The translations under genes were made by a program, and so were the position numbers. Of a DNA stretch of 64,000 bases, positions 1 through 64,000 are shown in pieces (positions within the stretch are counted from its first letter, which is position 1; every line of letters starts with the position of its first letter). The notes below the pieces were generated by a model. It searched no databases. It saw only the letters and a list, made by a program, of their open reading frames with translations, and was not told where the DNA came from. The DNA is from a virus: IMG/VR virus record IMGVR_UViG_3300033141_003544, positions 1-64,000 of that record. One strand, written 5' to 3'.

Positions 1-258
1 TTAACATATTTGGGTAACGGTATTGCATTGGCTGGCACTTATATTAACGGTAAAATACTTCGTTCTACTGATTATGGTGCAACATGGAGTGATTTAGGAC
101 AACAGTTCAGTCAAGAATATATATCCTCATTAACATATTTGGGTAACGGTATTGCATTGGCTGGCGCAGGTCCTGATGGTAAAATACTTCGTTCTACTGA
201 TTATGGTGCAACATGGAGTGATTTAGGGCAACAGTATGATCAAACAAGTATACCTTCA
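1..258 (+). repeat. Tandem 129-bp repeat, two near-identical copies
   Basis: Bases 1-129 and 130-258 are almost the same sequence and keep the reading frame (43 codons). Only a short central stretch around the residues after the first Gly-Thr/Gly-Ala and the linker before the next unit differ. Near identity at silent sites implies recent duplication or gene conversion, and the array probably continues upstream of the window. Confidence 0.85.
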
Positions 259-288
259 TTAAGTAATTTGTTTCCCGTGCAATATTAG
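1..288 (+). CDS. Tail fibre / adsorption protein, C-terminal part, Asp-box repeats
   Basis: The reading frame is open from the first base and ends at TAG 286-288, so this is the 3' end of a longer gene. The translation holds two 43-residue units, each with an Asp-box (BNR) motif of the form S-T-D-Y-G-A-T-W. Asp-boxes cap blades of beta-propellers in sialidases and related carbohydrate-binding proteins. It is followed by other probable virion surface proteins, which suggests a role in host glycan binding; I infer this from motif and context. The internal ATG at base 10 lies inside a repeat and is not a likely start. Confidence 0.6.
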   Translation, partial: LTYLGNGIALAGTYINGKILRSTDYGATWSDLGQQFSQEYISSLTYLGNGIALAGAGPDGKILRSTDYGATWSDLGQQYDQTSIPSLSNLFPVQY

Positions 289-346
289 GATTTTTAGTAT
301 AAACTGATATGGAACTTATAAATATAAAAGGATTTAAGGGGTATCA

Positions 347-763
347 ATGGGTGATATAATAAGAGGAAAGATTGAAGGAGATACTACTTGGAGTGTTTCA
401 TATAGACCTCCAGAGCTTCTTACTAATGTACCTAAAGAGATTTTTGATACAGACATGGAAGTTCCTGAGATTTTTTCTAATGCTATGTTTTTTAAAATAA
501 ATAGTTCTTATGATCCAGGTGATAATTTCAAGGAATACAGATGGTATACTAGAAGTAGATATGCAGGTAGTGTTCCTTCTTGGGATAGTACTTGGCCTTA
601 TACAGTTTATGTTGGAAAAGATAATAAGGAACATAGATTATCTGGTGGTTATCAAGAAAATGATAATGGTATTCCTGAAGTTTTTGATATTTGGGTTGTA
701 GCATTTAATACAAATAACGAATATAATACTACAGATTTTGACATATGGTTTACTTATCCATAA
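347..763 (+). CDS. Hypothetical virion protein, 138 aa
   Basis: I do not recognise this protein. The ATG at 347 follows an AAGGGG ribosome binding site. The translation is rich in aromatic residues, Asp and Asn, with no signal peptide, membrane segment or coiled coil, which suits a small beta-rich structural protein. It lies between the Asp-box fibre and fibronectin-like proteins, all on the same strand with short gaps, so it probably belongs to the adsorption apparatus. Confidence 0.6.
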   Translation: MGDIIRGKIEGDTTWSVSYRPPELLTNVPKEIFDTDMEVPEIFSNAMFFKINSSYDPGDNFKEYRWYTRSRYAGSVPSWDSTWPYTVYVGKDNKEHRLSGGYQENDNGIPEVFDIWVVAFNTNNEYNTTDFDIWFTYP

Positions 764-782
764 GTTTATATAGGAGGAAGGT

Positions 783-1451
783 TTGGCTTTAACATGGGAT
801 CCTGATACTTTTTTGCATTGTCATTGGAATTATAATGATAGTAGTGTAACGGTTACATGGAGTAAAGCAATTACTGGTTCTGATTTTGACCATTATGAGA
901 TATGGTTGGACCAGTCTACCCAGAGTGATGCTACAAATAGGAATGTTGGAGGAGGTGCAGAGGGAATAGATAACAATGATATAGGCGCTCTTGGAAGCAA
1001 GACTACAACTACTGCTACAATAACAGAAGCAATGACTACTATGGTCTTGTCCACTCCAAGCACTGCAGTCTTATATTTCGCAGTATTTGGAGTGGATAAA
1101 GGAGACAATTATAGTACTGCATTGACTTTGCAAAATAGATTTTTGTTAGGTTGTGAGATTTATTCTGTAAGTCAATTGACTGAGGATGATTCACCTGGAT
1201 CTAAAGGTGATATAAAAGTTGTATTTGAATTAGACTCTTCAGGTGGTGTATTTGCTACTACTAATGACGGATGGTTGGAGTTTAAGGATTCTAACGGTTA
1301 TTGGCAAGTTTGTACAGCAGTTACTAGTGACGGTTTTAGTATGGCACGTATAAAAGAGGGAGTAACTAAAACTATCTATTGGCAGAATCCTAAAATGGAT
1401 TATGGTTCTGCTGAACTTTCGAATTTAGAACTAAGATTGGTGATAGTATAG
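783..1451 (+). CDS. Fibronectin-III-like virion protein, 222 aa
   Basis: The start is TTG at 783, five bases after a strong AGGAGG (772-777); no ATG is near. The first 115 residues look like a fibronectin type III sandwich: a W-x-W-P-D-type opening, an HYEIWLDQS strand, a long insertion, and an AVLYFAVFGVDKGDN strand. The same style is found in the 1023-residue protein downstream. Such modules are common on phage tails and bind surface glycans or act as spacers. The C-terminal third is not recognised. Confidence 0.6.
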   Translation: MALTWDPDTFLHCHWNYNDSSVTVTWSKAITGSDFDHYEIWLDQSTQSDATNRNVGGGAEGIDNNDIGALGSKTTTTATITEAMTTMVLSTPSTAVLYFAVFGVDKGDNYSTALTLQNRFLLGCEIYSVSQLTEDDSPGSKGDIKVVFELDSSGGVFATTNDGWLEFKDSNGYWQVCTAVTSDGFSMARIKEGVTKTIYWQNPKMDYGSAELSNLELRLVIV

Positions 1452-1452
1452 T

Positions 1453-4400
1453 ATGAGTAGTTATAGGATACATACATTTGCTAGTGGAGAAGGTCAACCT
1501 ATACCCAGTTGTGATATGGGGGGTTTTAAGGACAACGGTGAAATGGTGGGAGCTATAGGTCTTTATGATAGTGATAGTCCAGGTGTATGGTTATGGAGTT
1601 CAGCTGATGAAGGTTGTCATGGTCATGCTGTTGATGTAAAAGAGTTTGTAGGTTATAATACTAATGACACAGTTGGTAAGTATGATACATTTAATACTGT
1701 ATCGGTTGTAGATTCAGAAAATTTTTTACATGTGTGTTGGCCGGATGGTGATGTTGACGGGAATATTCATTATTTTAATACATCAAACTTTACTAGAGAA
1801 GTGTTGTACAATTATAATACGGGTTATGGTATATCAATGACTATTGACTCGAGTGATAATCTCTATCTTGCATTTGCAGGTGAAAACCATGATGTATATT
1901 TTATGAAAAGGACTTCTGGCTCTTGGGGTTCGGTGGTAACTGTAGACACCACAGGTGATTTTTCTAAAACAATTGGAGACATAGTTATAAGATTAGACAG
2001 TAATGATATTCCACAGATTGCTTGGTCTGCTGAATGTGGCAATCAGTATGGAGTGGTTTATGCTAAAGCTACTAGTACTGCCGGAACCAGTTGGAATACT
2101 AGAGTTCAGCTCGATGGTGGAGCTAATAATTATATAACGTCTATAGTTATGTCGGTAAATCAATCTACTGATAAAGCTTATGTTGCTTGGGGGGAGAGAG
2201 ATGTGGGTTTTATGTGTGCTACTAATCAAAGTGGCTCGTGGACTGATCCTGTAACTATTGATACTGAAAACTATACAAGTGGTGATATTAGTATTGGTAG
2301 CGGAGGTAGGATCCATTTTATAGTTGATATAATATGTTCCTATATTTATACGGATAATGCTGACTTGTCTAATCTAACTAAAGACGAATGGATTTTTAGC
2401 CTTGGTTCCTACCCCAAATTTTTTGGTCCCACTGGTGGGACAGATGATTATGCCTTTATGTATTATAGCTATAGTGGAGGAATCGGTTTAAATATATACA
2501 AAGGAGCCAACTGGACAGGTGTATCTGATCCGGGAGTTAACTTTGGTGTGGGGGCTATTGATGAACAGGATATGGATACTCAGTATCCCACTATATCAGA
2601 CTTTACTGTAACTGGTCTTAATTTAACTACTGTAGAGGCTACATGGGACTGGGATGGAGATACTGCAAATGATCTAACTCCTACTTTCAAATATTATAGA
2701 TTATATACGTCTGAGGTTAACCAAGCAACTGCTAAAGCTAGAGGTTCGGCAGCGGCAGCTACTATAGATACAAGATCTGTTGAAAGTCAAGAGTTAAGTG
2801 TAAGTCCTGGTAGTACTTTATATGTTGCAATGTTTCCCTGTGATATTTATGGAAATGAACCTCCAGCTGGAACTTATGGAGATGATAGTAGAACACCTCC
2901 CGTTGTTAGTATAACAAGTTTGGAGCAAACAGATGAGGTTAATGGATATGTGACTATAACCTGTGTAATATCTGATGTTAATATAGATGAATGTAAAATA
3001 AGGGTTTATTATGGCACTACTCCAGGTACTCAAACAAATGATCCCACACTAGTTGGGACTGAAGTAGATTCAACTGACCCTGCTCAAGACCCATTACCTG
3101 ATGTATCTAATGATGAAACATATCAAATAGGTACCAATGAACCTATTGAGGGTTCAGCTACTGGCGTGACTGTTGCCTTTAAATGGGATTCTCATACGGA
3201 TTTAGGTGCTGTAAATGATATTTATTATATTAAGTTAGTGGGTAATGATGGATTAGTAGACAGTGCTGCAGTTATAGATGATATAGCTATTGATAGTAGA
3301 CCAGACCAACCCAGCCCGCCAACAATAGATAATTATACTTATAATAGTATAACTATAAGCCAAACTCCTACAACGGGGGAACCTACAAGTACTGAATATG
3401 CTATATATATTCAAGGTGGTACAGCTGACAATTGGCTTGGGTCTGATGGTTCTTTGACGGATACAGAGGTATGGCAAACTTCGGATGCATGGGCTAGTAC
3501 TGAAATAAGTAATCTTACTCCTTCAACAGTTTATATTTTGTATACTAAATCAAGGTATTCCTCTTCTGATGATTTAGAATCCGATAACAGCGATACAATC
3601 AGTCAACTATTACCAAGCAATCCTCCTACAGTTTCCAATTTTACTGTAAATACTCCCACTGATGGTTCGAAAAAATATACAATATGTTATGATATGTTAG
3701 ATGTGGATAGTAGTACTGTGACTGTAAGTTTTGAATATTACAATGGGACGGACTATGGGGCCATCCTAAATATTACGGGAGATGTAGGAGAAATAACGGG
3801 AATAACAGGAGTTGCTCAAACTTTTGTAGCTACTTGGGATGCTGGGGGGGATTATGATGATGTAACTTTAACTGATACACATTTGAAAATTTTAATGGAT
3901 GATACTACTCAGGTTATTACAGGTACTTCAGATACTTTTAACCTTGATACGGATAATCCAGTTATGCCTACTGACGCTTATTTAAGTTTTGCTAGCATAG
4001 GTACTGATCAAATGGATATAAGTTGGAACAGTAATGTTACAGAAGCGGAACAACATTTTGAAACGTATGAGATTTACTTGTCTACATTGTCCCAGGTTGA
4101 AGCTAATGGAAGGGTTACATCTGATACTTGTTTTCTTTGGGATTCAAATGATGATGCCAATCTTGCTTTAACAACTACTGATACAACTACAGTAACTGGA
4201 TTAACACACAATAGTACTTATTATTGTGCTTTCTTTGCAAAGGACACTTATGGGAATGTTTCTACTGTTATTGAGGGAAGTCAAACTACATTAAGAATAT
4301 ATGATATAACTGGTTCTGTTTTGGATCAGAATGGATATGGTGTACCCAATGCTAATGTATTTTTGTATACAAAAGAAGATGGAAATTTTATAAATTCAAC

Positions 4401-4524
4401 TACAACGGATAGTTTAGGGGCTTATTCATTTATGGTAACAAACGATAATGAACATTATATTATTGTAAAAAAGTCAAAATATGGTGGTGGAGTAACTGAT
4501 GGTATTTTTGGAGTAGGAAGATAA
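1453..4524 (+). CDS. Large multidomain tail/fibre protein with fibronectin-III-like modules
   Basis: This protein has 1023 residues. About the first 375 residues are a repetitive beta-rich region with propeller-like strands (for example LHVCWPDGDVDGNIHYF). From about 385 to 935 there are several fibronectin-III or Ig-like modules, recognisable by T-V-E-A-T-W-D-W and Y-x-I-Y/L-x-S strands. The last 70 or so residues resemble a carboxypeptidase regulatory-like domain (ITGSVLDQNGYGVPNANVFL). No catalytic motif was seen. It is very probably a receptor-binding or spacer protein of the virion; which part of the particle it occupies is an inference. Confidence 0.65.
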   Translation: MSSYRIHTFASGEGQPIPSCDMGGFKDNGEMVGAIGLYDSDSPGVWLWSSADEGCHGHAVDVKEFVGYNTNDTVGKYDTFNTVSVVDSENFLHVCWPDGDVDGNIHYFNTSNFTREVLYNYNTGYGISMTIDSSDNLYLAFAGENHDVYFMKRTSGSWGSVVTVDTTGDFSKTIGDIVIRLDSNDIPQIAWSAECGNQYGVVYAKATSTAGTSWNTRVQLDGGANNYITSIVMSVNQSTDKAYVAWGERDVGFMCATNQSGSWTDPVTIDTENYTSGDISIGSGGRIHFIVDIICSYIYTDNADLSNLTKDEWIFSLGSYPKFFGPTGGTDDYAFMYYSYSGGIGLNIYKGANWTGVSDPGVNFGVGAIDEQDMDTQYPTISDFTVTGLNLTTVEATWDWDGDTANDLTPTFKYYRLYTSEVNQATAKARGSAAAATIDTRSVESQELSVSPGSTLYVAMFPCDIYGNEPPAGTYGDDSRTPPVVSITSLEQTDEVNGYVTITCVISDVNIDECKIRVYYGTTPGTQTNDPTLVGTEVDSTDPAQDPLPDVSNDETYQIGTNEPIEGSATGVTVAFKWDSHTDLGAVNDIYYIKLVGNDGLVDSAAVIDDIAIDSRPDQPSPPTIDNYTYNSITISQTPTTGEPTSTEYAIYIQGGTADNWLGSDGSLTDTEVWQTSDAWASTEISNLTPSTVYILYTKSRYSSSDDLESDNSDTISQLLPSNPPTVSNFTVNTPTDGSKKYTICYDMLDVDSSTVTVSFEYYNGTDYGAILNITGDVGEITGITGVAQTFVATWDAGGDYDDVTLTDTHLKILMDDTTQVITGTSDTFNLDTDNPVMPTDAYLSFASIGTDQMDISWNSNVTEAEQHFETYEIYLSTLSQVEANGRVTSDTCFLWDSNDDANLALTTTDTTTVTGLTHNSTYYCAFFAKDTYGNVSTVIEGSQTTLRIYDITGSVLDQNGYGVPNANVFLYTKEDGNFINSTTTDSLGAYSFMVTNDNEHYIIVKKSKYGGGVTDGIFGVGR

Positions 4525-4525
4525 T

Positions 4526-4759
4526 ATGGCTGATGTAAATATAAACATAGACGCAGATTATGTAGCTCCAATTAGTACAGAGATGGATGTAAATATAAAT
4601 GAGGCTTGGGTTGATTCTTATATAAGTTCTACTCAAAGTTTAGGAACTATAACAAGTACACATAATATAACAAATATAACTACTTTGTATTCAATAGGTT
4701 ATATTGAATTGTCTTTTAGTGTAGGAAGCTTGGAAATGACAGTTTCAATACCTAATTAA
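4526..4759 (+). CDS. Hypothetical small virion protein, 77 aa
   Basis: The ATG lies two bases after the previous stop; the upstream GGAGTAGGAAG acts as ribosome binding site. The translation is beta-prone with repeated D-V-N-I-N phrases at residues 3-7 and 22-26. I do not recognise it. Tight spacing on both sides suggests that it is co-translated with its neighbours and is a structural accessory protein. Confidence 0.5.
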   Translation: MADVNINIDADYVAPISTEMDVNINEAWVDSYISSTQSLGTITSTHNITNITTLYSIGYIELSFSVGSLEMTVSIPN

Positions 4760-4775
4760 ATAAAGGAGATACCAT

Positions 4776-5699
4776 ATGGCCAGTGGGACAATTGTGAGGC
4801 GGAATTTGATTCCAATCCCAAAAATCACTATTACTGATTCAGATGGTTCTGTATATGATTTGACTAATCATACCATAAGATTTATTATGTGGTTTACAGA
4901 TACACTTCAAGTTGCTTTGGACACAGATGATACTTCTGTACATTTATCAGGGTCAAATGTAGATAGAATACAAACAAATGATGTTTTACTGGTGGACCAT
5001 GAAAGAATGTTAGTGACGGCAATTCCAACACAACCTCTTGATACAGATGATACTATAGTTACTGTAACTAGAGGTTATGATATACCTGCTACTGCTGGAT
5101 ATGTTTTAGGTTCAACTGATGTTGATGGAGCTGGAACAAATGATCCTTATGCATTAAGTACTGATTGTGAATTTGATATAGCAATAGACGGTGGAACAGC
5201 AACTACTATAACTATGACATTAGCTGCTACCGAAGGGAATACCACTATGAGTCACTTGGTTGCTGATATGAATACTGCTTTAACTGCGGCAGGAGTAACT
5301 TGTACTGCTTCTGCAGTATTTGATAAATTCAAATTTACCTCACCTACAGTTGGAACAGATTCTTCTGTTGTAATTAGCAGTCCAGACACAATATCGACAA
5401 ATGAGTTAGGTTTGATTGCAGCTACAGGTAACGGGACCGCAACTCAGTCTACAGATAATGTAGCTCATACAGTTAATAGTATGGTAAGGGTTATAAAAAT
5501 AGAGACAGATGCGGAGATTGATTCACTTACAACAGGTACTATAAAATATCAATGGATATCAGGTGATACAGATAAGACAGGGGAATATCAAATGCAATTT
5601 GATATTACTAATCCAAACGGTAAGAAATTTACAATACCTGTTGCATCTCCTTCAACATTTACTGTAAATATTATCGAAGACGCAAATGATTATATTTAA
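4776..5699 (+). CDS. Probable baseplate or fibre protein, 307 aa, hook-IN-like segment
   Basis: The start follows an AAGGAG site. The N-terminal 110 residues (ITDSDGSVYDLTNHTIRFIM) look like the beta domain seen at the start of phage BppU-type baseplate proteins. Residues about 125-210 carry a pattern like the flagellar-hook IN repeat: F-D-I-A-I-D-G-G, then a stretch ending in N-T-A-L-T-A-A-G. Both are weak resemblances made by eye. There is no enzyme motif. Its place before the connector-like gene supports a virion role. Confidence 0.45.
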   Translation: MASGTIVRRNLIPIPKITITDSDGSVYDLTNHTIRFIMWFTDTLQVALDTDDTSVHLSGSNVDRIQTNDVLLVDHERMLVTAIPTQPLDTDDTIVTVTRGYDIPATAGYVLGSTDVDGAGTNDPYALSTDCEFDIAIDGGTATTITMTLAATEGNTTMSHLVADMNTALTAAGVTCTASAVFDKFKFTSPTVGTDSSVVISSPDTISTNELGLIAATGNGTATQSTDNVAHTVNSMVRVIKIETDAEIDSLTTGTIKYQWISGDTDKTGEYQMQFDITNPNGKKFTIPVASPSTFTVNIIEDANDYI

Positions 5700-5710
5700 G
5701 GAGAAATTAA

Positions 5711-6523
5711 ATGAGTAAATCATTAAAAGCAGCCAAACCCCGTATGTATTCTACATATTATCAAGTAATAAATGTTTTAAAAGAGATCTCTACTGAAGTT
5801 ATTAATATTTCAAGTGACCCTAATAATATAGTTAAAATGGCTGGACAGATTGAATGTGAAATAGTGAAAGCAGATTCAATTATTACAGCCGCTTTAAATT
5901 CAATATACAGTATTAACAACTTAAGAACAACTCCGTGGACCACTCCTGTTGTACCGGATCCAAATAATGACGGAGATATGACTTTAGTGGGGATATCTAC
6001 TGGATCTGACATAGCAAATGCTTATACAGCTACTTGGATTGTTGAATTTACATCTACTGAAGACTTTACTTTGACAAGTAGTTTAGAGGGAGCTCAGGGG
6101 ACTTTTACTATTTCATCTGACGCAGCTTCTACTAATAATGATATTATTATAGGGTCTAATGCTTGGATTGCGGGTGATGCAAGTCCTGTTGATGGAGATA
6201 AATACTATTTTTCCGTAATTGATTCTCAACCATTAATCAACTATATAAGTGCTAGATTAGCTGCTGGATTTGTATTAGAGAGTATTTTTACTTCTGAGAC
6301 ACCTAATGAAAATGCCAGTAGTAAAACATTAAAAGACGAAGCAACACATTGGTTAGAAAAGTTACAAAGACCTAACGATGAAACGGGGGCTAGGTTAACA
6401 TCATATAGTGTGGAAGATATAGAAAGTTTACACGTAGATTATCATATCACGGATTATGGGGTAGATGATAGTAGTTATTCTGAAACAACCCCTTATAGAA
6501 GTGGGGTAGGAAGTGAGATTTAA
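5711..6523 (+). CDS. Putative head-tail connector-like protein, 270 aa
   Basis: Residues 14-65 (YSTYYQVINVLKEIS, then a helix rich in A and I followed by ALNSIYS) and residues about 185-230 (LINYISARLAAGFVLESIF and a final amphipathic helix) resemble the two helical halves of gp6/DUF1320-type head-tail connectors. A beta insertion of about 100 residues separates the halves. The next gene is tail-terminator-like and the tail tube gene follows, which is the usual order connector, terminator, tube. The family call is moderate to weak; it could be another virion protein. Confidence 0.4.
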   Translation: MSKSLKAAKPRMYSTYYQVINVLKEISTEVINISSDPNNIVKMAGQIECEIVKADSIITAALNSIYSINNLRTTPWTTPVVPDPNNDGDMTLVGISTGSDIANAYTATWIVEFTSTEDFTLTSSLEGAQGTFTISSDAASTNNDIIIGSNAWIAGDASPVDGDKYYFSVIDSQPLINYISARLAAGFVLESIFTSETPNENASSKTLKDEATHWLEKLQRPNDETGARLTSYSVEDIESLHVDYHITDYGVDDSSYSETTPYRSGVGSEI

Positions 6524-6533
6524 AGATAAATCC

Positions 6534-6562
6534 TTGACAGTATAGGATATAATGATTATATT
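6534..6562 (+). promoter_or_regulatory. Sigma70-type promoter inside the late region
   Basis: TTGACA at 6534-6539, a 17-base spacer, then TATATT at 6557-6562, in the 108-base gap between the connector-like and terminator-like genes. This is a full consensus -35 with an optimal spacer. It would drive the tail genes downstream separately from the fibre genes. Confidence 0.7.
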
Positions 6563-6631
6563 GTTTTATTATCCCTCTGAGATAGCGGGGGATGTATAGT
6601 ACAAATTTGTATCTTATTGAAATAGGATAAG

Positions 6632-7540
6632 ATGTCTGAAACTGTTACAACTAAAGAATTGCTTAATAAAATTAAAGAGACATTGTTAATATGTAGATCT
6701 CATACTGGATTAGACACTGTGAGGACATTCAAGAGAGGTATTCTACCTCCTATTCCAACTTTTCCAGCTATTGCTATTGTACCTATCAGAGAAATCCATG
6801 GGGGAGTTTGGTCTGGGGGTAAATATGAAGTTACTAGACAAATTAATTTGGAAGTATATAGCAAAAAATTAAGTGGAAAAGCTTCTTTGGACCAGTCTAA
6901 GAATATAGCAAAGGAGATTGTAAATATAGGAAAAAAAATATTTACGTGGGGTGATTTAGTATTAGAAACTGTTTTTGGGGGACCTAATGAAGAAGATCCT
7001 ATGGAATTTGGTTCCTCGATATTATCTGTTTGTACTGTCCCCATGTGGTTTATCTCTTATGAGAGGATACCTGATAAAAGAATTAAATCTGGTTTGAAAA
7101 ATATAACAGCAGTGGGTTTGTCTGAATTAATGGAAAGAATACTAGAACAACACAAGAAAACACCTTTACTTGATTTGTCTTTATCTAAAGTTGCACAATT
7201 GAGTAGAGGACCTATACCCTTATTAGGTAATTTTCCTGCTGTAACTATTAATGCTCCAACTATGGATATAGAAAAGACATATAGTTCAGCAGATACAGAA
7301 ATTAGGCATTTTAATATAGGAGTATGGACGAAACTATTAGATAAAGAAATAAATTTGGATCAAAATTTAGATATAATTGAGGTTTTAAAGGACCTATTAC
7401 AAATATATAGTGGTTGGAATGGTTATTGTATAAGTAGTGAAATAGTAGACATTGAATATGATATGACTACTATTCCAATTGGAAAGGTATATTCAAGTAC
7501 AATCAATTATGATTGTCATATTTTTAACACCCATGTTTAG
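6632..7540 (+). CDS. Tail-terminator-like protein made of two tandem homologous halves
   Basis: This protein has 302 residues. Residues about 10-145 and about 160-300 align with each other: RGILPPIPTFPAIAIVP pairs with RGPIPLLGNFPAVTINAP, then I-N-L-E-V-Y-S-K-K-L with F-N-I-G-V-W-T-K-L-L, then a helix beginning L-D-Q-S/N. Each half looks like a single tail-terminator/tail-completion protein of about 140 residues, which normally forms a hexameric ring at the head-proximal end of the tail. The gene sits just before the tail tube gene. Function rests on length, fold pattern and order. Confidence 0.5.
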   Translation: MSETVTTKELLNKIKETLLICRSHTGLDTVRTFKRGILPPIPTFPAIAIVPIREIHGGVWSGGKYEVTRQINLEVYSKKLSGKASLDQSKNIAKEIVNIGKKIFTWGDLVLETVFGGPNEEDPMEFGSSILSVCTVPMWFISYERIPDKRIKSGLKNITAVGLSELMERILEQHKKTPLLDLSLSKVAQLSRGPIPLLGNFPAVTINAPTMDIEKTYSSADTEIRHFNIGVWTKLLDKEINLDQNLDIIEVLKDLLQIYSGWNGYCISSEIVDIEYDMTTIPIGKVYSSTINYDCHIFNTHV

Positions 7541-7548
7541 GAGTTAAA

Positions 7549-7845
7549 ATGGAAGAATATGTAAAGATACAAAAAAGCGGACCTATGAATCTTCAATGTA
7601 GGAAATATTATGAAGGTTTAGGGATTTCTCCTCAAGAGTGGAATAAACTTAAAAGTGGAGGAGTCATAACAGTCCCCATGGCTTTAATTAAAGCACACCT
7701 TTTAAGAGGTATTAGTATTGTAACGGATTCAGTAATTAAAGAAAGAATAGTTGAAAAAGAGGGGACAATAGTCGAAACTGATCCTGAAGTTGTAGATAAT
7801 GAACCAAAAAAGAGAGCGTATAAGTCTAGGAAAAAAGATTTATAA
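7549..7845 (+). CDS. Hypothetical protein, 98 aa, basic C-terminus
   Basis: The start ATG is eight bases after the previous stop, with GGAG upstream. The first 60 residues are mixed alpha/beta and contain YYEGLGISPQEWNKLKSGG. The last 25 alternate acidic (TDPEVVDNE) and strongly basic (KKRAYKSRKK) stretches. I do not recognise it. Its place between the terminator-like and tube genes suggests a small tail-assembly protein. Confidence 0.5.
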   Translation: MEEYVKIQKSGPMNLQCRKYYEGLGISPQEWNKLKSGGVITVPMALIKAHLLRGISIVTDSVIKERIVEKEGTIVETDPEVVDNEPKKRAYKSRKKDL

Positions 7846-7918
7846 ACAGTGAGATATACAAATATGAATTTTGAGTTGTGGTTTGCTTTCAAGAATAATA
7901 AATAATTAAGGAGGTCTT

Positions 7919-8998
7919 ATGGCTACAACACGCGTAGCATGGCAAGAGAGATATGCTACTGTATTGTCTTCTCTTTTAACAAGCGATGCCAGTTTCTTTC
8001 CAACTACTGATATAGGTATAGAGGGGACGGGATCTGGTGCTGCCAAATTTGTCATGCCTTTAACAGAACATCCACATTTAAACCCAGGAGCTTCTACACT
8101 AGAAACAGAAATGGCTACTGGTCAAGCTGAAAGACATCAACTTGAGTATACTAATGTTGCAGCTGAACCTGCAAGTGTTACTTTGACAATGCCTGCTAAT
8201 CAGTATACTTTGTCTTATTTTTTAGGTTTACTGTTTCAAGGTGGAGTTACTGAAGGTTCAAGTGATCCAGTTATACTTACTTGTGATCCTTATACTACAC
8301 CTGATGTTGATAAATATTGTTGTATTGTTAGACAGTTAACTGATGATGCTGCATTTCTTGTTAATGATGATAAATCCCATATACTCAACGGATGTATTTG
8401 CACATCATTAACTATTTCTGGTGAGGAAGGTGGATTAGTTATGTTGACTGCTGAAATGATGGGTGCTGAATGGACTAATGACACTATAACTTCTATACCT
8501 ACTATGACTTGGGATGGAATGAGTATGGCCGATACAGGGGCTTTCTACAAGTTTCAAGACATTAGCATGAAAATCAATCCTAATCAGCAAGGAGAGCAGG
8601 ACTTTGATACTCCAAATTTTTCTATTACCATTTCTAATAATGCTGTAGGTAATTATTATAATAATGATACAATTCAAAAATATGTTTTAGGAAGATTAAC
8701 CGGAGAAGGTACATTTAGGATTCCTTGGGGAGCTCATGCTACTGTGGGTGGAAATGTTCCTTTAAGTGATTTTACTTCTGGGAACAGAGCATTGTTAACT
8801 TTATACAAGGATGATGCTGCTCCTGATGCTGATGGGGAGTTTATGATACAACTTAACATACAATATACAGATGTTGGATTTGGTGGGGAAGTAGAAGTGG
8901 GATCGGATATTACTTTCTCTATGGTAACAGATTCGACTAATACAGCTATTAAGGCTGTAGTTGCATATGATCAATCTGTTGCTGATAGAGGTTGGTAA
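7919..8998 (+). CDS. Major tail (tube) protein
   Basis: This protein has 359 residues and the strongest ribosome binding site in the late region (AAGGAGG, 7908-7914), as expected for an abundant protein. It is beta-rich with a repeated layout: an N-terminal sandwich (residues 60-200) and a C-terminal sandwich beginning FQDISMKINPNQQGEQDFDT. Such two-domain architecture and the D-x-x-M-K-I-N strand are typical of tail tube proteins of siphophages. It precedes the frameshifting chaperone and tape measure genes, the standard order. No direct homologue could be tested. Confidence 0.7.
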   Translation: MATTRVAWQERYATVLSSLLTSDASFFPTTDIGIEGTGSGAAKFVMPLTEHPHLNPGASTLETEMATGQAERHQLEYTNVAAEPASVTLTMPANQYTLSYFLGLLFQGGVTEGSSDPVILTCDPYTTPDVDKYCCIVRQLTDDAAFLVNDDKSHILNGCICTSLTISGEEGGLVMLTAEMMGAEWTNDTITSIPTMTWDGMSMADTGAFYKFQDISMKINPNQQGEQDFDTPNFSITISNNAVGNYYNNDTIQKYVLGRLTGEGTFRIPWGAHATVGGNVPLSDFTSGNRALLTLYKDDAAPDADGEFMIQLNIQYTDVGFGGEVEVGSDITFSMVTDSTNTAIKAVVAYDQSVADRGW

Positions 8999-9074
8999 TA
9001 TTTAATTATAATATCTTAGTTTAATATCAAAAAGTTGACACTAATAAACCAAATCCCAAAAAGGTAGGGAACCA

Positions 9075-9221
9075 ATGATAAGTAGTCAAAGGACAAAGGG
9101 AAACTATGGACATCCTAAGTGTGTAGAAATTGAAAGGATTAATAGAGCCAAAAACAATCACTCTCTGAAGAGTTTAAGACTACTTTTTATTAAAGGTTTA
9201 AACTGGTTAAACTACCTATAA
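9075..9221 (+). CDS. Possible small CDS, 48 aa, between tail tube and chaperone genes
   Basis: The 242-base gap after the tail tube gene holds one open frame, ATG 9075 to TAA 9219-9221, with AGGTAGGG upstream at a fair distance. The peptide is basic (I-E-R-I-N-R-A-K-N-N) and ends in a hydrophobic stretch. A short hairpin (ACTCT-CTGA-AGAGT) lies inside. Codon use is not clearly protein-like, so the region could instead be an untranslated RNA element. Confidence 0.3.
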   Translation: MISSQRTKGNYGHPKCVEIERINRAKNNHSLKSLRLLFIKGLNWLNYL

Positions 9222-9240
9222 CAAAAGGAGTAACCAAATT

Positions 9241-9726
9241 ATGGCTATTAAAGGAGTACAAAGGGCAAAAGACGGTAGTTCGGATGTATTGGCTCAACCG
9301 TATATACCTGAACAGGAACGTGCTTTAACTGATGAACCGCAAACAGTTTTTTGGATTAAACCAAAAGATACTAGAGCATCAAATAGAACACTTCAAAGGT
9401 ATGCTGGTACTGGTAAAGATCGAAGGGGATATAGAGATTTAAATATAAGGAAATTAAATAATGCTGATGAAGCAGAATGGTTGGATCTTGTTGTAAAAAT
9501 TGAAAATTATACATTTTCGAATCAATATCCTGATTTAAATAAGATGGGAAATATTCCTGTAATTGATTCCCCAGAAATAATAAGACAAGCTTTATATGAT
9601 TTACCATCTGATGTTATTATTGAAGTATTTGATGCTTCAGCTGATAGTGAAATGTTGACGGCTGGTTTAAAAAACGTCTTGACCTCCTCGTCTACTACCT
9701 CCAGTGGAAAAACGAAAACAAAATAA
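9241..9726 (+). CDS. Tail assembly chaperone, short (zero-frame) form
   Basis: This protein has 161 residues and the ATG follows AAGGAG. It lies between the tail tube and tape measure genes, where gpG-type chaperones are found; these hold the tape measure until the tube assembles. A tandem slippery sequence occurs near the 3' end, and the -1 frame is open beyond it, as in the lambda G/GT arrangement. The zero-frame C-terminus (residues 145-161) is a low-complexity T-S-S-S-T tail with a short basic end. The function is inferred from position and frameshift rather than from sequence similarity. Confidence 0.65.
   Translation: MAIKGVQRAKDGSSDVLAQPYIPEQERALTDEPQTVFWIKPKDTRASNRTLQRYAGTGKDRRGYRDLNIRKLNNADEAEWLDLVVKIENYTFSNQYPDLNKMGNIPVIDSPEIIRQALYDLPSDVIIEVFDASADSEMLTAGLKNVLTSSSTTSSGKTKTK
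9666..9675 (+). promoter_or_regulatory. Programmed -1 ribosomal frameshift site (tandem slippery heptamers)
   Basis: The ten bases TTTAAAAAAC hold two overlapping in-phase heptamers of the X-XXY-YYZ type: T-TTA-AAA (9666-9672) and A-AAA-AAC (9669-9675). Both are among the efficient bacterial slippery sequences. After a one-base backward slip the ribosome enters a frame open from 9651 to 10253. I see no obvious strong stem downstream. Confidence 0.75.
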
Positions 9727-10253
9727 AGTCACGGGCTTATGACTGTGATTTATGTAGACGCAGGGGGGATAATAAATATAGGATATGCTATCTAGACAGA
9801 GATGAATATGATATAGAAGTTCCTATATTTGGGGAAATTCCCGAGGGTAAACCAAATGTACAAGATTTTATTGCTCCTGAGGATTATGAAATAAGAAGAC
9901 TGACTAGTGATGAATTTCTAGATTTTGTATTTGAATTTGCGGAATTAAACCCAGGGTTACATTCAGTAGAGGTGATTTTGCAGATTATTAATACAGCAAA
10001 AAACAATAATGAAGTCTGTATGACTGCATTTGTTGACCCTTTAAGTAACTTTCTTATTGAATTAGAAGCAGCAGCTAATTATTACAATGTATTGCCCTAT
10101 GAGGGAGGGCTTTTGGATCAACCTCAATATATTTTGGATGCCTTCAAAATTATTAGAAGATCAGATAACATATATCAAATAAAGAAGGCGGAAAAAGATA
10201 AGAAAGCAGCAGAATTGGAAGCTAGAAAAACAGCACAAAAAAGGAAATTATGA
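9672..10253 (+). CDS. Tail assembly chaperone, -1 frame extension (GT-like part)
   Basis: This frame is open from 9651 to the stop at 10251-10253. It contains no ATG, GTG or TTG before GTG 9972, so its first 100 codons can be read only by frameshifting from 9241. The fusion would be about 337 residues (144 zero-frame plus 193). The extension has a C-D-L-C ... C motif early on, a helical middle (residues E-V-I-L-Q-I-I-N-T-A-K) and a Lys/Ala/Glu-rich C-terminal helix. Its stop overlaps the next start as ATGA. The GTG at 9972 alone would give only 93 residues. Confidence 0.7.
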   Translation, partial: KRLDLLVYYLQWKNENKIKSRAYDCDLCRRRGDNKYRICYLDRDEYDIEVPIFGEIPEGKPNVQDFIAPEDYEIRRLTSDEFLDFVFEFAELNPGLHSVEVILQIINTAKNNNEVCMTAFVDPLSNFLIELEAAANYYNVLPYEGGLLDQPQYILDAFKIIRRSDNIYQIKKAEKDKKAAELEARKTAQKRKL

Positions 10254-10831
10254 TATACAATGGTGAATATGTGGAACTTATAGTTCCAAAGATTAAATTT
10301 TATCAAATAAAAGATATTACTGGACTGAACAAATATATAAATGAATATGTTAGGTGTGTAAAAAAATTTAATAAAGCTCTTGCAGGTTTTGGTCTTTCGG
10401 TATTGGATAAACAAACAGAAAGTAGGTTTGAAGTTGGAGGGATAGAAACCGGTACTACCCCTATTATCAATGAACGTTGGAAACCTTTATCATTATATAC
10501 AATTAGAAAAAGAATGAAGAAGTTTGGTGAAACTTTGGAAGAAAATACAAGGAGTGGTCAATGGATGGGGGACGGTTTAATTGATAATCAACCAATATTA
10601 AGATTAACAGGAAGGGGTAGAAAATCTATAGGTAAAATTGCTTTATTTCGTACTCCAGAAGGTAATATGGAATTGGTTTATGGAGTAAGAGGTATGCCAA
10701 GAGCGTATATGGGGGAACATCAAGAAGGTTCTGGTAGAATACCTGCAAGACCTTTTTTAGGTATTAGTGCATATATAGCAAAAACTATTTCTAAATTTAT
10801 TGATACATGGGCTAAAAAGGTGTTTACATAA
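10250..10831 (+). CDS. Tail completion / virion morphogenesis protein (Mu gpG / HK97 gp10-like)
   Basis: This protein has 193 residues; the start overlaps the chaperone stop (ATGA). The conserved end of the phage virion morphogenesis family is visible: W-K-P-L-S-x-x-T, ILRLTGRGRKSIG, a V-Y-G-V-R strand, then H-Q-E-G-S-G-R-I-P-A-R-P-F-L-G-I-S. Members complete the tail or join it to the head. In most siphophages this gene comes before the tail tube gene; here it is between the chaperone and tape measure. Confidence 0.65.
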   Translation: MIYNGEYVELIVPKIKFYQIKDITGLNKYINEYVRCVKKFNKALAGFGLSVLDKQTESRFEVGGIETGTTPIINERWKPLSLYTIRKRMKKFGETLEENTRSGQWMGDGLIDNQPILRLTGRGRKSIGKIALFRTPEGNMELVYGVRGMPRAYMGEHQEGSGRIPARPFLGISAYIAKTISKFIDTWAKKVFT

Positions 10832-13800
10832 TGGGAAGCAAACTTTCAAAGAGTTTACACGTAAAGATGGTTTTAAAGGTTACTGGTGAAAAACAAGCCA
10901 AGGAATTAGTAAGCGAATTAAAAAAGATAGCTGGTGCTGAAGGTAAAGTTGATATTGCTTCAGGTAAAATGGGCAGATCTCTTAAAGGTGCTGCAGAGGG
11001 GATGGATAAATTAAACAAGAAAACGGAAACTTATCGAAGGAAAGCAGGAAAGATAAGAGGACATACTGAAAGATGGCAGCATGAAGTGGGTAGGTTACGT
11101 AATATAATCTTGTTGGCAACATTTGCTTTGGGAGGTTTTGTAGCAGCTATGACTAAAGCTGTTCAAGCTTCAATTCAACAAGAGAATGCTTTATTAGGTT
11201 TGACTGCTGTTGCAAGTGCTGTTGGAGAGTCAATTGGGGGAGTAACAAAAGCAGCTATAGAATTAACTGAAACAGGTTTGTTGAGTATACATGAAGCAGC
11301 AGCAGGTTTGAAGAATTTATTGTCTAAAGGTTTTGGTATGAAAGAGGCAATGGATATAATGAAAGCTTTTACTGATGTTGCTGCATTCAATAGACAAGGT
11401 ATGTTGGGAATAGGTGAAGCGGTTGTTGGAGCTACTGAAGGATTAAAAAATGAGATGTCAATGAAGGTTGATAATGTTGGAATTACAAAAAATTTGTCTA
11501 TAATGAATAAAGAATACGCAGACACTATAGGTACAACAGCTTTAAAATTAAATCAAGCTCAAAAAAATCAAGCACAATATATTGGGGTTATGAAAGAATG
11601 GGCAATTTTTGCTGGTAATGCTGAAAAGTTAACTCAAACTTTCTCTGGAGCTCTTAGTAAATTAGGTGTGATGATGTTTAATCTTAGGGCTGAAATGGGT
11701 TTTAGACTTCAGCCTATATTGAAAGATGTTGTTAATATTTTGACAGAAAATGCAGCAGCTACTAGAAAATGGGTAATGGCCAATAAAGAAATGATTGAAC
11801 AGAAGATTGCAGCATTTTATGTACACGTTAAAGTTGCATTGGAGGGTATAGTTGCTCTGCTTAAAGTGTTATATACTGTAATAAAACCATTAGAGGGGGC
11901 ATTTGCAACTCTTGTATGGTCTTTAGCTAAAGGTTTTGTAGGTTTTAAAGCCCTTAGTCCCTTAATTAGGGTGGGTACAAAGAGTTTTACCGCTTTTAAA
12001 GAAGCCGCAGTAACAACAGCACCATCTGTTGGAATATTAACAAAATCTTTGAAAGGTTTGAAAGCTGCATTTATGAGTCTTAATCTTTGGTTTGTTGGTA
12101 TAACTGCTGCGTTGTTTGCTTTTGAATATATTTATAAAAAATTTAATAAAACTACAAAAGATGTCACTGAAACACAAAAAAGAAAAATACCCTATGATTA
12201 TCAAGAAATAGAATTAATCAGACAAAAATCGGTAGAACTCAATAAATTAATAAAAATAACAGAAAATATAAACAAAAAAACAAAAGAAAGAATAAGTCTA
12301 CTTTCTGGAGAAATTCGATCATTACAAGCTATTTCTATACAAAAATATATGGATTCTTATGGTGAAATGATTGATATTATGGGAGAAGAGGTTTCTGTTA
12401 CTAGTTTGCTTACAATGGACAAAAAGAAACTCGCTGAAGCACATAAAAGATTAACAGAACAAATCAAGATTCAAACTGAGTTTTATGAGAAGGCTCATAT
12501 AGCTAAAGTTAGGGATAAAGTGGCTAATGATAGATGGCTTAAACAAATGGATGATATAGTAATTCAAATGAATAGGATAAATAAAGCCGCTACAACCGCG
12601 ACAGGTCGAATAGTTCGTACCCCAGAACAAGAACGAGCTTTTCAAGAGTTACGTGCAGAGTGGAATAGGTTGAATGCTTTAGTTCTTGAATACGAAGCTA
12701 ATCTCAAAATAGCAGCTAAAGGGGGTAAAGCTTTAGCGGAAATGAAAGATCGTTTGAGATTGATTGGTGGGGCTATGTTAGGACTAACAAAGAAAAGTGA
12801 AGAGGCTATAAAACCTATTGGAGAACTATCTCAAAAGCTAAAAGATCTTCAATTCCGTTTAAATACGATGAGGGATGATATAAAGAATGCTTTTGAACCT
12901 TCTCCTATAACAACTTATGACAAACTATTGAAGGCTCATGATGATACTGTTACAAGATTGATTAAAGCTTATGACAGTTTAAAACATGCTATAGAGAAAT
13001 CAGGGGAAGAGGGATCAGAAAAATTGCTTGAGGATCTTTCTGTATTGAAAAAAGAAATATATAAAGGATGGATGGAAGAATACCCTGAATTTAAAATTGA
13101 ATTTGCATATGAAGATTTATCTCAAAGTCTTAGAACTGCAATGAAATATGCTAGAGCTGAAAAGGTTTTGGCTGAGTATCTGACTGGTCCTGCTGCATTA
13201 GAAGCATCAAAAAGAGGTGCTAAAAGATATGCTGAACGGGTTATGGAAGCAATTGAGAGAACAATAGAAGGGATTCCAACAGAAGAAGGGAAAATTGAGT
13301 TTAGAATGATGATACCTGAGAGTTTAGAAAACGATATAAAACTGGCTACAGCTCATAGTGATGCATTAATAAATGTAAAGAAATCCTATTATGATAAAGT
13401 TTCGGCAATGGATGAACGGTATTTAGAGTGGGAAAGAGAAAGAATTAAAACAAGAGAGAAAGTGGAAAGAGATCTCCTTGATGTATTACTTTATACTCAT
13501 CAAGCAGGTTATGTTAGTTTTAAAGCATATAAAGGTTTAGAAACAGGTGTTGCATTGGAAGCAGAGAAATTAGCTAAATCTTTATTTGATAAAGATATGA
13601 GAAGACAAATCACTCTTTCAAGGGTAGCTATGAATGTGGCTAATTCAGTAGCTGCTACAGCTGTTCAAGCTATAGCTGATGTAGCTAAAGTAAAAGCAGC
13701 AGATGCTTCTGTGGATGCCTTATATTGGTTTTCTCAAGGACTTATGGGACGTCCAGGAGCTTTTGCAGCAGCAGCAGGGGCGGCTAAAGCAGCAGTGGGT

Positions 13801-14151
13801 TATGGAGCTTTAGCTGGTGTTGCTTCGGGAGTAGCTTCAGGGTTTACTTCAAGAATTAATGAATACAAAGGTGTAGGTGGAGGAGAGGTTGCTGTTGAAG
13901 CTCCAGGAGCTGTTCCAACTGCACCTACTGGGATTATTATACCTCCAACTGGGGGTTTAGATTTAGCTTATAATCCTTATAAAAAACCTGAACTTGAAAA
14001 ACCTTCGGGTGTAAATGTTACTATTGATATGAGTGGTTCAACTTTTGTAGGTGCTGGGGACGCAGAAACTTTAGCTCCAATGATAGCAAATGCGGTCAAA
14101 GAAACAGTCAATGAGGGAATTGAAACGGGTGAAATAAACATTAAAGATTAA
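10831..14151 (+). CDS. Tail tape measure protein
   Basis: This protein has 1106 residues, with a TAATG overlap with the preceding gene. It is mostly helical with coiled coils in the N-terminal 80 residues and again at about 430-720. A hydrophobic segment lies near residues 87-105 (NIILLATFALGGFVAAM), another near 408-428, and an Ala/Gly-rich stretch near 950-1020. Length, helix content and hydrophobic middle segments are typical of tape measures, which set tail length and help DNA passage through the cell envelope. No lysozyme or peptidase motif was noticed. Confidence 0.85.
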   Translation: MGSKLSKSLHVKMVLKVTGEKQAKELVSELKKIAGAEGKVDIASGKMGRSLKGAAEGMDKLNKKTETYRRKAGKIRGHTERWQHEVGRLRNIILLATFALGGFVAAMTKAVQASIQQENALLGLTAVASAVGESIGGVTKAAIELTETGLLSIHEAAAGLKNLLSKGFGMKEAMDIMKAFTDVAAFNRQGMLGIGEAVVGATEGLKNEMSMKVDNVGITKNLSIMNKEYADTIGTTALKLNQAQKNQAQYIGVMKEWAIFAGNAEKLTQTFSGALSKLGVMMFNLRAEMGFRLQPILKDVVNILTENAAATRKWVMANKEMIEQKIAAFYVHVKVALEGIVALLKVLYTVIKPLEGAFATLVWSLAKGFVGFKALSPLIRVGTKSFTAFKEAAVTTAPSVGILTKSLKGLKAAFMSLNLWFVGITAALFAFEYIYKKFNKTTKDVTETQKRKIPYDYQEIELIRQKSVELNKLIKITENINKKTKERISLLSGEIRSLQAISIQKYMDSYGEMIDIMGEEVSVTSLLTMDKKKLAEAHKRLTEQIKIQTEFYEKAHIAKVRDKVANDRWLKQMDDIVIQMNRINKAATTATGRIVRTPEQERAFQELRAEWNRLNALVLEYEANLKIAAKGGKALAEMKDRLRLIGGAMLGLTKKSEEAIKPIGELSQKLKDLQFRLNTMRDDIKNAFEPSPITTYDKLLKAHDDTVTRLIKAYDSLKHAIEKSGEEGSEKLLEDLSVLKKEIYKGWMEEYPEFKIEFAYEDLSQSLRTAMKYARAEKVLAEYLTGPAALEASKRGAKRYAERVMEAIERTIEGIPTEEGKIEFRMMIPESLENDIKLATAHSDALINVKKSYYDKVSAMDERYLEWERERIKTREKVERDLLDVLLYTHQAGYVSFKAYKGLETGVALEAEKLAKSLFDKDMRRQITLSRVAMNVANSVAATAVQAIADVAKVKAADASVDALYWFSQGLMGRPGAFAAAAGAAKAAVGYGALAGVASGVASGFTSRINEYKGVGGGEVAVEAPGAVPTAPTGIIIPPTGGLDLAYNPYKKPELEKPSGVNVTIDMSGSTFVGAGDAETLAPMIANAVKETVNEGIETGEINIKD

Positions 14152-14273
14152 TGGCTTTTAATTAATTATGGTTTGTCTTTTAAGGGCTTATCATAATAAG
14201 AGGCAAAGCCTTGTAAGTTAAAACCCTTCCCCAATTTTTTGTTAGGGAACAATTATTATTTTGAGAAATAAAA

Positions 14274-15503
14274 ATGTCTTTTACAAACGAAACATTTTAC
14301 GCAATGGGGGTTGCTGCTCCCATACCAAACTATAGATTTATTCAAGGTTCTATTGTAGAAGGAACTTTGAATGGTAGTCATGAGAATATTAATACATTAA
14401 CTATCAATACAACTTCCCCTGATATAAGATTTTATGTTGTTGGATATGATGATTATCCTTTATTCCCGGATAAAGTAATAATAGGTCCAAGTAGTTATGA
14501 TGACGAACATCAACCTAAAGGTGCAACTGAAGAATGGATTATAAGAGATGCAACTTCTTCAACTAGCTTAACTTTATTAAGGAAAGAAAATGAAACAACT
14601 TTGAGGTATAAATATAAAGATGGTGATCCTTTTACTATTTATAGTCATAGATTTCCTCAAGGTTGGACTACTACTAATGATTACGGAAACATAATAACAT
14701 ACCCTTTAAATCAATTTGTTCCTGAAGAGAATATATTTTTTGGTGAAAGATCAATGTTTGATGATTTTTCATTTAATATGAAAATGACTTGTAATTGGAT
14801 TCCATTAATAAATGATGTTAATGTAAGTTTATCTTTAGGGGATATTTTAAAATCTAATACTGTTTATAGATTAGGAATAAGATATAAAGGTTATTGTGAA
14901 ATAAGCAAATATACTTATTTATATGTAGATGCGGAAGATAGTATAACAGAGGATCGGATACGGATATCTAAAACAAGTGGATGGGCTACTAATGTTGATG
15001 ATGCAGAATGGAATGAGGATACTGGATATGGACTTTTTTCTGGGACTGAGGATACTTCAGATTTGAATATTACTATAACTACACATTATGAGACTACTGA
15101 TGCTAGACCTCTTTATTTAAAATTTGACTATATTTTTTTAGAACATGCTGCTGAAACTTCTGGTGAAGATGAAGGAGTTTATACTTTTACAGAGCAACCT
15201 GCAATGGGTAGTACTGGTTATACTTTTAGAGAAACTGCTGATGAACATTCAGATATACAATATAAAAGTAAAAGATTTAACTGGTATGGTATGTTTGAAA
15301 ATGTCTCAACCTCTTTCTATAAAAATTTAATGGTATTAGATTATTATCAAAAATTGGGACACAAAATGTTCTTTCATACCAATGAAGAATTTGGAAGTAA
15401 TCTACCTCCATTATTAAAAGGGATATTTAAAATTTCAAATTTAACTCAAAAACATTGGGACCCTAAAAGGTTATCTTTTAGGTTTGATTTTTTAGAGGAG
15501 TAA
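14274..15503 (+). CDS. Distal tail protein, 409 aa, paralogue of the next gene
   Basis: The N-terminus (GVAAPIPNYRFIQGS), the G-P-S motif, the phrase H-A-A-E-T-S-G-E-D-E-G-V-Y-T-F, and the C-terminal L-x-x-Y-Q-K-L-G-H-K-M-F-F-H-T / L-P-P-L-L-K-G block all reappear in the gene at 15503. Position straight after the tape measure fits distal-tail or baseplate proteins. A 122-base gap precedes it, with no clear promoter. The stop overlaps the next start. Confidence 0.55.
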   Translation: MSFTNETFYAMGVAAPIPNYRFIQGSIVEGTLNGSHENINTLTINTTSPDIRFYVVGYDDYPLFPDKVIIGPSSYDDEHQPKGATEEWIIRDATSSTSLTLLRKENETTLRYKYKDGDPFTIYSHRFPQGWTTTNDYGNIITYPLNQFVPEENIFFGERSMFDDFSFNMKMTCNWIPLINDVNVSLSLGDILKSNTVYRLGIRYKGYCEISKYTYLYVDAEDSITEDRIRISKTSGWATNVDDAEWNEDTGYGLFSGTEDTSDLNITITTHYETTDARPLYLKFDYIFLEHAAETSGEDEGVYTFTEQPAMGSTGYTFRETADEHSDIQYKSKRFNWYGMFENVSTSFYKNLMVLDYYQKLGHKMFFHTNEEFGSNLPPLLKGIFKISNLTQKHWDPKRLSFRFDFLEE

Positions 15504-17140
15504 TGAGTATACCAATAATGGCATTAGGTGTTGCTGCACCTATAATTAACCCTAAATTTCAAGAAGGAACCCATTTTAGAGGAAAGGTTTCTGGTACTAT
15601 AAATGCTGATGCTACATCGGGAACATTTAACAATATTAATGTTCCTACAACTAACTATGGTGGAGTTGAACTAGACAAAATACTTTTACCAGGAGACATA
15701 GTAGAATTAGGTCCTAGCACAAATACTACTTATAAAGGTTTAAGTGAATTAGTTACTGTTAGAAATGTTGATGGAAATACTATAACTTTTATAAATAGTT
15801 TAAGGTATCCTTATGCGGATAGTGACTGCATAAAAGGTATAGGACGTGCTTTAGCAGGAGGTTGGGGACATTATGTATATCCATCTGTTCCTCCTGATAT
15901 TACAATGCTAGGAATTCATAATTATCCTCCAAGACCTTATAGTCCTCCTCATATATTAAAAGACTATCTTGGTCACATGAACTATCAGAAATTTGAGGCA
16001 ACTACGGAAGGTTTGACTTCTGGAAGTAGGTCATTCTATATATTTCAGTACTTCGTAAATGAGGAAGACAGAAAATATAGACCTCTTATGGAAAATACTA
16101 TATATAGGTTTGGTATGTATTATAAAGTTAGTTTTGAGGGAGGGTCAAATAGTAATAAAATAGGGTTCTGGTCAAATGATGGTGAAGGGGGTTTCTTTAC
16201 CCTTGGAAGGGATGTTTTAACATACGGTGATCTGTCTTCTCAAACTGTTATAGGAACTTTTTCTACTGGTGAGACAGGTGAAACTTTTGATGATTTCTAT
16301 GCTAGGGCACAACAGGAGTTGGATAATTTATCAATTGAAGGAAGTACTAAAGCCATTTGGGATATGTGGGATCAGATTTACACTATATACTTAGAACGGT
16401 ATAAGTCTACAGATTATCCAAGTTATGACTTGACTAGTTTTTCGAAAATGGCTAAATTAAGAGAAACATATATAGGGACAAGAGCTCTTTCACAGACTGA
16501 AGAAGAAGACAATTATGAGATAACTAAATGGCATTTTTACAACAATACAGCTAGTACTTCTGTCAGTTATTCAAGATATGGGGAACAGTCCTTGATTATA
16601 TTTTTGAGTCTGAATTATAGAACAGATTATACTGATACGGCTAAAGCTAGTATTAATTCAGTTTTTATGGAACATGCAAAAATGTCTGATGGAGAGGACA
16701 ATGGAGTTTATTATTTTACATCCGATGGTACATCTTCTGGAACTCCTATATTGCCAAATATTAATAGAAGATGGAGACGGATAGAAAGTAGAAAAGATAT
16801 TAGACTGGGAGAAGGTTATAGGGTTAGTTATGAAACTAAAGGTTATTCCTATAGAAGGTGGAGAATAGATTATAATTTTACTTGGGTGCCTGAAAGTTTT
16901 TTGAAGAATTTGGATGTATTTCTAACTTGGCAAAGAATGGGACATAAATTAATATTGCATACAGGAGAAGATCATTTGATTGATAGTGTTGAAGTAGAGG
17001 GAGAACAGATGGTAAACGATTCAGGACTCCCACCATTCTTAATAGGAAATTTGCAAGTAAATGGATCAAATCGGCCATTAAATGATATGACAATTAAAGA
17101 TTTGACAATAACATTTATAGAGAGTGAACATGGCTATTGA
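15503..17140 (+). CDS. Distal tail protein, 545 aa, paralogue of the previous gene
   Basis: It shares the start (G-V-A-A-P-I-I-N), the G-P-S loop, H-A-K-M-S-D-G-E-D-N-G-V-Y-Y-F, and the W-Q-R-M-G-H-K / L-P-P-F-L-I-G block with the 409-residue neighbour. It carries about 135 extra residues in the middle, including the helical F-Y-A-R-A-Q-Q-E-L-D segment. The pair looks like an ancient tandem duplication followed by insertion. A baseplate or tail-tip role is inferred from position. Confidence 0.55.
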   Translation: MSIPIMALGVAAPIINPKFQEGTHFRGKVSGTINADATSGTFNNINVPTTNYGGVELDKILLPGDIVELGPSTNTTYKGLSELVTVRNVDGNTITFINSLRYPYADSDCIKGIGRALAGGWGHYVYPSVPPDITMLGIHNYPPRPYSPPHILKDYLGHMNYQKFEATTEGLTSGSRSFYIFQYFVNEEDRKYRPLMENTIYRFGMYYKVSFEGGSNSNKIGFWSNDGEGGFFTLGRDVLTYGDLSSQTVIGTFSTGETGETFDDFYARAQQELDNLSIEGSTKAIWDMWDQIYTIYLERYKSTDYPSYDLTSFSKMAKLRETYIGTRALSQTEEEDNYEITKWHFYNNTASTSVSYSRYGEQSLIIFLSLNYRTDYTDTAKASINSVFMEHAKMSDGEDNGVYYFTSDGTSSGTPILPNINRRWRRIESRKDIRLGEGYRVSYETKGYSYRRWRIDYNFTWVPESFLKNLDVFLTWQRMGHKLILHTGEDHLIDSVEVEGEQMVNDSGLPPFLIGNLQVNGSNRPLNDMTIKDLTITFIESEHGY

Positions 17141-20100
17141 TACTAATATTATTGATATATTTGACCAACCTAATTTAAGTTTTGAAATTAGGTTATATAT
17201 TGAAGATAGTGGAAATGAAGATAGAGACCCTGAATATGTAGATTTTACAAATAGATTAGCTTATAAAGGAAAAGACCTTCTTAAACGGTTGGGATCAATT
17301 ACTCAGTCTGCTGAAGGTAAATCAGGAACTGCTTCATTTACTTGTTCTATTAACAATATCGAAGTAGACAATAGTGACGGTTTTTGGAATAAACCCATAG
17401 AAAGAGGCCCTGGGGGACTTATTAGAAGGAACTATCCTACTATTTTAACAACAGTCAATGGTAATGTTGCTTATTTTACTTTGACTAAAAATTATACTCA
17501 AAATGTATGGCATAAACATAAAGTGAAACTAGTGATTTTTGCTATGGGAAATAACGGGATGGTTTATGAGGATGATTTAATTGTTGCTGTAATTAATGAT
17601 ATTACTAGATCGGACAACAGGGATAGAGCTAGTATTTCTTTATGGAGTATGTCTATGCCTTTGAAAAAACTAGATGTTAGTACAGTTAGGGATGGTTTGA
17701 GTTGGTGGAATAATAAACCGATTAGTTTTCTTGTAAGAAAACTGCTTGAAAAAGAATATGGAACCATTCCAGATAACTTTGTTTTACCTGATTTAATTAG
17801 TATACCCACTTCTAAAAGACTGGATAGAAGGTATGGAGAAGCAAGGGTATTAAGCCAATACGGTAGGCCTCCTGAATATAATTTAGAAAGTGAAGTATGG
17901 GAAAATTTGGGATTGACTTGTAGAGCAATAGAAAAATGGCAATGGAATGAAGAAGGACCTAATGGTAATATAACTTCTGGTAAGGTATTAATTGAATCTA
18001 ATAATGCTACTGAAATAAAATGTGAAATGGGTGTAAAATCTGGAGCAAGTGGACTGTTACCACGAGCTGGAGATGTTTTAACTATTCTACAAGATGATAC
18101 TTATGGGAATACTGGTAGTTATACAATAAGAAGTATTACCGAAGGGTCTGCAGTTGGATTAGATACTGTTGAATTGGAAACCCCTCTTACTGGACTAGCA
18201 AACGATAATAATAAATTACCGTTTGTGATAAATAGGATATATACGGGATGTGATAACCAGTTATGGGAATACCTACCTGACAGAGATGTTTACAATAAAA
18301 TAGCGGATGTTTTTACAGATGATAGTTTTTATATAAGGAGGTTATGGTATAACCCGAATGATAACTGTATATGGGGGGCAGCTTGGCAGGATCCATCGGA
18401 CTATGGTTATGTAGACACTGATAATAATATTATTCCAGACAGTAGAAAAGATATTAGACTAAAAATATTCTATTATGATGGTTCTTCTACAACTATTACA
18501 AATACTATTGATGATGTATTTATAGGTGATTTTTTATATAGGGATAGTAGGAGTCATATTCATTATAAATACCCAGTGTGGGCTTGTACAATTGGGAATT
18601 ATGAGGATTCAGCCGGAACCTTTGCTGATACAGCAGAGAACGTGGTGCTCCCCTTTAGACAGGGGATTGTTCCTTGTAATATAGCTGGTTCTGACAAAGA
18701 TGTAGAAGACGGTGGTAAAATTGGAGGAGTAGGCTATGCATATGGTCCAGAACCTCATCAATGGAATGAAGGAGGTTGGGGACAAATACATGTGCATGGT
18801 TTGAATACTACTGCAGCTAATGCAAAACCACACACAATCAATGGTTTTGCTGGAGGAATGGGTGTCATAGAAGAAATTCATGCACTTTGGAATGATACAG
18901 AATATACTACTCCACGACAAGATAATACAGATTTACCGGCAGATTATTACACTGTAAAGGAATATTATAATCTACTTGATTTTAACGCTCCTGGTCAAGC
19001 AGAACCAGAACCTGAAAGTATATGGTGTAGAACTACTTTAGGTCAAACTGGTTTTTGTGTATTTAACAAAAACGGTGGATCGGTGGACAGTAATGGGGTT
19101 ATTTGGATATTCAAATTAATTTACGATGATAATCACGTTGACGGAATGTTAAAATTATACACAATAGGTTTGACTTCTCCTTATACTGTTACACAACAAA
19201 CTGGAACTATTACTGGTAGTGGAAACCTTGTAAATAAAGACGATGGTACTGGTGAAACACATATATACTATGACGAGGATACAAATGGTTGGGAGTATTC
19301 TGATATGCAGAGCATTCAACCTTTATGTGGATGCCCACCTCCAAATGATGAAGAAGGTTGTGTATTTAGTTATATTTCTTGGAGTGGGGTTGATACCCAC
19401 CCAAACCCAGTGGGGAATCCTACTCCAACAGGGGTCACTGGTATAATTCAATTTCAAGTAGATAGTAATAGAATAACTTTATTTGAATCCCCACACAATA
19501 CAAGTAGGGATGGTTTTTATACCCCTTTAGAAATGGTTCCAGTCCATTCCAGTAGTAATACATATATCTCAGTTTCCGGTTTTATTAGGTCAAAATTAGG
19601 TACAAACGAAGCTTATGCTTTAAGTAAATTTTTATGGGATTCATATAATAGTACAGCTCCTTCAAAAGTGTATAGGACTAGACCTCCTATGAGATTAGTT
19701 GGAAATCATGAGACCAGGTTAAAAGATGTAGACTCTTCTAATGCTACTGAAATCGTTTATTTTGTTGAAGGAGGTTCTGGGGCTTTATGTACTTATAATG
19801 TTACCGATTATTCAATTTCAGTAAAAGATTATGGAGCTCCTATTGTAGATGGTGAAGTATACTGTGGATCTAATATAATTGTAGATAAAATAACTAGAAC
19901 TAGAGATGAAAATGACGATAGTGCAGATGACAGAAAAATTTATTTTAATGAAACTGTATGGGGAGTATCATCTAGTACTCCAATGCAAGAGGCTATGGTA
20001 GAACCTCCTTCTGGTAAATTTTATCTTTGGAAATTTGATTGTTATATGAGTGGAAGAATTGAATTGGCTAATTTTGAAGGAATGAATGCATGGGAGGGTT

Positions 20101-21368
20101 TATCAAAATTAGCTCAAATAAGTGATCATGTAATGGGTTTTGATGGGGATGTGTTCTATTTTATACCAAAAGAATTCACAGGACCCACTCAATTCGATTT
20201 TGTTAATGACAGTGAAAGTCAAAGAAATATAAGTATAACTGTAAAAGAGAATAGATCCGAAATATATAACAAGGTTGAAATTGTACCTTATACAGTTAGT
20301 TTAAAACCTCCTACCTATAAAATGGAACTGGTAACAAGATATGGGGATACCCCAAATATTGATATTACATTAGACCAAAGAGATAATAGAAGAAAAACTA
20401 TTCAAATGGTTTGTGTTTTAGGAGGTAGAATTAGTCAAGGAAATACTAATTCAGTCTACCAAGGGGGAATATCAACTGGTATAGTATGGAAGTATGTTAT
20501 ATATGATAGGATAATTGAAACCTCATTAAAAGCTGCTCTTACGGCCCCAGAGGCTACTGATACAACCACTTTGACTATAAATGAGGGTTTACTTGATATA
20601 GGAACAAGTGATACCTTAGAAGTATATACTGTCCATAGTGGGATGCAAACAAAAGCTGTATATTTTGTTACTAGACCTCCTACAGATGCTGAAATTGTTG
20701 CAGGTACAGTTCAAATAAATAATGGGGATGGTATAACAGGGGGTTATAATGAAGCATTATCTACTGCAGGAACATATCAACCTGCAAGTTATCCTATAAA
20801 CAGTCTGGTTAAGATTATAAAAATAAGAGATTGGAGTGATGTATCAGATAATACAGATTTATTCATTGTTTCCACCCATGATATTTATTATGAAATCGGG
20901 AATACAAACATATATATAAAATTTAAGGATGAGAATGCTTTAACTGTTGACGAAACTGAATTTTTCTCTGGTGATTTATTAACAATTGAAGCTCCTGGAT
21001 TAGTTGCTGAAAAGAATGAATCTGCTAGACAAATAGCAGTTAACATGTTAAGTGTTGACCAATATCGAAAAAACCCATTCCCAAGTATAGAAAATAGATT
21101 TATTAATTATAAAATAGCTAGGGAACTGTGTGAGAAGATTTTGAGTGAATATGCTTGGCCAAAATACGATATTGAACTTAGAACAAGAATTTATCCTTTT
21201 ATAAAATTTATAAGTGATGGAAAGTATCTTAGTTTATTTAGTATAGTTAGTCCTTTTTTGTTTCCGTTAAGTCAAGGAAATAGAAGAAAAGGTTACCTCA
21301 AAAGGATCACACATAATTTACTTGCTGGGGAGTCAGAATTTACATTCAGGGATGCAGATCATTATTAA
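17130..21368 (+). CDS. Large tail-tip / baseplate hub protein, about 1412 aa
   Basis: I prefer the ATG at 17130 over the GTG at 17124; both overlap the previous gene. The first 150 residues (F-E-I-R-L-Y-I-E-D, then ITQSAEGKSGTASFTCSINN) resemble the N-terminal domain of tail hub proteins, which make ring-like beta domains. The region around residues 950-1150 returns to this style (Y-N-K-V-E-I-V-P-Y). The middle is beta-rich with G-C-P-P-P-x-x-E-E-G-C, possibly disulphide linked. Size and place after two distal tail genes fit a hub or central tip protein. Confidence 0.6.
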   Translation: MAIDTNIIDIFDQPNLSFEIRLYIEDSGNEDRDPEYVDFTNRLAYKGKDLLKRLGSITQSAEGKSGTASFTCSINNIEVDNSDGFWNKPIERGPGGLIRRNYPTILTTVNGNVAYFTLTKNYTQNVWHKHKVKLVIFAMGNNGMVYEDDLIVAVINDITRSDNRDRASISLWSMSMPLKKLDVSTVRDGLSWWNNKPISFLVRKLLEKEYGTIPDNFVLPDLISIPTSKRLDRRYGEARVLSQYGRPPEYNLESEVWENLGLTCRAIEKWQWNEEGPNGNITSGKVLIESNNATEIKCEMGVKSGASGLLPRAGDVLTILQDDTYGNTGSYTIRSITEGSAVGLDTVELETPLTGLANDNNKLPFVINRIYTGCDNQLWEYLPDRDVYNKIADVFTDDSFYIRRLWYNPNDNCIWGAAWQDPSDYGYVDTDNNIIPDSRKDIRLKIFYYDGSSTTITNTIDDVFIGDFLYRDSRSHIHYKYPVWACTIGNYEDSAGTFADTAENVVLPFRQGIVPCNIAGSDKDVEDGGKIGGVGYAYGPEPHQWNEGGWGQIHVHGLNTTAANAKPHTINGFAGGMGVIEEIHALWNDTEYTTPRQDNTDLPADYYTVKEYYNLLDFNAPGQAEPEPESIWCRTTLGQTGFCVFNKNGGSVDSNGVIWIFKLIYDDNHVDGMLKLYTIGLTSPYTVTQQTGTITGSGNLVNKDDGTGETHIYYDEDTNGWEYSDMQSIQPLCGCPPPNDEEGCVFSYISWSGVDTHPNPVGNPTPTGVTGIIQFQVDSNRITLFESPHNTSRDGFYTPLEMVPVHSSSNTYISVSGFIRSKLGTNEAYALSKFLWDSYNSTAPSKVYRTRPPMRLVGNHETRLKDVDSSNATEIVYFVEGGSGALCTYNVTDYSISVKDYGAPIVDGEVYCGSNIIVDKITRTRDENDDSADDRKIYFNETVWGVSSSTPMQEAMVEPPSGKFYLWKFDCYMSGRIELANFEGMNAWEGLSKLAQISDHVMGFDGDVFYFIPKEFTGPTQFDFVNDSESQRNISITVKENRSEIYNKVEIVPYTVSLKPPTYKMELVTRYGDTPNIDITLDQRDNRRKTIQMVCVLGGRISQGNTNSVYQGGISTGIVWKYVIYDRIIETSLKAALTAPEATDTTTLTINEGLLDIGTSDTLEVYTVHSGMQTKAVYFVTRPPTDAEIVAGTVQINNGDGITGGYNEALSTAGTYQPASYPINSLVKIIKIRDWSDVSDNTDLFIVSTHDIYYEIGNTNIYIKFKDENALTVDETEFFSGDLLTIEAPGLVAEKNESARQIAVNMLSVDQYRKNPFPSIENRFINYKIARELCEKILSEYAWPKYDIELRTRIYPFIKFISDGKYLSLFSIVSPFLFPLSQGNRRKGYLKRITHNLLAGESEFTFRDADHY

Positions 21369-21424
21369 TTTGGTTTACTTTAGTTTTGTATGGAGATATA
21401 TTAATAATATAAAAAAGGGTGATT

Positions 21425-22747
21425 ATGTCTATTGTATTTTCAAAATTGTGGAAAGAGCAAGGGCCTTTTGCTATAGATTTATTTGAAAAAGGCTATAACT
21501 GTTTAAATATAACAAAAATATTAAATGAAAAAAGAGAAACAGAATCCACTATTACCTATGGTCAGGTTAAGGGTTTTATCGGTCGTTATAAGAAAAACAA
21601 AGAAAGAATACTATTAGCTCTCGAAATTCCCCTGTCAAAATATAATATTGAGCCTAAGGTTGATGATATATCAACTCCAGAAATTGAACGTTTAAAAGAA
21701 TCTAATCAAAGATTAATACTTGCCAATGCGAACTTAACAAAAAAATTATTAAATAAACAAGCGGGTATTGATACTCTTGTACAGGCTATGCTTATTCAAA
21801 TTGATAAAATGAAATTCTACCCTCTTTCCAGAAATGAACTATCCAAACCTATAAAATCAAAAAGAAATTTAACTATGGAACAGTTACTTTCTGACATACA
21901 TTGGGGAGAGAAAGTTGATTCCATAGAGACTATGGGTTTGGGTCATTATGACGCTGCTGAAGCTGAACGTAGGATGAATAAACTTAGAGATAAAGTAATT
22001 CAATTTAAAAGAGAAGACGAAGAAAGCCATGGGCTTAATCATTTAGTACTCTATATGGTTGGGGATATCGTTGAAGGTACAGGGACCTTTGCTAAACAGA
22101 TTTGGAATGTGGATTTAAATGAATTAGAGCAAATTTTTTCTGCAGCGGACTATTTAGGAAGCATGATTAGATACTATAGAACTATATTTCAAAGTGTAAC
22201 GGTCTATTGTATACCTGGTAACCATAGAAATAATCCAAAAAACGATCAAAGCCATTGGTCTTGGGTTCCCGACTACCTTGTTTATGAAACCCTCAAACGT
22301 TCTGTTTCTAATCTTCAAAATGTTGATGTTTTTATTTCTTCTTCTCCAAAAATGGTGGTACAAAGAGGTAGTAAAATTGTAGTATTAGGTCACGGAAATG
22401 ATGCTATTAGATATCAAGGTGTACCTTACTATGGGATTGATAGAGTATTTAGAAGATTACCTAATCTTTTCGGTATTATTCCAGATTATTTTCTTATAGG
22501 TCACTTTCATGAGGCTTCTGATTTGAGAGGGGAAGTTATTATCAACGGGTGTGTACCTGGAGGTAGTGATTTAGCAATTACAAAATTGAATATAACTTCA
22601 AGAGCGGAACAAAAAGTCTGGTATTTTGACGATGAACATGGTATTAATAGAATGATAAACGTTTATTTGTCCGACAAAGTTGTATTAGAAAAAGATGAAC
22701 ACAATATATATACTCCACACGATCGTTTATTAAAGGACTATAAATGA
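21425..22747 (+). CDS. Calcineurin-like metallophosphoesterase with N-terminal HTH-like region
   Basis: ATG 21425 follows AGGGTGA and is preferred over GTG 21419. The metal-binding motifs are in order: S-D-I-H-W-G, V-G-D-I-V-E-G, P-G-N-H-R, L-G-H-G and I-G-H-F-H. These define the binuclear metallophosphoesterase fold used by nucleases and phosphatases. The first 70 residues look like a helix-turn-helix (F-E-K-G-Y-N-C-L-N-I-T-K-I-L-N), followed by a coiled segment. Phage homologues are often annotated only by fold; the substrate is unknown. Confidence 0.75.
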   Translation: MSIVFSKLWKEQGPFAIDLFEKGYNCLNITKILNEKRETESTITYGQVKGFIGRYKKNKERILLALEIPLSKYNIEPKVDDISTPEIERLKESNQRLILANANLTKKLLNKQAGIDTLVQAMLIQIDKMKFYPLSRNELSKPIKSKRNLTMEQLLSDIHWGEKVDSIETMGLGHYDAAEAERRMNKLRDKVIQFKREDEESHGLNHLVLYMVGDIVEGTGTFAKQIWNVDLNELEQIFSAADYLGSMIRYYRTIFQSVTVYCIPGNHRNNPKNDQSHWSWVPDYLVYETLKRSVSNLQNVDVFISSSPKMVVQRGSKIVVLGHGNDAIRYQGVPYYGIDRVFRRLPNLFGIIPDYFLIGHFHEASDLRGEVIINGCVPGGSDLAITKLNITSRAEQKVWYFDDEHGINRMINVYLSDKVVLEKDEHNIYTPHDRLLKDYK

Positions 22748-23109
22748 AAAACCTGTATTATAAATCTGTATATTTAAGTTATCCTTATAGAAGGGATCCT
22801 GAGGGTAATCGAGAAAGAATAATTAAAGTTTCTCAAATTATACATAATAAATATCCAGATTTGATATTAGTTATCCCACATTTGTTTTTATATTATTTTA
22901 CTAATGATGGTTCAGGCGATGCGATGAATCAATGTTTAGGACTAGTTAGCCTCTGTGATGAATTATGGATATGTAATAATAAGTTAACTAGTGGAATGAT
23001 TCAAGAGTATGAGTTGGCTAATAAATTAAATAAAGTTATATCCACTTATACAGATTTAATTAACATTAAAGGATTATACCAGTTGGAGGGTTTACAATCA
23101 CAGGCTTGA
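22744..23109 (+). CDS. Nucleoside deoxyribosyltransferase-like protein (DUF4406/DUF7768 type)
   Basis: This protein has 121 residues; the ATGA overlaps the phosphoesterase stop. It opens with S-V-Y-L-S-Y-P-Y-R, then R-I-I-K-V-S-Q-I-I, V-I-P-H-L-F, C-D-E-L-W and S-G-M-I-Q-E-Y-E-L-A. This order of strands and helices matches the deoxyribosyltransferase-like fold, with S-G-M-x-x-E as the nucleotide-end motif. A nucleotide-processing or signalling role is plausible but unproven. Confidence 0.6.
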   Translation: MKNLYYKSVYLSYPYRRDPEGNRERIIKVSQIIHNKYPDLILVIPHLFLYYFTNDGSGDAMNQCLGLVSLCDELWICNNKLTSGMIQEYELANKLNKVISTYTDLINIKGLYQLEGLQSQA

Positions 23110-23831
23110 TAAGATTCCGCAATGAGAGTTTAATATTAGAGAGTACCTTAAAGCATATGTTAAGTTTCTGTGATAGGGTGGTGGGTTTTGATGATGCTTC
23201 CACAGACAACTCCCTTGAGATAGCACAATCTTTTTATAATGTAACAATGATTGGAGAAGCCAATTGGAACCCCAATCAAACCTATGTTCAGTCAATCCAA
23301 CGAACTAGACTTTTTAATTATGCTAGAGATTTAACAAAGGACGATTATTATATATACATGGATGCAGATGAAATTATAGACTTAACTACAATAGATTGGG
23401 AATTACTTGATGAATCTTTTGGTAATGGTAGACTCCGTTTATTTGATGCTTATTTAACTGCAGATGATTGTAAAGAATATAAAAAAGGTTCTTTATTTAA
23501 CTTAAGAAAAAATTTTGGACCTGAATATAGAGATATTTTATTCTTTTTTAATAGGAACGCTATTTGGAGTCCAAATATTCCTACACTAAGACAACCATAT
23601 CCAGATACAATACCCAATATTATAGGGTTTGTACAACACTATGGAAAAGCTTTGTCTATCGAACATTGGGAAAAAACATGTGACTATTATATAAAATATT
23701 TACCTGTTTATAAGGAAAAATGGTTAAAAAGAAAAGGTAAAGCTATCCATATTTTAAGCGATTTTGATAATAAATTATATACTTGGAATGAACTAATAAA
23801 CAATAAGTCACTACAAATAGCAATTAACTAA
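23097..23831 (+). CDS. GT-A (family 2) glycosyltransferase
   Basis: The motifs are T-G-L-I-R-F-R-N-E (start of the GT2 fold), D-D-A-S-T-D-N-S (nucleotide-sugar loop) and Y-I-Y-M-D-A-D-E (the D-x-D metal site). There is no ATG or GTG upstream. A GGAGGG at 23085-23090 is seven bases before ATC 23097, which gives the expected N-terminus; TTG 23106 is a conventional alternative but lies too far from the site. The gene overlaps the preceding stop. Its 3' end overlaps the convergent gene by 21 bases. It may modify virion or host glycans. Confidence 0.7.
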   Translation: MTGLIRFRNESLILESTLKHMLSFCDRVVGFDDASTDNSLEIAQSFYNVTMIGEANWNPNQTYVQSIQRTRLFNYARDLTKDDYYIYMDADEIIDLTTIDWELLDESFGNGRLRLFDAYLTADDCKEYKKGSLFNLRKNFGPEYRDILFFFNRNAIWSPNIPTLRQPYPDTIPNIIGFVQHYGKALSIEHWEKTCDYYIKYLPVYKEKWLKRKGKAIHILSDFDNKLYTWNELINNKSLQIAIN

Positions 23832-24644
23832 CTCCTTTAATTGTTTCCACCTATTTGTATAAGTTTCATTAGGGTATACTAATTTATACCCATTCTTCCC
23901 TATCTCAAGAGCTTCGTTATAATTATTTAAATAATAGTATATTTTATCTCTCAACTCTTTTTTACTGTCATACATAATACAATTTTCACCATCTATATAT
24001 GAGTAACCTTCTATTTTTGAAGTTACCAACGGCATACCCATACCCAAAACTTCTACGTTCCTCATATTCATCCAATTTCTTTTAACATTATGATTAAAAG
24101 CTAATTTACCTTTTTGAATTTCTAACCAAGCTTTAGATAGATATGAATTCTTCGCTATATGAGTTTTAAAATTTGTTAATAAAAAAAGAATATATTCTTT
24201 CCGTTCTTTGTACATTTCTTTCCCGTATTTTCCTATAAATGAAATATCATAAGGGGTTTCTCTATTGATAAGAATTGGTTTAAATATCCTATGATCATAA
24301 GCGTGTTCAAAAAGGTGTGTATTTTTATTTATTTTTTTAAATGTTTTTAAAGTTCTTTTTTGGGACACTAAAACCATATCAAAATTTTTGCAATATTCCA
24401 AATGGTGTTTAAGTTGAGTATTTATATTAGTAGCCCAATATATTTTTGGAGTTTTGGTTTTAGAGATATCAGGGTAAAAACCAGTAGTTGGAACTAATAT
24501 AAAATCTATTCCAAATTCTTTTATAGTTTTTTGATTTGAATAAAAAGTTATAAGTTTATCATTTGTTTTTTCTATAACTTCTTTTAATCTTATACAGGGG
24601 GTATAATCTTTAGTGTCTGATTTTATAGTCATTAATACCTTCAT
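23811..24644 (-). CDS. CgeB-like / GT-B glycosyltransferase
   Basis: This protein has 277 residues. The C-terminal half shows the GT-B donor-site pattern: R-N-V-E-V-L-G-M-G-M-P-L-V-T, then Y-I-D-G-E-N-C-I-M-Y-D and a final helix ending in Y-T-N-R-W-K-Q-L. This is the CgeB / spore maturation glycosyltransferase style. It is the last gene of a minus-strand glycan cluster and ends within the convergent GT2 gene. Its start overlaps the deacetylase stop (24641-24644). Confidence 0.7.
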   Translation of the reverse strand: MKVLMTIKSDTKDYTPCIRLKEVIEKTNDKLITFYSNQKTIKEFGIDFILVPTTGFYPDISKTKTPKIYWATNINTQLKHHLEYCKNFDMVLVSQKRTLKTFKKINKNTHLFEHAYDHRIFKPILINRETPYDISFIGKYGKEMYKERKEYILFLLTNFKTHIAKNSYLSKAWLEIQKGKLAFNHNVKRNWMNMRNVEVLGMGMPLVTSKIEGYSYIDGENCIMYDSKKELRDKIYYYLNNYNEALEIGKNGYKLVYPNETYTNRWKQLKELVNCYL

Positions 24645-25348
24645 AGTACCCTTGATATGTCTTTAAAAGTAACAAATTCTATATTATTATGAGATTTGAT
24701 ATATTTTACTATTGTTTCTAAATTTCTTATTAATATCTTAGATTGACTAATATGTAATAAAAAACCTATAATTGAAGATGGATAATAGAGTTTATCAAAT
24801 GTATAACATAACTCATCTATGGGAGTAAATTTTAGTGGTTTATATCTTTCAAGAAAATTAATTTGAGGTGATATATCTATAAAATTATAAGAATTATAAT
24901 AGGTTATCTGTTCTTGCGAGAAAACCTCAAAATTTAATTCTTCACAAACTTTTAATGTATTTCCATTGAATGAATTAAATGGAGGACTAAAAGCTTTAAA
25001 AAAATGCTCTTTAAATCTTGATTTCATTATTTGAAACCCTGTATAAATATCATTATACTGTTCCTGATATGATCGTCCCTTCCCAAACTCATATGTGTCA
25101 TAGGGTGCACCTGAATAATTATTATGATTATAGCCATGCTGACATATACAAATTAAATTATTAAACTCTGGATTATTTTTTAGGGTGTTTATATAATCTA
25201 CTAGTATAGAGTTAATAGATGCAGGAATTATTTGAAGACATATAGGCAGTCTATTTTCTAAAAAATAAGATATAATGTTTTTTATATCTTGATTTGAATT
25301 AGCTACATCATCAAGTCTAAAATATACTTTTATTGTTTCTTTTTCCAT
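24641..25348 (-). CDS. Polysaccharide deacetylase-like protein
   Basis: This protein has 235 residues. The NodB-type signature is present: F-R-L-D-D-V (Asp13-Asp14), Q-H-G-Y-N-H (His71 and His75 as metal ligands), and F-S-P-P-F-N-S-F. These match carbohydrate esterase family 4 and related DUF2334-like enzymes that remove N-acetyl groups from sugars. There is no signal peptide, so it should act in the cytoplasm, for instance on an amino-sugar intermediate. It overlaps both neighbours, so it is translated with the glycosyltransferases. Confidence 0.7.
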   Translation of the reverse strand: MEKETIKVYFRLDDVANSNQDIKNIISYFLENRLPICLQIIPASINSILVDYINTLKNNPEFNNLICICQHGYNHNNYSGAPYDTYEFGKGRSYQEQYNDIYTGFQIMKSRFKEHFFKAFSPPFNSFNGNTLKVCEELNFEVFSQEQITYYNSYNFIDISPQINFLERYKPLKFTPIDELCYTFDKLYYPSSIIGFLLHISQSKILIRNLETIVKYIKSHNNIEFVTFKDISRVL

Positions 25349-26367
25349 TTTATAATCTCTTTGTAGAAATTAATCAATTTATCTATTTCATCTTCGATTG
25401 TTGAAACCTTTTTAATTATTTGGATCTTCTTTAGTTTATCTATACTATTTACAATATCCTCTACACTATTATACAGTATTCCCACATTATTAGTACTAAT
25501 GTAATTATTTAATTCTTGTAAATCTACGGATATTATTGGTAGTTTAGCTGCAAGATATTCAAAAAGTTTATGTGGCATCATACTATCGAGATGTCTTATA
25601 TTAAATTGATTACGTCTAAAAGGTATAATTCCAAAATCATATTGACTAATCTCATGTATAAGACTATCTGGATGGACAGGATTATAGCAATGGACTTTAG
25701 GATTCGATTTAAATTTATTTTTATAAGGTTGAATACATTTTAAACTCACTGGATAAATGTGTATATGAAATTCTTTCTTGCTTAATTCTTCAAAAATGGA
25801 TAAGAAATTCCTATGAGTTTTCCCATGACTAAGACTGCCAATATAAACAATGTGTATTTTTCCATCAACATTAGATAGTTTTGGTTTGAAAGTTTTAGGT
25901 ATTGCATCTTTTAAGATGTAATTAGGGAATATAAGAGATCTTCTAATATCAATATTATATAACCTAATTGCCTCTTCCATTTGTAAAGTTGATACATATA
26001 TTCTACCATCTGCGTATATATTGGCTCTTTTTTCAAGATAAGATCGAATTTTAATTTGTGATTTAAAACCCCGTAATGAAACTAAATCGTGACAGTCATG
26101 TATAACTGGTACTTTTTCATTGAAACATTTTGTAGTAATTAAATCAGGTTCATTATGACAATGAATGATATCATAATCTCTTAATAAACTTTGTAATTGT
26201 TGAACTGAATCAATATGGATAATTTGATGATATATATTACTATCAAGAGCTTCAGTATTTTCCATGGAATGACAAGCTAATGATACCTTTATGTCTTTTT
26301 CTTTTAAGGCTTTTGCTAACTTGTAATTACGGATGCATGGAACTTCTTGTGTAAATAATATTTTCAT
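25330..26367 (-). CDS. Family 4 glycosyltransferase (GT-B)
   Basis: This protein has 345 residues. The N-terminal domain starts with ILFTQEVPCIRNYKLAKAL and contains D-I-I-H-C-H-N-E; the C-terminal domain has H-I-V-Y-I-G-S-L-S-H-G-K, F-G-I-I-P-F, and H-K-L-F-E-Y-L-A-A-K-L-P-I-I, the usual nucleotide-sugar site of GT4. It overlaps both adjacent genes. The acceptor is unknown. Confidence 0.75.
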   Translation of the reverse strand: MKILFTQEVPCIRNYKLAKALKEKDIKVSLACHSMENTEALDSNIYHQIIHIDSVQQLQSLLRDYDIIHCHNEPDLITTKCFNEKVPVIHDCHDLVSLRGFKSQIKIRSYLEKRANIYADGRIYVSTLQMEEAIRLYNIDIRRSLIFPNYILKDAIPKTFKPKLSNVDGKIHIVYIGSLSHGKTHRNFLSIFEELSKKEFHIHIYPVSLKCIQPYKNKFKSNPKVHCYNPVHPDSLIHEISQYDFGIIPFRRNQFNIRHLDSMMPHKLFEYLAAKLPIISVDLQELNNYISTNNVGILYNSVEDIVNSIDKLKKIQIIKKVSTIEDEIDKLINFYKEIIKWKKKQ

Positions 26368-27191
26368 AAGTCTTTTATAAAATCTTCTAATTTTTCTTTC
26401 ATTTTTTCGATAGTAAAATTTTTTTGATAATATTTAGATGCTTTGTAGTAAGGGTCCGTTATTGTTATTAATTTAGAAAGGTTTTCTTTTAGTTCTTCAT
26501 AATTTCGTATTATAATACAATAAGGATGTGGAATAGTATGGATAACCCTTCTACCACATTGAATCATCTCCATCATAGACTGAGAAAAAGCATCATGTTT
26601 TGGGAGTCTGAGGTAAATAGAAGTATTCAAATATAATCTTAACTTTTCAATACCACTCACCCATCCGTGATTATAAATATTTGGTGGTACTTCTCCGGGC
26701 AATGTGTCTTTTCTCCCATAAATATGAAACGGTAAATTTGGGAAATCTTTAGCTAATTGAACAATCCAAGAATACCTAAAAAAGTCTTCACGTCTATCTG
26801 GGATATAAGATAGTATTGCAGGATAATAAGGTAAAGGGAAAATAGGATAAGAGTCGGGGGCTATTGTAATAATTTTTGCATCAATATTATAGTTTTCTTT
26901 TAATTCTTGTCTTAACAATTCTGATTCACATATATGTTTAATATTTTTAGGGATATTAACCCCTTTACAACTTAAAACATCTGTACCTATCCACCAAAAA
27001 ATTATATTTGTATCTTTTAACTTTTCAAGTTTTTTTATCCAACCCTTCGTTACTCCCAATAATATAAAACACTTCCCACTTCGCAATTTAGTTTTCTTGT
27101 TAATAATATATTTTAAATTTAATTTTTTTGCTAACCCTATAGTATGATATATTGTACCACCTCCTATTAAGGTAACATTATTAAATATCAT
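26364..27191 (-). CDS. Glycosyltransferase, GT4-like
   Basis: This protein has 275 residues. It opens with V-T-L-I-G-G-G-T-I-Y-H-T, a glycine loop. The C-terminal half has R-L-P-K-H-D-A-F-S-Q-S-M-M-E-M-I-Q-C-G-R-R-V, the donor-binding block of GT-B enzymes. F-H-I-Y-G-R-K-D is the preceding strand. It is shorter than typical GT4 proteins because the N-terminal domain is reduced. It is part of the glycan operon. Confidence 0.65.
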   Translation of the reverse strand: MIFNNVTLIGGGTIYHTIGLAKKLNLKYIINKKTKLRSGKCFILLGVTKGWIKKLEKLKDTNIIFWWIGTDVLSCKGVNIPKNIKHICESELLRQELKENYNIDAKIITIAPDSYPIFPLPYYPAILSYIPDRREDFFRYSWIVQLAKDFPNLPFHIYGRKDTLPGEVPPNIYNHGWVSGIEKLRLYLNTSIYLRLPKHDAFSQSMMEMIQCGRRVIHTIPHPYCIIIRNYEELKENLSKLITITDPYYKASKYYQKNFTIEKMKEKLEDFIKDL

Positions 27192-27206
27192 CTTTAATCC
27201 GCCATT

Positions 27207-27821
27207 TTATTTTACAATCCTGAGTTTAAAAAAACCAATACCTTTCAATAGAAGATTTTCAAAAATTTGATATTTCTCTATTATAAAATTATACTTAACT
27301 GCTAAAAAGTTTATTTTTTCTACATCAATTGCATGTGTATGCGAACTAACAACTCTGTCGTTTAACATTGTAATAATTAATAATATACCATTACTCTCTA
27401 AAACTCTATAGATTTCACTAAAAGTCTTATTTAAATCCAAAACATTGTCAAGTACAGCATAAGCTAATACAATATTAAAAAAGTTATCTATAAAAGGTAT
27501 ACTTTCTGCAGTTGCTTTTAAACGTAGTCCGGTATTTCTTTTTAATAGTGGGTCAATACCCCAGTAAGTTATACCTTTTAATGTTATACCCATTTCTCTT
27601 AGATTTGTAATAGTGTTATATTTTTTGTCAGTCCCACAACCGATATCTAAGATTCTGGGTTTTGAAAAAGAATTTATTGCGTCTATAGTTACTTTTTTAT
27701 AAAGTTGGACGACTTTCTTATAACATCTGTCTTTGTTTGGAGTTTTTTGCCATTCGACAAAACTATCCAACGCTTCCTTCCATTGTTTTTTTGTAACTTT
27801 CAATTCACTGTCAGTATACAT
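27207..27821 (-). CDS. SAM-dependent methyltransferase (class I)
   Basis: This protein has 204 residues. Motif I is I-L-D-I-G-C-G-T (57-64). The later A-Y-A-V-L-D-N-V and E-I-Y-R-V-L-E-S-N-G-I-L-L-I-I match the UbiE/type-11 methyltransferase pattern. The gene overlaps the epimerase upstream and sits among sugar genes, so a sugar or small-molecule acceptor seems likelier than DNA. Confidence 0.75.
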   Translation of the reverse strand: MYTDSELKVTKKQWKEALDSFVEWQKTPNKDRCYKKVVQLYKKVTIDAINSFSKPRILDIGCGTDKKYNTITNLREMGITLKGITYWGIDPLLKRNTGLRLKATAESIPFIDNFFNIVLAYAVLDNVLDLNKTFSEIYRVLESNGILLIITMLNDRVVSSHTHAIDVEKINFLAVKYNFIIEKYQIFENLLLKGIGFFKLRIVK

Positions 27822-28803
27822 CTGTCTTTCTCAAATTCCGACAATAATGTCTTTTAATATAATCTATATTACTATATTTTGATTTTGATGGATTTACCAT
27901 CTTATTTTTGATAGCTCTTTCTATTTCAACAATACCTTGAAAGTAACTTGCTTTATAACTAGAATGATGACCATTGTAAAATTTTTTAGAGGATACTCGA
28001 TAATCCCTTTGATCTATCTTTTCTATATTAGTCTCTATTTCAGTTGGATCTGATAAACTGTCTTGTATTGATAAAGCTAATTCACTAATACTACTATTTA
28101 ATCCAGCTATGTTATATAATCTTTTTTTAAAATCTCCTCTTGTTAATATTAATAAAATGGCATTAACAACATCAGATATGTGGATAAATGGTCTATATTG
28201 TTGTCCACCAAAGATTGACATTTTTTGATTTAATACTGCTTGTGATACTAACTTATTGAAAATAGTATCAAAACGGGGACGATATGAGATCCCATATACA
28301 GTTCCCAATCTCAAAATTATAATATTCTCTAAAAACTGATTTATATATTTTTCTACTTCATACCTTGATTTAGCATAAACGGAGATTGGGTTTACCGGAC
28401 TGTCTTCATCTACAATAGACTCACTATAACCATAAAGTGAACATGAACTAATAAAAATATGTTTAACTTTGAGAGGTGACATATTTATTATCTCTAATAC
28501 AGAAACAGTATTAATTTCATTTACTATATTTTTATTTATATATTCACATACAGGATCTCCAACTAATGCGGCAAGATGTATTATTATATCACACTCTTCG
28601 ATATAAGGACGTAATTTATCATAATCCAATATATCACCTTTTACAAAAGTAAACCTATTTCTGGGTAAACTAAGAAAATGTAATATATTTTGATTATACA
28701 GCAATGAATCATAAACTGTAACATTATAATCTTCTTTTACAAGTTTATGGGTTAACATTGAACCTATATAACCGGCCCCTCCTGTAATTAAGATTTTATA
28801 CAT
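27811..28803 (-). CDS. NAD-dependent sugar epimerase/dehydratase (extended SDR)
   Basis: This protein has 330 residues. The NAD loop T-G-G-A-G-Y-I-G-S is at residues 7-15. S-S-C-S-L-Y-G and S-V-Y-A-K-S-R give the catalytic Ser, Tyr and Lys. R-P-F-I-H-I-S-D-V-V is the typical C-terminal substrate strand. Relatives interconvert or dehydrate UDP- or dTDP-sugars such as UDP-glucose. It is the first gene downstream of a 147-base AT-rich gap and could supply the donor used by the nearby glycosyltransferases. Confidence 0.8.
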   Translation of the reverse strand: MYKILITGGAGYIGSMLTHKLVKEDYNVTVYDSLLYNQNILHFLSLPRNRFTFVKGDILDYDKLRPYIEECDIIIHLAALVGDPVCEYINKNIVNEINTVSVLEIINMSPLKVKHIFISSCSLYGYSESIVDEDSPVNPISVYAKSRYEVEKYINQFLENIIILRLGTVYGISYRPRFDTIFNKLVSQAVLNQKMSIFGGQQYRPFIHISDVVNAILLILTRGDFKKRLYNIAGLNSSISELALSIQDSLSDPTEIETNIEKIDQRDYRVSSKKFYNGHHSSYKASYFQGIVEIERAIKNKMVNPSKSKYSNIDYIKRHYCRNLRKTDVY

Positions 28804-28892
28804 TTTATTCCTTTGAAAAATTGTTATTGAATTATATAAAAATTTTTTGTTTTTAGATACCTATGGGCAATTTTAGGACAATATATAATATC

Positions 28893-28918
28893 AATTGATT
28901 GTTTATATATAATCAATT
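28893..28918. repeat. Inverted repeat in AT-rich intergenic region
   Basis: AATTGATT (28893-28900) and AATCAATT (28911-28918) form an 8-base stem with a 10-base AT loop, in the 147-base gap upstream of the epimerase gene. There is no run of T beside it, so it is a possible operator rather than a terminator. On the minus strand AT-rich -10-like sequences are present but no convincing spaced promoter. Confidence 0.35.
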
Positions 28919-28950
28919 TTTAGTGTTTTCTAAAAATTATCTCTAACAGT

Positions 28951-30105
28951 TTATGATAAACCCCTAAGAGGCAAATCATAATCATCTATACAAGTTTTAA
29001 CATTCTCAATTATATATTCAATTTGATCATCAATTAAGTCAGGATATAAAGGTAAACTAAAAATTCTCTTCCCTACTTCATTTGCAATTGGAAAATCGGT
29101 ATCTTCATACTCTTTGAAATAAGGGTGAGTATGTAGAGGTTTATAGTGTATACTAGTATTAATTCCTTTTTCTAATAAATATTTGAGGAATTTATCTCTA
29201 TCCAGTCCTTCATCCAATATTAAAGTATATAAGTGATAAGAACTATTCCCCATAAGTGAACTCGGTGGAATTATTAACCCTGGAATACCAATAAACCCTT
29301 CATTGTATTTATTAGCAATGGTTTTTCTTTTTTGTCTGAGTGTTTCTGCTTTTGATAATTGGACAAGTCCCATTGCCGCTTGAATATCCGTCATTACTAG
29401 TTTAAAACCTGTTTTAACTATTTCACCATACTTATAAGAAGACCGATTTAGACCATTGGTAGATAAAAGACGAACTTCTTCTGCAATAGACTGATTATTT
29501 GTAGTTATCATTCCTCCTTCACCTGTAGTTATGGGTTTTGAAGGGAAGAAGCTGAAACAAGCAATATCATCTGTTTCTCCTATCCTTTTTCCTGAATAAG
29601 TAGTACCTAAAGCATGTGCAGCATCTTCTATAATTATTTTAGGATAATCTGTTTTTGCTATTTTGTTGATATAGTTTAAATTACAAGGTACTCCCCTAAA
29701 GTGGACCGGAATAATAGCACGAGTAGAAGAATTTATTTTTTTCTCAATCAATTTGTGATCTATATTCAAAGTATAAGGATCTATATCAACAAAAATTGTT
29801 TCAGCTCCTGTAGCTTCGATAGCATTAACTGTAGCAGCGTATGTCATGGGAGTTGTTATAACTTCATCTCCTTCTCCTATTCCATAGGCTTTTAAACTCA
29901 AAAATAAAGCAGATCCACATGAATTTAAACTAACTGCATATTTTGAGCCCACATAAGCGGCAAATACTTCCTCAAACTCTCTGCGGCGAGAATCTTTGAT
30001 TGAAGGATCCGCTCCTGATGTTAAATAGCCAGATCTTAATACTTTGATTATTGCTTCCTCTTCCTCTTTACCTATAGAAGGTTTATGGAATGGTATAGGT
30101 ATCAT
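28951..30105 (-). CDS. DegT/DnrJ/EryC1/StrS sugar aminotransferase
   Basis: This protein has 384 residues, full length for the family. It has N-S-C-G-S-A-L at residues 61-67 (PLP phosphate site), T-P-M-T-Y-A-A, E-D-A-A-H-A-L-G with Asp161 under the PLP ring, and F-F-P-S-K-P-I-T-T-G-E-G-G with the Schiff-base Lys190. These enzymes transaminate keto-sugars, for example in UDP-4-amino-4-deoxy sugar synthesis. It fits with the epimerase downstream and UDP-glucose dehydrogenase at 57 kb. Confidence 0.85.
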   Translation of the reverse strand: MIPIPFHKPSIGKEEEEAIIKVLRSGYLTSGADPSIKDSRRREFEEVFAAYVGSKYAVSLNSCGSALFLSLKAYGIGEGDEVITTPMTYAATVNAIEATGAETIFVDIDPYTLNIDHKLIEKKINSSTRAIIPVHFRGVPCNLNYINKIAKTDYPKIIIEDAAHALGTTYSGKRIGETDDIACFSFFPSKPITTGEGGMITTNNQSIAEEVRLLSTNGLNRSSYKYGEIVKTGFKLVMTDIQAAMGLVQLSKAETLRQKRKTIANKYNEGFIGIPGLIIPPSSLMGNSSYHLYTLILDEGLDRDKFLKYLLEKGINTSIHYKPLHTHPYFKEYEDTDFPIANEVGKRIFSLPLYPDLIDDQIEYIIENVKTCIDDYDLPLRGLS

Positions 30106-30446
30106 TTCCTCCCCATTTTAGATCTTTCTTCTTGTTTTTGGACGGCCATTGTTTGCATCATTTTTTCAGACTCTCTAATTAGTTGTTTTCGAACTTCCTC
30201 AATCATTATCTTGCTTTCTAAATGTCTAACTAGTTCCCTCATAATTGCAACAGCCTGACTTTCACCTATCTGGTTTAATTTCATGTCAACTTGGTTTTTG
30301 GTATTAGTAAAAATCATTATTACTAGTTTACCTTCCTCCGTAGGAGCTTTTAATTTGTCTAATAACTCTTGTTGTTGTTTTTCTTCAAGTATTTTTTTCT
30401 TTTTCTCTAATGGGGTTAACTGTGGTCTTTTTTTATTTTTTTTCAT
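30102..30446 (-). CDS. Hypothetical protein, 114 aa, charged helical
   Basis: The first 35 residues are strongly basic and Lys/Glu-rich; the rest is predicted helix with L-V-I-M-I-F in the middle. There is no recognised motif. It overlaps both neighbours by four bases, so it is in the same transcript as the recombination genes upstream and the aminotransferase downstream. Confidence 0.5.
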   Translation of the reverse strand: MKKNKKRPQLTPLEKKKKILEEKQQQELLDKLKAPTEEGKLVIMIFTNTKNQVDMKLNQIGESQAVAIMRELVRHLESKIMIEEVRKQLIRESEKMMQTMAVQKQEERSKMGRK

Positions 30447-30733
30447 TATACTTTACCTATTTTAATGTCCTCAAAAACCTGTGGGATTGTTTTTTTCATT
30501 GTTCTTAATAATATTGCTCGATAGACAGTGATAGTTCTTGGTTCTAGTATACACCAAATATTGTCTCTTATTCCTTGATAAACATATAGACGGTTATTTG
30601 TTTCGATAACGGAGAGATGAAGAAATTCAGCTTCTTTAGATTCTATGAATTTTTTTATAAAGTAAACTCTATCTTCAAAAGATAATTTATCTGGTGATTC
30701 TTTTTTTCTTTCAATAGTACCTAATTTTTTCAT
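30446..30733 (-). CDS. Hypothetical protein, about 95 aa
   Basis: The ATG at 30733 has a strong AGGGGA site six bases upstream and is preferred over an ATG at 30775 that overlaps the preceding stop. The N-terminus is basic, followed by an alpha/beta region with N-N-R-L-Y-V-Y-Q-G and W-C-I-L-E. I do not recognise it. Confidence 0.5.
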   Translation of the reverse strand: MKKLGTIERKKESPDKLSFEDRVYFIKKFIESKEAEFLHLSVIETNNRLYVYQGIRDNIWCILEPRTITVYRAILLRTMKKTIPQVFEDIKIGKV

Positions 30734-30771
30734 TTTTTCCCCTTTTATTGACTTTGATTTTAAATGGTATT

Positions 30772-30957
30772 TCATACAAAACTTATACCGTTTTCTCTTT
30801 TTACTATTATAGTTTCTTTAAACCTATCTTTTAACTCATTTGAATGAGAGATAACAAACTTTAACCCACTTACTTCTTTTAAGATTCTAAAAAACAATTC
30901 TGTTCCTGTTGCATCTAATGTGTCTACAACCTCATAACTTGTTTTAGTTACTCTCAT
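30772..30957 (-). pseudogene. Orphan C-terminal fragment of an SbcC/Rad50-like ATPase
   Basis: This 61-codon frame repeats the last 50 or so residues of the 726-residue SbcC-like protein: D-T-L-D-A-T-G-T-E-L-F-F against D-N-L-D-A-I-G-V-E-L-F-F, S-G-L-K-F-V-I-S-H-S-N-E-L against S-G-L-K-L-I-V-S-H-N-N-E-L, and both end I-I-V-K-R-E-N-G-x-S-F-V. The Walker B residues are lost at its start. The two copies are roughly 70 percent alike in DNA. It lies just past an HNH gene, so it appears to be the displaced original 3' end of the ATPase gene. Confidence 0.7.
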
Positions 30958-31675
30958 ATTTTTTAATCAACCCTTTAGCAAAAAGTAATAGGTCTTTTTC
31001 TGGATAATTACTTTTTAAACTATTTTCCCATTTACAAAGTAGTTGAATATTATTTTTATTATAACCTAATGAACTATCTACTCTATCTAAAGACATTTTA
31101 TTTTTAGTATTATTAATTAATGACATCTTTAATCCTGATATAGTACTGGAACCTTTTTGATTCTTATATAAATCAAATAAATCTTCTTTAGTTATTGAAA
31201 ATTCCATATTTCTTTTCTTAGCTCTAGATTTAGCACTTGACCATAATTGTCTTAATTGTCTTAAAAGATCTCCATTTCTGGCTTCCCGATAAATTTTCTG
31301 TTTTAATAAAATTTTTGAGCGTTCAACATCATTAAAATTGCTGCGTCTTTCTTTTGCCCTTTTATGACGTTTTTCTATATAGATAGGATCTTTACCTCTT
31401 TCTTTCCTATAACTATTACTTTTATCTAATCGCTCTCTATGTTTTACAGGTTCTTCTAATTTTTGTTTTTTATGTCTTTCTCTTCTTAATTTCTTTTGCC
31501 TGTTTTGATGTTCATTCCATTTTTCTGTATCCAGTTTTCTTTCTTTGTATATTTTATGTCTACATTCTTTACACCGAGTTTGTAATCCATTTTTAGACCT
31601 CTTACTAATACCAAACTTTGATCTTTCTTTTAATTCTCCGCATTTACTGCATTTAACTTTTTCATTACTAGACAA
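30944..31675 (-). CDS. HNH-type homing endonuclease, free-standing
   Basis: This protein has 243 residues, with a TTG start overlapping the SbcC-like stop. The N-terminus has a four-Cys zinc knuckle (V-K-C-S-K-C ... R-C-K-E-C). The middle is highly basic. The C-terminal part carries S-L-D-R-V-D-S-S-L-G-Y-N-K-N-N-I-Q-L-L-C and a later N-S-L-K-S, the usual block of phage HNH endonucleases found in or beside introns. It lies between two copies of the ATPase C-terminus, which suggests it moved in together with one copy. Confidence 0.7.
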   Translation of the reverse strand: MSSNEKVKCSKCGELKERSKFGISKRSKNGLQTRCKECRHKIYKERKLDTEKWNEHQNRQKKLRRERHKKQKLEEPVKHRERLDKSNSYRKERGKDPIYIEKRHKRAKERRSNFNDVERSKILLKQKIYREARNGDLLRQLRQLWSSAKSRAKKRNMEFSITKEDLFDLYKNQKGSSTISGLKMSLINNTKNKMSLDRVDSSLGYNKNNIQLLCKWENSLKSNYPEKDLLLFAKGLIKKYESN

Positions 31676-33848
31676 AACTTACACCATTTTCCCTTTTAAC
31701 TATTATTTTATTTTTAAATTTCGAAGCCAATTCGTTATTATGACTTACTATTAACTTTAATCCACTTATTTCCTTTAAAATCTTAAAGAATAATTCAACC
31801 CCAATCGCGTCCAAATTATCAGCTATTTCGTCAAGCATCAAGAACCTAAACATACTATAACCTCGGTTTAATGTTAATTGTCTCAAAGCAAATCCTATAC
31901 AAACTGCTATTCTTTTTTGACCTCCAGCAGAAAATGTTTCAAGGGGAGCTTTTACTCCCATTTCATCAATAACAGAGAGATTAAATTTTGGCTTGTATTC
32001 ATCTTCACTAGTTTTTGGACGTTTCTTTCTTGTTAAAGTATCTAATTGAATTTTAATGCCCACTTCAAATAAATCTAAATATAAATTAACTTGTTTTTCA
32101 AATGCAGGTAGAAAATCCTCTATCATCCATCTTCTAATAGTTTTGAAATGTTTTTCCCAGAAATAAAAAACATCAAACTCTTTTTGAATACCCTCTAATT
32201 CCTTTCTCATCTCTTCTAATCTACTTAACTCTTTTCTTCTTTGACTTATTAGAACTTTTAAACGGGATAAATGAAGTTTTAATTGGTCAACTTTTAATTT
32301 CTTTTCTTTAATCTTTTCTTGTAAATCTTCAAAACCTTCAACAGATAGACGTTCTAACCCTTTCAGTCTTAAAGTTAATTGGAATTTTTTTTCTTTGTAT
32401 TCTTTTTTAGTTTTTATTGTTGAAATTTCTTTTTCTTTTATTTTGTCTTGAGCTTCTTTAATCTTGTCCGACAAACTTTCTTTATCTGACATACTTTCTT
32501 GAACTGTTTCTAATCTTTCCTGTATAGTTCTTATATTAGTTTCATCATTTGAAAGAGTTCTAATATTATTTTCTATTGTAAATATTTGATTATCTATATT
32601 TCTAAGTTTCTTATTTTCATTTTTGATTTTTAGTTCAAGTTCGTGTTTTTTACTAATTAATTCTTCTTTATTTAATGTGTCCAAAATTCCTTTATTTCTA
32701 TTCCACATTAATTGTATTTTACAGTTAGGGCATTTCCAATTTTTATCACCTTTTAACATTCCTTCTATATCAGATAAGTCCCTTTCTAAATAGTTTATTT
32801 GTTCTTTTATATCAAATTTCCTATTTCCAAGAGTTTGCATATCTTTTTCAAGAGTTTTGGTTTGCTCTAATATTTCAGATAAACTAGGTAAACTATACAG
32901 TGTCTCTTTGCATTTTTTGATTGTTTTTTCTGATGCTTTAATATTTTCTATTCTTTTTGTAAATACTTCTATATGTGATTGAGTAAACTCAATAAATTCT
33001 TTTAAATTAAAGTCAGCTTTTTCATCTAAAATATCTATTTCTTTTATACTTTCAATCAGTTGTAGTTTTTCGTTTATCTTTTCATATTTACTTTCTAATT
33101 CATGGATCTCCGTTCTTAATTCGTTTAAATTTGCAATTTTTATTTCGTATTCTTCTTGAAAAGAAATCTCTCTTTCTGAATCTTCCGATTTTAATTTTTG
33201 TTCTAAATATTCTATCTGTCCCCTAGTATTATCTAAATTACTTTTTATATTATTTTTATATCCGTTAGCTCTATTACTACATTTATCAAGAATATCCAAA
33301 TTTAAAAACCTGGATATAAGTGCCATTCTATCCTCAGAAGTGGCAGCTTTTCCTGCAAAGGCTTCGATTGCATCTATTGAAAAATAGACTGTATTTAGAA
33401 AATCATTAAAAAACTCTTTATTGTCTTCTTGAATACCAAGGAAATTCATTAGACTTCTTTGGGTTTGAGTATCAGTTAATTTAGTATGTTCATTGTCATT
33501 TACCCAAAACCTTAATTTAGTCTCTTTACCTCTTTTTCTTATTATTTTTAAACTATTTTCTTCGTCTTTTAATACAAGTTCAACGGAACATTGTTTTGTA
33601 CCTCTTCTTATTAAATCATCTAAGGCCACTCTACTATCTGGAACTCTATTAAATATGGCCCAACTTATAGCATCAAATATGGAAGTTTTACCACTCATAT
33701 TTGAGTCAGCACCACTAGAATCAAAATTTAAACCTAATACAAGAATACTCTCTTCATCTTTGTATTGGTCAAAATTGATTTCTACACTCTCTCCAAACCC
33801 TTTAAAATTTGAACATCTTATTTTACTTGGTCTCATTTGGGTTCTCAA
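31668..33848 (-). CDS. SbcC/Rad50-like recombination ATPase (T4 gp46-like)
   Basis: This protein has 726 residues. Walker A is N-M-S-G-K-T-S (50-56); a long coiled coil is interrupted by a C-P-N-C zinc hook; the ABC signature F-S-A-G-G-Q-K-R and Walker B F-L-M-L-D-E-I are near the C-terminus, with V-S-H-N-N-E-L as the H-loop. Together with the next gene upstream it forms the Mre11-Rad50-type complex that processes DNA ends for phage recombination. The final segment may be a replacement brought by the adjacent HNH gene. Confidence 0.9.
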   Translation of the reverse strand: MRTQMRPSKIRCSNFKGFGESVEINFDQYKDEESILVLGLNFDSSGADSNMSGKTSIFDAISWAIFNRVPDSRVALDDLIRRGTKQCSVELVLKDEENSLKIIRKRGKETKLRFWVNDNEHTKLTDTQTQRSLMNFLGIQEDNKEFFNDFLNTVYFSIDAIEAFAGKAATSEDRMALISRFLNLDILDKCSNRANGYKNNIKSNLDNTRGQIEYLEQKLKSEDSEREISFQEEYEIKIANLNELRTEIHELESKYEKINEKLQLIESIKEIDILDEKADFNLKEFIEFTQSHIEVFTKRIENIKASEKTIKKCKETLYSLPSLSEILEQTKTLEKDMQTLGNRKFDIKEQINYLERDLSDIEGMLKGDKNWKCPNCKIQLMWNRNKGILDTLNKEELISKKHELELKIKNENKKLRNIDNQIFTIENNIRTLSNDETNIRTIQERLETVQESMSDKESLSDKIKEAQDKIKEKEISTIKTKKEYKEKKFQLTLRLKGLERLSVEGFEDLQEKIKEKKLKVDQLKLHLSRLKVLISQRRKELSRLEEMRKELEGIQKEFDVFYFWEKHFKTIRRWMIEDFLPAFEKQVNLYLDLFEVGIKIQLDTLTRKKRPKTSEDEYKPKFNLSVIDEMGVKAPLETFSAGGQKRIAVCIGFALRQLTLNRGYSMFRFLMLDEIADNLDAIGVELFFKILKEISGLKLIVSHNNELASKFKNKIIVKRENGVSFV

Positions 33849-33851
33849 TAA

Positions 33852-34964
33852 CTATAGTTCTTGTATTTCTTTCAATATTTTTAAACCTGTTGATAGATAC
33901 TCAGGGTCATCTTCTTTTTTTTCTTTTTTTATAACATGTTTTATAGCATCTTCAAACTTACTATCCAATTTAACTTCTGGAACTCTTAATGTTACTTTGT
34001 CAGAATTAATAAAATCAAAAAATATTTTTAATGCATTATTCTCTACCATACTGTCTGTAATCCTCTTTTTGTCATAACTATGATACCACGCGTTACTCCC
34101 AATAAAAATAACTTTAATTATTGCACCTTTCAAATCCCCTTCTTTTTCTATTCTGTCAAAAATATCTATGCCACCTTCTCTTATTTCCCATTGTAAAAAA
34201 GGTCTATCATTTACTGGTATAAATTCATCAATTATTTCTCCATTATCTTTTAAACATGAATACATAAAACCTTTTGTTTCCATCCGCTCACCCATGTCTT
34301 TTTTAGCAATGGAACCTGTATAGTAAATATTAGAACCAACTTTTTGATGTTTGTGGTAATGCCCTAAATAAACCCTCTTTTGATTTTTAAAAACTAAAGG
34401 ATCTATTACATCATCTTCTACAAATTCGTGAGCTCCTAATTTAGCTCCACTGACTGCTAAATGTCCAAATACAATATAACCCTTATAATCTTTTATTGTT
34501 TTTTCTATTGAGTTTGGGGAGGGGTCCCATGGGAGCATTAGAATTTTGAAGTTTTCTCTTTTATATTCCCAAGGTTTATCAACGATTATAATGTTATCTC
34601 CTTTCATAATCTCTAGTAATTCTGATTCACCTGATAGATTGTAAGCTTTACCGTCTGTATCATGATTGCCTATAATAATAAATACCTTTATTTTTGCCTC
34701 AACTAACGGTTTGATAGTTTTTACAAATAAGGATTTTAGTTTTTCTGGAGCATTTACTTTATCAAAAATATCTCCCGCTATTACAAAAAAATCTACTTTC
34801 TTTTTGATTGCATAATCCATGGCTTCCCATAGATTATCTAATCTATCGATTAATCTTACATCCCATAAATCCTCAAGACCAAAAATGACAGTTGGAATCA
34901 TTTTTGAATGTGTATAATTACGTTTAAGTTCTAAATCACTACAAACCGCCCAACTTGCTATCAT
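33852..34964 (-). CDS. SbcD/Mre11-like nuclease subunit (T4 gp47-like)
   Basis: This protein has 370 residues. The metallophosphoesterase motifs are V-I-A-G-D-I-F-D, I-G-N-H-D-T-D, F-G-H-L-A-V and L-G-H-Y-H-K-H. The first motif reads C-S-D-L-E-L (residues 8-13), so the usual metal-binding D-x-H is D-x-E. It lies directly upstream of its SbcC partner in the operon. The C-terminal 70 residues should contact the coiled coil of the partner. Confidence 0.85.
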   Translation of the reverse strand: MIASWAVCSDLELKRNYTHSKMIPTVIFGLEDLWDVRLIDRLDNLWEAMDYAIKKKVDFFVIAGDIFDKVNAPEKLKSLFVKTIKPLVEAKIKVFIIIGNHDTDGKAYNLSGESELLEIMKGDNIIIVDKPWEYKRENFKILMLPWDPSPNSIEKTIKDYKGYIVFGHLAVSGAKLGAHEFVEDDVIDPLVFKNQKRVYLGHYHKHQKVGSNIYYTGSIAKKDMGERMETKGFMYSCLKDNGEIIDEFIPVNDRPFLQWEIREGGIDIFDRIEKEGDLKGAIIKVIFIGSNAWYHSYDKKRITDSMVENNALKIFFDFINSDKVTLRVPEVKLDSKFEDAIKHVIKKEKKEDDPEYLSTGLKILKEIQEL

Positions 34965-34970
34965 ATATAT

Positions 34971-35525
34971 TTACCTTTCCAATATTTTTTTTATTTTTTC
35001 ATCTATATTGCAAAACTCTTTTGTAAAGTCACTTAGTTTACAAATACAATAATCTTTCCATTGTATCATATTCAATTTCAGTGAATCTAACTCTATATTT
35101 AAAACCTTACTATATATAATATATTCCGGTAGATACTTTTTTGTAAAAATTATTACAGGGTATTTTATTATACCCGTTTTATTGTATAGTTCTTCAGCCT
35201 CATTTCTTATTTCTTCAAACCACTTTAGCAAAGGGCTTGTACTGTCTTTGTTTTTATTCCCTAATAGTTGATTAAAATCCCATATCTCAGTATTCTTACA
35301 AGAAACAACAAAAGGGAAGTCATTAGGACCTACAATATCCCCAACAGTAATAGCTTTTTTTGTTTTCCAATTAAGTCCTCCAGAACATGGAACAACATGA
35401 AACTCCCCCTTACCTCCAGTCCACCACTCATCTAAGATTTTAGCAACAACCCTTTCAAAATTTCTTCCCTTACGTTTGCTCTTTTTTCCCACTGCTACTT
35501 TAATAGGGTTTTTAATTTTTGTCAT
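34971..35525 (-). CDS. PD-(D/E)xK-type nuclease, possible Holliday junction resolvase
   Basis: This protein has 184 residues. It begins with a basic stretch, then K-R-K-G-R-N-F-E-R-V-V-A (catalytic Glu helix), V-P-C-S-G-G-L-N-W, V-G-D-I-V (Asp) and F-V-V-S-C-K-N-T-E (C-K in place of the usual E-x-K). The order E, D, x-K fits PD-(D/E)xK enzymes such as Hjc-type resolvases. Its place among recombination genes supports a DNA-junction or end-processing role. Confidence 0.6.
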   Translation of the reverse strand: MTKIKNPIKVAVGKKSKRKGRNFERVVAKILDEWWTGGKGEFHVVPCSGGLNWKTKKAITVGDIVGPNDFPFVVSCKNTEIWDFNQLLGNKNKDSTSPLLKWFEEIRNEAEELYNKTGIIKYPVIIFTKKYLPEYIIYSKVLNIELDSLKLNMIQWKDYCICKLSDFTKEFCNIDEKIKKILER

Positions 35526-35748
35526 TTATTCTCGCCAAGTTTATAGAATTAATAATTGATGCCTTTATATTAACTAAACAAGAGTCAATTATTTTTTGTT
35601 CATTTAATTTTGGATTTAATGAGTGAATCAATTCAATATGTTGAACGAAAATGTTATGAATCAAAATATAATGATCTTCGTTTAGTTTGAAGGGCTTAAA
35701 CTCTTTAATTATTAGACTTAATATTTCTAATCTAGTCATTTTCACCAA
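35512..35748 (-). CDS. Hypothetical helical protein, 78 aa
   Basis: This is an all-helical small protein (MTRLEILSLIIKEF, then H-N-I-F-V-Q-H-I-E-L-I) with no motif I recognise. It overlaps the RecA-like gene upstream and the nuclease downstream, so it is a tightly coupled member of the recombination operon. Confidence 0.5.
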   Translation of the reverse strand: MVKMTRLEILSLIIKEFKPFKLNEDHYILIHNIFVQHIELIHSLNPKLNEQKIIDSCLVNIKASIINSINLARINDKN

Positions 35749-36700
35749 CTTTCAATCCGTGTGGTTCGCTATCTGTATACTCTGCAACTTCTAAACCTTC
35801 TACCCGTCCATCAGGGTACATTAACAATCTACAGCTCCTATAAGGGACACCTACTTTATTCTTTCCTGTTTTGATTGTAACTATTTTGTATTTTAATTCT
35901 CCATTACTTTTCTTTTTATTTTGAGCACTTATAGTTAACTTCAAGGCAAAGGCAAAATCTTTTCTATCTCCTCCACTAGTCCTTGTTGTTGTACCAAATG
36001 AAATTCCAGGTTTAATCCTTCTGTGATTAATCATAATCAAACATGTTTTCTTTTGTCCCATCTTATGCTTGTAATAATCAACAAAAGGTTTACCTTTTTT
36101 AAAAGTCTTTATAGGTTCATTACTTTTTATTTTTGATTTTTTTTCACTAAGTGGGTCTATTACAGAGTAACCCCCTTCCAAATCGTTCCAAAAATCTGCC
36201 CACATTTTTGAAGAAGACAATCTTGTGAACATTGTTGACTCATCCGCTATACTTTCTTCATGTTCTTTTGCAATGGTGGCTCCTATACTATCTACCACCA
36301 TTATATCAAATATATTTAGTGCTAAAGCCAATTTTGTTTTATATAAAACATCTTCCCCCGAACCTAATTCGGGCATAACAAGTTTTTCCAAATCGATCCC
36401 TGAACTTTGAGCATATTCACTTGTCATAGCCCGTTCTACATCAGCCCACCAAGCTAAACCACCCTGTTTTTGAATTAATCCAACTAACCATTGACAAAAA
36501 GTAGATTTTCCACTAGAGAACTCACCTGATATTTCCACAATTTTTCCCCGAGGGAAACCACCAATACCCAATACATGTTTATCCAGTACATCAATACCTG
36601 TGGGTATAACTTCTATTTTCTTTAATCTTTTTTTAGCGGTATTGGCGGTTTCTCCTAAAGCAGCCAAAATTTGACGTATATCATTCTTCTCATTTACCAT
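35732..36700 (-). CDS. RecA-like recombinase
   Basis: This protein has 322 residues. I-P-T-G-I-D-V-L-D is the RecA-family entry motif, Walker A is G-E-F-S-S-G-K-S-T (59-67), and Walker B is I-M-V-V-D-S-I-G. I-M-I-N-H-R-R-I-K follows, then the T-S-G-G-D-R-K-D-F-A-F-A loop and L2-like region. It should form filaments on single-stranded DNA in phage recombination and replication. Neighbours on either side (probable SSB, nuclease, SbcCD) support this. Confidence 0.85.
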   Translation of the reverse strand: MVNEKNDIRQILAALGETANTAKKRLKKIEVIPTGIDVLDKHVLGIGGFPRGKIVEISGEFSSGKSTFCQWLVGLIQKQGGLAWWADVERAMTSEYAQSSGIDLEKLVMPELGSGEDVLYKTKLALALNIFDIMVVDSIGATIAKEHEESIADESTMFTRLSSSKMWADFWNDLEGGYSVIDPLSEKKSKIKSNEPIKTFKKGKPFVDYYKHKMGQKKTCLIMINHRRIKPGISFGTTTRTSGGDRKDFAFALKLTISAQNKKKSNGELKYKIVTIKTGKNKVGVPYRSCRLLMYPDGRVEGLEVAEYTDSEPHGLKVGEND

Positions 36701-37788
36701 AATTTTTTCTTCTCAGTCGGAGTAGTTTTTGTTTTTTCTTCCGTTGGAGTTGTTTCTTCCTTATCTGTCTCCTCTTCTGGTTCTTGAAATAATCCCTCTT
36801 CAACCTCTTCATCTAATTCCCATTTTGTATCTGAAGTTTTTTCTGTAGGAGGTGGAGATGTTTCAATTTGTACTGTTTCCGTAGGACTTTCTAAGTCAAC
36901 TTCAGTCGGGGATACACTTTTAGGAGCGGGAGGTAATGCGGCTTGGTTCCCTTCCCTCAAAGTTTTCAAACCTAACTCTATAATAGCTGCATTGAAACTC
37001 TCTCTAGAGGGGAAAATGTAATTATCCCCATCTTTTGCGTCTAAGAAGATTGGACTATCAATTAACATGTTAACAATTTGATCTGGTGTATGAGGTTTCA
37101 ATTCTTTTTCTAGTTCAATATTACAATTGTTCATAGCTTCCCATTCAGCCTCAGTAAAAATACTTTTAATATGATCGCCATATATTGCCATTAACTCTTC
37201 TGGACTCTGACCTAATGCCGCAACTGGAACTTTACCTACGAACGGAGCAACACTCTTTGGATCTGGTTCTGCTGAATAAGTAACCCCATAACGTCTTTGT
37301 TTAGAAGGGTCAATAGATTTTTTAATAATCCATTTAAACATAAAAATCAAACCATATCGCAATTTGGTAGGATCATCCGTATCTACTTCTTCTTCTTTTG
37401 TAATCAAATCATTGAAAACTTGATAAGGATATCTTGCAATCTCAACTAAAGGTTCTGCTCTATTTTGATCCATTATTAGATAAAAATACCTTGTAACAGG
37501 TCTAAGACTGCTTTGAGGTTGGTCCTCCCCTAAATCCATTCTGATCTTTTTTTCAATCGCAGCTATTTCATCTAATATACAACCTTCATCAGGTCTTATT
37601 ACCATTTTCTTTTTTAATTGTAATTCTCCGTCTACATTACGTAATGTAGGATACCAAATAAAAGAACGTCTAACAGGTCCATATAAAATCCTATGTACGT
37701 TTTCACCATCTTTTAGATCTACAAAATCGGTATGACCTTTTCTAGCCTCATCTTTATTCTTTTGCGGTTGACCTAAAATTATACCCAT
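36694..37788 (-). CDS. Probable single-stranded DNA-binding protein (gp32-like)
   Basis: This protein has 364 residues. The first 270 residues are mixed, with F-I-W-Y-P-T-L-R-N-V-D-G and Y-F-Y-L-I-M-D-Q-N-R-A-E-P-L typical of phage SSB strands. The last 90 residues are Pro/Thr/Glu-rich and acidic (E-E-V-E-E-G-L-F-Q-E-P-E-E-E), ending K-K-K-L-W. An acidic tail is a hallmark of SSBs that recruit partners. It overlaps the RecA-like gene. There is no metal knuckle like that of T4 gp32. Confidence 0.5.
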   Translation of the reverse strand: MGIILGQPQKNKDEARKGHTDFVDLKDGENVHRILYGPVRRSFIWYPTLRNVDGELQLKKKMVIRPDEGCILDEIAAIEKKIRMDLGEDQPQSSLRPVTRYFYLIMDQNRAEPLVEIARYPYQVFNDLITKEEEVDTDDPTKLRYGLIFMFKWIIKKSIDPSKQRRYGVTYSAEPDPKSVAPFVGKVPVAALGQSPEELMAIYGDHIKSIFTEAEWEAMNNCNIELEKELKPHTPDQIVNMLIDSPIFLDAKDGDNYIFPSRESFNAAIIELGLKTLREGNQAALPPAPKSVSPTEVDLESPTETVQIETSPPPTEKTSDTKWELDEEVEEGLFQEPEEETDKEETTPTEEKTKTTPTEKKKLW

Positions 37789-37797
37789 GTTTTCCTC

Positions 37798-38088
37798 CTA
37801 AAATAGTTTTTGTGTTTCTTGTGATTTGTTTTCTTGACTTACAAGAGCAATCTCATTTACTCTTTTTAAAAACGAATTTAAAATATCAGTATTACCTCCT
37901 TTTATAGATCTAATTTTTTTAGCTCTTTCAAGATGTTGTTTAAAACACTCTCCCCACTCTGTTGCTAATGTTTTATAATGGTTTTTTACATCTTCATTAT
38001 CTGTATCAAATTCCATAGACACTTCTGGTTTAATACTTTCATAATCTCCAATATTAATGGTATGTGAAATACCGATTGTAATTTTCAT
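37798..38088 (-). CDS. Hypothetical protein, 96 aa
   Basis: Residues 1-30 form beta strands (I-T-I-G-I-S-H-T-I-N-I), followed by an amphipathic helix K-H-Y-K-T-L-A-T-E-W-G-E type region. I do not recognise it. The ATG follows weakly spaced GAGG, and only nine bases separate its stop from the SSB-like start, so it may be a replication accessory factor. Confidence 0.5.
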   Translation of the reverse strand: MKITIGISHTINIGDYESIKPEVSMEFDTDNEDVKNHYKTLATEWGECFKQHLERAKKIRSIKGGNTDILNSFLKRVNEIALVSQENKSQETQKLF

Positions 38089-38101
38089 TTGTTTGTCTTC
38101 C

Positions 38102-38326
38102 TCAAAACCTATTATTGTTGGTTCTGCATAATGTTCTATAACAATGTGTGAACTTCTTCACAGCCTCATCAATACTCGTTTGTCGTTGTTTTAATAAGTT
38201 AATAAACCATTTGTGTTCTTGTTTTTGGATAAATAATACACGGTCATTGGACTCACATGGTAATGCTTTTGCTAATTTCTCACACTCTTTAGTCCGTTGC
38301 TCGACTAATTTAATTAAGTCTTTCAT
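38102..38326 (-). CDS. Hypothetical protein, 74 aa, helical
   Basis: This is a small helical protein with two Cys near the N-terminal half and two near the C-terminus (T-H-C-Y-R-T-L-C). The start overlaps the upstream stop (38323-38326). No family was recognised. Confidence 0.45.
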   Translation of the reverse strand: MKDLIKLVEQRTKECEKLAKALPCESNDRVLFIQKQEHKWFINLLKQRQTSIDEAVKKFTHCYRTLCRTNNNRF

Positions 38327-38910
38327 TTTGTATAGCTCCCCGCTCTCCTAATTTCAAGTCTATCATCAATTAATTTTTTTAAGTCTGACGCTCTTTGAAC
38401 TATAGTATCTTTCATATCTATCAAACGGTCTCTTTTTATTTTTAAATCTTCTATCTCTAATTTATATTCTTTATAGACTTTATTATGTTTTGGGTTTAAT
38501 AGTATCCAATCTTCAATTTCTTGTTTAGTTATAGATCCCAACCAACTACCTATAATTCCACTTTCTTTCTTTTGCTTCCTCCATTCTAATAATGCATCTC
38601 TAGACTCATTAGTTATGTGAGCATACCACTCTTGAAAATCTAATGTTTTTTGTGAAATAGTTGACATTAATTCAGCAATAGCAGAAGCAAAAGTAGTTCT
38701 CCAAAATGAACACTGTTCAAGGTGAATGGACATATCAGCATCACTCCAATCAGAGTAATCTTTTTTAAATGAAACTATTTCATCAACTATTAAATCATAA
38801 ATCTTATCTTGAATAGTAAAAGATAAATTAAATAAACCAGAAGAAGATATATGTTCTTTAGTTAGCGGAACCCGTAAACTTTCTTTTTTTCTTATACTTC
38901 CTATTTTCAT
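38323..38910 (-). CDS. Hypothetical protein, 195 aa, coiled-coil C-terminus
   Basis: The N-terminus is basic. The middle is helical with Trp-rich segments (D-W-S-D-A-D-M-S-I-H-L). The last 60 residues are a likely coiled coil (Y-K-E-Y-K-L-E-I-E-D-L-K-I-K). It lies between the flap exonuclease and SSB-like genes; a recombination mediator or loader role is possible but not supported by a motif. Confidence 0.5.
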   Translation of the reverse strand: MKIGSIRKKESLRVPLTKEHISSSGLFNLSFTIQDKIYDLIVDEIVSFKKDYSDWSDADMSIHLEQCSFWRTTFASAIAELMSTISQKTLDFQEWYAHITNESRDALLEWRKQKKESGIIGSWLGSITKQEIEDWILLNPKHNKVYKEYKLEIEDLKIKRDRLIDMKDTIVQRASDLKKLIDDRLEIRRAGSYTK

Positions 38911-38950
38911 TCTACCTTTCCCTATTAGGCTTACAGTTGATTTTTATAAC

Positions 38951-39805
38951 TTAATTCCATTTTTCTATTCTTTTAGATATTTCAATGATTTTTTCTGTTA
39001 AACTATTAGTACAACCTGTTTCCTCTAATATTTTATAAACAAGGTCTTGATTTTGTTTTGGTTCACCTATTAAATTAACTATGTTGTCAAGATTTGTACA
39101 TCTTAAATTTATCAAAGATTCCCATAATTCTAATTCTTTGCAGTTATCTATTTTTGACATTATCTTCTTTGATGCTGTACCCAATATAACCTTCTTCGCA
39201 CTAATAGGCCCAATACCGGGAACACCTGGAATATTGTCTGATTTGTCTCCTGTCAATGCAAAAAAATAAGGAAGCTGACTTGGCATAAATCCGTACTCGT
39301 CCATTATCTTTTGAGTATTAAAGACCGTCATTTTGCCTGATTTCTCAACTCCTACATGAACCCAACCGTCTGATCGATCTTCTATCAACTGTCTTAAATC
39401 TTTATCTCCCGAAATTATAAGAATATTAAAATTCTCTTTTTGTTTATTAACAATATGTCCAATTAAATCATCTGCTTCTTGCGTAGCAACTTTTAACTGG
39501 ATAACTCCTATGTTTTCTAATATAGAAGTGATCCAATTCCATTGTTCATTAAAGTTTATCTCTAGTGGGGTTCTTTTTCCTTTATATTCGGGGAACTTTT
39601 TAACTCTCCATAAGTTTTTTCTTTTGTCACCCCAACAGATTACCATCTCATCTACTTCATATTCATCCAACATTTTATTTAGAGAATTAATAAAACCATA
39701 AAAACCACCAGTTCCCTTGCCATTATAAGAAAAATCGATTAAAGCATGAAGACTCCGATAAAAAAGATGGTCCCCATCAATTAGAAATAAAATAGGTTTT
39801 TTCAT
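38951..39805 (-). CDS. 5'-3' exonuclease / flap endonuclease (FEN-like)
   Basis: This protein has 284 residues. F-L-I-D-G-D-H (6-12), C-W-G-D, E-A-D-D-L-I-G, I-S-G-D-K-D-L and L-T-G-D-K-S-D-N-I-P-G-V-P-G-I-G-P are the acidic metal sites and helix-hairpin-helix of the PolA 5' nuclease / T5 FEN family. It removes RNA primers or flaps. Here it is separate from the polymerase, which has lost this domain. The start overlaps the DUF932-like stop. Confidence 0.9.
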   Translation of the reverse strand: MKKPILFLIDGDHLFYRSLHALIDFSYNGKGTGGFYGFINSLNKMLDEYEVDEMVICWGDKRKNLWRVKKFPEYKGKRTPLEINFNEQWNWITSILENIGVIQLKVATQEADDLIGHIVNKQKENFNILIISGDKDLRQLIEDRSDGWVHVGVEKSGKMTVFNTQKIMDEYGFMPSQLPYFFALTGDKSDNIPGVPGIGPISAKKVILGTASKKIMSKIDNCKELELWESLINLRCTNLDNIVNLIGEPKQNQDLVYKILEETGCTNSLTEKIIEISKRIEKWN

Positions 39806-40893
39806 TTATTATCCTTCTCTAAACAATCTAATTCAAATATTTCTCCCCCAACCTTTTCAAGTTTTTGACGTGTTTCTAAATTAAACTCTTTTGCACGTGA
39901 AGTAATTTTATTATAAGTGTCGTAAACAGTTCCACCAAAAGGTTGATCACTAATATCAATATTATTAGCTCTAAATGTACCCCTTTTAAGACTCATATCT
40001 CTTGCTCTGATTGTTGATTTTAATAAAACTCTTTGATCTTCATCTATGTTTAAACATGAATCTGCAAGATCTAGATTTTGAGTATATTTATTTATTTTTT
40101 TCCATATATTAAAAGCTTCTCTATCAGTTAACTTTATTTTTGTCATACTGATAAGTCTATTTGAAATCTCTTCCATTCGTAATTCCATAGAGTCTAATTG
40201 ATTAAAAAAAGTATTAACACGATTAATATAATCTTCAACTCCCCTAAATCGAATTTTAATATATCCAAAATCTTGACCCATTATTACACCATTAGAGCAA
40301 ATCATTCTATACAAACCTGTTCTTGCTGTAAGAGGTTTTGAAGTTGTGTCAGTTCCGTTAATTACAAAACCTATTTTGCTCGGATCTCCTTTATCTGCCA
40401 TAATCTCTCCAAACTTTGGGTCAGTTGTGGCTATAGCTATTTTGTCATAGTCGGCGTGGATAAAAACGGGTTCTAAGTCTGTTTCTACAAACCTGTCTAT
40501 TATACTTTCAATAGGTTGACGTACAAATGGAGCTTTATTAATCCCTATAACGTTTCCATCTTTATCATGGACTAAAGTTATCTCTTCACCACTGTTAAAT
40601 GTTTCAAGCCTGTTAATATTAGTTGATAACAAGTCTACCGGGATTTTCCTGGCAAAAGGATCTGGTATACCCAATATACGACAAAAGTTTTTGAAAGCGT
40701 TTTGAGTCATAAGCATGGGTTCTCCATTCCATTGAATAGTGCCTTCTTCAGGTCCTTCAACATTAATTTTAATCTGTTCAATAGGATGAGTAGTTAACTC
40801 AAACTGTCTTTCGGATATAATATGTTCTTTCAACTGACCTAAAGACTCAAAACTTAGTTCAGGGTTATTTAAAAAAGTCCAATCTTTATACAT
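39802..40893 (-). CDS. DUF932-like phage protein
   Basis: This protein has 363 residues. The alpha/beta central part has Y-R-M-I-C-S-N-G-V-I-M-G, a phrase typical of DUF932 (phage/plasmid-like) proteins, preceded by a beta domain and followed by a long helix. Such proteins occur near replication genes but their role is not established. It has a strong AGGAGAG site and the 20-bp repeats just upstream. Confidence 0.5.
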   Translation of the reverse strand: MYKDWTFLNNPELSFESLGQLKEHIISERQFELTTHPIEQIKINVEGPEEGTIQWNGEPMLMTQNAFKNFCRILGIPDPFARKIPVDLLSTNINRLETFNSGEEITLVHDKDGNVIGINKAPFVRQPIESIIDRFVETDLEPVFIHADYDKIAIATTDPKFGEIMADKGDPSKIGFVINGTDTTSKPLTARTGLYRMICSNGVIMGQDFGYIKIRFRGVEDYINRVNTFFNQLDSMELRMEEISNRLISMTKIKLTDREAFNIWKKINKYTQNLDLADSCLNIDEDQRVLLKSTIRARDMSLKRGTFRANNIDISDQPFGGTVYDTYNKITSRAKEFNLETRQKLEKVGGEIFELDCLEKDNK

Positions 40894-40907
40894 TTCAACT
40901 CTCCTTA

Positions 40908-40947
40908 TATTATTAATATAGAGTAATTATTATTAATATAGAGTAAT
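40908..40947. repeat. Tandem 20-bp direct repeat upstream of the DUF932-like gene
   Basis: The 20-base unit starting TATTATTAATATAGAG occurs twice exactly (40908-40927, 40928-40947), followed by a degenerate partial third copy to about 40960. On the minus strand it lies 15 bases upstream of the start of the gene at 40893. Each unit includes a TATATTAAT box on the minus strand, so it could be an operator array or repeated -10 element. Confidence 0.6.
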
Positions 40948-40991
40948 CATTATTAACAATAAACCTATTTATTATTAATTTTTTTGATGTA

Positions 40992-41258
40992 TTATGACCA
41001 TTTTATTTTCTTTATTAAATACCTAAGATCTTCTAATTTTCTTTCTTGTGTTGACCTTTTTAACAATTTTTCCATTTCTTTGTAATTACTGCAACAACTA
41101 ATAATTATTTGGTTTTTTCTCCCGTATATTTCTTTAGCTAATGGATGAAGACATCTTGGACATCCTGATTTTTTACTAAAAGCAAGATAAGGACATGCTA
41201 TATTATATTCAGTATTTGCTGAGATAACAATCCCTTCATGAAATTTTAATTTATACAT
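40992..41258 (-). CDS. Hypothetical Cys-rich protein, 88 aa, possible zinc binder
   Basis: The cysteines are C-P-Y-L, C-P-R-C and C-C-S-N, so four or five could bind a metal. The rest is basic and helical (K-L-L-K-R-S-T-Q-E-R-K). It lies alone between the polymerase and DUF932-like genes. I do not recognise the family. Confidence 0.5.
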   Translation of the reverse strand: MYKLKFHEGIVISANTEYNIACPYLAFSKKSGCPRCLHPLAKEIYGRKNQIIISCCSNYKEMEKLLKRSTQERKLEDLRYLIKKIKWS

Positions 41259-41304
41259 AATTACTCTCTAAATAGTATTCTTTACTATGATAAACAATAA
41301 AATT

Positions 41305-44300
41305 TCAAGATATAAGCTGTGGTTCATCCTTCCATCTATTACTTACAATACCTTCTACTGGTGTATATAAACCTGGTACTATTTCTTTTTCCATCTCTTC
41401 TTTTATAATTGCCATAAGCTCTTCTAGTTCCTCTTTGACTGCATTATGATAAATTGCATCATGCACCGAAAATAAAAATCTTGACTTAAAGTTTTTTTCT
41501 TTTATTCTTTTGTTAATTCTAATATTAGCTAGTTGTAATAAATCACTTCCCAATCCCTGAACTAATGAGTTAACAGCTTCTCTTTCTGCTTCCTTTATTA
41601 ATTTATTCCCGTCTTTTGTCAAAGGGTCAGCGTAAATATTAGGCAATCTTCTAATTCTACCCAATGGACTTACAACATATCCATTTTTATGAACAAAAGC
41701 TTTAACCATCTTTACCCATTTAGCTACACCTTTATAAGTGTTCCAAAAAGTATTTATACAGTGCTGAACTAATTCTTCATCTACTTTCTCATCTTCTGGG
41801 TCCAGTTTTTCATTTATACTTTTAGTTAATTCAGTAGCGCCTCCCAAATAGGTTGTCCCAAAATTAGTTGAATTATGTATTAATATACCGTTTGCTATAA
41901 AATGATGAAATTCATTATTAACCATTAAATCCCAAACTTCCTCTTCTTCTTTTATTTCTAATTTCTTTATTCTTTCTATTTTTGAACTCAGGTCAAAAAT
42001 ATTATTGACATTCCAGTCTCTAACTGATTGAAATTCTTTATTTATATTCATTATCTTCAGCATCTTATTAATTGAACTTAGAGAAATTATTAATCTCCAT
42101 TTTGTTTCTTTAACTTTTCTTAAATTTGAAAATACCCCCACAGATAATAATAGTTGTTGTAAACCTTTACAAAGGTTCTCTGAGCTAGAGCTGTAAACTA
42201 TACTTATTGTCTTATTACTAGTTTTCCGTTTTGTTGTGTGAATTGAACCATCTCCTTTAAACAGAGATCTAATAAACTTTATTTTATTATTATAACTACT
42301 TCTCATAATTATTTTAGGGATATCTTTTTTATTTGATTTAAGTTTAAAATCTAAAATTTCGGCAATCCATGTAGTAAACTGTTTGCTAAAAATGGAAGCT
42401 TTTTTGTAAACATGAGTAGGATAACTTTTATTTTTTACTCTTCCTATTTTTACTTCACCAAATTTTTCCAATAAAAGAACAATATCATCAAAATCTTTTG
42501 AAGAGTCGTCCACCCTTTGTCCTATAGTAATTCCATAAGGATTGGGTGTTATTTTTATTTGGCCTTCTGAAATAATCCAACCTAATAAACTAGATAGATC
42601 TCCAGTTAAATACTTGGGATAAGTTAATTTTTTATAACCGATGTCTTTTGGTTTTGGTAATTTTATTTTAGTAATAGATGTGTCATACCCTTCAATAGGT
42701 ACAAATAATCTATCTCCAATTTTAAGATCAGAAACTTTTTTTTCAATTATTTTATAATCCCTTTTTCTCGTAAACGGGGTTGTGGGGAGTTTATGATTCT
42801 CAGATAGTTTTAACTCTATACCGTTCTTCAAAACTATATTTATTATTTTTTTCTTTTCTTTTTGTTTTATTAAATAAACTTCAGGATTATCCCATAAGCC
42901 TAAATGATCTCCTGGTTTTATCTCTTCTATAGGTATTAATCCTTTTTCTAAAATAGGGATTAATTGTCCTCTTGGTAAGCATTTTGCAATTTTGCGTTGT
43001 CTCACTGTAACCATTTCAGGTTTAATTCTAAAAACCTCACAAGCCATTTTTATATGAAGGTCTTCGTTATCTTTGTAAGCCTTTAACATAACTGGGTCTT
43101 GAGAATACCAAGCAATGATCCTCAATTCTATCTGAGAATAATCATGTTCTAAAAAATAATTTCCAGAGTCTGCAATATATTGATGTCTTATTTCTTTTTC
43201 TCTGGGAATTGTATGGACAGGTACACCTCCTTCACGAACGGAAGGGGAGGCTAAACGGCCACTTACAGCCCCTGTCAGTTTCATATTGTAATGGATTCTC
43301 CCATCATCGTCTACAAAAGTTAATACAGGATTCAAATAAGTAGATATCATTTTTAATTTGTTTTTATACCTAACCGCATCTGCACATATTGGATATTTTG
43401 TAGCTAATAAATTTAATGTCTCTTTATCAGTTTTATATTGATTTGTTTTGGTTTTCCCTTTATGTGGAATACCCATTTTATCGAACAAAGCCTCACCCAA
43501 TTGTTTCCCAGAACCTATGTTAAATTCATAACCTACTTGTTTATAAATTTCTTGTGCTAACTCTTCTGCATCTTTTTCGTATTGTTTTATAACTTTTTTT
43601 GTTTGTTTTAGGTCTACACTTATGCCTTTTTGTTCTGCTTCTTTATAAATATTGTGCATGGGTAAATACAGGTCAATATATAAGTCCAACAGTTTTGGTT
43701 TTTTGTTTATCTCTTCCCATAGATCTCCAGCTAACCTAAAAGTTACATCTACATCACTACATCCATACTCTTTTAATAATGCTATAGGAGCTTTATAAAG
43801 TTGACCTTCTTCATCCTCTTTTTCAGACAAATGTTGCTTTATCTTATGACTATAGCCCCTTTTATCCTCATACCTTCTATCGGCTTGATTTTTAATTGAG
43901 TGTAGTCTATTTTCATCCAACAGATAATCTAACATGACTACATCCATAGTCAAATTTTCTATTTTACAATCCCAGTGGTATTCCATAAACTTAGAATCAA
44001 ATTTATAATTAGCACCTGCGACTTTTTTATTTGGATCAGATACTATTTCTCGTAAACTTCCTATAATATCTTCTTGATGTTCCCCCCAAAATTTATACAT
44101 AAAAAACTCTCCAATAATATAATCTTTCTTTTTCTTTATTACTCTTTCGATTTTCACATTATATTTCTCTAAATCTCTTTCTTTAAATAAATCTTCATCT
44201 ATATCTTTATTTATAAGCAATGGAATATAAATACCTTGTTTTTCTTCCCATGAAAAACTAATACCTATAATTTGATCTGTTCTATAATTCAAACCAGTAG

Positions 44301-44982
44301 TTTCAATATCTATTGCTAATTTCTCTTTTTTCTTTAAAATTTGAAATATTTCATCAAATTCTTCAATGGTTTTAATCAATCTATAGTCATATACTGTCTC
44401 ATTTGCAGCAATTGGAGTACCATCCATTATTCTTTTGACTTCTTTTAAATCAGATAGCCAAACAGTCTCTTCAGCTGGGTTTCTTAAAATATACGCAGGA
44501 TGGTATGTAGGAAGTATTGGAATTTTATAACCTTCACGAGTATATATATGACCTCTGATATTAGTAATTTTAGTTTTTCCTATTAAAACTTTCGAAGCTA
44601 CGTTTCCCAGAGGTATTATACATTTGAGGGAGTTAAGTGATATTAAATAATTTAAGATAGTATCAAAATTAGATTTGCAAGTTTTAATCTCTGTATTACC
44701 AGGAGTCGTATTACCAGGGAGTCTACAGCAACATACATTAAAAAATACACAATCCTGATCATCATCAATACCGATAGTCCTTAATTCTTTTCTTAGCCGT
44801 TGTCCCGACCTACCTTGAAAAACTTTACCTGTTCTCTCTTCTTCACCACCAGGAGCTTCTCCTATAAAGGCCAGTTTGGGTTTATCAAAATTTCCAGTAG
44901 CATTATAAGGATTATAGTGAGAGGGATCATACAAAGGACAAGATTTGCATTTGTCAAGAGGTAGTATTAGGTGGTTTTTCAC
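41305..44982 (-). CDS. Uracil-DNA glycosylase / family A DNA polymerase fusion, with intein
   Basis: This protein has 1225 residues. Residues 10-170 are a family 4 (Fe-S) uracil-DNA glycosylase: Cys12, Cys15, Cys86, Cys102 for the cluster, motif A G-E-A-P-G-G-E-E-E (41-49) and motif B Y-H-P-A-Y (160-164). Residues about 220-390 are a 3'-5' exonuclease (A-I-D-I-E-T-T-G; Asp225, Glu227). The polymerase follows: motif A D-Y-S-Q-I-E-L-R, motif B R-Q-R-K-I-A-K joined after splicing to S-T-N-F-G-T-T-Y, and motif C S-V-H-D. The mature protein would be 855 residues. SPO1-type phage polymerases also have a glycosylase-like N-terminus. Confidence 0.9.
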   Translation of the reverse strand: MKNHLILPLDKCKSCPLYDPSHYNPYNATGNFDKPKLAFIGEAPGGEEERTGKVFQGRSGQRLRKELRTIGIDDDQDCVFFNVCCCRLPGNTTPGNTEIKTCKSNFDTILNYLISLNSLKCIIPLGNVASKVLIGKTKITNIRGHIYTREGYKIPILPTYHPAYILRNPAEETVWLSDLKEVKRIMDGTPIAANETVYDYRLIKTIEEFDEIFQILKKKEKLAIDIETTGLNYRTDQIIGISFSWEEKQGIYIPLLINKDIDEDLFKERDLEKYNVKIERVIKKKKDYIIGEFFMYKFWGEHQEDIIGSLREIVSDPNKKVAGANYKFDSKFMEYHWDCKIENLTMDVVMLDYLLDENRLHSIKNQADRRYEDKRGYSHKIKQHLSEKEDEEGQLYKAPIALLKEYGCSDVDVTFRLAGDLWEEINKKPKLLDLYIDLYLPMHNIYKEAEQKGISVDLKQTKKVIKQYEKDAEELAQEIYKQVGYEFNIGSGKQLGEALFDKMGIPHKGKTKTNQYKTDKETLNLLATKYPICADAVRYKNKLKMISTYLNPVLTFVDDDGRIHYNMKLTGAVSGRLASPSVREGGVPVHTIPREKEIRHQYIADSGNYFLEHDYSQIELRIIAWYSQDPVMLKAYKDNEDLHIKMACEVFRIKPEMVTVRQRKIAKCLPRGQLIPILEKGLIPIEEIKPGDHLGLWDNPEVYLIKQKEKKKIINIVLKNGIELKLSENHKLPTTPFTRKRDYKIIEKKVSDLKIGDRLFVPIEGYDTSITKIKLPKPKDIGYKKLTYPKYLTGDLSSLLGWIISEGQIKITPNPYGITIGQRVDDSSKDFDDIVLLLEKFGEVKIGRVKNKSYPTHVYKKASIFSKQFTTWIAEILDFKLKSNKKDIPKIIMRSSYNNKIKFIRSLFKGDGSIHTTKRKTSNKTISIVYSSSSENLCKGLQQLLLSVGVFSNLRKVKETKWRLIISLSSINKMLKIMNINKEFQSVRDWNVNNIFDLSSKIERIKKLEIKEEEEVWDLMVNNEFHHFIANGILIHNSTNFGTTYLGGATELTKSINEKLDPEDEKVDEELVQHCINTFWNTYKGVAKWVKMVKAFVHKNGYVVSPLGRIRRLPNIYADPLTKDGNKLIKEAEREAVNSLVQGLGSDLLQLANIRINKRIKEKNFKSRFLFSVHDAIYHNAVKEELEELMAIIKEEMEKEIVPGLYTPVEGIVSNRWKDEPQLIS
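41872..42981 (-). mobile_element. Intein with LAGLIDADG endonuclease in polymerase motif B
   Basis: This intein has 370 residues (668-1037 of the precursor). It begins Cys (C-L-P-R-G-Q) and ends I-L-I-H-N, followed by Ser as +1 residue. Block B has S-E-N-H-K. The endonuclease motifs are S-S-L-L-G-W-I-I-S-E-G and I-R-S-L-F-K-G-D-G. Removal joins K-I-A-K to S-T-N-F-G, restoring the nucleotide-binding O-helix of the polymerase. Confidence 0.9.
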
Positions 44983-45241
44983 TTTTTAGTTTCTCCGATA
45001 CTATTTTATTTTTTGTTTTTAGTTGAAAATCGGTCTCTACAGATTGAGCAATTAAACTATCTATATATTTTGACAAAGATGTTACTCTCGATTTTAATAA
45101 TCTCTTCAGTATCCTTAGTTTTATTCTATATTCTTTATTACCCACCAATGTGTTTATTTTGAGTTTTTGTAAAGACAACATTGGAAGATAATTTCTTATT
45201 TCTTCAACCCAATCATCAAGTTCTCTATGTAATCTATTCAT
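44954..45241 (-). CDS. Hypothetical helical protein, 95 aa
   Basis: This is an all-helical, basic protein (I-R-N-Y-L-P-M-L-S-L-Q-K-L-K) with a Pro/Thr tail. It overlaps the polymerase start by 29 bases. No motif was recognised. Coupling to the polymerase suggests a replication role. Confidence 0.5.
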   Translation of the reverse strand: MNRLHRELDDWVEEIRNYLPMLSLQKLKINTLVGNKEYRIKLRILKRLLKSRVTSLSKYIDSLIAQSVETDFQLKTKNKIVSEKLKSEKPPNTTS

Positions 45242-45281
45242 TTTTTGTATATAATCTATTTAATGGGTTTATGCTCTTACA

Positions 45282-45707
45282 TTATACTTTTTCTATTTTA
45301 ATATCTTTTAATGTTTTTACAAATAAATCTCTATCCCTTGATATATAATCTAATTTATAATAAATTTTCTTTACATTGGCTGCTATAAGTATTTTATAAC
45401 AATTGATACAAGGATTATGTGTAACATAACAAATTAATGTTTTATACCTTTTAGGTAAGTTTGCAACTGCTCCCGCTTCACTATGGATAGTCCTAATACA
45501 ATGGTTTGCATTGTGTTCTTCACTAAGTAAACAACCTACATCTTCACAATGTGGACTGCCTGATGGAGCTGAATTATAACCTACTGAAACGACTCGATTA
45601 TCTTCAGTAGTTAAAACACACCCTACTTTTAGTTTCCCACACGTACCACGTTCTTTTACTATTTCAGCCATTTTCATAAAATATTCTATTCTAGTTAAGC
45701 GGCCCAT
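45282..45707 (-). CDS. dCMP deaminase
   Basis: This protein has 141 residues from ATG 45707, which has GGAGGGG five bases upstream (a TTG at 45719 is possible but weaker). It has H-S-E (His75, Glu77) and P-C-I-N-C (Cys100, Cys103), the zinc and proton-shuttle site, plus extra Cys/His (C-G ... V-G-C, H-C-E) as in phage dCMP deaminases. It makes dUMP from dCMP. Its 5' end overlaps the LAGLIDADG gene. Confidence 0.9.
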   Translation of the reverse strand: MGRLTRIEYFMKMAEIVKERGTCGKLKVGCVLTTEDNRVVSVGYNSAPSGSPHCEDVGCLLSEEHNANHCIRTIHSEAGAVANLPKRYKTLICYVTHNPCINCYKILIAANVKKIYYKLDYISRDRDLFVKTLKDIKIEKV

Positions 45708-46500
45708 AGACCCCTCCAAAAATTTTTCTTTTCCTATCCAATGAAATTGTTGAACCCTTATATAAATACACCATAAATTTCTCTACCTCGTTCATTGAAT
45801 TAACCCTATAACTATATAAAGGGTTTTTTCTTCCTTTTATTGAACAATTAACCCATCCAAAACCTACTATTTCTTTAATGAAATTCATAACTGATTCAGT
45901 TCCTGCAATAGATACTATCCCTCTTTTGTATTTATTAAGATGAATACAACCATCACCGTCGAAATACCCTCTTATCCAATGTCTAATCAAATCCATTGAA
46001 ACATTTTTTGGGGGCTCTAATACCAAAGACTTTCTTTCTAAAATACCTTTATTGATTAAATCATAATACATTTTATTTGAGCTTAACAGATATCTGTATC
46101 GATAGAAGACTTTACCGTTTAATTTTCTTGATCTCTTACGAGGTTCAAAATTGGCTTCAATTGCTTTTCCAAATTTCTTCAAATGTTTTAAATCTTTTTC
46201 AGCTAAACTTAAATTTATTCTCTTCCTTTTATATCTTGGAGGTGGTGTATATAAACTCCCATCTGCTGCAATCATTCCCAACCAATAAGCTTTTTCTTCA
46301 TTATCAATTGTTTCAAAATAATTTTCATTAAAGGATTTCCATTTACCTTTAGTAGGTAAATGAGATAAGTTATATTCTTTTATTCTTTTTGCAATAGCTT
46401 GTCGTTTCTTTAACCCAAATACCTTTGCTATTTCTTTTTGAGAATGTTTACCGTCTAATAGTTTTTTAAGTTCTTCTGAATTAACTTCTACTTTCTTCAT
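45691..46500 (-). CDS. LAGLIDADG homing endonuclease, free-standing
   Basis: This protein has 269 residues. An N-terminal helix-turn-helix (H-S-Q-K-E-I-A-K-V-F-G-L) is followed by two LAGLIDADG motifs, Y-W-L-G-M-I-A-A-D-G and W-I-R-G-Y-F-D-G-D-G. It overlaps the truncated deaminase upstream (ATGA) and the intact deaminase downstream. There are no intein splice motifs. Confidence 0.85.
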   Translation of the reverse strand: MKKVEVNSEELKKLLDGKHSQKEIAKVFGLKKRQAIAKRIKEYNLSHLPTKGKWKSFNENYFETIDNEEKAYWLGMIAADGSLYTPPPRYKRKRINLSLAEKDLKHLKKFGKAIEANFEPRKRSRKLNGKVFYRYRYLLSSNKMYYDLINKGILERKSLVLEPPKNVSMDLIRHWIRGYFDGDGCIHLNKYKRGIVSIAGTESVMNFIKEIVGFGWVNCSIKGRKNPLYSYRVNSMNEVEKFMVYLYKGSTISLDRKRKIFGGVYGPLN

Positions 46501-46853
46501 TCATCTCTTTCCTCTGGAATCAAAGTCATGCTATGGGCTTGATCTTCACCGTTAACTTTTAATCCTTTAATTAATTTTAATTTTACTAATATTTTTTTGA
46601 ATTTAGCTTTTTCAATACAGTGTACAGTTCTTATACAATGACCTTTATACAACAAACAACCTTTATCAAGACAGTGGTCTTGTCCTGGAGGGGCCCCGTT
46701 GTAACCAATTGCCGTTATTCTGTTATTTCTAGTTATCACACACCCTGCTTTTATATGACATGTTGACCTTTCTGCAGCTAAGTCTGCTATTTTTAGATAG
46801 TAAGTGATTCTATTCATTCTAGTTCTGTTGATAGCTGGTTTTGTCCTGTCCAC
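46497..46853 (-). pseudogene. Truncated dCMP deaminase copy
   Basis: The frame matches the intact deaminase from I-T-Y-Y-L-K-I-A-D through H-C-I-R-T-V-H, then diverges exactly at the catalytic H-x-E (here H-C-I) into an unrelated 37-residue tail. The P-C-x-x-C motif is absent, so it cannot be an active deaminase. GTG 46853 has GAGG six bases upstream; TTG 46865 and ATG 46817 are alternatives. It looks like the 5' part of a gene broken by the LAGLIDADG insertion. Confidence 0.7.
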
Positions 46854-46910
46854 AAGATTCCTCAAAAATTTTTATATTTTAATATAGAAATTTTATATTG
46901 AAATTCAACA

Positions 46911-47912
46911 TTAAGGATTGTCTTTTAATACATCATTCCAGTCTTTGTAAGGGTTTTGTGGAGAATGTATTTCAACTAATATTTTTTTGTCAAGGAATTT
47001 CTTTTTCAATTCTATAGATGCTCTTAAACCAGGATCATCATTGTCGAAAGCTACAACAACAGTTTCAAAATCTCTAAATTTATCAACCCACTCTTTTTTA
47101 AAATGTTGTACTCCTGGAATACCTATTGCGTATTTCCCCATTAACTCCAACGAAATACAATCAATAACAGACTCAGTTATACATATTTCTTTAACATCAG
47201 GGTTGTTCATAATTTCACAATTATAAGGAAAAAGCAATGGACTTCTTATATTTCTATAAGGAGGTACTATATCTTTTTCAAGTGTTCTAGCTTGTATCCA
47301 ATATACTTCATCATCTTTTATAAAAGGAAATAATAATTTGTGTTTTAAAAATACAAAATAACCATTATCATTAAACAAACCTACTTTTTTTAACTCTTCT
47401 AAACTCCAGGTACTCAATAAATAAATTGAAGCTCTATTGTAGTTTTTTATATCTGTAATTCTCTTATTCTTAATTATTTCTAATGGTATACCTCTATTTA
47501 ATAAATACTGTTTTGACTCCTCCGAAATCGGTCCACATTTTTTAATGAAATCTGTTAATATTTTTTGTGGTGGAGTAGGGATATAAGGGGTATTACGGTC
47601 TACATTTTTTGCCATATCAATCGGATTAAATTTCTTTCTTATTGTTCGTCTTCCAACGTTACCATTTTCAAACCATTTTACTGCTTCTTGAAAATTTTTC
47701 TCCAATACTATCATTACGAAGTCTATATTGGAACCGTGTAAACCACAACTAAAACATTTAAAGCAATTTTCGGGCCCATTAATAGAGCAACTGGGATTGA
47801 AATCCAAATGATTTGGATTAATACAATGAATAAATCCATTTTCGTTTACTGGAATAGCTAAGGTGTCACAGATATCATATAAACTAATTTTTTTAATTTC
47901 TTTTAAGTCCAT
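46911..47912 (-). CDS. DNA primase (DnaG-like)
   Basis: This protein has 333 residues. The CHC2-type zinc site has Cys30, His35, Cys53 and Cys56. The TOPRIM domain has C-I-T-E-S-V-I-D and V-V-V-A-F-D-N-D-D-P-G, with acidic metal ligands. It is shorter than cellular DnaG because the C-terminal helicase-binding part is absent. It makes RNA primers for replication with the PolA-type polymerase. Confidence 0.85.
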   Translation of the reverse strand: MDLKEIKKISLYDICDTLAIPVNENGFIHCINPNHLDFNPSCSINGPENCFKCFSCGLHGSNIDFVMIVLEKNFQEAVKWFENGNVGRRTIRKKFNPIDMAKNVDRNTPYIPTPPQKILTDFIKKCGPISEESKQYLLNRGIPLEIIKNKRITDIKNYNRASIYLLSTWSLEELKKVGLFNDNGYFVFLKHKLLFPFIKDDEVYWIQARTLEKDIVPPYRNIRSPLLFPYNCEIMNNPDVKEICITESVIDCISLELMGKYAIGIPGVQHFKKEWVDKFRDFETVVVAFDNDDPGLRASIELKKKFLDKKILVEIHSPQNPYKDWNDVLKDNP

Positions 47913-47932
47913 TTTTGTGCTTTCTGTAACAG

Positions 47933-48094
47933 TTAAAATTTGATAAATTTAACCGGTACTTTTATCATATATTCCGTATTTCCAATCCATATAGGAACAA
48001 CTTGAACTTGTTCATTTCGTTTTAAAGGTTTTCCAGTTATTGGACTTTCATTTTTTATAGAACGTTCTACTATTAATTTTTCAATTTTGTTCAT
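47933..48094 (-). CDS. Small hypothetical protein, 53 aa
   Basis: The start has an excellent AAGGAGG site. The translation reads like a folded beta protein: N-E-Q-V-Q-V-V-P-I-W-I-G-N-T-E-Y. The ATG overlaps the stop of the preceding small gene (ATGA), showing translational coupling. No family was recognised. Confidence 0.6.
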   Translation of the reverse strand: MNKIEKLIVERSIKNESPITGKPLKRNEQVQVVPIWIGNTEYMIKVPVKFIKF

Positions 48095-48258
48095 TTTTCC
48101 TCCTTTGATTTTTCAAATTCGCCTAAGGCATCATTGATTTCTTTTTCATATTCTTTTCTAATTAAAATATCCAACCTGTCTTTATGAATCTTTGTAGGTC
48201 GGTGTCTAATCCTACGTTTAGGTAATATACGGTTCAATTTGATTATCTCCTTTTTCAT
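48091..48258 (-). CDS. Small basic hypothetical protein, 55 aa
   Basis: It starts at ATG 48258, or at a TTG eight codons later with AAGGAG upstream. The N-terminal half is Arg/Lys-rich (R-I-L-P-K-R-R-I-R-H-R-P); the C-terminal half is an acidic helix. It could bind nucleic acid. Its 3' end contains the ribosome binding site of the next gene. Confidence 0.5.
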   Translation of the reverse strand: MKKEIIKLNRILPKRRIRHRPTKIHKDRLDILIRKEYEKEINDALGEFEKSKEEK

Positions 48259-48286
48259 TTCTAACTTTTACTCTTTTTTGAACTTT

Positions 48287-49237
48287 TTATCTGATATTTG
48301 ATAATTCTTTTATAGAATCTTCATGTCTTAAAATCTGTTTGCAGATGTCCTCTATTATCTGAGGAACAATACTTGACCCCGCTTGATCATATTGTAAGGT
48401 TTTAGGCCCATAAAATATAAAATCATCAGGAAAGCCCTGACAACGAGCAACTTCTCTAACGGTTAAAACTCTTGACTCCCATGGGTGAACATATTGTGTC
48501 CTGTGACTTGTCATTGTAGGAGCGGGTTTATCAGGGTCCAATCTCCTATTATTTTGAGTCCCATAATAGGACTCGCCAATTTTTAGTTTTCTAAAACCCT
48601 CTGCCCTTTTTTGTGAATGTTTAGAAGGTATATGATTTGGTGTATTATCTAAATCTTTCAAAATATCTTTTAAATTTTTAAAATTTTTTATTTTTGGATT
48701 AGGAAACCAATATTTAAAATAACCTAAATCTCCTATTATAAAAAGTCTTTCCCTATTTTGTGGTACATTATAATATTTAGCATTTAAAAAATGTTTCTGA
48801 ATATTATAACCTTTTAACTCTATAAATAATTTTTCATTAGTAGTATAGTTGATTAAGGATACACCATATTCGTTGATCCATATACTATTAGCAACTGAAG
48901 TTAAATTCTCTAAAATAAAATATTTGGGTCTTCTTTTTTGTATTACTTTTAAAAACTTGTAAATTTCCCAATCTTCTATTTTAAAATCTAATCTATTTTT
49001 CTTTCTAACGGCTAAATTACTAAAAGCTTTACAAGGAGGTTGGCCTATAATAATATCTACTTCACGATCATCAAACCAACTTATCTCCTTTGAAATACAA
49101 ATATCATTAAAATTTTTAAAAATGGTTTCTGATATCGACCAATCTCTATTGTCCTCTAAATAAACGGGTTTCATTCCACACCATTTTGCCCCTAATAATC
49201 CGGAACCGATACCACCATAAACACTACCTATTCTCAT
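48287..49237 (-). CDS. C5-cytosine DNA methyltransferase
   Basis: This protein has 316 residues. Motif I is G-S-V-Y-G-G-I-G-S-G; motif IV is G-Q-P-P-C-K-A-F-S with catalytic Cys69; motif VI is I-L-E-N-L; motif VIII is Q-N-R-E-R-L; T-V-R-E-V-A-R-C-Q-G-F-P and G-S-S-I-V-P are motifs IX-X. No restriction gene is adjacent, so it is probably an orphan enzyme protecting phage DNA or acting as part of a modification set. Its start overlaps the upstream gene. Confidence 0.85.
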   Translation of the reverse strand: MRIGSVYGGIGSGLLGAKWCGMKPVYLEDNRDWSISETIFKNFNDICISKEISWFDDREVDIIIGQPPCKAFSNLAVRKKNRLDFKIEDWEIYKFLKVIQKRRPKYFILENLTSVANSIWINEYGVSLINYTTNEKLFIELKGYNIQKHFLNAKYYNVPQNRERLFIIGDLGYFKYWFPNPKIKNFKNLKDILKDLDNTPNHIPSKHSQKRAEGFRKLKIGESYYGTQNNRRLDPDKPAPTMTSHRTQYVHPWESRVLTVREVARCQGFPDDFIFYGPKTLQYDQAGSSIVPQIIEDICKQILRHEDSIKELSNIR

Positions 49238-49419
49238 ATTTTCCTTTCTATTATACTAAAATCTATATCTTCAAAATCTCCCATAATATTATTAACTATT
49301 TCAATTTCTTTATAGGGTATATCTGAATCTTTTACCATTTTCGACCATAATTCTTCTAGAGCAGTTTCTAATTCATTTCTGGCGTTTATAACTTTTCTGT
49401 AAGAAATGGGAGTTATCAT
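49234..49419 (-). CDS. Hypothetical acidic protein, 61 aa
   Basis: It is helical and acidic (N-E-L-E-T-A-L-E-E-L-W) and has no known motif. Its stop overlaps the methyltransferase start, and it begins immediately after the thymidylate-synthase-like gene, so all three are co-translated. Confidence 0.5.
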   Translation of the reverse strand: MITPISYRKVINARNELETALEELWSKMVKDSDIPYKEIEIVNNIMGDFEDIDFSIIERKI

Positions 49420-51366
49420 CTAATATATTTCCTTATTCTTATAATCCTTTTTATATATATGTAAACTATTGCAAAAATAAGTTAAATCTCCAACTGTCAC
49501 TCCTATTTGTTTAGTTATATATTGTTGAAGTTTTATTGCTAATGCAATATCATTAGGAAAATGAGTAACAAAATCACAAGATCTCATTATATAGGACATG
49601 TGAAGTTTGTTCTCCCTTCTGAGAAACATATACCCCGTTGAACAGTTATGAACTGAAGCTCCTAATAAAGAATAACTTTCATCTTCTTCTACTTCTAAAT
49701 TATAAACCTTTATTGATTGAATATATTTTTTTACTTCTATTCCTTTTACTTTATAATAAGCTTTACCTTTATTAAAACTTACTGTATTAATATTATTGTT
49801 TTTCCAATTGCCTTTTATATGAGGAAGACCAGGATAACATAGTTCTTTTAAAGATCTATTGGATGTGGAGATACTATATGAAGAATGATAAAAATGTCTC
49901 CCCTCAATTGCATGTCCGGATCTAATAGGTATGAACTGTATACTATAACTCACATTATTTCTTAGCAGTATTAGGCCTAATTGCAAAATTAGATCTTTAG
50001 AACAAGAAGTAAAAGTTAAACGACCTGTTTTTCCTGTGGATTTTTTATTTTTTGTTACATACCCATCTCCTCTTGTATATCCTACAACAATTTGGAGTTG
50101 CTTTTTAGGAGGTAAATACATAAATGATTTTGGAATAGTTTTTGTGTGAGAGTGTGAACCTCCAAACAAATTCCAAAAAAGATGACCTACTATTTTAGAA
50201 GCATAAGTTATTCTATAATTATTACCATCCTCTTTCCAATTAAATTTAGGTTTTTTTAATCCAAACTTTTCTAACATTATTTTTGCTACATCTTCACCAT
50301 ATTTTTCTTCTCCTTTTGCAAAATAAAATTTTATTTGTGATTTCCCATCTCTACCTCCCGTTGCACAACCGTCTGCTAAAAAGTAACCTACTAACCGTAA
50401 AAAATCTTCATCTACTTGGATTATTTTAGGAATACTATGACAGTTCTTTTTATCAGCAGCTTTAATAGTTTTTGAACTTATCTCAATAAAATCTTCAGTG
50501 TTAATATAATCTGTTATATTTAAATATTTTATATCTTTTCTACTATTATTAAAGTTAAATTCTATATAATCTCCTTCTTTAATTTCAGAAGCACTTAACC
50601 ATTTTGATTTAACTTCACGAATATTCTTAGAGGTTATTTTTTCTTTAGAGGAATAAGTTAAAATAGGGTGGTCTTTTGTACAAATTATATCTTCCCCGCC
50701 ATATCTTTTTATTTTTATAAGTTCATTCGTTTCATTCTCAAAAATTTTATTGACTCTTTTAAATCTACCTTTATGTGTTAAAACTTTATCTCCTTCTTTA
50801 ATATTTTCAATATTTGTCCATTTAAAATCCCTTGTAATAATTTTTGTTTTAACTGGAAAGCATGGGATACGTTTTTTACCACCCATATTTTCTAAATCAA
50901 ATACATTATTGTGTATTTCTATTATTGCTTGTCTTGTATTTGGTCGATCATGTAATTCTTGTATAACTTTTGATAACTGGGGTTTTATTCTTTCATTGTA
51001 GGTATAACTGAATTTATTTTGACCTTTTTCATCTTGATGTAAAAACTCTTGCCAAACGTCCTTTCTTAAAGTCCAAGCCATACCTGGATTTACAAAATGT
51101 TGACTAACCCTTTCTTTGGCTTCAGCTTCTATCCATTCCATTGACAGACCTGCATTATATTCTTTATTAATATAATCTATCATTTCCTTGATTCTCTCTC
51201 CTGTTTTTAATATAAAACAAGTCCCTCTAATTTCTTTTGTATAATAATCCTCATCCCCTTCAATAATTTTATCTTGCATAGAATAACCTTTTACTTCAGT
51301 ACCCATTTCAATAAGGTTTCTTTCTTCCTCTTTTATCATTTGAAGAGTATCACTATATATTCTCAT
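49420..51366 (-). CDS. Thymidylate-synthase-superfamily enzyme (probable dCMP-acting), with intein
   Basis: This protein has 648 residues, 242 after intein removal. The spliced active site reads R-I-P-C-S-T-G-Y-M-F, with the catalytic Cys, then M-R-S-C-D-F at the phosphate-binding Arg/Ser/Asp positions, then F-P-N-D-I-A. In thymidylate synthase the last Asn position is uracil-specific; here it is Asp, as in T4 dCMP hydroxymethylase. It therefore may make 5-hydroxymethyl- or 5-methyl-dCMP. This specificity is by-eye alignment. The end of the protein (S-L-H-I-Y) matches the C-terminal dUMP-binding strand. Confidence 0.75.
   Translation of the reverse strand: MRIYSDTLQMIKEEERNLIEMGTEVKGYSMQDKIIEGDEDYYTKEIRGTCFILKTGERIKEMIDYINKEYNAGLSMEWIEAEAKERVSQHFVNPGMAWTLRKDVWQEFLHQDEKGQNKFSYTYNERIKPQLSKVIQELHDRPNTRQAIIEIHNNVFDLENMGGKKRIPCFPVKTKIITRDFKWTNIENIKEGDKVLTHKGRFKRVNKIFENETNELIKIKRYGGEDIICTKDHPILTYSSKEKITSKNIREVKSKWLSASEIKEGDYIEFNFNNSRKDIKYLNITDYINTEDFIEISSKTIKAADKKNCHSIPKIIQVDEDFLRLVGYFLADGCATGGRDGKSQIKFYFAKGEEKYGEDVAKIMLEKFGLKKPKFNWKEDGNNYRITYASKIVGHLFWNLFGGSHSHTKTIPKSFMYLPPKKQLQIVVGYTRGDGYVTKNKKSTGKTGRLTFTSCSKDLILQLGLILLRNNVSYSIQFIPIRSGHAIEGRHFYHSSYSISTSNRSLKELCYPGLPHIKGNWKNNNINTVSFNKGKAYYKVKGIEVKKYIQSIKVYNLEVEEDESYSLLGASVHNCSTGYMFLRRENKLHMSYIMRSCDFVTHFPNDIALAIKLQQYITKQIGVTVGDLTYFCNSLHIYKKDYKNKEIY
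49645..50862 (-). mobile_element. Intein with LAGLIDADG endonuclease before the catalytic Cys
   Basis: This intein has 406 residues (169-574). It starts C-F-P-V-K-T-K-I-I-T, has T-K-D-H-P in block B, and ends S-V-H-N followed by Cys575. The endonuclease motifs are L-R-L-V-G-Y-F-L-A-D-G and I-V-V-G-Y-T-R-G-D-G. The +1 residue used for splicing is the catalytic Cys of the enzyme. Confidence 0.9.
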
Positions 51367-51404
51367 TTCTTATTATTCCTTTTGCAATTTTCATAAATAC
51401 GCAT

Positions 51405-51785
51405 TTATATTACTTCTTCTTCAGTTAATATATTCTTATCTGGATCTCCAATAAAAACTATATTGTTTGGATATGCATGTTTCATAAATAAATTTCTTAT
51501 TTCTTTAACTGAATAACCTGCCAATCCAGTTCCTATAGCTGTTAAAAGAAATATTTTATCTTTATTTAATCTAGCAAAATTTATGAAATCAGATATATAA
51601 TTATCTATTATATTTAATGGGAGTGTTTTCAAATTTTCATCTTTTGTTGGAATAGCATAAGAGTTACCTTGTATACCTTCTCCAATACCTTTAATTGCTC
51701 CATAATACTTATAAGCATATAGGGCTGCACCCCTACCATGTTTTCCTGCTTTGTTAGAACCAAAAACAAAAATATTAGATTTCAT
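51405..51785 (-). CDS. Macro-domain-like protein
   Basis: This protein has 126 residues. N-I-F-V-F-G-S-N-K-A-G-K-H-G-R-G-A-A, then N-S-Y-A-I-P-T-K-D, then L-L-T-A-I-G-T-G-L-A-G-Y are the conserved loops of small macro-like proteins that bind ADP-ribose or related phosphoesters. It could reverse host ADP-ribosylation defences or clear nucleotide by-products. The substrate is not shown by sequence. Confidence 0.7.
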   Translation of the reverse strand: MKSNIFVFGSNKAGKHGRGAALYAYKYYGAIKGIGEGIQGNSYAIPTKDENLKTLPLNIIDNYISDFINFARLNKDKIFLLTAIGTGLAGYSVKEIRNLFMKHAYPNNIVFIGDPDKNILTEEEVI

Positions 51786-51791
51786 AAATTC

Positions 51792-51878
51792 TCATTTCTT
51801 GATATTTTTCTTTTTCTTCTTTTTCTTTTTGATTAATTTATCTCTTTGTATAGGAAAAGCTTGTGATGTTACAGCCAT
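51792..51878 (-). CDS. Lys-rich micro-protein, 28 aa
   Basis: ATG 51878 has a strong AAGGAGG upstream. The frame encodes a short N-terminal part followed by eight consecutive Lys residues and N-I-K-K. Its stop lies just before the macro-like start. It is probably translated, but might be a coupling leader; function unknown. Confidence 0.45.
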   Translation of the reverse strand: MAVTSQAFPIQRDKLIKKKKKKKKNIKK

Positions 51879-51896
51879 AATTCCCTCCTTTAAATA

Positions 51897-52148
51897 TTAT
51901 CCCACTCTTTTTAACTCGTTAATGATTTCTTTAACTAAATTCTCCATAAATTCTCTTGTCCACCAATCTTTGAATTGTCTTATAAATTCTTTTGCTCCGT
52001 CTTTTGCTACAATCTTATCATTAAATGTTTCCATATCACAATCAAGAGAATCAAGAATATCTTGATCTACTTTATATATGGAAATCAAGGCAACAGTTTG
52101 GCGATTTATAAGTATTGGTCTACGAGATTCTTCATTTATTATACCCAT
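51897..52148 (-). CDS. Hypothetical protein, 83 aa
   Basis: It has a short beta part (R-P-I-L-I-N-R-Q-T-V-A-L-I) followed by helices with W-W-T-R-E-F-M. Its ATG follows GAGGAAATT. A perfect 13-bp inverted repeat lies 20 bases upstream. No family was recognised. Confidence 0.5.
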   Translation of the reverse strand: MGIINEESRRPILINRQTVALISIYKVDQDILDSLDCDMETFNDKIVAKDGAKEFIRQFKDWWTREFMENLVKEIINELKRVG

Positions 52149-52168
52149 AATTTCCTCATTTGATACTA

Positions 52169-52200
52169 TTCAGCGTTGGGTTTAATTACCCAACGCTGAA
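52169..52200. repeat. Perfect 13-bp inverted repeat
   Basis: The arm TTCAGCGTTGGGT (52169-52181) and its complement (52188-52200) are separated by six bases. It is far more GC-rich than its surroundings. There is no T-run on either side, so it is not a standard terminator. It is a candidate operator or RNA structure controlling the 83-residue gene. Confidence 0.7.
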
Positions 52201-52241
52201 TCCCAGTTATACATGCGCCTGTGAATAGTTGTCGCAAATCC

Positions 52242-52346
52242 TTATTTCTTTTTATTTGGTTTACAATTACCCCTTTTTAAACCTCCCCTTGGTTTACTTG
52301 GTCTTGGTGACTGTTTTCTTGGTCCCCGTCCGTCTCGGTCTGGCAT
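52242..52346 (-). CDS. Small Arg/Lys/Gly/Pro-rich protein, 34 aa
   Basis: ATG 52346 has AAGGAGG upstream. It begins M-P-D-R-D-G-R-G-P-R-K-Q and ends with G-N-C-K-P-N-K-K-K. The M-P-x-x-D-G-x-G-P opening resembles the small DUF5320-type peptides known in prokaryotes. It could bind nucleic acid. It is the first complete gene after the strong leftward promoter. Confidence 0.6.
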   Translation of the reverse strand: MPDRDGRGPRKQSPRPSKPRGGLKRGNCKPNKKK

Positions 52347-52358
52347 ATTAGACCTCCT

Positions 52359-52412
52359 TTACTCAAGATATGTTCCACATTTACTACAATATTGATTAGC
52401 TGAAGATGATTC
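52359..52412 (-). pseudogene. Remnant 3' end of a small zinc-ribbon gene
   Basis: The frame encodes E-S-S-S-A-N-Q-Y-C-S-K-C-G-T-Y-L-E and a stop directly before the AGGAGG of the next gene. A stop precedes it and there is no start codon. It looks like the tail of a zinc-ribbon protein whose 5' part was lost; now it is part of the leader behind the promoter. Confidence 0.45.
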
Positions 52413-52430
52413 TTATAAATAATTTATTAT

Positions 52431-52459
52431 AATATACAACAAAGAAAAAACAATGTCAA
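52431..52459 (-). promoter_or_regulatory. Strong leftward sigma70-type promoter
   Basis: On the minus strand TTGACA (52459-52454), 17 bases, TATATT (52436-52431). It has the same boxes and spacing as the promoter at 6534. It should drive the small genes, the macro-like gene, thymidylate-synthase-like enzyme, methyltransferase and primase. Confidence 0.8.
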
Positions 52460-52493
52460 CCTATTTCAATTGAATTTTCATTTTTATTTATTA

Positions 52494-53426
52494 CTAAGTA
52501 CTCGTTGTAATTGTATATTCACCATATTGTTTTTTCCAAAGACTTCGTAAAAAGTTACTTAAAAACAAAATAGGTTGAGTTTTATAGGAATAATTTATCT
52601 CCCAAGGGAATATATGTTTTTCTTCATAATGCCATGCCATATCGTATTCAATATCTTTTCTATTAGTACCTAAAGATTGTGTAAAATCCTCAAAATTATA
52701 CTCATTATTTTCCGGATAGTTCTGTTTTGCATTATTTAATTCGAATACTGTATTTTCTATATAACTTCTTTCTTTCCTTTTTCCTTTTCCTTTTTTAATT
52801 ATCCTTTTTTTATGACAGTAATAGTGAGAAGCTTTAAGATAAAAATTACCAGGTTCAAGTTCTAACATCGATGCGATATACCGTTGTAAGAAAGTGTGGT
52901 GTAAGACATCGTAAGGGAGAAGGTTGATAACATCCGAGCTCCTCATGTTGACAAACAATAACACTTTGTTTTCTCTTATCAAGAAATGAAGATTTAATGT
53001 GCAAGGAGTTCTGGGTCTTGGATGTATTATATCTAAATGTTCTGGTTGCCATATACTTATTATTGCTTCCCGTTCTTGCCTGGCTTTTAGCTTTTTCAAC
53101 ACTTTGGGAATAGCTGGGACTAAGTACTCGCTGTAATTGTATATCCACTTTCCACCTTCCTTCTCAAGTTTACGTTTCCAGTTTGGACGAAATAAATAAG
53201 AAGTTCCTGGATTTCGATAATAAGGGTCTAGTCTATCTGACAATTCTGCAAATCCCCATTTCCAATTTTTATTCAAAGAAATAAGACAGTTGTTTGGATT
53301 AGTTAAGCAAAAATCTAAATTTACTTTATCTATAGTCTTACCTAATTCCTTACCATTATGAAGAATATCTTCTAAAATCTCAATATATATGCTCTGAAAG
53401 TTATCATTTATTGGATACATATTCAT
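52494..53426 (-). CDS. Thymidylate-synthase-superfamily enzyme, second copy (dNMP hydroxymethylase-like)
   Basis: This protein has 310 residues. The active site is R-T-P-C-T-L-N-L-H-F-L, with R-S-S-D at the phosphate-binding site 20 residues on, then L-P-Y-D-V. As in the other copy, Asp stands where thymidylate synthase has its uracil-recognising Asn, suggesting dCMP as substrate. The N-terminal part has W-G-F-A-E-L-S-D-R, reminiscent of synthase helices. A basic Lys/Arg insertion occurs near residues 205-220. Confidence 0.65.
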   Translation of the reverse strand: MNMYPINDNFQSIYIEILEDILHNGKELGKTIDKVNLDFCLTNPNNCLISLNKNWKWGFAELSDRLDPYYRNPGTSYLFRPNWKRKLEKEGGKWIYNYSEYLVPAIPKVLKKLKARQEREAIISIWQPEHLDIIHPRPRTPCTLNLHFLIRENKVLLFVNMRSSDVINLLPYDVLHHTFLQRYIASMLELEPGNFYLKASHYYCHKKRIIKKGKGKRKERSYIENTVFELNNAKQNYPENNEYNFEDFTQSLGTNRKDIEYDMAWHYEEKHIFPWEINYSYKTQPILFLSNFLRSLWKKQYGEYTITTST

Positions 53427-53530
53427 TCTTTTTCATATTCATTTAGTTTATCTAATATTTTTGTTAATAAACCATTAGTACTAAAAACTCCTATGCATAT
53501 TATAATTAAAACTAATAATTCCCAATTCAT
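53423..53530 (-). CDS. Small membrane peptide, 35 aa
   Basis: ATG 53530 has GAGGAG upstream. One clear transmembrane segment is present (L-L-V-L-I-I-I-C-I-G-V-F), followed by a charged helix. Its stop overlaps the next gene start. It could be a membrane regulator or small holin-like peptide; this is a guess from topology. Confidence 0.5.
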   Translation of the reverse strand: MNWELLVLIIICIGVFSTNGLLTKILDKLNEYEKE

Positions 53531-53583
53531 TTTTTATTCTCCTCTTTTTTAAAAAATTCTTTGAATTGTTCAAGTTCAGTCAT
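53527..53583 (-). CDS. Micro-ORF, 18 aa
   Basis: ATG 53583 with AGAGG upstream; the charged peptide M-T-E-L-E-Q-F-K ends in a stop overlapping the next ATG. It is likely a coupling leader for the membrane peptide. Short length keeps confidence low. Confidence 0.3.
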   Translation of the reverse strand: MTELEQFKEFFKKEENKK

Positions 53584-53586
53584 TTT

Positions 53587-56226
53587 TTACCTCTCGTTAT
53601 AGAGTTTTACTAATTTTTTAACCATTATTTCTAGACTCATATTTTCTTGAATATAATTTGATAAGTCAAAGTTTGAATTGTATTTTTCCATCTCATTTTC
53701 CAAAGTTTCGACAGTTATATTTTTATTGTTTGTTCTTCCCGAACAATTTTTATTTAAATATTTTTTAAATATATTTTTTGAAGATACTATACCATCCATT
53801 CTATTAGGGTTAGCGACAATAACATTTTTACCCATAGCTAACCCTTCATAAACGGACCTACCAACTCCTATAACAACATCTGCTTCATTCAATATATGAT
53901 GAACATCCCATGTATATTTACCTCCCAAACCTATTATAGTTAAATTAAGGTTCAGTTTTTCTGCAAAATGTTCAAATACATTCTTTTCTATTTTACCTTC
54001 TGAAGATCTGACATGATTGTTGAGAACAATCAAGTTTCTAGGATTTAAGAAATTCCGTCTTATTTTTTTAAATTTATAAATATCAATTCCATTATGTATA
54101 ATAGGTATTTCTTTTTTATAATTTGATAAATTTTGTAAGTTAGACCTCACCTCTTTTGAAACTCCAACTAATTTATTAATATAAGGATAAGTATTAGATT
54201 CTGGGGTTTCTATATCCTCTAAAACTCCATGAGATACATATAATATTTTATTTTGTACTTTTAAGTCTTGTGATACGGATAAAATATCTCTTAAACAACT
54301 CCGATGATGGCAATGGATTATATCTAAATTGTGGTTTTGAATTACATATCTTAAACTTCCTATATCTGGTACGATATTAACTCCCAAATATTTCAATCTT
54401 TCTGAAACGTCTCCATGGTGTTGAGAGTAAACAAAAACCTCCGAACCATTATCTTTTAAAACCTTAGCTAAATCGTACACATATCTTTCTGTTCCTCCAT
54501 AGTATTTTAAACTCACATTTGTTATAAGAATTTTATCTGGAACTCCTTCTATTTTTATTTTCTTCTCCCCATACCATTTGTTTATCAGTTTATTATAGTT
54601 ATCTTTTTGAATTTTAGCCCATGTAGAATTTCTTTCTCTCTTCCAAGTATGATATACTACTACATCATTAGCTACCAATAAATGATAACCTGCTTTAGTT
54701 AATTTCATTGATAAGTCGTCATCATCACAGCCCCCAGAATTACCAAATAAACTGTTATCCATACCTCCAACTAGTTCCCATGCATCTTTTCTAATCGCTA
54801 TACAAAAACCAATCAACAAATCCGTTTCAATATAATTACCCTTATTCAAGTCTGCATTCTTTTTTGAAAACTCTACTATACCATCAATATCTAAATCTTT
54901 TGGCATTTCTATGTATTGGAGTCTATGGTGATTAACGTTGTCAGATACAGGACCCACCGCTCCAACTTTTCTATCCACCCTAAAATACTTTATTAATTCC
55001 TCCTTCCAATTATAAGTAAAAATAAGATCATAATTACCAAAAATCAATATATTGTTTTTAGCTAATTTCGCCCCTTGATTACAAGCAGCAGTCCAACCTA
55101 TATTAGTATCATTTATCACGGAGTGGATATATGGACTCTGTTGGGAATATTGACTAATTAACTCTTTTAAATCATCTGATGGTTCATTTGCAATTATAAT
55201 AAGTTCATCCTTGTAATTCAACCATTCAATAGCAGTTTCTATAGTTATTTCTGTATCTTCTATCTTATTCCCATAAGTTACAATTATAAGTGAAACCTCA
55301 TCAAAACTCATCTCTTCTTTTCCCCTACCCGCCTCTTCATCCAATCTGTCAAAAAGATCGGTATCAAAAGTTAAACCTTTTGCTTTGTATGACCTTTCTA
55401 AAGCCATTCTAACATTAAATATAAAATCATGACGTGTTTTATCATCTCTTTTTACCCATGCCTCTTCTAATAATTCAATACATTGGTCATGTTTCTTTAA
55501 ATTTTGACATAATATCCCTGTCTCATATAAAGTGTTAAAGTTTCTGGTTGTTTTTAATTTTTCCATCCCATAATTGTAATACTTTAATTGTTTTTTTAAT
55601 AGGTCTTCTTCTTCATGTTGAATATGGTGAACAGTTATTTCAGGTCCAACATCAACAGGAACTATATGTTTACAATCGGGGTCTATTTTCATAATAGACT
55701 CCCTGACTTGTTCATGTATTTTCCCGGTCCAATATAGTTGAGGAATATTCTGAAATAAACGTAGTTTATATGAAAAATTAAACCATTTAAATTTATACTT
55801 CTCTGCAAATATCCCCTTCGCCAATCTATTGGTACCGTAAATTCTGTTAGTATAATTGATGGTTGCAACCATATAAGCTAAGTTTTGGGGCTGTTTAGTT
55901 GCCCATTTGATCTTATAGTGTTCCCAATCTGGTAATATTTCATCAGCGTCAATAGAAAAGATCCACCCACAAGTAGCTTTTGAATCCGCGTAATTTCTAG
56001 CAGCTGCATAATCATCTATCCATTCAAAAGAATATACCTTATGAGTATATTCTTTTGCTATTTCTAGTGTTTTATCTTTAGAACCAGTATCAACTATAAC
56101 TATTTCATCAGCTATAGGAACAATACTGTCTAGACACCTTGCCAAATCAGCCTCCTCATCCCTTACAATTAAATCAAAGGAAACTGTTGAAGGAACATTG
56201 AATTTTTTGTATAGACTATTGGCCAT
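53587..56226 (-). CDS. Three-domain glycosyltransferase (GT2-GT2-GT4)
   Basis: This protein has 879 residues. Domain 1 (about 15-250): F-D-L-I-V-R-D-E-E, V-D-T-G-S-K-D-K-T (45-53), S-I-D-A-D-E (91-96). Domain 2 (about 300-540): V-S-L-I-I-V-T-Y-G-N, N-I-G-W-T-A-A-C-N-Q-G-A, and a D-D-D-L-S-M-K-L type end. Domain 3 (about 565-875): I-L-I-T-N-V-S-L-K-Y-Y-G-G-T-E-R, then R-S-V-Y-E-G-L-A-M-G-K-N-V. It could build a multi-sugar chain by itself. It lies between two thymidylate-synthase-like genes and next to UDP-glucose dehydrogenase. Confidence 0.85.
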   Translation of the reverse strand: MANSLYKKFNVPSTVSFDLIVRDEEADLARCLDSIVPIADEIVIVDTGSKDKTLEIAKEYTHKVYSFEWIDDYAAARNYADSKATCGWIFSIDADEILPDWEHYKIKWATKQPQNLAYMVATINYTNRIYGTNRLAKGIFAEKYKFKWFNFSYKLRLFQNIPQLYWTGKIHEQVRESIMKIDPDCKHIVPVDVGPEITVHHIQHEEEDLLKKQLKYYNYGMEKLKTTRNFNTLYETGILCQNLKKHDQCIELLEEAWVKRDDKTRHDFIFNVRMALERSYKAKGLTFDTDLFDRLDEEAGRGKEEMSFDEVSLIIVTYGNKIEDTEITIETAIEWLNYKDELIIIANEPSDDLKELISQYSQQSPYIHSVINDTNIGWTAACNQGAKLAKNNILIFGNYDLIFTYNWKEELIKYFRVDRKVGAVGPVSDNVNHHRLQYIEMPKDLDIDGIVEFSKKNADLNKGNYIETDLLIGFCIAIRKDAWELVGGMDNSLFGNSGGCDDDDLSMKLTKAGYHLLVANDVVVYHTWKRERNSTWAKIQKDNYNKLINKWYGEKKIKIEGVPDKILITNVSLKYYGGTERYVYDLAKVLKDNGSEVFVYSQHHGDVSERLKYLGVNIVPDIGSLRYVIQNHNLDIIHCHHRSCLRDILSVSQDLKVQNKILYVSHGVLEDIETPESNTYPYINKLVGVSKEVRSNLQNLSNYKKEIPIIHNGIDIYKFKKIRRNFLNPRNLIVLNNHVRSSEGKIEKNVFEHFAEKLNLNLTIIGLGGKYTWDVHHILNEADVVIGVGRSVYEGLAMGKNVIVANPNRMDGIVSSKNIFKKYLNKNCSGRTNNKNITVETLENEMEKYNSNFDLSNYIQENMSLEIMVKKLVKLYNER

Positions 56227-56228
56227 AG

Positions 56229-57008
56229 TTATAGATCCTTTATTGACAAACCTGATTCCTTTAATAGGTCATGAAATCTAAGTAACGTCCTTTTGATACT
56301 TTGCATTTTAATTTCCTTAACAACATTAATATCTGAATATTTCTCCTTAAATAATTCCAGCATATGTTTAAATTGTGGATTCCAAGCTGTTATCCCATAC
56401 TGTCTGAGAAATAAAGCAATAGTTCCTGCCCAACCTATAGTTATAAAACTATTCATTATAATACAGTTTAATTCAAAACACCTACATTTTGAGGTTTTTT
56501 CAACTTCTTTGATAATCTTTCTAATTAATAAAAAATCCATAAATAATTTTGGTAAAACTTCAGTATTTCTAAAAACTAATTGAGCTGAGAAATCACTCAT
56601 AGTGGTCTTTAAAAAATAAAGACTGTCCAAGCATTTCAATTTTGCCGTTTTATCATAAGGATCTCTTGAAAAGTATACAACCCCTCTTGCTTGTTTTGGG
56701 TGGAAATCCTTTAAATTAGTTTTTAATATACCTAGTTGTGCCTGCACTCTGTCGTCAAAATAGTCATGTTCTAATTTTGACATTTTCATTTTATAACTAT
56801 ACTTACTGTAGTGAAAAAAATCTCTTACAATACAACCATCTTGACTAACCAACTTTATTTTTTCCGCACTTCCATATGTCAATCTTTTAAAAATATAAGG
56901 ATAGTTATATTGAACTCCATCACCACAACATATATCATTAACAAGATTAAACCATAAAATATCTAAACCTTCTCCTTCTACTATATTGATTTGCTTCATA
57001 TTCTTCAA
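56229..57008 (-). CDS. Divergent thymidylate-synthase-like protein
   Basis: This protein has 259 residues. G-E-G-L-D-I-L-W-F-N-L opens like a thymidylate synthase. L-K-C-L-D-S-L-Y-F, then V-F-R-N-T-E-V 21 residues later, matches the spacing of the catalytic Cys to the R-S-x-D motif (20 residues in the other two copies). Asp is replaced by Glu. The following helix (M-D-F-L-L-I-R-K-I-I) and N-C-I-I-M-N-S-F-I fit the C-terminal strands. It is remote, and activity may differ. Confidence 0.4.
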   Translation of the reverse strand: MKNMKQINIVEGEGLDILWFNLVNDICCGDGVQYNYPYIFKRLTYGSAEKIKLVSQDGCIVRDFFHYSKYSYKMKMSKLEHDYFDDRVQAQLGILKTNLKDFHPKQARGVVYFSRDPYDKTAKLKCLDSLYFLKTTMSDFSAQLVFRNTEVLPKLFMDFLLIRKIIKEVEKTSKCRCFELNCIIMNSFITIGWAGTIALFLRQYGITAWNPQFKHMLELFKEKYSDINVVKEIKMQSIKRTLLRFHDLLKESGLSIKDL

Positions 57009-57020
57009 AAATAAAGGTCT

Positions 57021-57842
57021 TTATTCCTCTTTCCTTATCTTTTTGTTAAACTTATCAACACTTTTTAGTATATCCATATCTAAACCTATTTCTCCCATTT
57101 CTCCAATAAGTGCCTCAACATCTTTTGGAAGACAATTTCCACCATATCCCAATTTTCCATCATGACCTGGAACATCCATATGACTGTTTCCTATTCTCAT
57201 ATCTGCTTGGACTAACTTCTTAACTTCATTATAATCAACACCTAGTTTATTACATATCAAATTTATCTCATTAAAAAATGAGATCTTTGTAGCGAAAAAA
57301 GCGTTACAAGCATATTTTACTAACTCAGCAGTAGTAAAGTCTGTAATAAAAATTGGAGTATAATCAAACCTTAATCTAAATAAGTCTATCACTTTTTTAA
57401 CTATTATATCTGTTGAACCTGTAGAGTTGGCCAATATTATCCTTGTTGAGTTTATAAAGTCTAATTTAGCAGTTCTAGCTGTTAAAAATTCTGGACTGTA
57501 GATTAGATTAAAACAAGGATATGTTTTTTGCAAATAATCCATAGTTTTTGGAATTACTGTACTTTTAACGATAAATATTTTATTTACATGGTCTTCTGGG
57601 TCTATTGTTATTTTTCGGAAAACATCTTCTAACTCATAGGGGTAGAATAAATAATGCTGAGTAGGAGTGGATACACATATAAAAATAAAATCCCCATGGT
57701 CTATTACATCATCAAAGTTATCAAAACCTTCTTTATATTTATCATAAATTTTAATATCCGCATGCAAAGAAAAACCATGTGCAATAGCTGACCCTACATA
57801 ACCAAAACCTATTATAGAAACTTTTGGTAATCTGTTCTTCAC
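57021..57842 (-). CDS. UDP-glucose/GDP-mannose dehydrogenase family, short form
   Basis: This protein has 273 residues. I-I-G-F-G-Y-V-G-S-A (10-19) is the NAD site; Y-S-P-E-F-L-T-A-R is the mid motif; G-G-N-C-L-P-K-D holds catalytic Cys237. The family is normally near 400 residues; the third, nucleotide-sugar-binding domain is missing. The enzyme would oxidise UDP-glucose to UDP-glucuronate. Next to glycosyltransferases it may supply an unusual sugar donor. Confidence 0.8.
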   Translation of the reverse strand: MKNRLPKVSIIGFGYVGSAIAHGFSLHADIKIYDKYKEGFDNFDDVIDHGDFIFICVSTPTQHYLFYPYELEDVFRKITIDPEDHVNKIFIVKSTVIPKTMDYLQKTYPCFNLIYSPEFLTARTAKLDFINSTRIILANSTGSTDIIVKKVIDLFRLRFDYTPIFITDFTTAELVKYACNAFFATKISFFNEINLICNKLGVDYNEVKKLVQADMRIGNSHMDVPGHDGKLGYGGNCLPKDVEALIGEMGEIGLDMDILKSVDKFNKKIRKEE

Positions 57843-57869
57843 AAAAATACCTCCATATCTTTCTATTGT

Positions 57870-58172
57870 TTACGTCTTTTTAAAATTTGTAATATCTTTT
57901 GCTTCTATTATTTCTAAATCACTTACATAACGATATAGGTCATAAGTCTTGTATCCACTTGTTCCTGTTACGGGTACATCAAACCTAATAAAATAATATA
58001 AAGGAGGGTCTAATTTATTACCAAATATTGAAACAGTTTCCCTTAAAAGTCCATGATCAATATTATCTTTAGCAAATGACTTGTGTAATTCTTTAAAAAG
58101 TGAGTCATTCCTCCTTAATGGATTAGTTACTAAAAATACTCTTGTTAAACCTTCTTCATTGATTTCTCTCAT
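57870..58172 (-). CDS. Hypothetical protein, 100 aa
   Basis: It is alpha/beta with V-F-L-V-T-N-P-L-R-R and a beta stretch P-P-L-Y-Y-F-I-R-F. It could be a small regulatory protein. No motif was recognised. It shares a base with the upstream stop. Confidence 0.5.
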   Translation of the reverse strand: MREINEEGLTRVFLVTNPLRRNDSLFKELHKSFAKDNIDHGLLRETVSIFGNKLDPPLYYFIRFDVPVTGTSGYKTYDLYRYVSDLEIIEAKDITNFKKT

Positions 58173-58684
58173 TACATCCTCGGTAAATGTTTTTTAAGGT
58201 TGACATCTAACAGGTTGACTGTGACAAATAGATTATTGCAAGCGTCTGTCACATTGTCTCCTATTGCGTCATATCTCTTTCCTCTATTACTTGTTATTTT
58301 TGCAATTATTTTCCCATCTTTATTTGAATTTAAAATTATTTTAATAGTTTGTCCATGTCTATTAATCATTTCATCATACAAAGGGTCTAAGATTTTTTTC
58401 CCGGTTTTTTGTTCAATAAAATAAGCACTATTTTTTATAGCTTGAAAAGGGATCGGTCCTGCATTAGGGACTACTCTAGTTTCAATTGTTTTTAACATAT
58501 TTGTAATTGCCCAAATTAATTTACGACTATAACCCCACAACCATTGTCCTCTGGATTTTATACAAGCTATAAAGACCCCAGGAGACCTATGTTCCAAAAA
58601 CAGTTCAATATCTGAATAAGAGTTGTTCTTTAATTCTCTTGTCAGTTGATCGTTTACAGCATAACCTCTTTTATCGAAAATCAA
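58172..58684 (-). CDS. Hypothetical protein, 170 aa
   Basis: It has an N-terminal Y-S-D-I-E-L-F-L-E-H segment, a Trp-rich middle (Q-W-L-W-G-Y-S-R-K-L-I-W) and a C-terminal beta domain (I-K-I-I-L-N-S-N-K-D). I do not recognise it. Tight spacing to the ClpP-like gene (two bases) suggests joint function. Confidence 0.5.
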   Translation of the reverse strand: MIFDKRGYAVNDQLTRELKNNSYSDIELFLEHRSPGVFIACIKSRGQWLWGYSRKLIWAITNMLKTIETRVVPNAGPIPFQAIKNSAYFIEQKTGKKILDPLYDEMINRHGQTIKIILNSNKDGKIIAKITSNRGKRYDAIGDNVTDACNNLFVTVNLLDVNLKKHLPRM

Positions 58685-58686
58685 TA

Positions 58687-59145
58687 CTATTTCACTCCTA
58701 TTTTGTCAATAATCCCATAAGTTATTGCTTCTTCTGCAGACATATATTTCGTATTTTTCATGTCTTTTTTTACTTTTCTTCTGGTATAATTTGAATGTTT
58801 AATAATAGCATTTGTTATAAATTCATCTTGTATTATTGTGTCTTTTATATGTCTTTGGACTACTCCGATATCACCACTCGTTTCGGCCCAAACGGAATGT
58901 ATCATTATCCTGGAATTTGGAGTAGCATACCTCTCTCCTTGAGTTCCTCCTGCCAACAATACTGTTGCCATACTCCAAGTATAACCTATACAAATAGTTC
59001 TTATTTTTACAGTTGATTCTTGCATTACATCATAGATACTTATTCCAGCTGGGACGGAACCTCCTGATGAACTGATAAATAAAGTAATAGGTTCATCAGA
59101 TTGATCTTGGAGATACAATATCTTCTCAATAATGTCTACAGACAC
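58687..59145 (-). CDS. ClpP-like serine protease
   Basis: This protein has 152 residues from GTG 59145. I-S-S-S-G-G-S-V-P-A-G is the oxyanion strand. The catalytic Ser is in Y-T-W-S-M-A and the His in I-M-I-H-S-V. The C-terminal R-K-V-K-K-D-M-K-N-T-K-Y-M-S-A-E-E-A helix is typical. The family is nearer 195 residues; the missing N-terminal strand is encoded just upstream in the same frame behind a TGA. It may degrade host proteins or process phage proteins. Confidence 0.8.
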   Translation of the reverse strand: MSVDIIEKILYLQDQSDEPITLFISSSGGSVPAGISIYDVMQESTVKIRTICIGYTWSMATVLLAGGTQGERYATPNSRIMIHSVWAETSGDIGVVQRHIKDTIIQDEFITNAIIKHSNYTRRKVKKDMKNTKYMSAEEAITYGIIDKIGVK

Positions 59146-59202
59146 TATTGGATTTATTTCTCATACTAAAAAAAGCCTTCGTGGGTTTAAAGAACTTAAC
59201 AT
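59146..59202 (-). other. Upstream in-frame segment of the clpP-like gene, with TGA codon
   Basis: ATG 59202 has AGGGAGA six bases upstream. Thirteen codons (ending R-R-L-F-L-V) lead to TGA at 59163-59161, then E-I-N-P-I-V runs into the GTG start of the protease. R-x-x-F-L-V-G-E-I-N is the normal first strand of the family, so the TGA seems to stand in place of a Gly (GGA). It could be a nonsense mutation, sequencing error or readthrough site. Confidence 0.65.
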
Positions 59203-59214
59203 GTATCTCCCTAT

Positions 59215-59844
59215 TTAATATTTTGATCTTTGTCTAAACTCGTTAATTATGCTTTTTCTTATATACAGATTATAAATATCGTCTGCTGTTAAATCTAATC
59301 TTAGACATAGGTCTAAAAAAGCAACTAATACTTTATTCAAGCATAAATAGAATTTGTTTTTGTCTGTAAGTATTTGAGATTGTTTCCACGGTTTATTTTT
59401 TAATACGTTTCCCACTAAACCTAATCTGTAATGGATTTCATGATAGTACTCTTTCACATCTCTCCGATCTCCTATAAAAGGATGTCTTGTATTAAAATAT
59501 TCCTCTAAACTTGGAATTTTCTTTTTATCTATTTCAGTTCCAGTTAGTTTAAATATTTCTACTATAAAATGGAGAGCATCACTTAACTCTTCTAAGTAGT
59601 GAAGTGGATCTTTGTGTATTATTCTAGCTTCCCAACTTTCAGACAATTCTTCCGCAACTCTCCAGAGAAAATCTTTGATAATAGTTTGATTTTCTTTTAT
59701 ATCTATATCGAAAGGCCAGTCAGGTAACCCTTCAATAGTTTTGTATTCCTTCATTAGTTCTTCCTGCCTTTGGAATATAAGTTCCAATCTATTGTTTTTC
59801 TTTGGGGCAGGAATTTCATTTTTATTAACGTCTTTTATATTGAT
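59215..59844 (-). CDS. All-alpha NTP pyrophosphatase (dimeric dUTPase/MazG-like)
   Basis: This protein has about 209 residues. F-Q-R-Q-E-E-L, W-R-V-A-E-E-L-S-E-S-W-E-A and L-E-E-L-S-D-A-L-H-F-I form the E-x-x-E ... E-x-x-D metal site of dimeric dUTPases. It would remove dUTP or a competing dNTP, in line with modified DNA. Its start is odd: AGGAGG (59855-59850) precedes ATT/ATC at 59847/59844, and the first TTG (59787) is 60 bases further on. Confidence 0.7.
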   Translation of the reverse strand: MNIKDVNKNEIPAPKKNNRLELIFQRQEELMKEYKTIEGLPDWPFDIDIKENQTIIKDFLWRVAEELSESWEARIIHKDPLHYLEELSDALHFIVEIFKLTGTEIDKKKIPSLEEYFNTRHPFIGDRRDVKEYYHEIHYRLGLVGNVLKNKPWKQSQILTDKNKFYLCLNKVLVAFLDLCLRLDLTADDIYNLYIRKSIINEFRQRSKY

Positions 59845-59859
59845 AATAACCTCCTATCT

Positions 59860-60366
59860 TTATTGTAGATTTCCTTTTTTAAATTCTTTTAATATTTTAG
59901 GACTTAAAGGTAATCCCCATTTTTTGCGCAAAATAATAATAGACATTGTAGCATAGTTTATCATGTCAATAAAAGCGTCTTCTACTCCTTCAAAATATAG
60001 TCTTGCTAAATCCACTGTTTTTATTACTTTTCCACTTGATTTCTCTATCATTTCAATTTCGGAGTTTATTTGTACATTATTGCTATAAAAATCTACCTCA
60101 CTTTCATCATACAATTCACCTTCAAGAAATTTTTCAATCCTTGAGATTTTCATTTTAATTTTTTCCATAACTTTCCCTACAGCAGCTTTTTGGTCTAAAT
60201 CCCCATAACTTCTCTTTCCATAACTGATATGTTTAGGAATCATAACCCTAAAAGCTTCTTTTAGTATATCTTTAAATATATCATCATAATACTCTGATCT
60301 TTCAACTCTACAGTCCTTTTTCATTTTCTCTATCTCTTCTTTAGAAAAATCTAGTTCGTTATCCAT
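59860..60366 (-). CDS. DUF1599-like (nucleotide modification associated) protein
   Basis: This protein has 168 residues. It has H-I-S-Y-G-K-R-S-Y-G-D-L, K-I-K-M-K-I-S-R-I-E-K-F-L and a final F-I-D-M-I-N-Y-A-T-M-S-I. This fits the DUF1599 pattern (Pfam Nmad1), a helical family seen with phage nucleotide-modification genes. The match is by eye. Confidence 0.5.
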   Translation of the reverse strand: MDNELDFSKEEIEKMKKDCRVERSEYYDDIFKDILKEAFRVMIPKHISYGKRSYGDLDQKAAVGKVMEKIKMKISRIEKFLEGELYDESEVDFYSNNVQINSEIEMIEKSSGKVIKTVDLARLYFEGVEDAFIDMINYATMSIIILRKKWGLPLSPKILKEFKKGNLQ

Positions 60367-60405
60367 CTTATACCTCCTACAAATAGTTTTAATATCTAAA
60401 TAATT

Positions 60406-60840
60406 TTAAATACCTTCTATCCATTCTAAAGTTCTATCATCATTCATTTTTACTTTACCCTCTGCTTTTAGCAGATCTACTACTTTATTTACTCTTCTTC
60501 TAGCCTTAACTTTATTAATTTCATTTTTGTTAAAAACTTCGTGAACTTCATTGACTATTTCAGTTTTTTGGTAACCTCCTTCTTTTATTAGTAATTCAAT
60601 AAAACCTCTCCTATTCATTTTTGGGTCTAATTCTCTCGGTTTTGACCTTGTAATAATAGCAGGTTCATCTTTCTTAGATACATAGTGGTCCCATGCAAGA
60701 TCTACAAGCTGATCTTTTGTAACATTAGAGGGGATATCAATATCCAATTCCTCTTTTATTATTGATCTTGCATTTTCAATACTTAATTCCTCATCTAATA
60801 TTAGATGAGCTAAGTCTTGTTTTGTTATTTCAGTTGACAT
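60406..60840 (-). CDS. Hypothetical protein, 144 aa, helical with winged-helix-like end
   Basis: The N-terminal helices (L-A-H-L-I-L-D-E-E) are acidic. The C-terminal half (G-F-I-E-L-L-I-K-E-G-G-Y-Q-K-T-E-I-V, then K-A-R-R-R-V-N-K-V-V-D-L-L and a wing K-V-K-M-N-D-D-R) looks like a winged helix. It might bind DNA or act as a regulator. Confidence 0.5.
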   Translation of the reverse strand: MSTEITKQDLAHLILDEELSIENARSIIKEELDIDIPSNVTKDQLVDLAWDHYVSKKDEPAIITRSKPRELDPKMNRRGFIELLIKEGGYQKTEIVNEVHEVFNKNEINKVKARRRVNKVVDLLKAEGKVKMNDDRTLEWIEGI

Positions 60841-60862
60841 TGTTTTCCTCTTCTGTTTTTAT

Positions 60863-61645
60863 TTATTTAGACGGATATAAAGGCTTTATTGCCTTTTTTA
60901 ATTCACGCTTTGTTAATTTCCGCAATACCTTGAATTTCTTAACCCGAAATTTACCATCTGATAATATTGGAATAGCCACAATGTCTTTTGCCGTAAACTC
61001 AACTTCAATATACATCCGATTTTCTATATCCAAATTAGAATTTTGTAAACACCGTTCAAGTGTGGCAACATTTAATCCTTTCCCACAGTTTTCTCGTTCA
61101 TCTGCATTACAATCTAGTTCTCTATATATTTTGCCAATCTCATAACGCTTGTTTTGATATAGAGAGATGCCACATTTATTCAAACATTTGTATGCAATTA
61201 ATTTGCCTGGCTGAGATTTGAGAATATTAAGTGGAGAACGAATATGAAAAGGAATATTTTTTGCGCCAGTAAGGTCTGCATACCTAAGATCTGCGTCATT
61301 GAAATCTACGTCACTAAAATTTGCACCCCTAAAGTTTGCACCTCTAAGATTTGTATAACTAAGATCTGTTTTATTAAAGTTTGTTTCATTAAGTTTTGCA
61401 TAATTAAGATTTGCAACACTAAGATTTGCATAGCTAAGGTCTGTTTTATTAAGATTTGCATAACTAAGATTTGCATAACTAAGGTTTGCGCCACTAAGGT
61501 CTGCGTTACTAAGGTCTGCGTTACTAAGGTTTAATTTCTCACAAGAATAACCATCATACCCACTTACGCTTTCTTTATTTGCAACACGCTCCAGAAATTC
61601 TTTTTTGGTTAGCTTTTTTATTTTAGTTGGCTGTTTTTTTGCCAT
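60863..61645 (-). CDS. Pentapeptide-repeat protein, 260 aa
   Basis: Residues 37-132 are about 19 repeats of A-[N/D]-L-x-x type (N-A-D-L-S, G-A-N-L-S, Y-A-N-L-N, K-T-D-L-S), forming a right-handed beta-helix that mimics B-DNA in the Qnr/MfpA group. The remainder is a separate alpha/beta domain with Y-I-E-V-E-F-T-A-K-D. It could protect DNA or block a DNA-binding host protein. The repeat is not proof of gyrase binding. Confidence 0.85.
   Translation of the reverse strand: MAKKQPTKIKKLTKKEFLERVANKESVSGYDGYSCEKLNLSNADLSNADLSGANLSYANLSYANLNKTDLSYANLSVANLNYAKLNETNFNKTDLSYTNLRGANFRGANFSDVDFNDADLRYADLTGAKNIPFHIRSPLNILKSQPGKLIAYKCLNKCGISLYQNKRYEIGKIYRELDCNADERENCGKGLNVATLERCLQNSNLDIENRMYIEVEFTAKDIVAIPILSDGKFRVKKFKVLRKLTKRELKKAIKPLYPSK
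61256..61530. repeat. 15-bp tandem repeats encoding the pentapeptide array
   Basis: Imperfect 15-base units such as AAGATTTGCATAACT repeat about 18 times. They encode the pentapeptides and keep period five codons. Long open frames on the plus strand here are a by-product of this periodicity. Confidence 0.8.
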
Positions 61646-61660
61646 TATATTCCCTTGTCT

Positions 61661-61771
61661 TCAATAACCTAAATATGGTCTAAGTATGCAAAAATATACA
61701 AATCCAAATAGTAACAGACATATTATTAATCCATACCAGAATTCATGTAGTTCACGTTTTAGACGGCTCAT
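61661..61771 (-). CDS. Small single-pass membrane protein, 36 aa
   Basis: ATG 61771 follows GGGAGAT and overlaps the upstream stop. The peptide M-S-R-L-K-R-E-L-H-E-F-W has a basic head and then a transmembrane segment (G-L-I-I-C-L-L-L-F-G-F-V-Y-F). Its first 11 codons recur 286 bases upstream as a truncated copy. Confidence 0.6.
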   Translation of the reverse strand: MSRLKRELHEFWYGLIICLLLFGFVYFCILRPYLGY

Positions 61772-61998
61772 TTATCTCCCCAAAACAGTTTAATACACCG
61801 TTTGCAGTTTACTTTGGCAATAGTGAATTTCCAATCATGGCTTAATGACCTATACCATCCACCAAGAGCATTATAATATGTAGAAGTTCCAAAAAGAAAA
61901 CCACATCTCGTGTAAATAAAATCACGGTTTTTTGTCATATTCCTGTGTTTAAAATAATGCACCTTACCACCTATTTTACGCACGTTGTTGCGGCTCAT
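61768..61998 (-). CDS. Hypothetical basic protein, 76 aa
   Basis: It is rich in Lys, Arg, aromatic residues and has C-K-R-C near the C-terminus. GGAGAAACC before the ATG is a fair binding site. No family was recognised; it may bind nucleic acid or metal. Confidence 0.5.
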   Translation of the reverse strand: MSRNNVRKIGGKVHYFKHRNMTKNRDFIYTRCGFLFGTSTYYNALGGWYRSLSHDWKFTIAKVNCKRCIKLFWGDK

Positions 61999-62024
61999 GG
62001 TTTCTCCTTATACCATTTCACATA

Positions 62025-62057
62025 TTATTCACGTAGTTCACGTTTTAGACGGGTCAT
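62025..62057 (-). pseudogene. Truncated duplicate of the 36-aa membrane gene start
   Basis: The 32 bases 62027-62058 match 61741-61772 at 30 positions. The copy encodes M-T-R-L-K-R-E-L-R-E and then stops. The ATG overlaps the stop of the zinc-ribbon gene, as in the full copy, so the duplication included the gene junction. Confidence 0.6.
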
Positions 62058-62196
62058 TGGATTGCTCCTTTATTTTATTTTCAAGCCACATATCACCATG
62101 ATAATGGCAATATGGGCAATAATAAAAACCGCCCGTTGTTGGTTCAACTTCACCACCACAACGTTTGCAATATACTTTTATGGGGATATATATCAT
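62038..62196 (-). CDS. Small zinc-ribbon protein, 52 aa
   Basis: ATG 62196 with AAGGAG/AAGGGA upstream is preferred to a start at 62226. It has C-K-R-C and C-P-Y-C spaced as a zinc ribbon, with G-G-E-V-E-P between. It is a typical phage accessory protein of unknown partner. Confidence 0.65.
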   Translation of the reverse strand: MIYIPIKVYCKRCGGEVEPTTGGFYYCPYCHYHGDMWLENKIKEQSNDPSKT

Positions 62197-62232
62197 TTCC
62201 CTTGCTCCTTTCTGTTTCAAAGTCAAGTTCGC

Positions 62233-62373
62233 TCATAGCATTACCAACCCATCAGGCAACAATTTCCCGTCCTGCCACACAAAAGAAAATTCAATACCAT
62301 CGCATGTTGCAATTCCGACACAAGACGGGAATAATCCTGTTCTTTTGAGTCCAATAACCACATCTTTTACCAT
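62233..62373 (-). CDS. Small hypothetical protein, 46 aa
   Basis: The frame runs from ATG 62373, two bases after the upstream stop, to a TGA at 62233-62235. The peptide V-I-G-L-K-R-T-G-L-F-P-S-C-V-G-I-A is beta-prone. It is coupled to neighbours. Not recognised. Confidence 0.5.
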   Translation of the reverse strand: MVKDVVIGLKRTGLFPSCVGIATCDGIEFSFVWQDGKLLPDGLVML

Positions 62374-62375
62374 AC

Positions 62376-62519
62376 TTATCTCTTTTTTCTCATTTTGTCT
62401 TTTCTATATGTCTTTACAACAGTATTTAAATCTAGTTTAGTTCCACATTTTATACATAAATCCTTCATCGGTGGATAGATTAAATTGTGAGCTCCACAAT
62501 GTGGACATATAATAACCAT
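62376..62519 (-). CDS. Small zinc-ribbon protein, 47 aa
   Basis: C-P-H-C and C-I-K-C form a classic zinc ribbon, followed by a basic tail (K-D-K-M-R-K-K-R). AAGGAAA lies upstream of the ATG. It could bind nucleic acid. It is one of several small ribbons in this end of the window. Confidence 0.65.
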   Translation of the reverse strand: MVIICPHCGAHNLIYPPMKDLCIKCGTKLDLNTVVKTYRKDKMRKKR

Positions 62520-62601
62520 TTGATTTTTCCTTTCAATTATTGTAATATAAGACTTTCTTATTGAATATTCAACTTTTTAATAAAAATTTTAAAAAAATAT
62601 A

Positions 62602-62919
62602 TTAATTATAAAATTTATCTAAAACTTTTTCCACGTCTTCTGGAAATCGAGTTTTCCTCAGTTTTTGGATTTGATATACTGCTTCGTTGTATAATTCTTT
62701 CTCATGCTTTAATAAACCAGTTGTAATAAAATGTTTAATGGCTTCCATTATAAAAACAGACAAGGGCATATTAGCGTAACTCTTTCCAGTAGCAAACAAT
62801 ATACAAGCCATCATAAACTCTCTTTCATCTACTTTTGGGGAAAAAGTAATTGGTCTTCTTCTACAGTTTAACCTATCTTCTTCAAGCATTACTTTTAGTA
62901 CACGTGGTATGTTACTCAT
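62602..62919 (-). CDS. Hypothetical protein, 105 aa
   Basis: It is mostly helical with R-E-F-M-M-A-C-I-L-F-A-T-G-K and a charged C-terminal helix. No motif was recognised. The ATG overlaps the preceding stop by eight bases. Confidence 0.5.
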   Translation of the reverse strand: MSNIPRVLKVMLEEDRLNCRRRPITFSPKVDEREFMMACILFATGKSYANMPLSVFIMEAIKHFITTGLLKHEKELYNEAVYQIQKLRKTRFPEDVEKVLDKFYN

Positions 62920-63340
62920 CTTTCATTTCCTCTTTAGAGTTAATTATTTTATTTTGTTTTTCAGTATCTTTTTTCCAAAACTCTGCTTTATCTAATTGTT
63001 CTTGTATAGTATTAATAAAATCCCGTACATGTGCACCGTGACGAAAAATAAACTCTTCCTCATATGTTATTTCACCTTTGAATAGTACTATAAATGCATT
63101 TTTTATACGTCTCCATATGTCAACCCAACAATTGCTGTTCCCCCAAGGAGCAGGTCCTCTTACTTTAGTAAAGAATTCTAATGAATAATAGGGTTCTTCA
63201 ATTTTTATATCTTTTCCACTCCACCCACTATAATCTACCGAAAAAATTATACTATGATTATCACTTCCACACCTACAAGTAGTTTTAAATGTGGGAATAT
63301 CTTCATCATAATAAGCCATATTTTCAATATTTGTATTCAT
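62912..63340 (-). CDS. Hypothetical protein, 142 aa
   Basis: The N-terminal half is beta (T-C-R-C-G-S-D-N-H-S-I-I-F), followed by W-V-D-I-W-R-R-I-K and a charged coiled helix. It overlaps the helicase stop. Not recognised. Confidence 0.5.
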   Translation of the reverse strand: MNTNIENMAYYDEDIPTFKTTCRCGSDNHSIIFSVDYSGWSGKDIKIEEPYYSLEFFTKVRGPAPWGNSNCWVDIWRRIKNAFIVLFKGEITYEEEFIFRHGAHVRDFINTIQEQLDKAEFWKKDTEKQNKIINSKEEMKDE

Positions 63341-64000
63341 TTTATTCCTCCAATTTTTTTTCCCTTCAAGAAACTTTTTAAATTATTTTCTGACTGATTA
63401 TCAATTATTTCTATATCAAAATTTAATCTTTCATATTCTTTTAATCTTTTTTTGCTCCATTTCTCTAATAGACCTCCGTCTATATCATAAAAGTCATATA
63501 TTATAGCTTCTTTTTTTCCTTTACATATTGTTAATACTCTTCCTGCTATTTGGATTGTTTTTTTGTCTTTTGCTTGACCAGAAGCATTGAACACACAATC
63601 CATAGCTGGTAAATCAACTCCCTCGTTCAAAAGTGTAGATATAAGGACTGGATTTTCTTTCGAACTAAAACTATCTAATATCCTTTTTCTTTCTTCTGAA
63701 TCTTTTGTATTTCCATATAGTGTAATAGCTTCTGGTATTAATTCTTCTAATACATTTCCTTGCTCCACAATCTCTGTGCAAGCAATTAAGATAGATTGCC
63801 CCCTTTTTAAAACATTTTGTATTGTACCCCGTAATATGGAATTCCTACGGGTGTTTCTAAAGATACCTTCAACCTTTGCTTGTCTTACATTTTTATAAGC
63901 TTTCGGATGATTCAGTTTATACATATACACTTTACCTTGAACAAGATAACCATCTTTAGTTAAATCTTCGACTGAAACAAAATCTATAACTCTTCCTGTA
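63337..64000 (-). CDS. SF2 helicase, C-terminal part (cut by window edge)
   Basis: The frame is open to the end of the window. Conserved RecA-like domain 2 motifs are visible: S-I-L-I-A-C-T-E (motif IV), V-L-I-S-T-L-L-N-E-G-V-D-L-P (motif V) and Q-I-A-G-R-V-L-T (motif VI). The N-terminal Walker domain lies beyond the edge. It is likely a replication or recombination helicase. Confidence 0.85.
   Translation of the reverse strand, partial: TGRVIDFVSVEDLTKDGYLVQGKVYMYKLNHPKAYKNVRQAKVEGIFRNTRRNSILRGTIQNVLKRGQSILIACTEIVEQGNVLEELIPEAITLYGNTKDSEERKRILDSFSSKENPVLISTLLNEGVDLPAMDCVFNASGQAKDKKTIQIAGRVLTICKGKKEAIIYDFYDIDGGLLEKWSKKRLKEYERLNFDIEIIDNQSENNLKSFLKGKKIGGIK

What the first reader, a model, noticed from the sequence alone, without database searches (positions are those of the whole stretch)
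48287..60366. Candidate DNA hypermodification system: base hydroxymethylation plus sugar transfer
A C5 methyltransferase, TS-fold enzymes, a triple-domain glycosyltransferase, UDP-glucose dehydrogenase, NTP pyrophosphatase and a DUF1599-like protein lie within 12 kb on one strand, with dCMP deaminase close by. Together with the DegT/epimerase cluster they could make a glycosylated cytosine, as in T4 (glucosyl) or RB69 (arabinosyl), but with different enzymes and possibly a di- or trisaccharide.
Basis: inference. Interest (0 to 1): 0.85.

Follow-up and report, generated by a model that had tools for sequence, protein, structure and literature searches.

The report
Phage cytosine-modification operon with sugar genes
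This phage very probably makes a chemically altered form of the DNA letter C using three related enzymes, one from an overlooked family that travels with the others in many phages, and it may also hang sugars on that letter, though the sugar step is not shown.

Summary
The genes reported are present and lie on one strand of a 105.6 kb phage record. Two proteins, TS1 (interrupted by an intein at its catalytic Cys) and TS2, are thymidylate-synthase homologues. Both carry Asp at the dUMP/dCMP-selecting position 177 and lack His147, the two changes that mark phages with modified cytosine. An unannotated 259-aa protein between the UDP-glucose dehydrogenase and the glycosyltransferase is a third, divergent TS-fold protein ("TSL"). 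A relative modelled on a 20-sequence alignment folds with pLDDT 92; its closest PDB match is the phage dCMP hydroxylase AfhB.

A search with TSL alone recovered the order NTP-pyrophosphatase, TSL, TS, PolA in 18 of 20 viral loci. The window keeps this order, with dehydrogenase, glycosyltransferase, TS2, C5-methyltransferase and unrelated genes inserted. Cytosine modification at the dCMP stage is therefore well supported.

Sugar transfer to DNA is not. None of 20 relatives has a GT2 domain, and the glycosyltransferase's N-terminal domain is closest to GmaR and SunS. C5-methyltransferases in the window and in 4 of the 5 longest relatives argue against complete replacement of C.

The DegT/epimerase cluster sits beside tail genes and is probably separate. 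RB69's base is arabinosyl-5-hydroxycytosine.

The parts
59215..59787 (-). All-alpha NTP pyrophosphatase (dUTPase_2/MazG type); predicted to supply dCMP from dCTP, as T4 dCTPase does; first gene of the conserved core
   Evidence: PF08761 E 7e-9; homologues immediately upstream of TSL in 18 of 20 loci
57021..57842 (-). UDP-glucose dehydrogenase lacking the C-terminal UDP-binding domain; predicted UDP-glucuronate supply; inserted between pyrophosphatase and TSL
   Evidence: PF00984/PF03721, TIGR03026 E 2e-50 but below its curated cut-off, catalytic motifs kept, relative in phage SP-15
56229..57008 (-). TSL: divergent thymidylate-synthase-fold protein with catalytic-type Cys126, Arg147 and Asp158 (= Asp177)
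   Evidence: hhalign vs TS profile E 1.7e-5; invariant residues in the 20-sequence alignment; model of relative L056 pLDDT 92, best PDB hits AfhB dCMP hydroxylase and MilA
53587..56226 (-). Three-domain glycosyltransferase (GT2-GT2-GT4), starting 2 bp after TSL; substrate unknown
   Evidence: Pfam; catalytic-type motifs in all three domains; N-terminal domain closest to GmaR and SunS
52494..53426 (-). TS2: TS homologue with Asp177/Thr147, predicted dCMP 5-hydroxymethylase-like
   Evidence: PF00303 E 2e-12; residue table; similar to TS beside annotated beta-glucosyltransferase genes in ATCCB and nattely
49420..51366 (-). TS1: TS homologue with Asp177/Ser147, carrying a 406-aa intein at its catalytic Cys; core gene partnered with TSL in relatives
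   Evidence: 39-42% identical to intein-free homologues in gut phages; clade support 99/96
48287..49237 (-). C5 cytosine DNA methyltransferase, two genes downstream of TS1 with overlapping or abutting ORFs; role in the pathway unclear
   Evidence: PF00145 E 1e-38; motifs and gaps; family also present in 4 of 20 relatives' records
45282..45719 (-). dCMP deaminase; core gene also found between TS and PolA in L056
   Evidence: PF00383 E 5e-19; L056 order
41305..44982 (-). UDG-exonuclease-PolA fusion with intein; end of the conserved core
   Evidence: PF03167, PF01612, PF00476, intein; PolA homologues follow TS in the relatives
59860..60366 (-). Weakly DUF1599-like protein (nucleotide modification associated domain 1)
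   Evidence: PF07659 21.7 bits, below the 25-bit cut-off; PHROG 1485

Best explanation
The region is an expanded version of a phage operon that makes a C5-modified dCMP for incorporation into DNA. The pyrophosphatase would convert dCTP to dCMP. TS1, with its TS-fold partner TSL and probably TS2, would modify dCMP at C5, most likely to 5-hydroxymethyl-dCMP. A kinase not found in the record, perhaps the host's, would rephosphorylate it, and the UDG-PolA polymerase would incorporate it, probably replacing only part of the cytosine. In this phage a UDP-glucose dehydrogenase and a three-domain glycosyltransferase flank TSL and may add glucuronate-containing sugars to the new hydroxyl. Shown here: gene content, residues, TS fold of the TSL family, conserved order. 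Inferred: the reactions, incorporation, and above all the sugar transfer. My estimates: dC modification at the nucleotide stage 0.8; hydroxymethyl as the group 0.55; sugar on the DNA 0.4.
For: TS1 and TS2 carry Asp177 and Ser/Thr147 and keep Cys146, Arg166, Asp169, Glu58 and Tyr94 in alignment with T4 gp42, whereas E. coli ThyA has Asn177/His147. In MetaGPA, positions 177 and 147 were the two that best separated TS of cytosine-modified from TS of unmodified phage contigs (PMC8670742). TSL aligns to the TS profile with Cys, Arg and Asp177 matched. The model of a relative (pLDDT 92) best matches AfhB dCMP hydroxylase, MilA CMP hydroxymethylase and TS. A TSL-only search found TS next to TSL in 19 of 20 loci, with pyrophosphatase and PolA in the same order in 18; L056 adds dCMP deaminase at the window's position. 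Some relatives carry a separate ThyX or ThyA, so TS1 is not needed for dTMP there; L034 has both ThyA (His147/Asn177) and a TS1-type gene. UGDH-TSL-GT are 12 and 2 bp apart. D177 TS genes sit next to annotated beta-glucosyltransferases in ATCCB and nattely.
Against: No chemical data. GT2 domains are absent from all 20 relatives' records, though many are fragments. The GT's N-terminal domain resembles GmaR and SunS, families of protein or peptide glycosyltransferases. Unrelated genes (ClpP, primase and others) are inserted in the same interval, so position is weak evidence for GT and UGDH. No thymidylate-kinase-type kinase was found. C5 methyltransferases in the window and 4 of 20 relatives need unmodified C5 positions. 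TS1's best PDB hit by sequence is the AfhB/RB69-type dCMP hydroxylase, not a hydroxymethylase. The window's own TSL gave only a poor model (pLDDT 41).
Confidence: 0.5

Rival explanations
1. The core does modify dCMP, but the glycosyltransferase and UDP-glucose dehydrogenase serve another purpose, such as glycosylation of virion proteins or host surface glycans.
For: GT N-terminal domain is closest to GmaR and SunS (NCBIfam SunS, below cut-off); 20 relatives with the core lack GT2; this phage has a second sugar cluster at 23-30 kb beside tail genes; unrelated genes are also inserted in the operon.
Against: UGDH and GT directly flank TSL with 12 and 2 bp gaps in the replication block, far from structural genes; other D177 TS phages have transferase genes adjacent (ATCCB, nattely, SC_6).
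Confidence: 0.4
2. TS1 and/or TSL hydroxylate dCMP at C5 with flavin, giving 5-hydroxycytosine as in RB69-type phages, rather than hydroxymethylating it.
For: AfhB (9iqu/9iqc, dCMP with FAD) is the best PDB match of TS1 by sequence (E 1e-11) and of the TSL model by fold.
Against: RB69 ORF048c and its relatives (Atu_ph04, RHph_Y68) have Phe at position 58, no Trp80 and Asn169, whereas TS1 keeps Glu58, Trp80 and Asp169, and the tree separates the clades with 99-100% bootstrap support. TSL's N-terminal half is too divergent to judge.
Confidence: 0.17
3. The TS enzymes make 5-methyl-dCMP (XP12-like), leaving no hydroxyl for sugars.
For: N177D alone turns ThyA into a dCMP methylase (cited in PMC8670742); hydroxymethylase and methylase cannot be told apart from the residues examined.
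Against: A C5 DNA methyltransferase would then be partly redundant; TS2 resembles TS genes next to glucosyltransferases.
Confidence: 0.1
4. The TS proteins are ordinary or degenerate dTMP synthases and there is no base modification.
For: Homologues are annotated 'thymidylate synthase'; the window record has no other Pfam-detectable TS and no ThyX; dCMP deaminase makes dUMP.
Against: Asp177 in both enzymes and in TSL; some relatives have separate ThyA or ThyX; pyrophosphatase and TSL linkage.
Confidence: 0.05

Closest known systems
T4 dCMP hydroxymethylase (gp42) with alpha/beta-glucosyltransferase
   Same: TS fold with Asp177-equivalent, Cys, Glu58 and Trp80; pyrophosphatase in the pathway; possible later glycosylation
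   Different: TS1 is in another clade with a TSL neighbour; no T4-type glucosyltransferase among the proteins scanned; PolA replaces PolB; a C5 methyltransferase is present
RB69/HY126 AfhB 5-hydroxy-dCMP synthase (arabinosyl-5-hydroxycytosine phages)
   Same: TS-fold dCMP enzyme; best PDB match of TS1 (sequence) and of the TSL model (fold); sugar genes nearby in RB69
   Different: TS1 keeps the folate-type residues that AfhB-type enzymes lost; separate clade
TS-carbamoyltransferase contigs of MetaGPA (5-carbamoyloxymethylcytosine)
   Same: D177 TS linked with pyrophosphohydrolase and dCMP deaminase (PMC8670742)
   Different: No carbamoyltransferase in this record or in the relatives searched; TSL was not mentioned in the passages I read
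Bacillus phage SP-15 glucuronolactone-phosphate and glucosyl hypermodified uracil
   Same: Phage UDP-glucose dehydrogenase and glycosyltransferases in a base-modification gene cluster
   Different: SP-15 modifies a uracil derivative; its UGDH is longer (436 aa by its coordinates); unrelated gene order
Lactobacillus phage ATCCB / Enterococcus phage nattely
   Same: D177 TS next to a glycosyltransferase gene
   Different: Annotated beta-glucosyltransferase; no TSL recognised next to TS; no UGDH annotated nearby

Membership tests
dCMP-specific thymidylate synthase superfamily enzymes | Asp at E. coli TS position 177 with catalytic Cys146 and Arg166 | tested here: met
   TS1, TS2; equivalent residues invariant in TSL
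dCMP-specific thymidylate synthase superfamily enzymes | Loss of His147 | tested here: met
   Ser in TS1, Thr in TS2
T4-type dCMP hydroxymethylase | Glu58/60 and folate-side Trp80 retained | tested here: met
   TS1 and T4 gp42 alike; the TS2 alignment in this part is less sure
T4-type dCMP hydroxymethylase | Folate-dependent 5-hydroxymethyl-dCMP formation | not testable with these tools
   needs enzymology
RB69/AfhB 5-hydroxy-dCMP synthase | Clade membership and Phe58/Asn169 pattern | tested here: not met
   TS1 and TS2 fall outside the clade and have Glu58/Asp169
Canonical thymidylate synthase | Asn177 and His147 | tested here: not met
T4-type DNA glucosyltransferase system | Homologue of a known DNA alpha- or beta-glucosyltransferase | tested here: not met
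   only GT2/GT4-type domains in the proteins scanned; not every ORF of the record was scanned
T4-type DNA glucosyltransferase system | Glycosylated cytosine in virion DNA | not testable with these tools
   no virion DNA
UDP-glucose 6-dehydrogenase | NAD and central domains with catalytic Cys/Lys | tested here: met
UDP-glucose 6-dehydrogenase | C-terminal UDP-binding domain | tested here: not met
   protein ends after the central domain; no match to a C-terminal domain
TSL-TS core operon (described here) | Order pyrophosphatase, TSL, TS, (dCMP deaminase), PolA on one strand | tested here: met
   window coordinates

The most novel reading that the evidence does not exclude
TSL is a new functional class of the thymidylate-synthase superfamily, either a dCMP-binding enzyme doing a second C5 reaction or an obligate subunit of TS1. 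The phages that carry it, including the mycobacteriophage Muddy, would then have an undescribed cytosine modification, which in this phage is further capped with a glucuronate-containing oligosaccharide.
Probability: 0.2. Interest if true: 0.85.

Novelty: new variant of a known kind. Interest (0 to 1): 0.62.

Why it matters
It names an overlooked protein family (TSL) with a confident fold and a fixed genomic partner. That makes cytosine modification a testable prediction in cultivable phages (Gordonia phage Vine, Mycobacterium phage Muddy) as well as in uncultured gut and environmental ones. The number of TS-fold proteins per phage, the co-occurring C5 methyltransferase, and the variable neighbours (glycosyltransferase plus UGDH here, IspD plus LicD in SC_6) suggest one core with interchangeable decorations.

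Tried and rejected
Single-protein scans of viral contigs with TSL, TS2, PolA, UGDH and GT found no relatives; success came only with alignments. The first AlphaFold run, on the window's TSL with 5 sequences, was poor (pLDDT 41), and its fold matches are not relied on; the family representative L056 with 20 sequences was good. TS1 as an AfhB-type hydroxylase was considered because of its PDB ranking and set aside after the tree and residue table. Hypothetical neighbours in RHph_Y68 and SE13 were tested as TSL and rejected on alignment. Rfam found no intron or other RNA at 40-64 kb. Carbamoyltransferase, TMP-kinase and ThyX searches were negative in the window's record. The preprint on glycosylated 5-hydroxycytosine (10.1101/2025.06.16.659550) was not held. 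The DegT/epimerase cluster was considered as sugar source and not adopted for lack of any link. Restriction-site avoidance was considered and not computed, because either outcome would be ambiguous.
Full report
Setting. The window is bases 1-64000 of a 105,577-base virus record. What look like tail and other structural genes run on the + strand up to about 22 kb. From 23.8 kb onwards the - strand carries a sugar cluster and then the replication block. A Por_Secre_tail domain outside the window hints at a Bacteroidota-like host; this is weak.

Observation. The reported genes are real: C5 methyltransferase, two TS homologues, a GT2-GT2-GT4 protein, UDP-glucose dehydrogenase and a dUTPase_2-type pyrophosphatase. 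The DUF1599 match is below Pfam's cut-off. TS1 is split by a 406-residue intein whose +1 residue is the catalytic Cys; the intein's N- and C-terminal splice regions match NCBIfam models around their cut-offs. The spliced enzyme is 242 aa and 39-42% identical to intein-free proteins of gut phages.

Substrate. In alignment with E. coli ThyA and T4 gp42, both TS1 and TS2 have Asp at position 177 and Ser or Thr at 147. PMC8670742 found that these two positions best separate TS of cytosine-modified phage contigs from TS of unmodified ones. TS1 also keeps Glu58, Trp80, Tyr94 and Asp169. The AfhB/RB69-type dCMP hydroxylases do not keep 58, 80 and 169, and they form a separate clade, even though AfhB is TS1's best PDB match by sequence. 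The AfhB stretch printed equals the RB69 ORF048c sequence translated. TS2 is a long branch and its place is unsure.

A third TS-fold protein. The 259-aa ORF at 56229-57008 has no Pfam or PHROG match. The profile of its family aligns to the TS profile with E 1.7e-5, matching Cys126 to the catalytic Cys and Asp158 to Asp177. An alignment of 20 such proteins keeps that Cys, Arg and Asp invariant, the window's included. AlphaFold on the window's own sequence was poor. On the relative L056 with the 20-sequence alignment it gave pLDDT 92, and the best PDB matches are AfhB with dCMP, MilA and viral TS; the viral library gives unnamed proteins and then TS/dCMP hydroxymethylases. One deposited genome labels such a neighbour 'pyrimidine hmase synthase', so automatic annotation has seen the resemblance, but PHROGs 13667 and 34294 are unnamed. 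I call the family TSL.

Synteny. A scan with a TSL-only alignment returned 25 loci. Of 20 examined (some near-duplicates), 19 have a TS homologue next to TSL, and 18 show pyrophosphatase, TSL, TS, PolA in that order; the two exceptions are short stretches. L056 also has dCMP deaminase between TS and PolA. The window has the same order on one strand: pyrophosphatase 59.2 kb, TSL 56.2, TS1 49.4, dCMP deaminase 45.3, PolA 41.3. The pyrophosphatase-PolA interval is 14.2 kb here and 1.7-4.0 kb in the relatives. Gordonia phage Vine, Mycobacterium phage Muddy, a Desulfofustis phage and a spring-water phage have TSL-like genes beside or near their TS, and all these TS share a clade with TS1 (99/96). 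Some relatives carry a separate ThyA or ThyX, so TS1 is not needed for dTMP there.

Sugars. UGDH and GT directly flank TSL with gaps of 12 and 2 bp. The GT keeps catalytic-type motifs in all three domains, and UGDH its Cys and Lys, but UGDH lacks the C-terminal domain. There are precedents for D177 TS next to transferases: ATCCB and nattely (annotated beta-glucosyltransferase) and SC_6 (IspD and LicD). SP-15 has a UGDH in a base-modification cluster. Against: no GT2 domain in any of the 20 relatives' records, the GT's N-terminal domain is nearest to GmaR and SunS, and ClpP, a primase and other genes are also inserted in the interval. I put sugar on DNA at about 0.4.

C5 methyltransferase. The enzyme has standard motifs and matches the Dcm model above its cut-off. 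C5 methyltransferases also occur in 4 of 20 relatives' records, all among the 5 longest. A C5 methyltransferase has no substrate if every C carries a C5 group, so either replacement is partial or the enzyme acts elsewhere. I cannot resolve this.

Missing steps. No thymidylate-kinase-type enzyme was found in the record, so rephosphorylation is assigned to the host by inference; a T4 gp1-type kinase was not searched for specifically. There is no ThyX.

Comparison. The system works like T4-type and RB69-type cytosine modification at the nucleotide stage. It cannot be filed with either: TS1 is outside both by clade, and no T4-type glucosyltransferase was found. PMC13390438 reports that RB69-type DNA carries arabinose directly on 5-hydroxycytosine, which corrects the analogy in the finding.

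Verdict. Cytosine modification by a TS-TSL core: likely (0.8). Hydroxymethyl as the group: slightly more likely than not. Sugar on DNA: open. The new element is TSL and its fixed partnership, rather than the sugar genes.

Noticed in passing
window 41305-44982: PolA is fused at its N-terminus to a uracil-DNA-glycosylase domain and carries an intein with LAGLIDADG.
   Followed up: partly
window 49420-51366; 41305-44982; L003:3734-6112; L003:912-1892: Intein-rich phage: intein signatures in TS1, PolA, a DnaB-type helicase and a second helicase whose parts lie in separate ORFs with a LAGLIDADG ORF between.
   Followed up: partly
window 45282-46865: Two dCMP deaminase genes; the upstream one is truncated after its zinc-binding region next to a LAGLIDADG endonuclease gene.
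   Followed up: partly
window 23106-30105: Sugar cluster beside tail genes: GTs, DUF2334 deacetylase-like, methyltransferase, epimerase, DegT aminotransferase; probably for virion or host-surface glycans.
   Followed up: partly
L010:13154-14774: Gut phage SC_6 has IspD-type cytidylyltransferase and LicD genes beside the TS/TSL core, which could mean a phosphodiester-linked decoration of its modified base.
   Followed up: partly
L034:2667-6352: Locus with order TSL, ThyA (His147/Asn177), TSL, TS1-type: canonical and modified-type TS side by side.
   Followed up: yes
records G003, G007, G014, W02 (relatives): C5 cytosine methyltransferases in 4 of the 5 longest TSL-phage records, at odds with complete C5 substitution.
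   Followed up: partly
L004:11-379: Small protein with a type IX secretion C-terminal sorting domain (Por_Secre_tail), a possible host clue.
   Followed up: no
window 60863-61645: Pentapeptide-repeat protein just upstream of the cluster.
   Followed up: no
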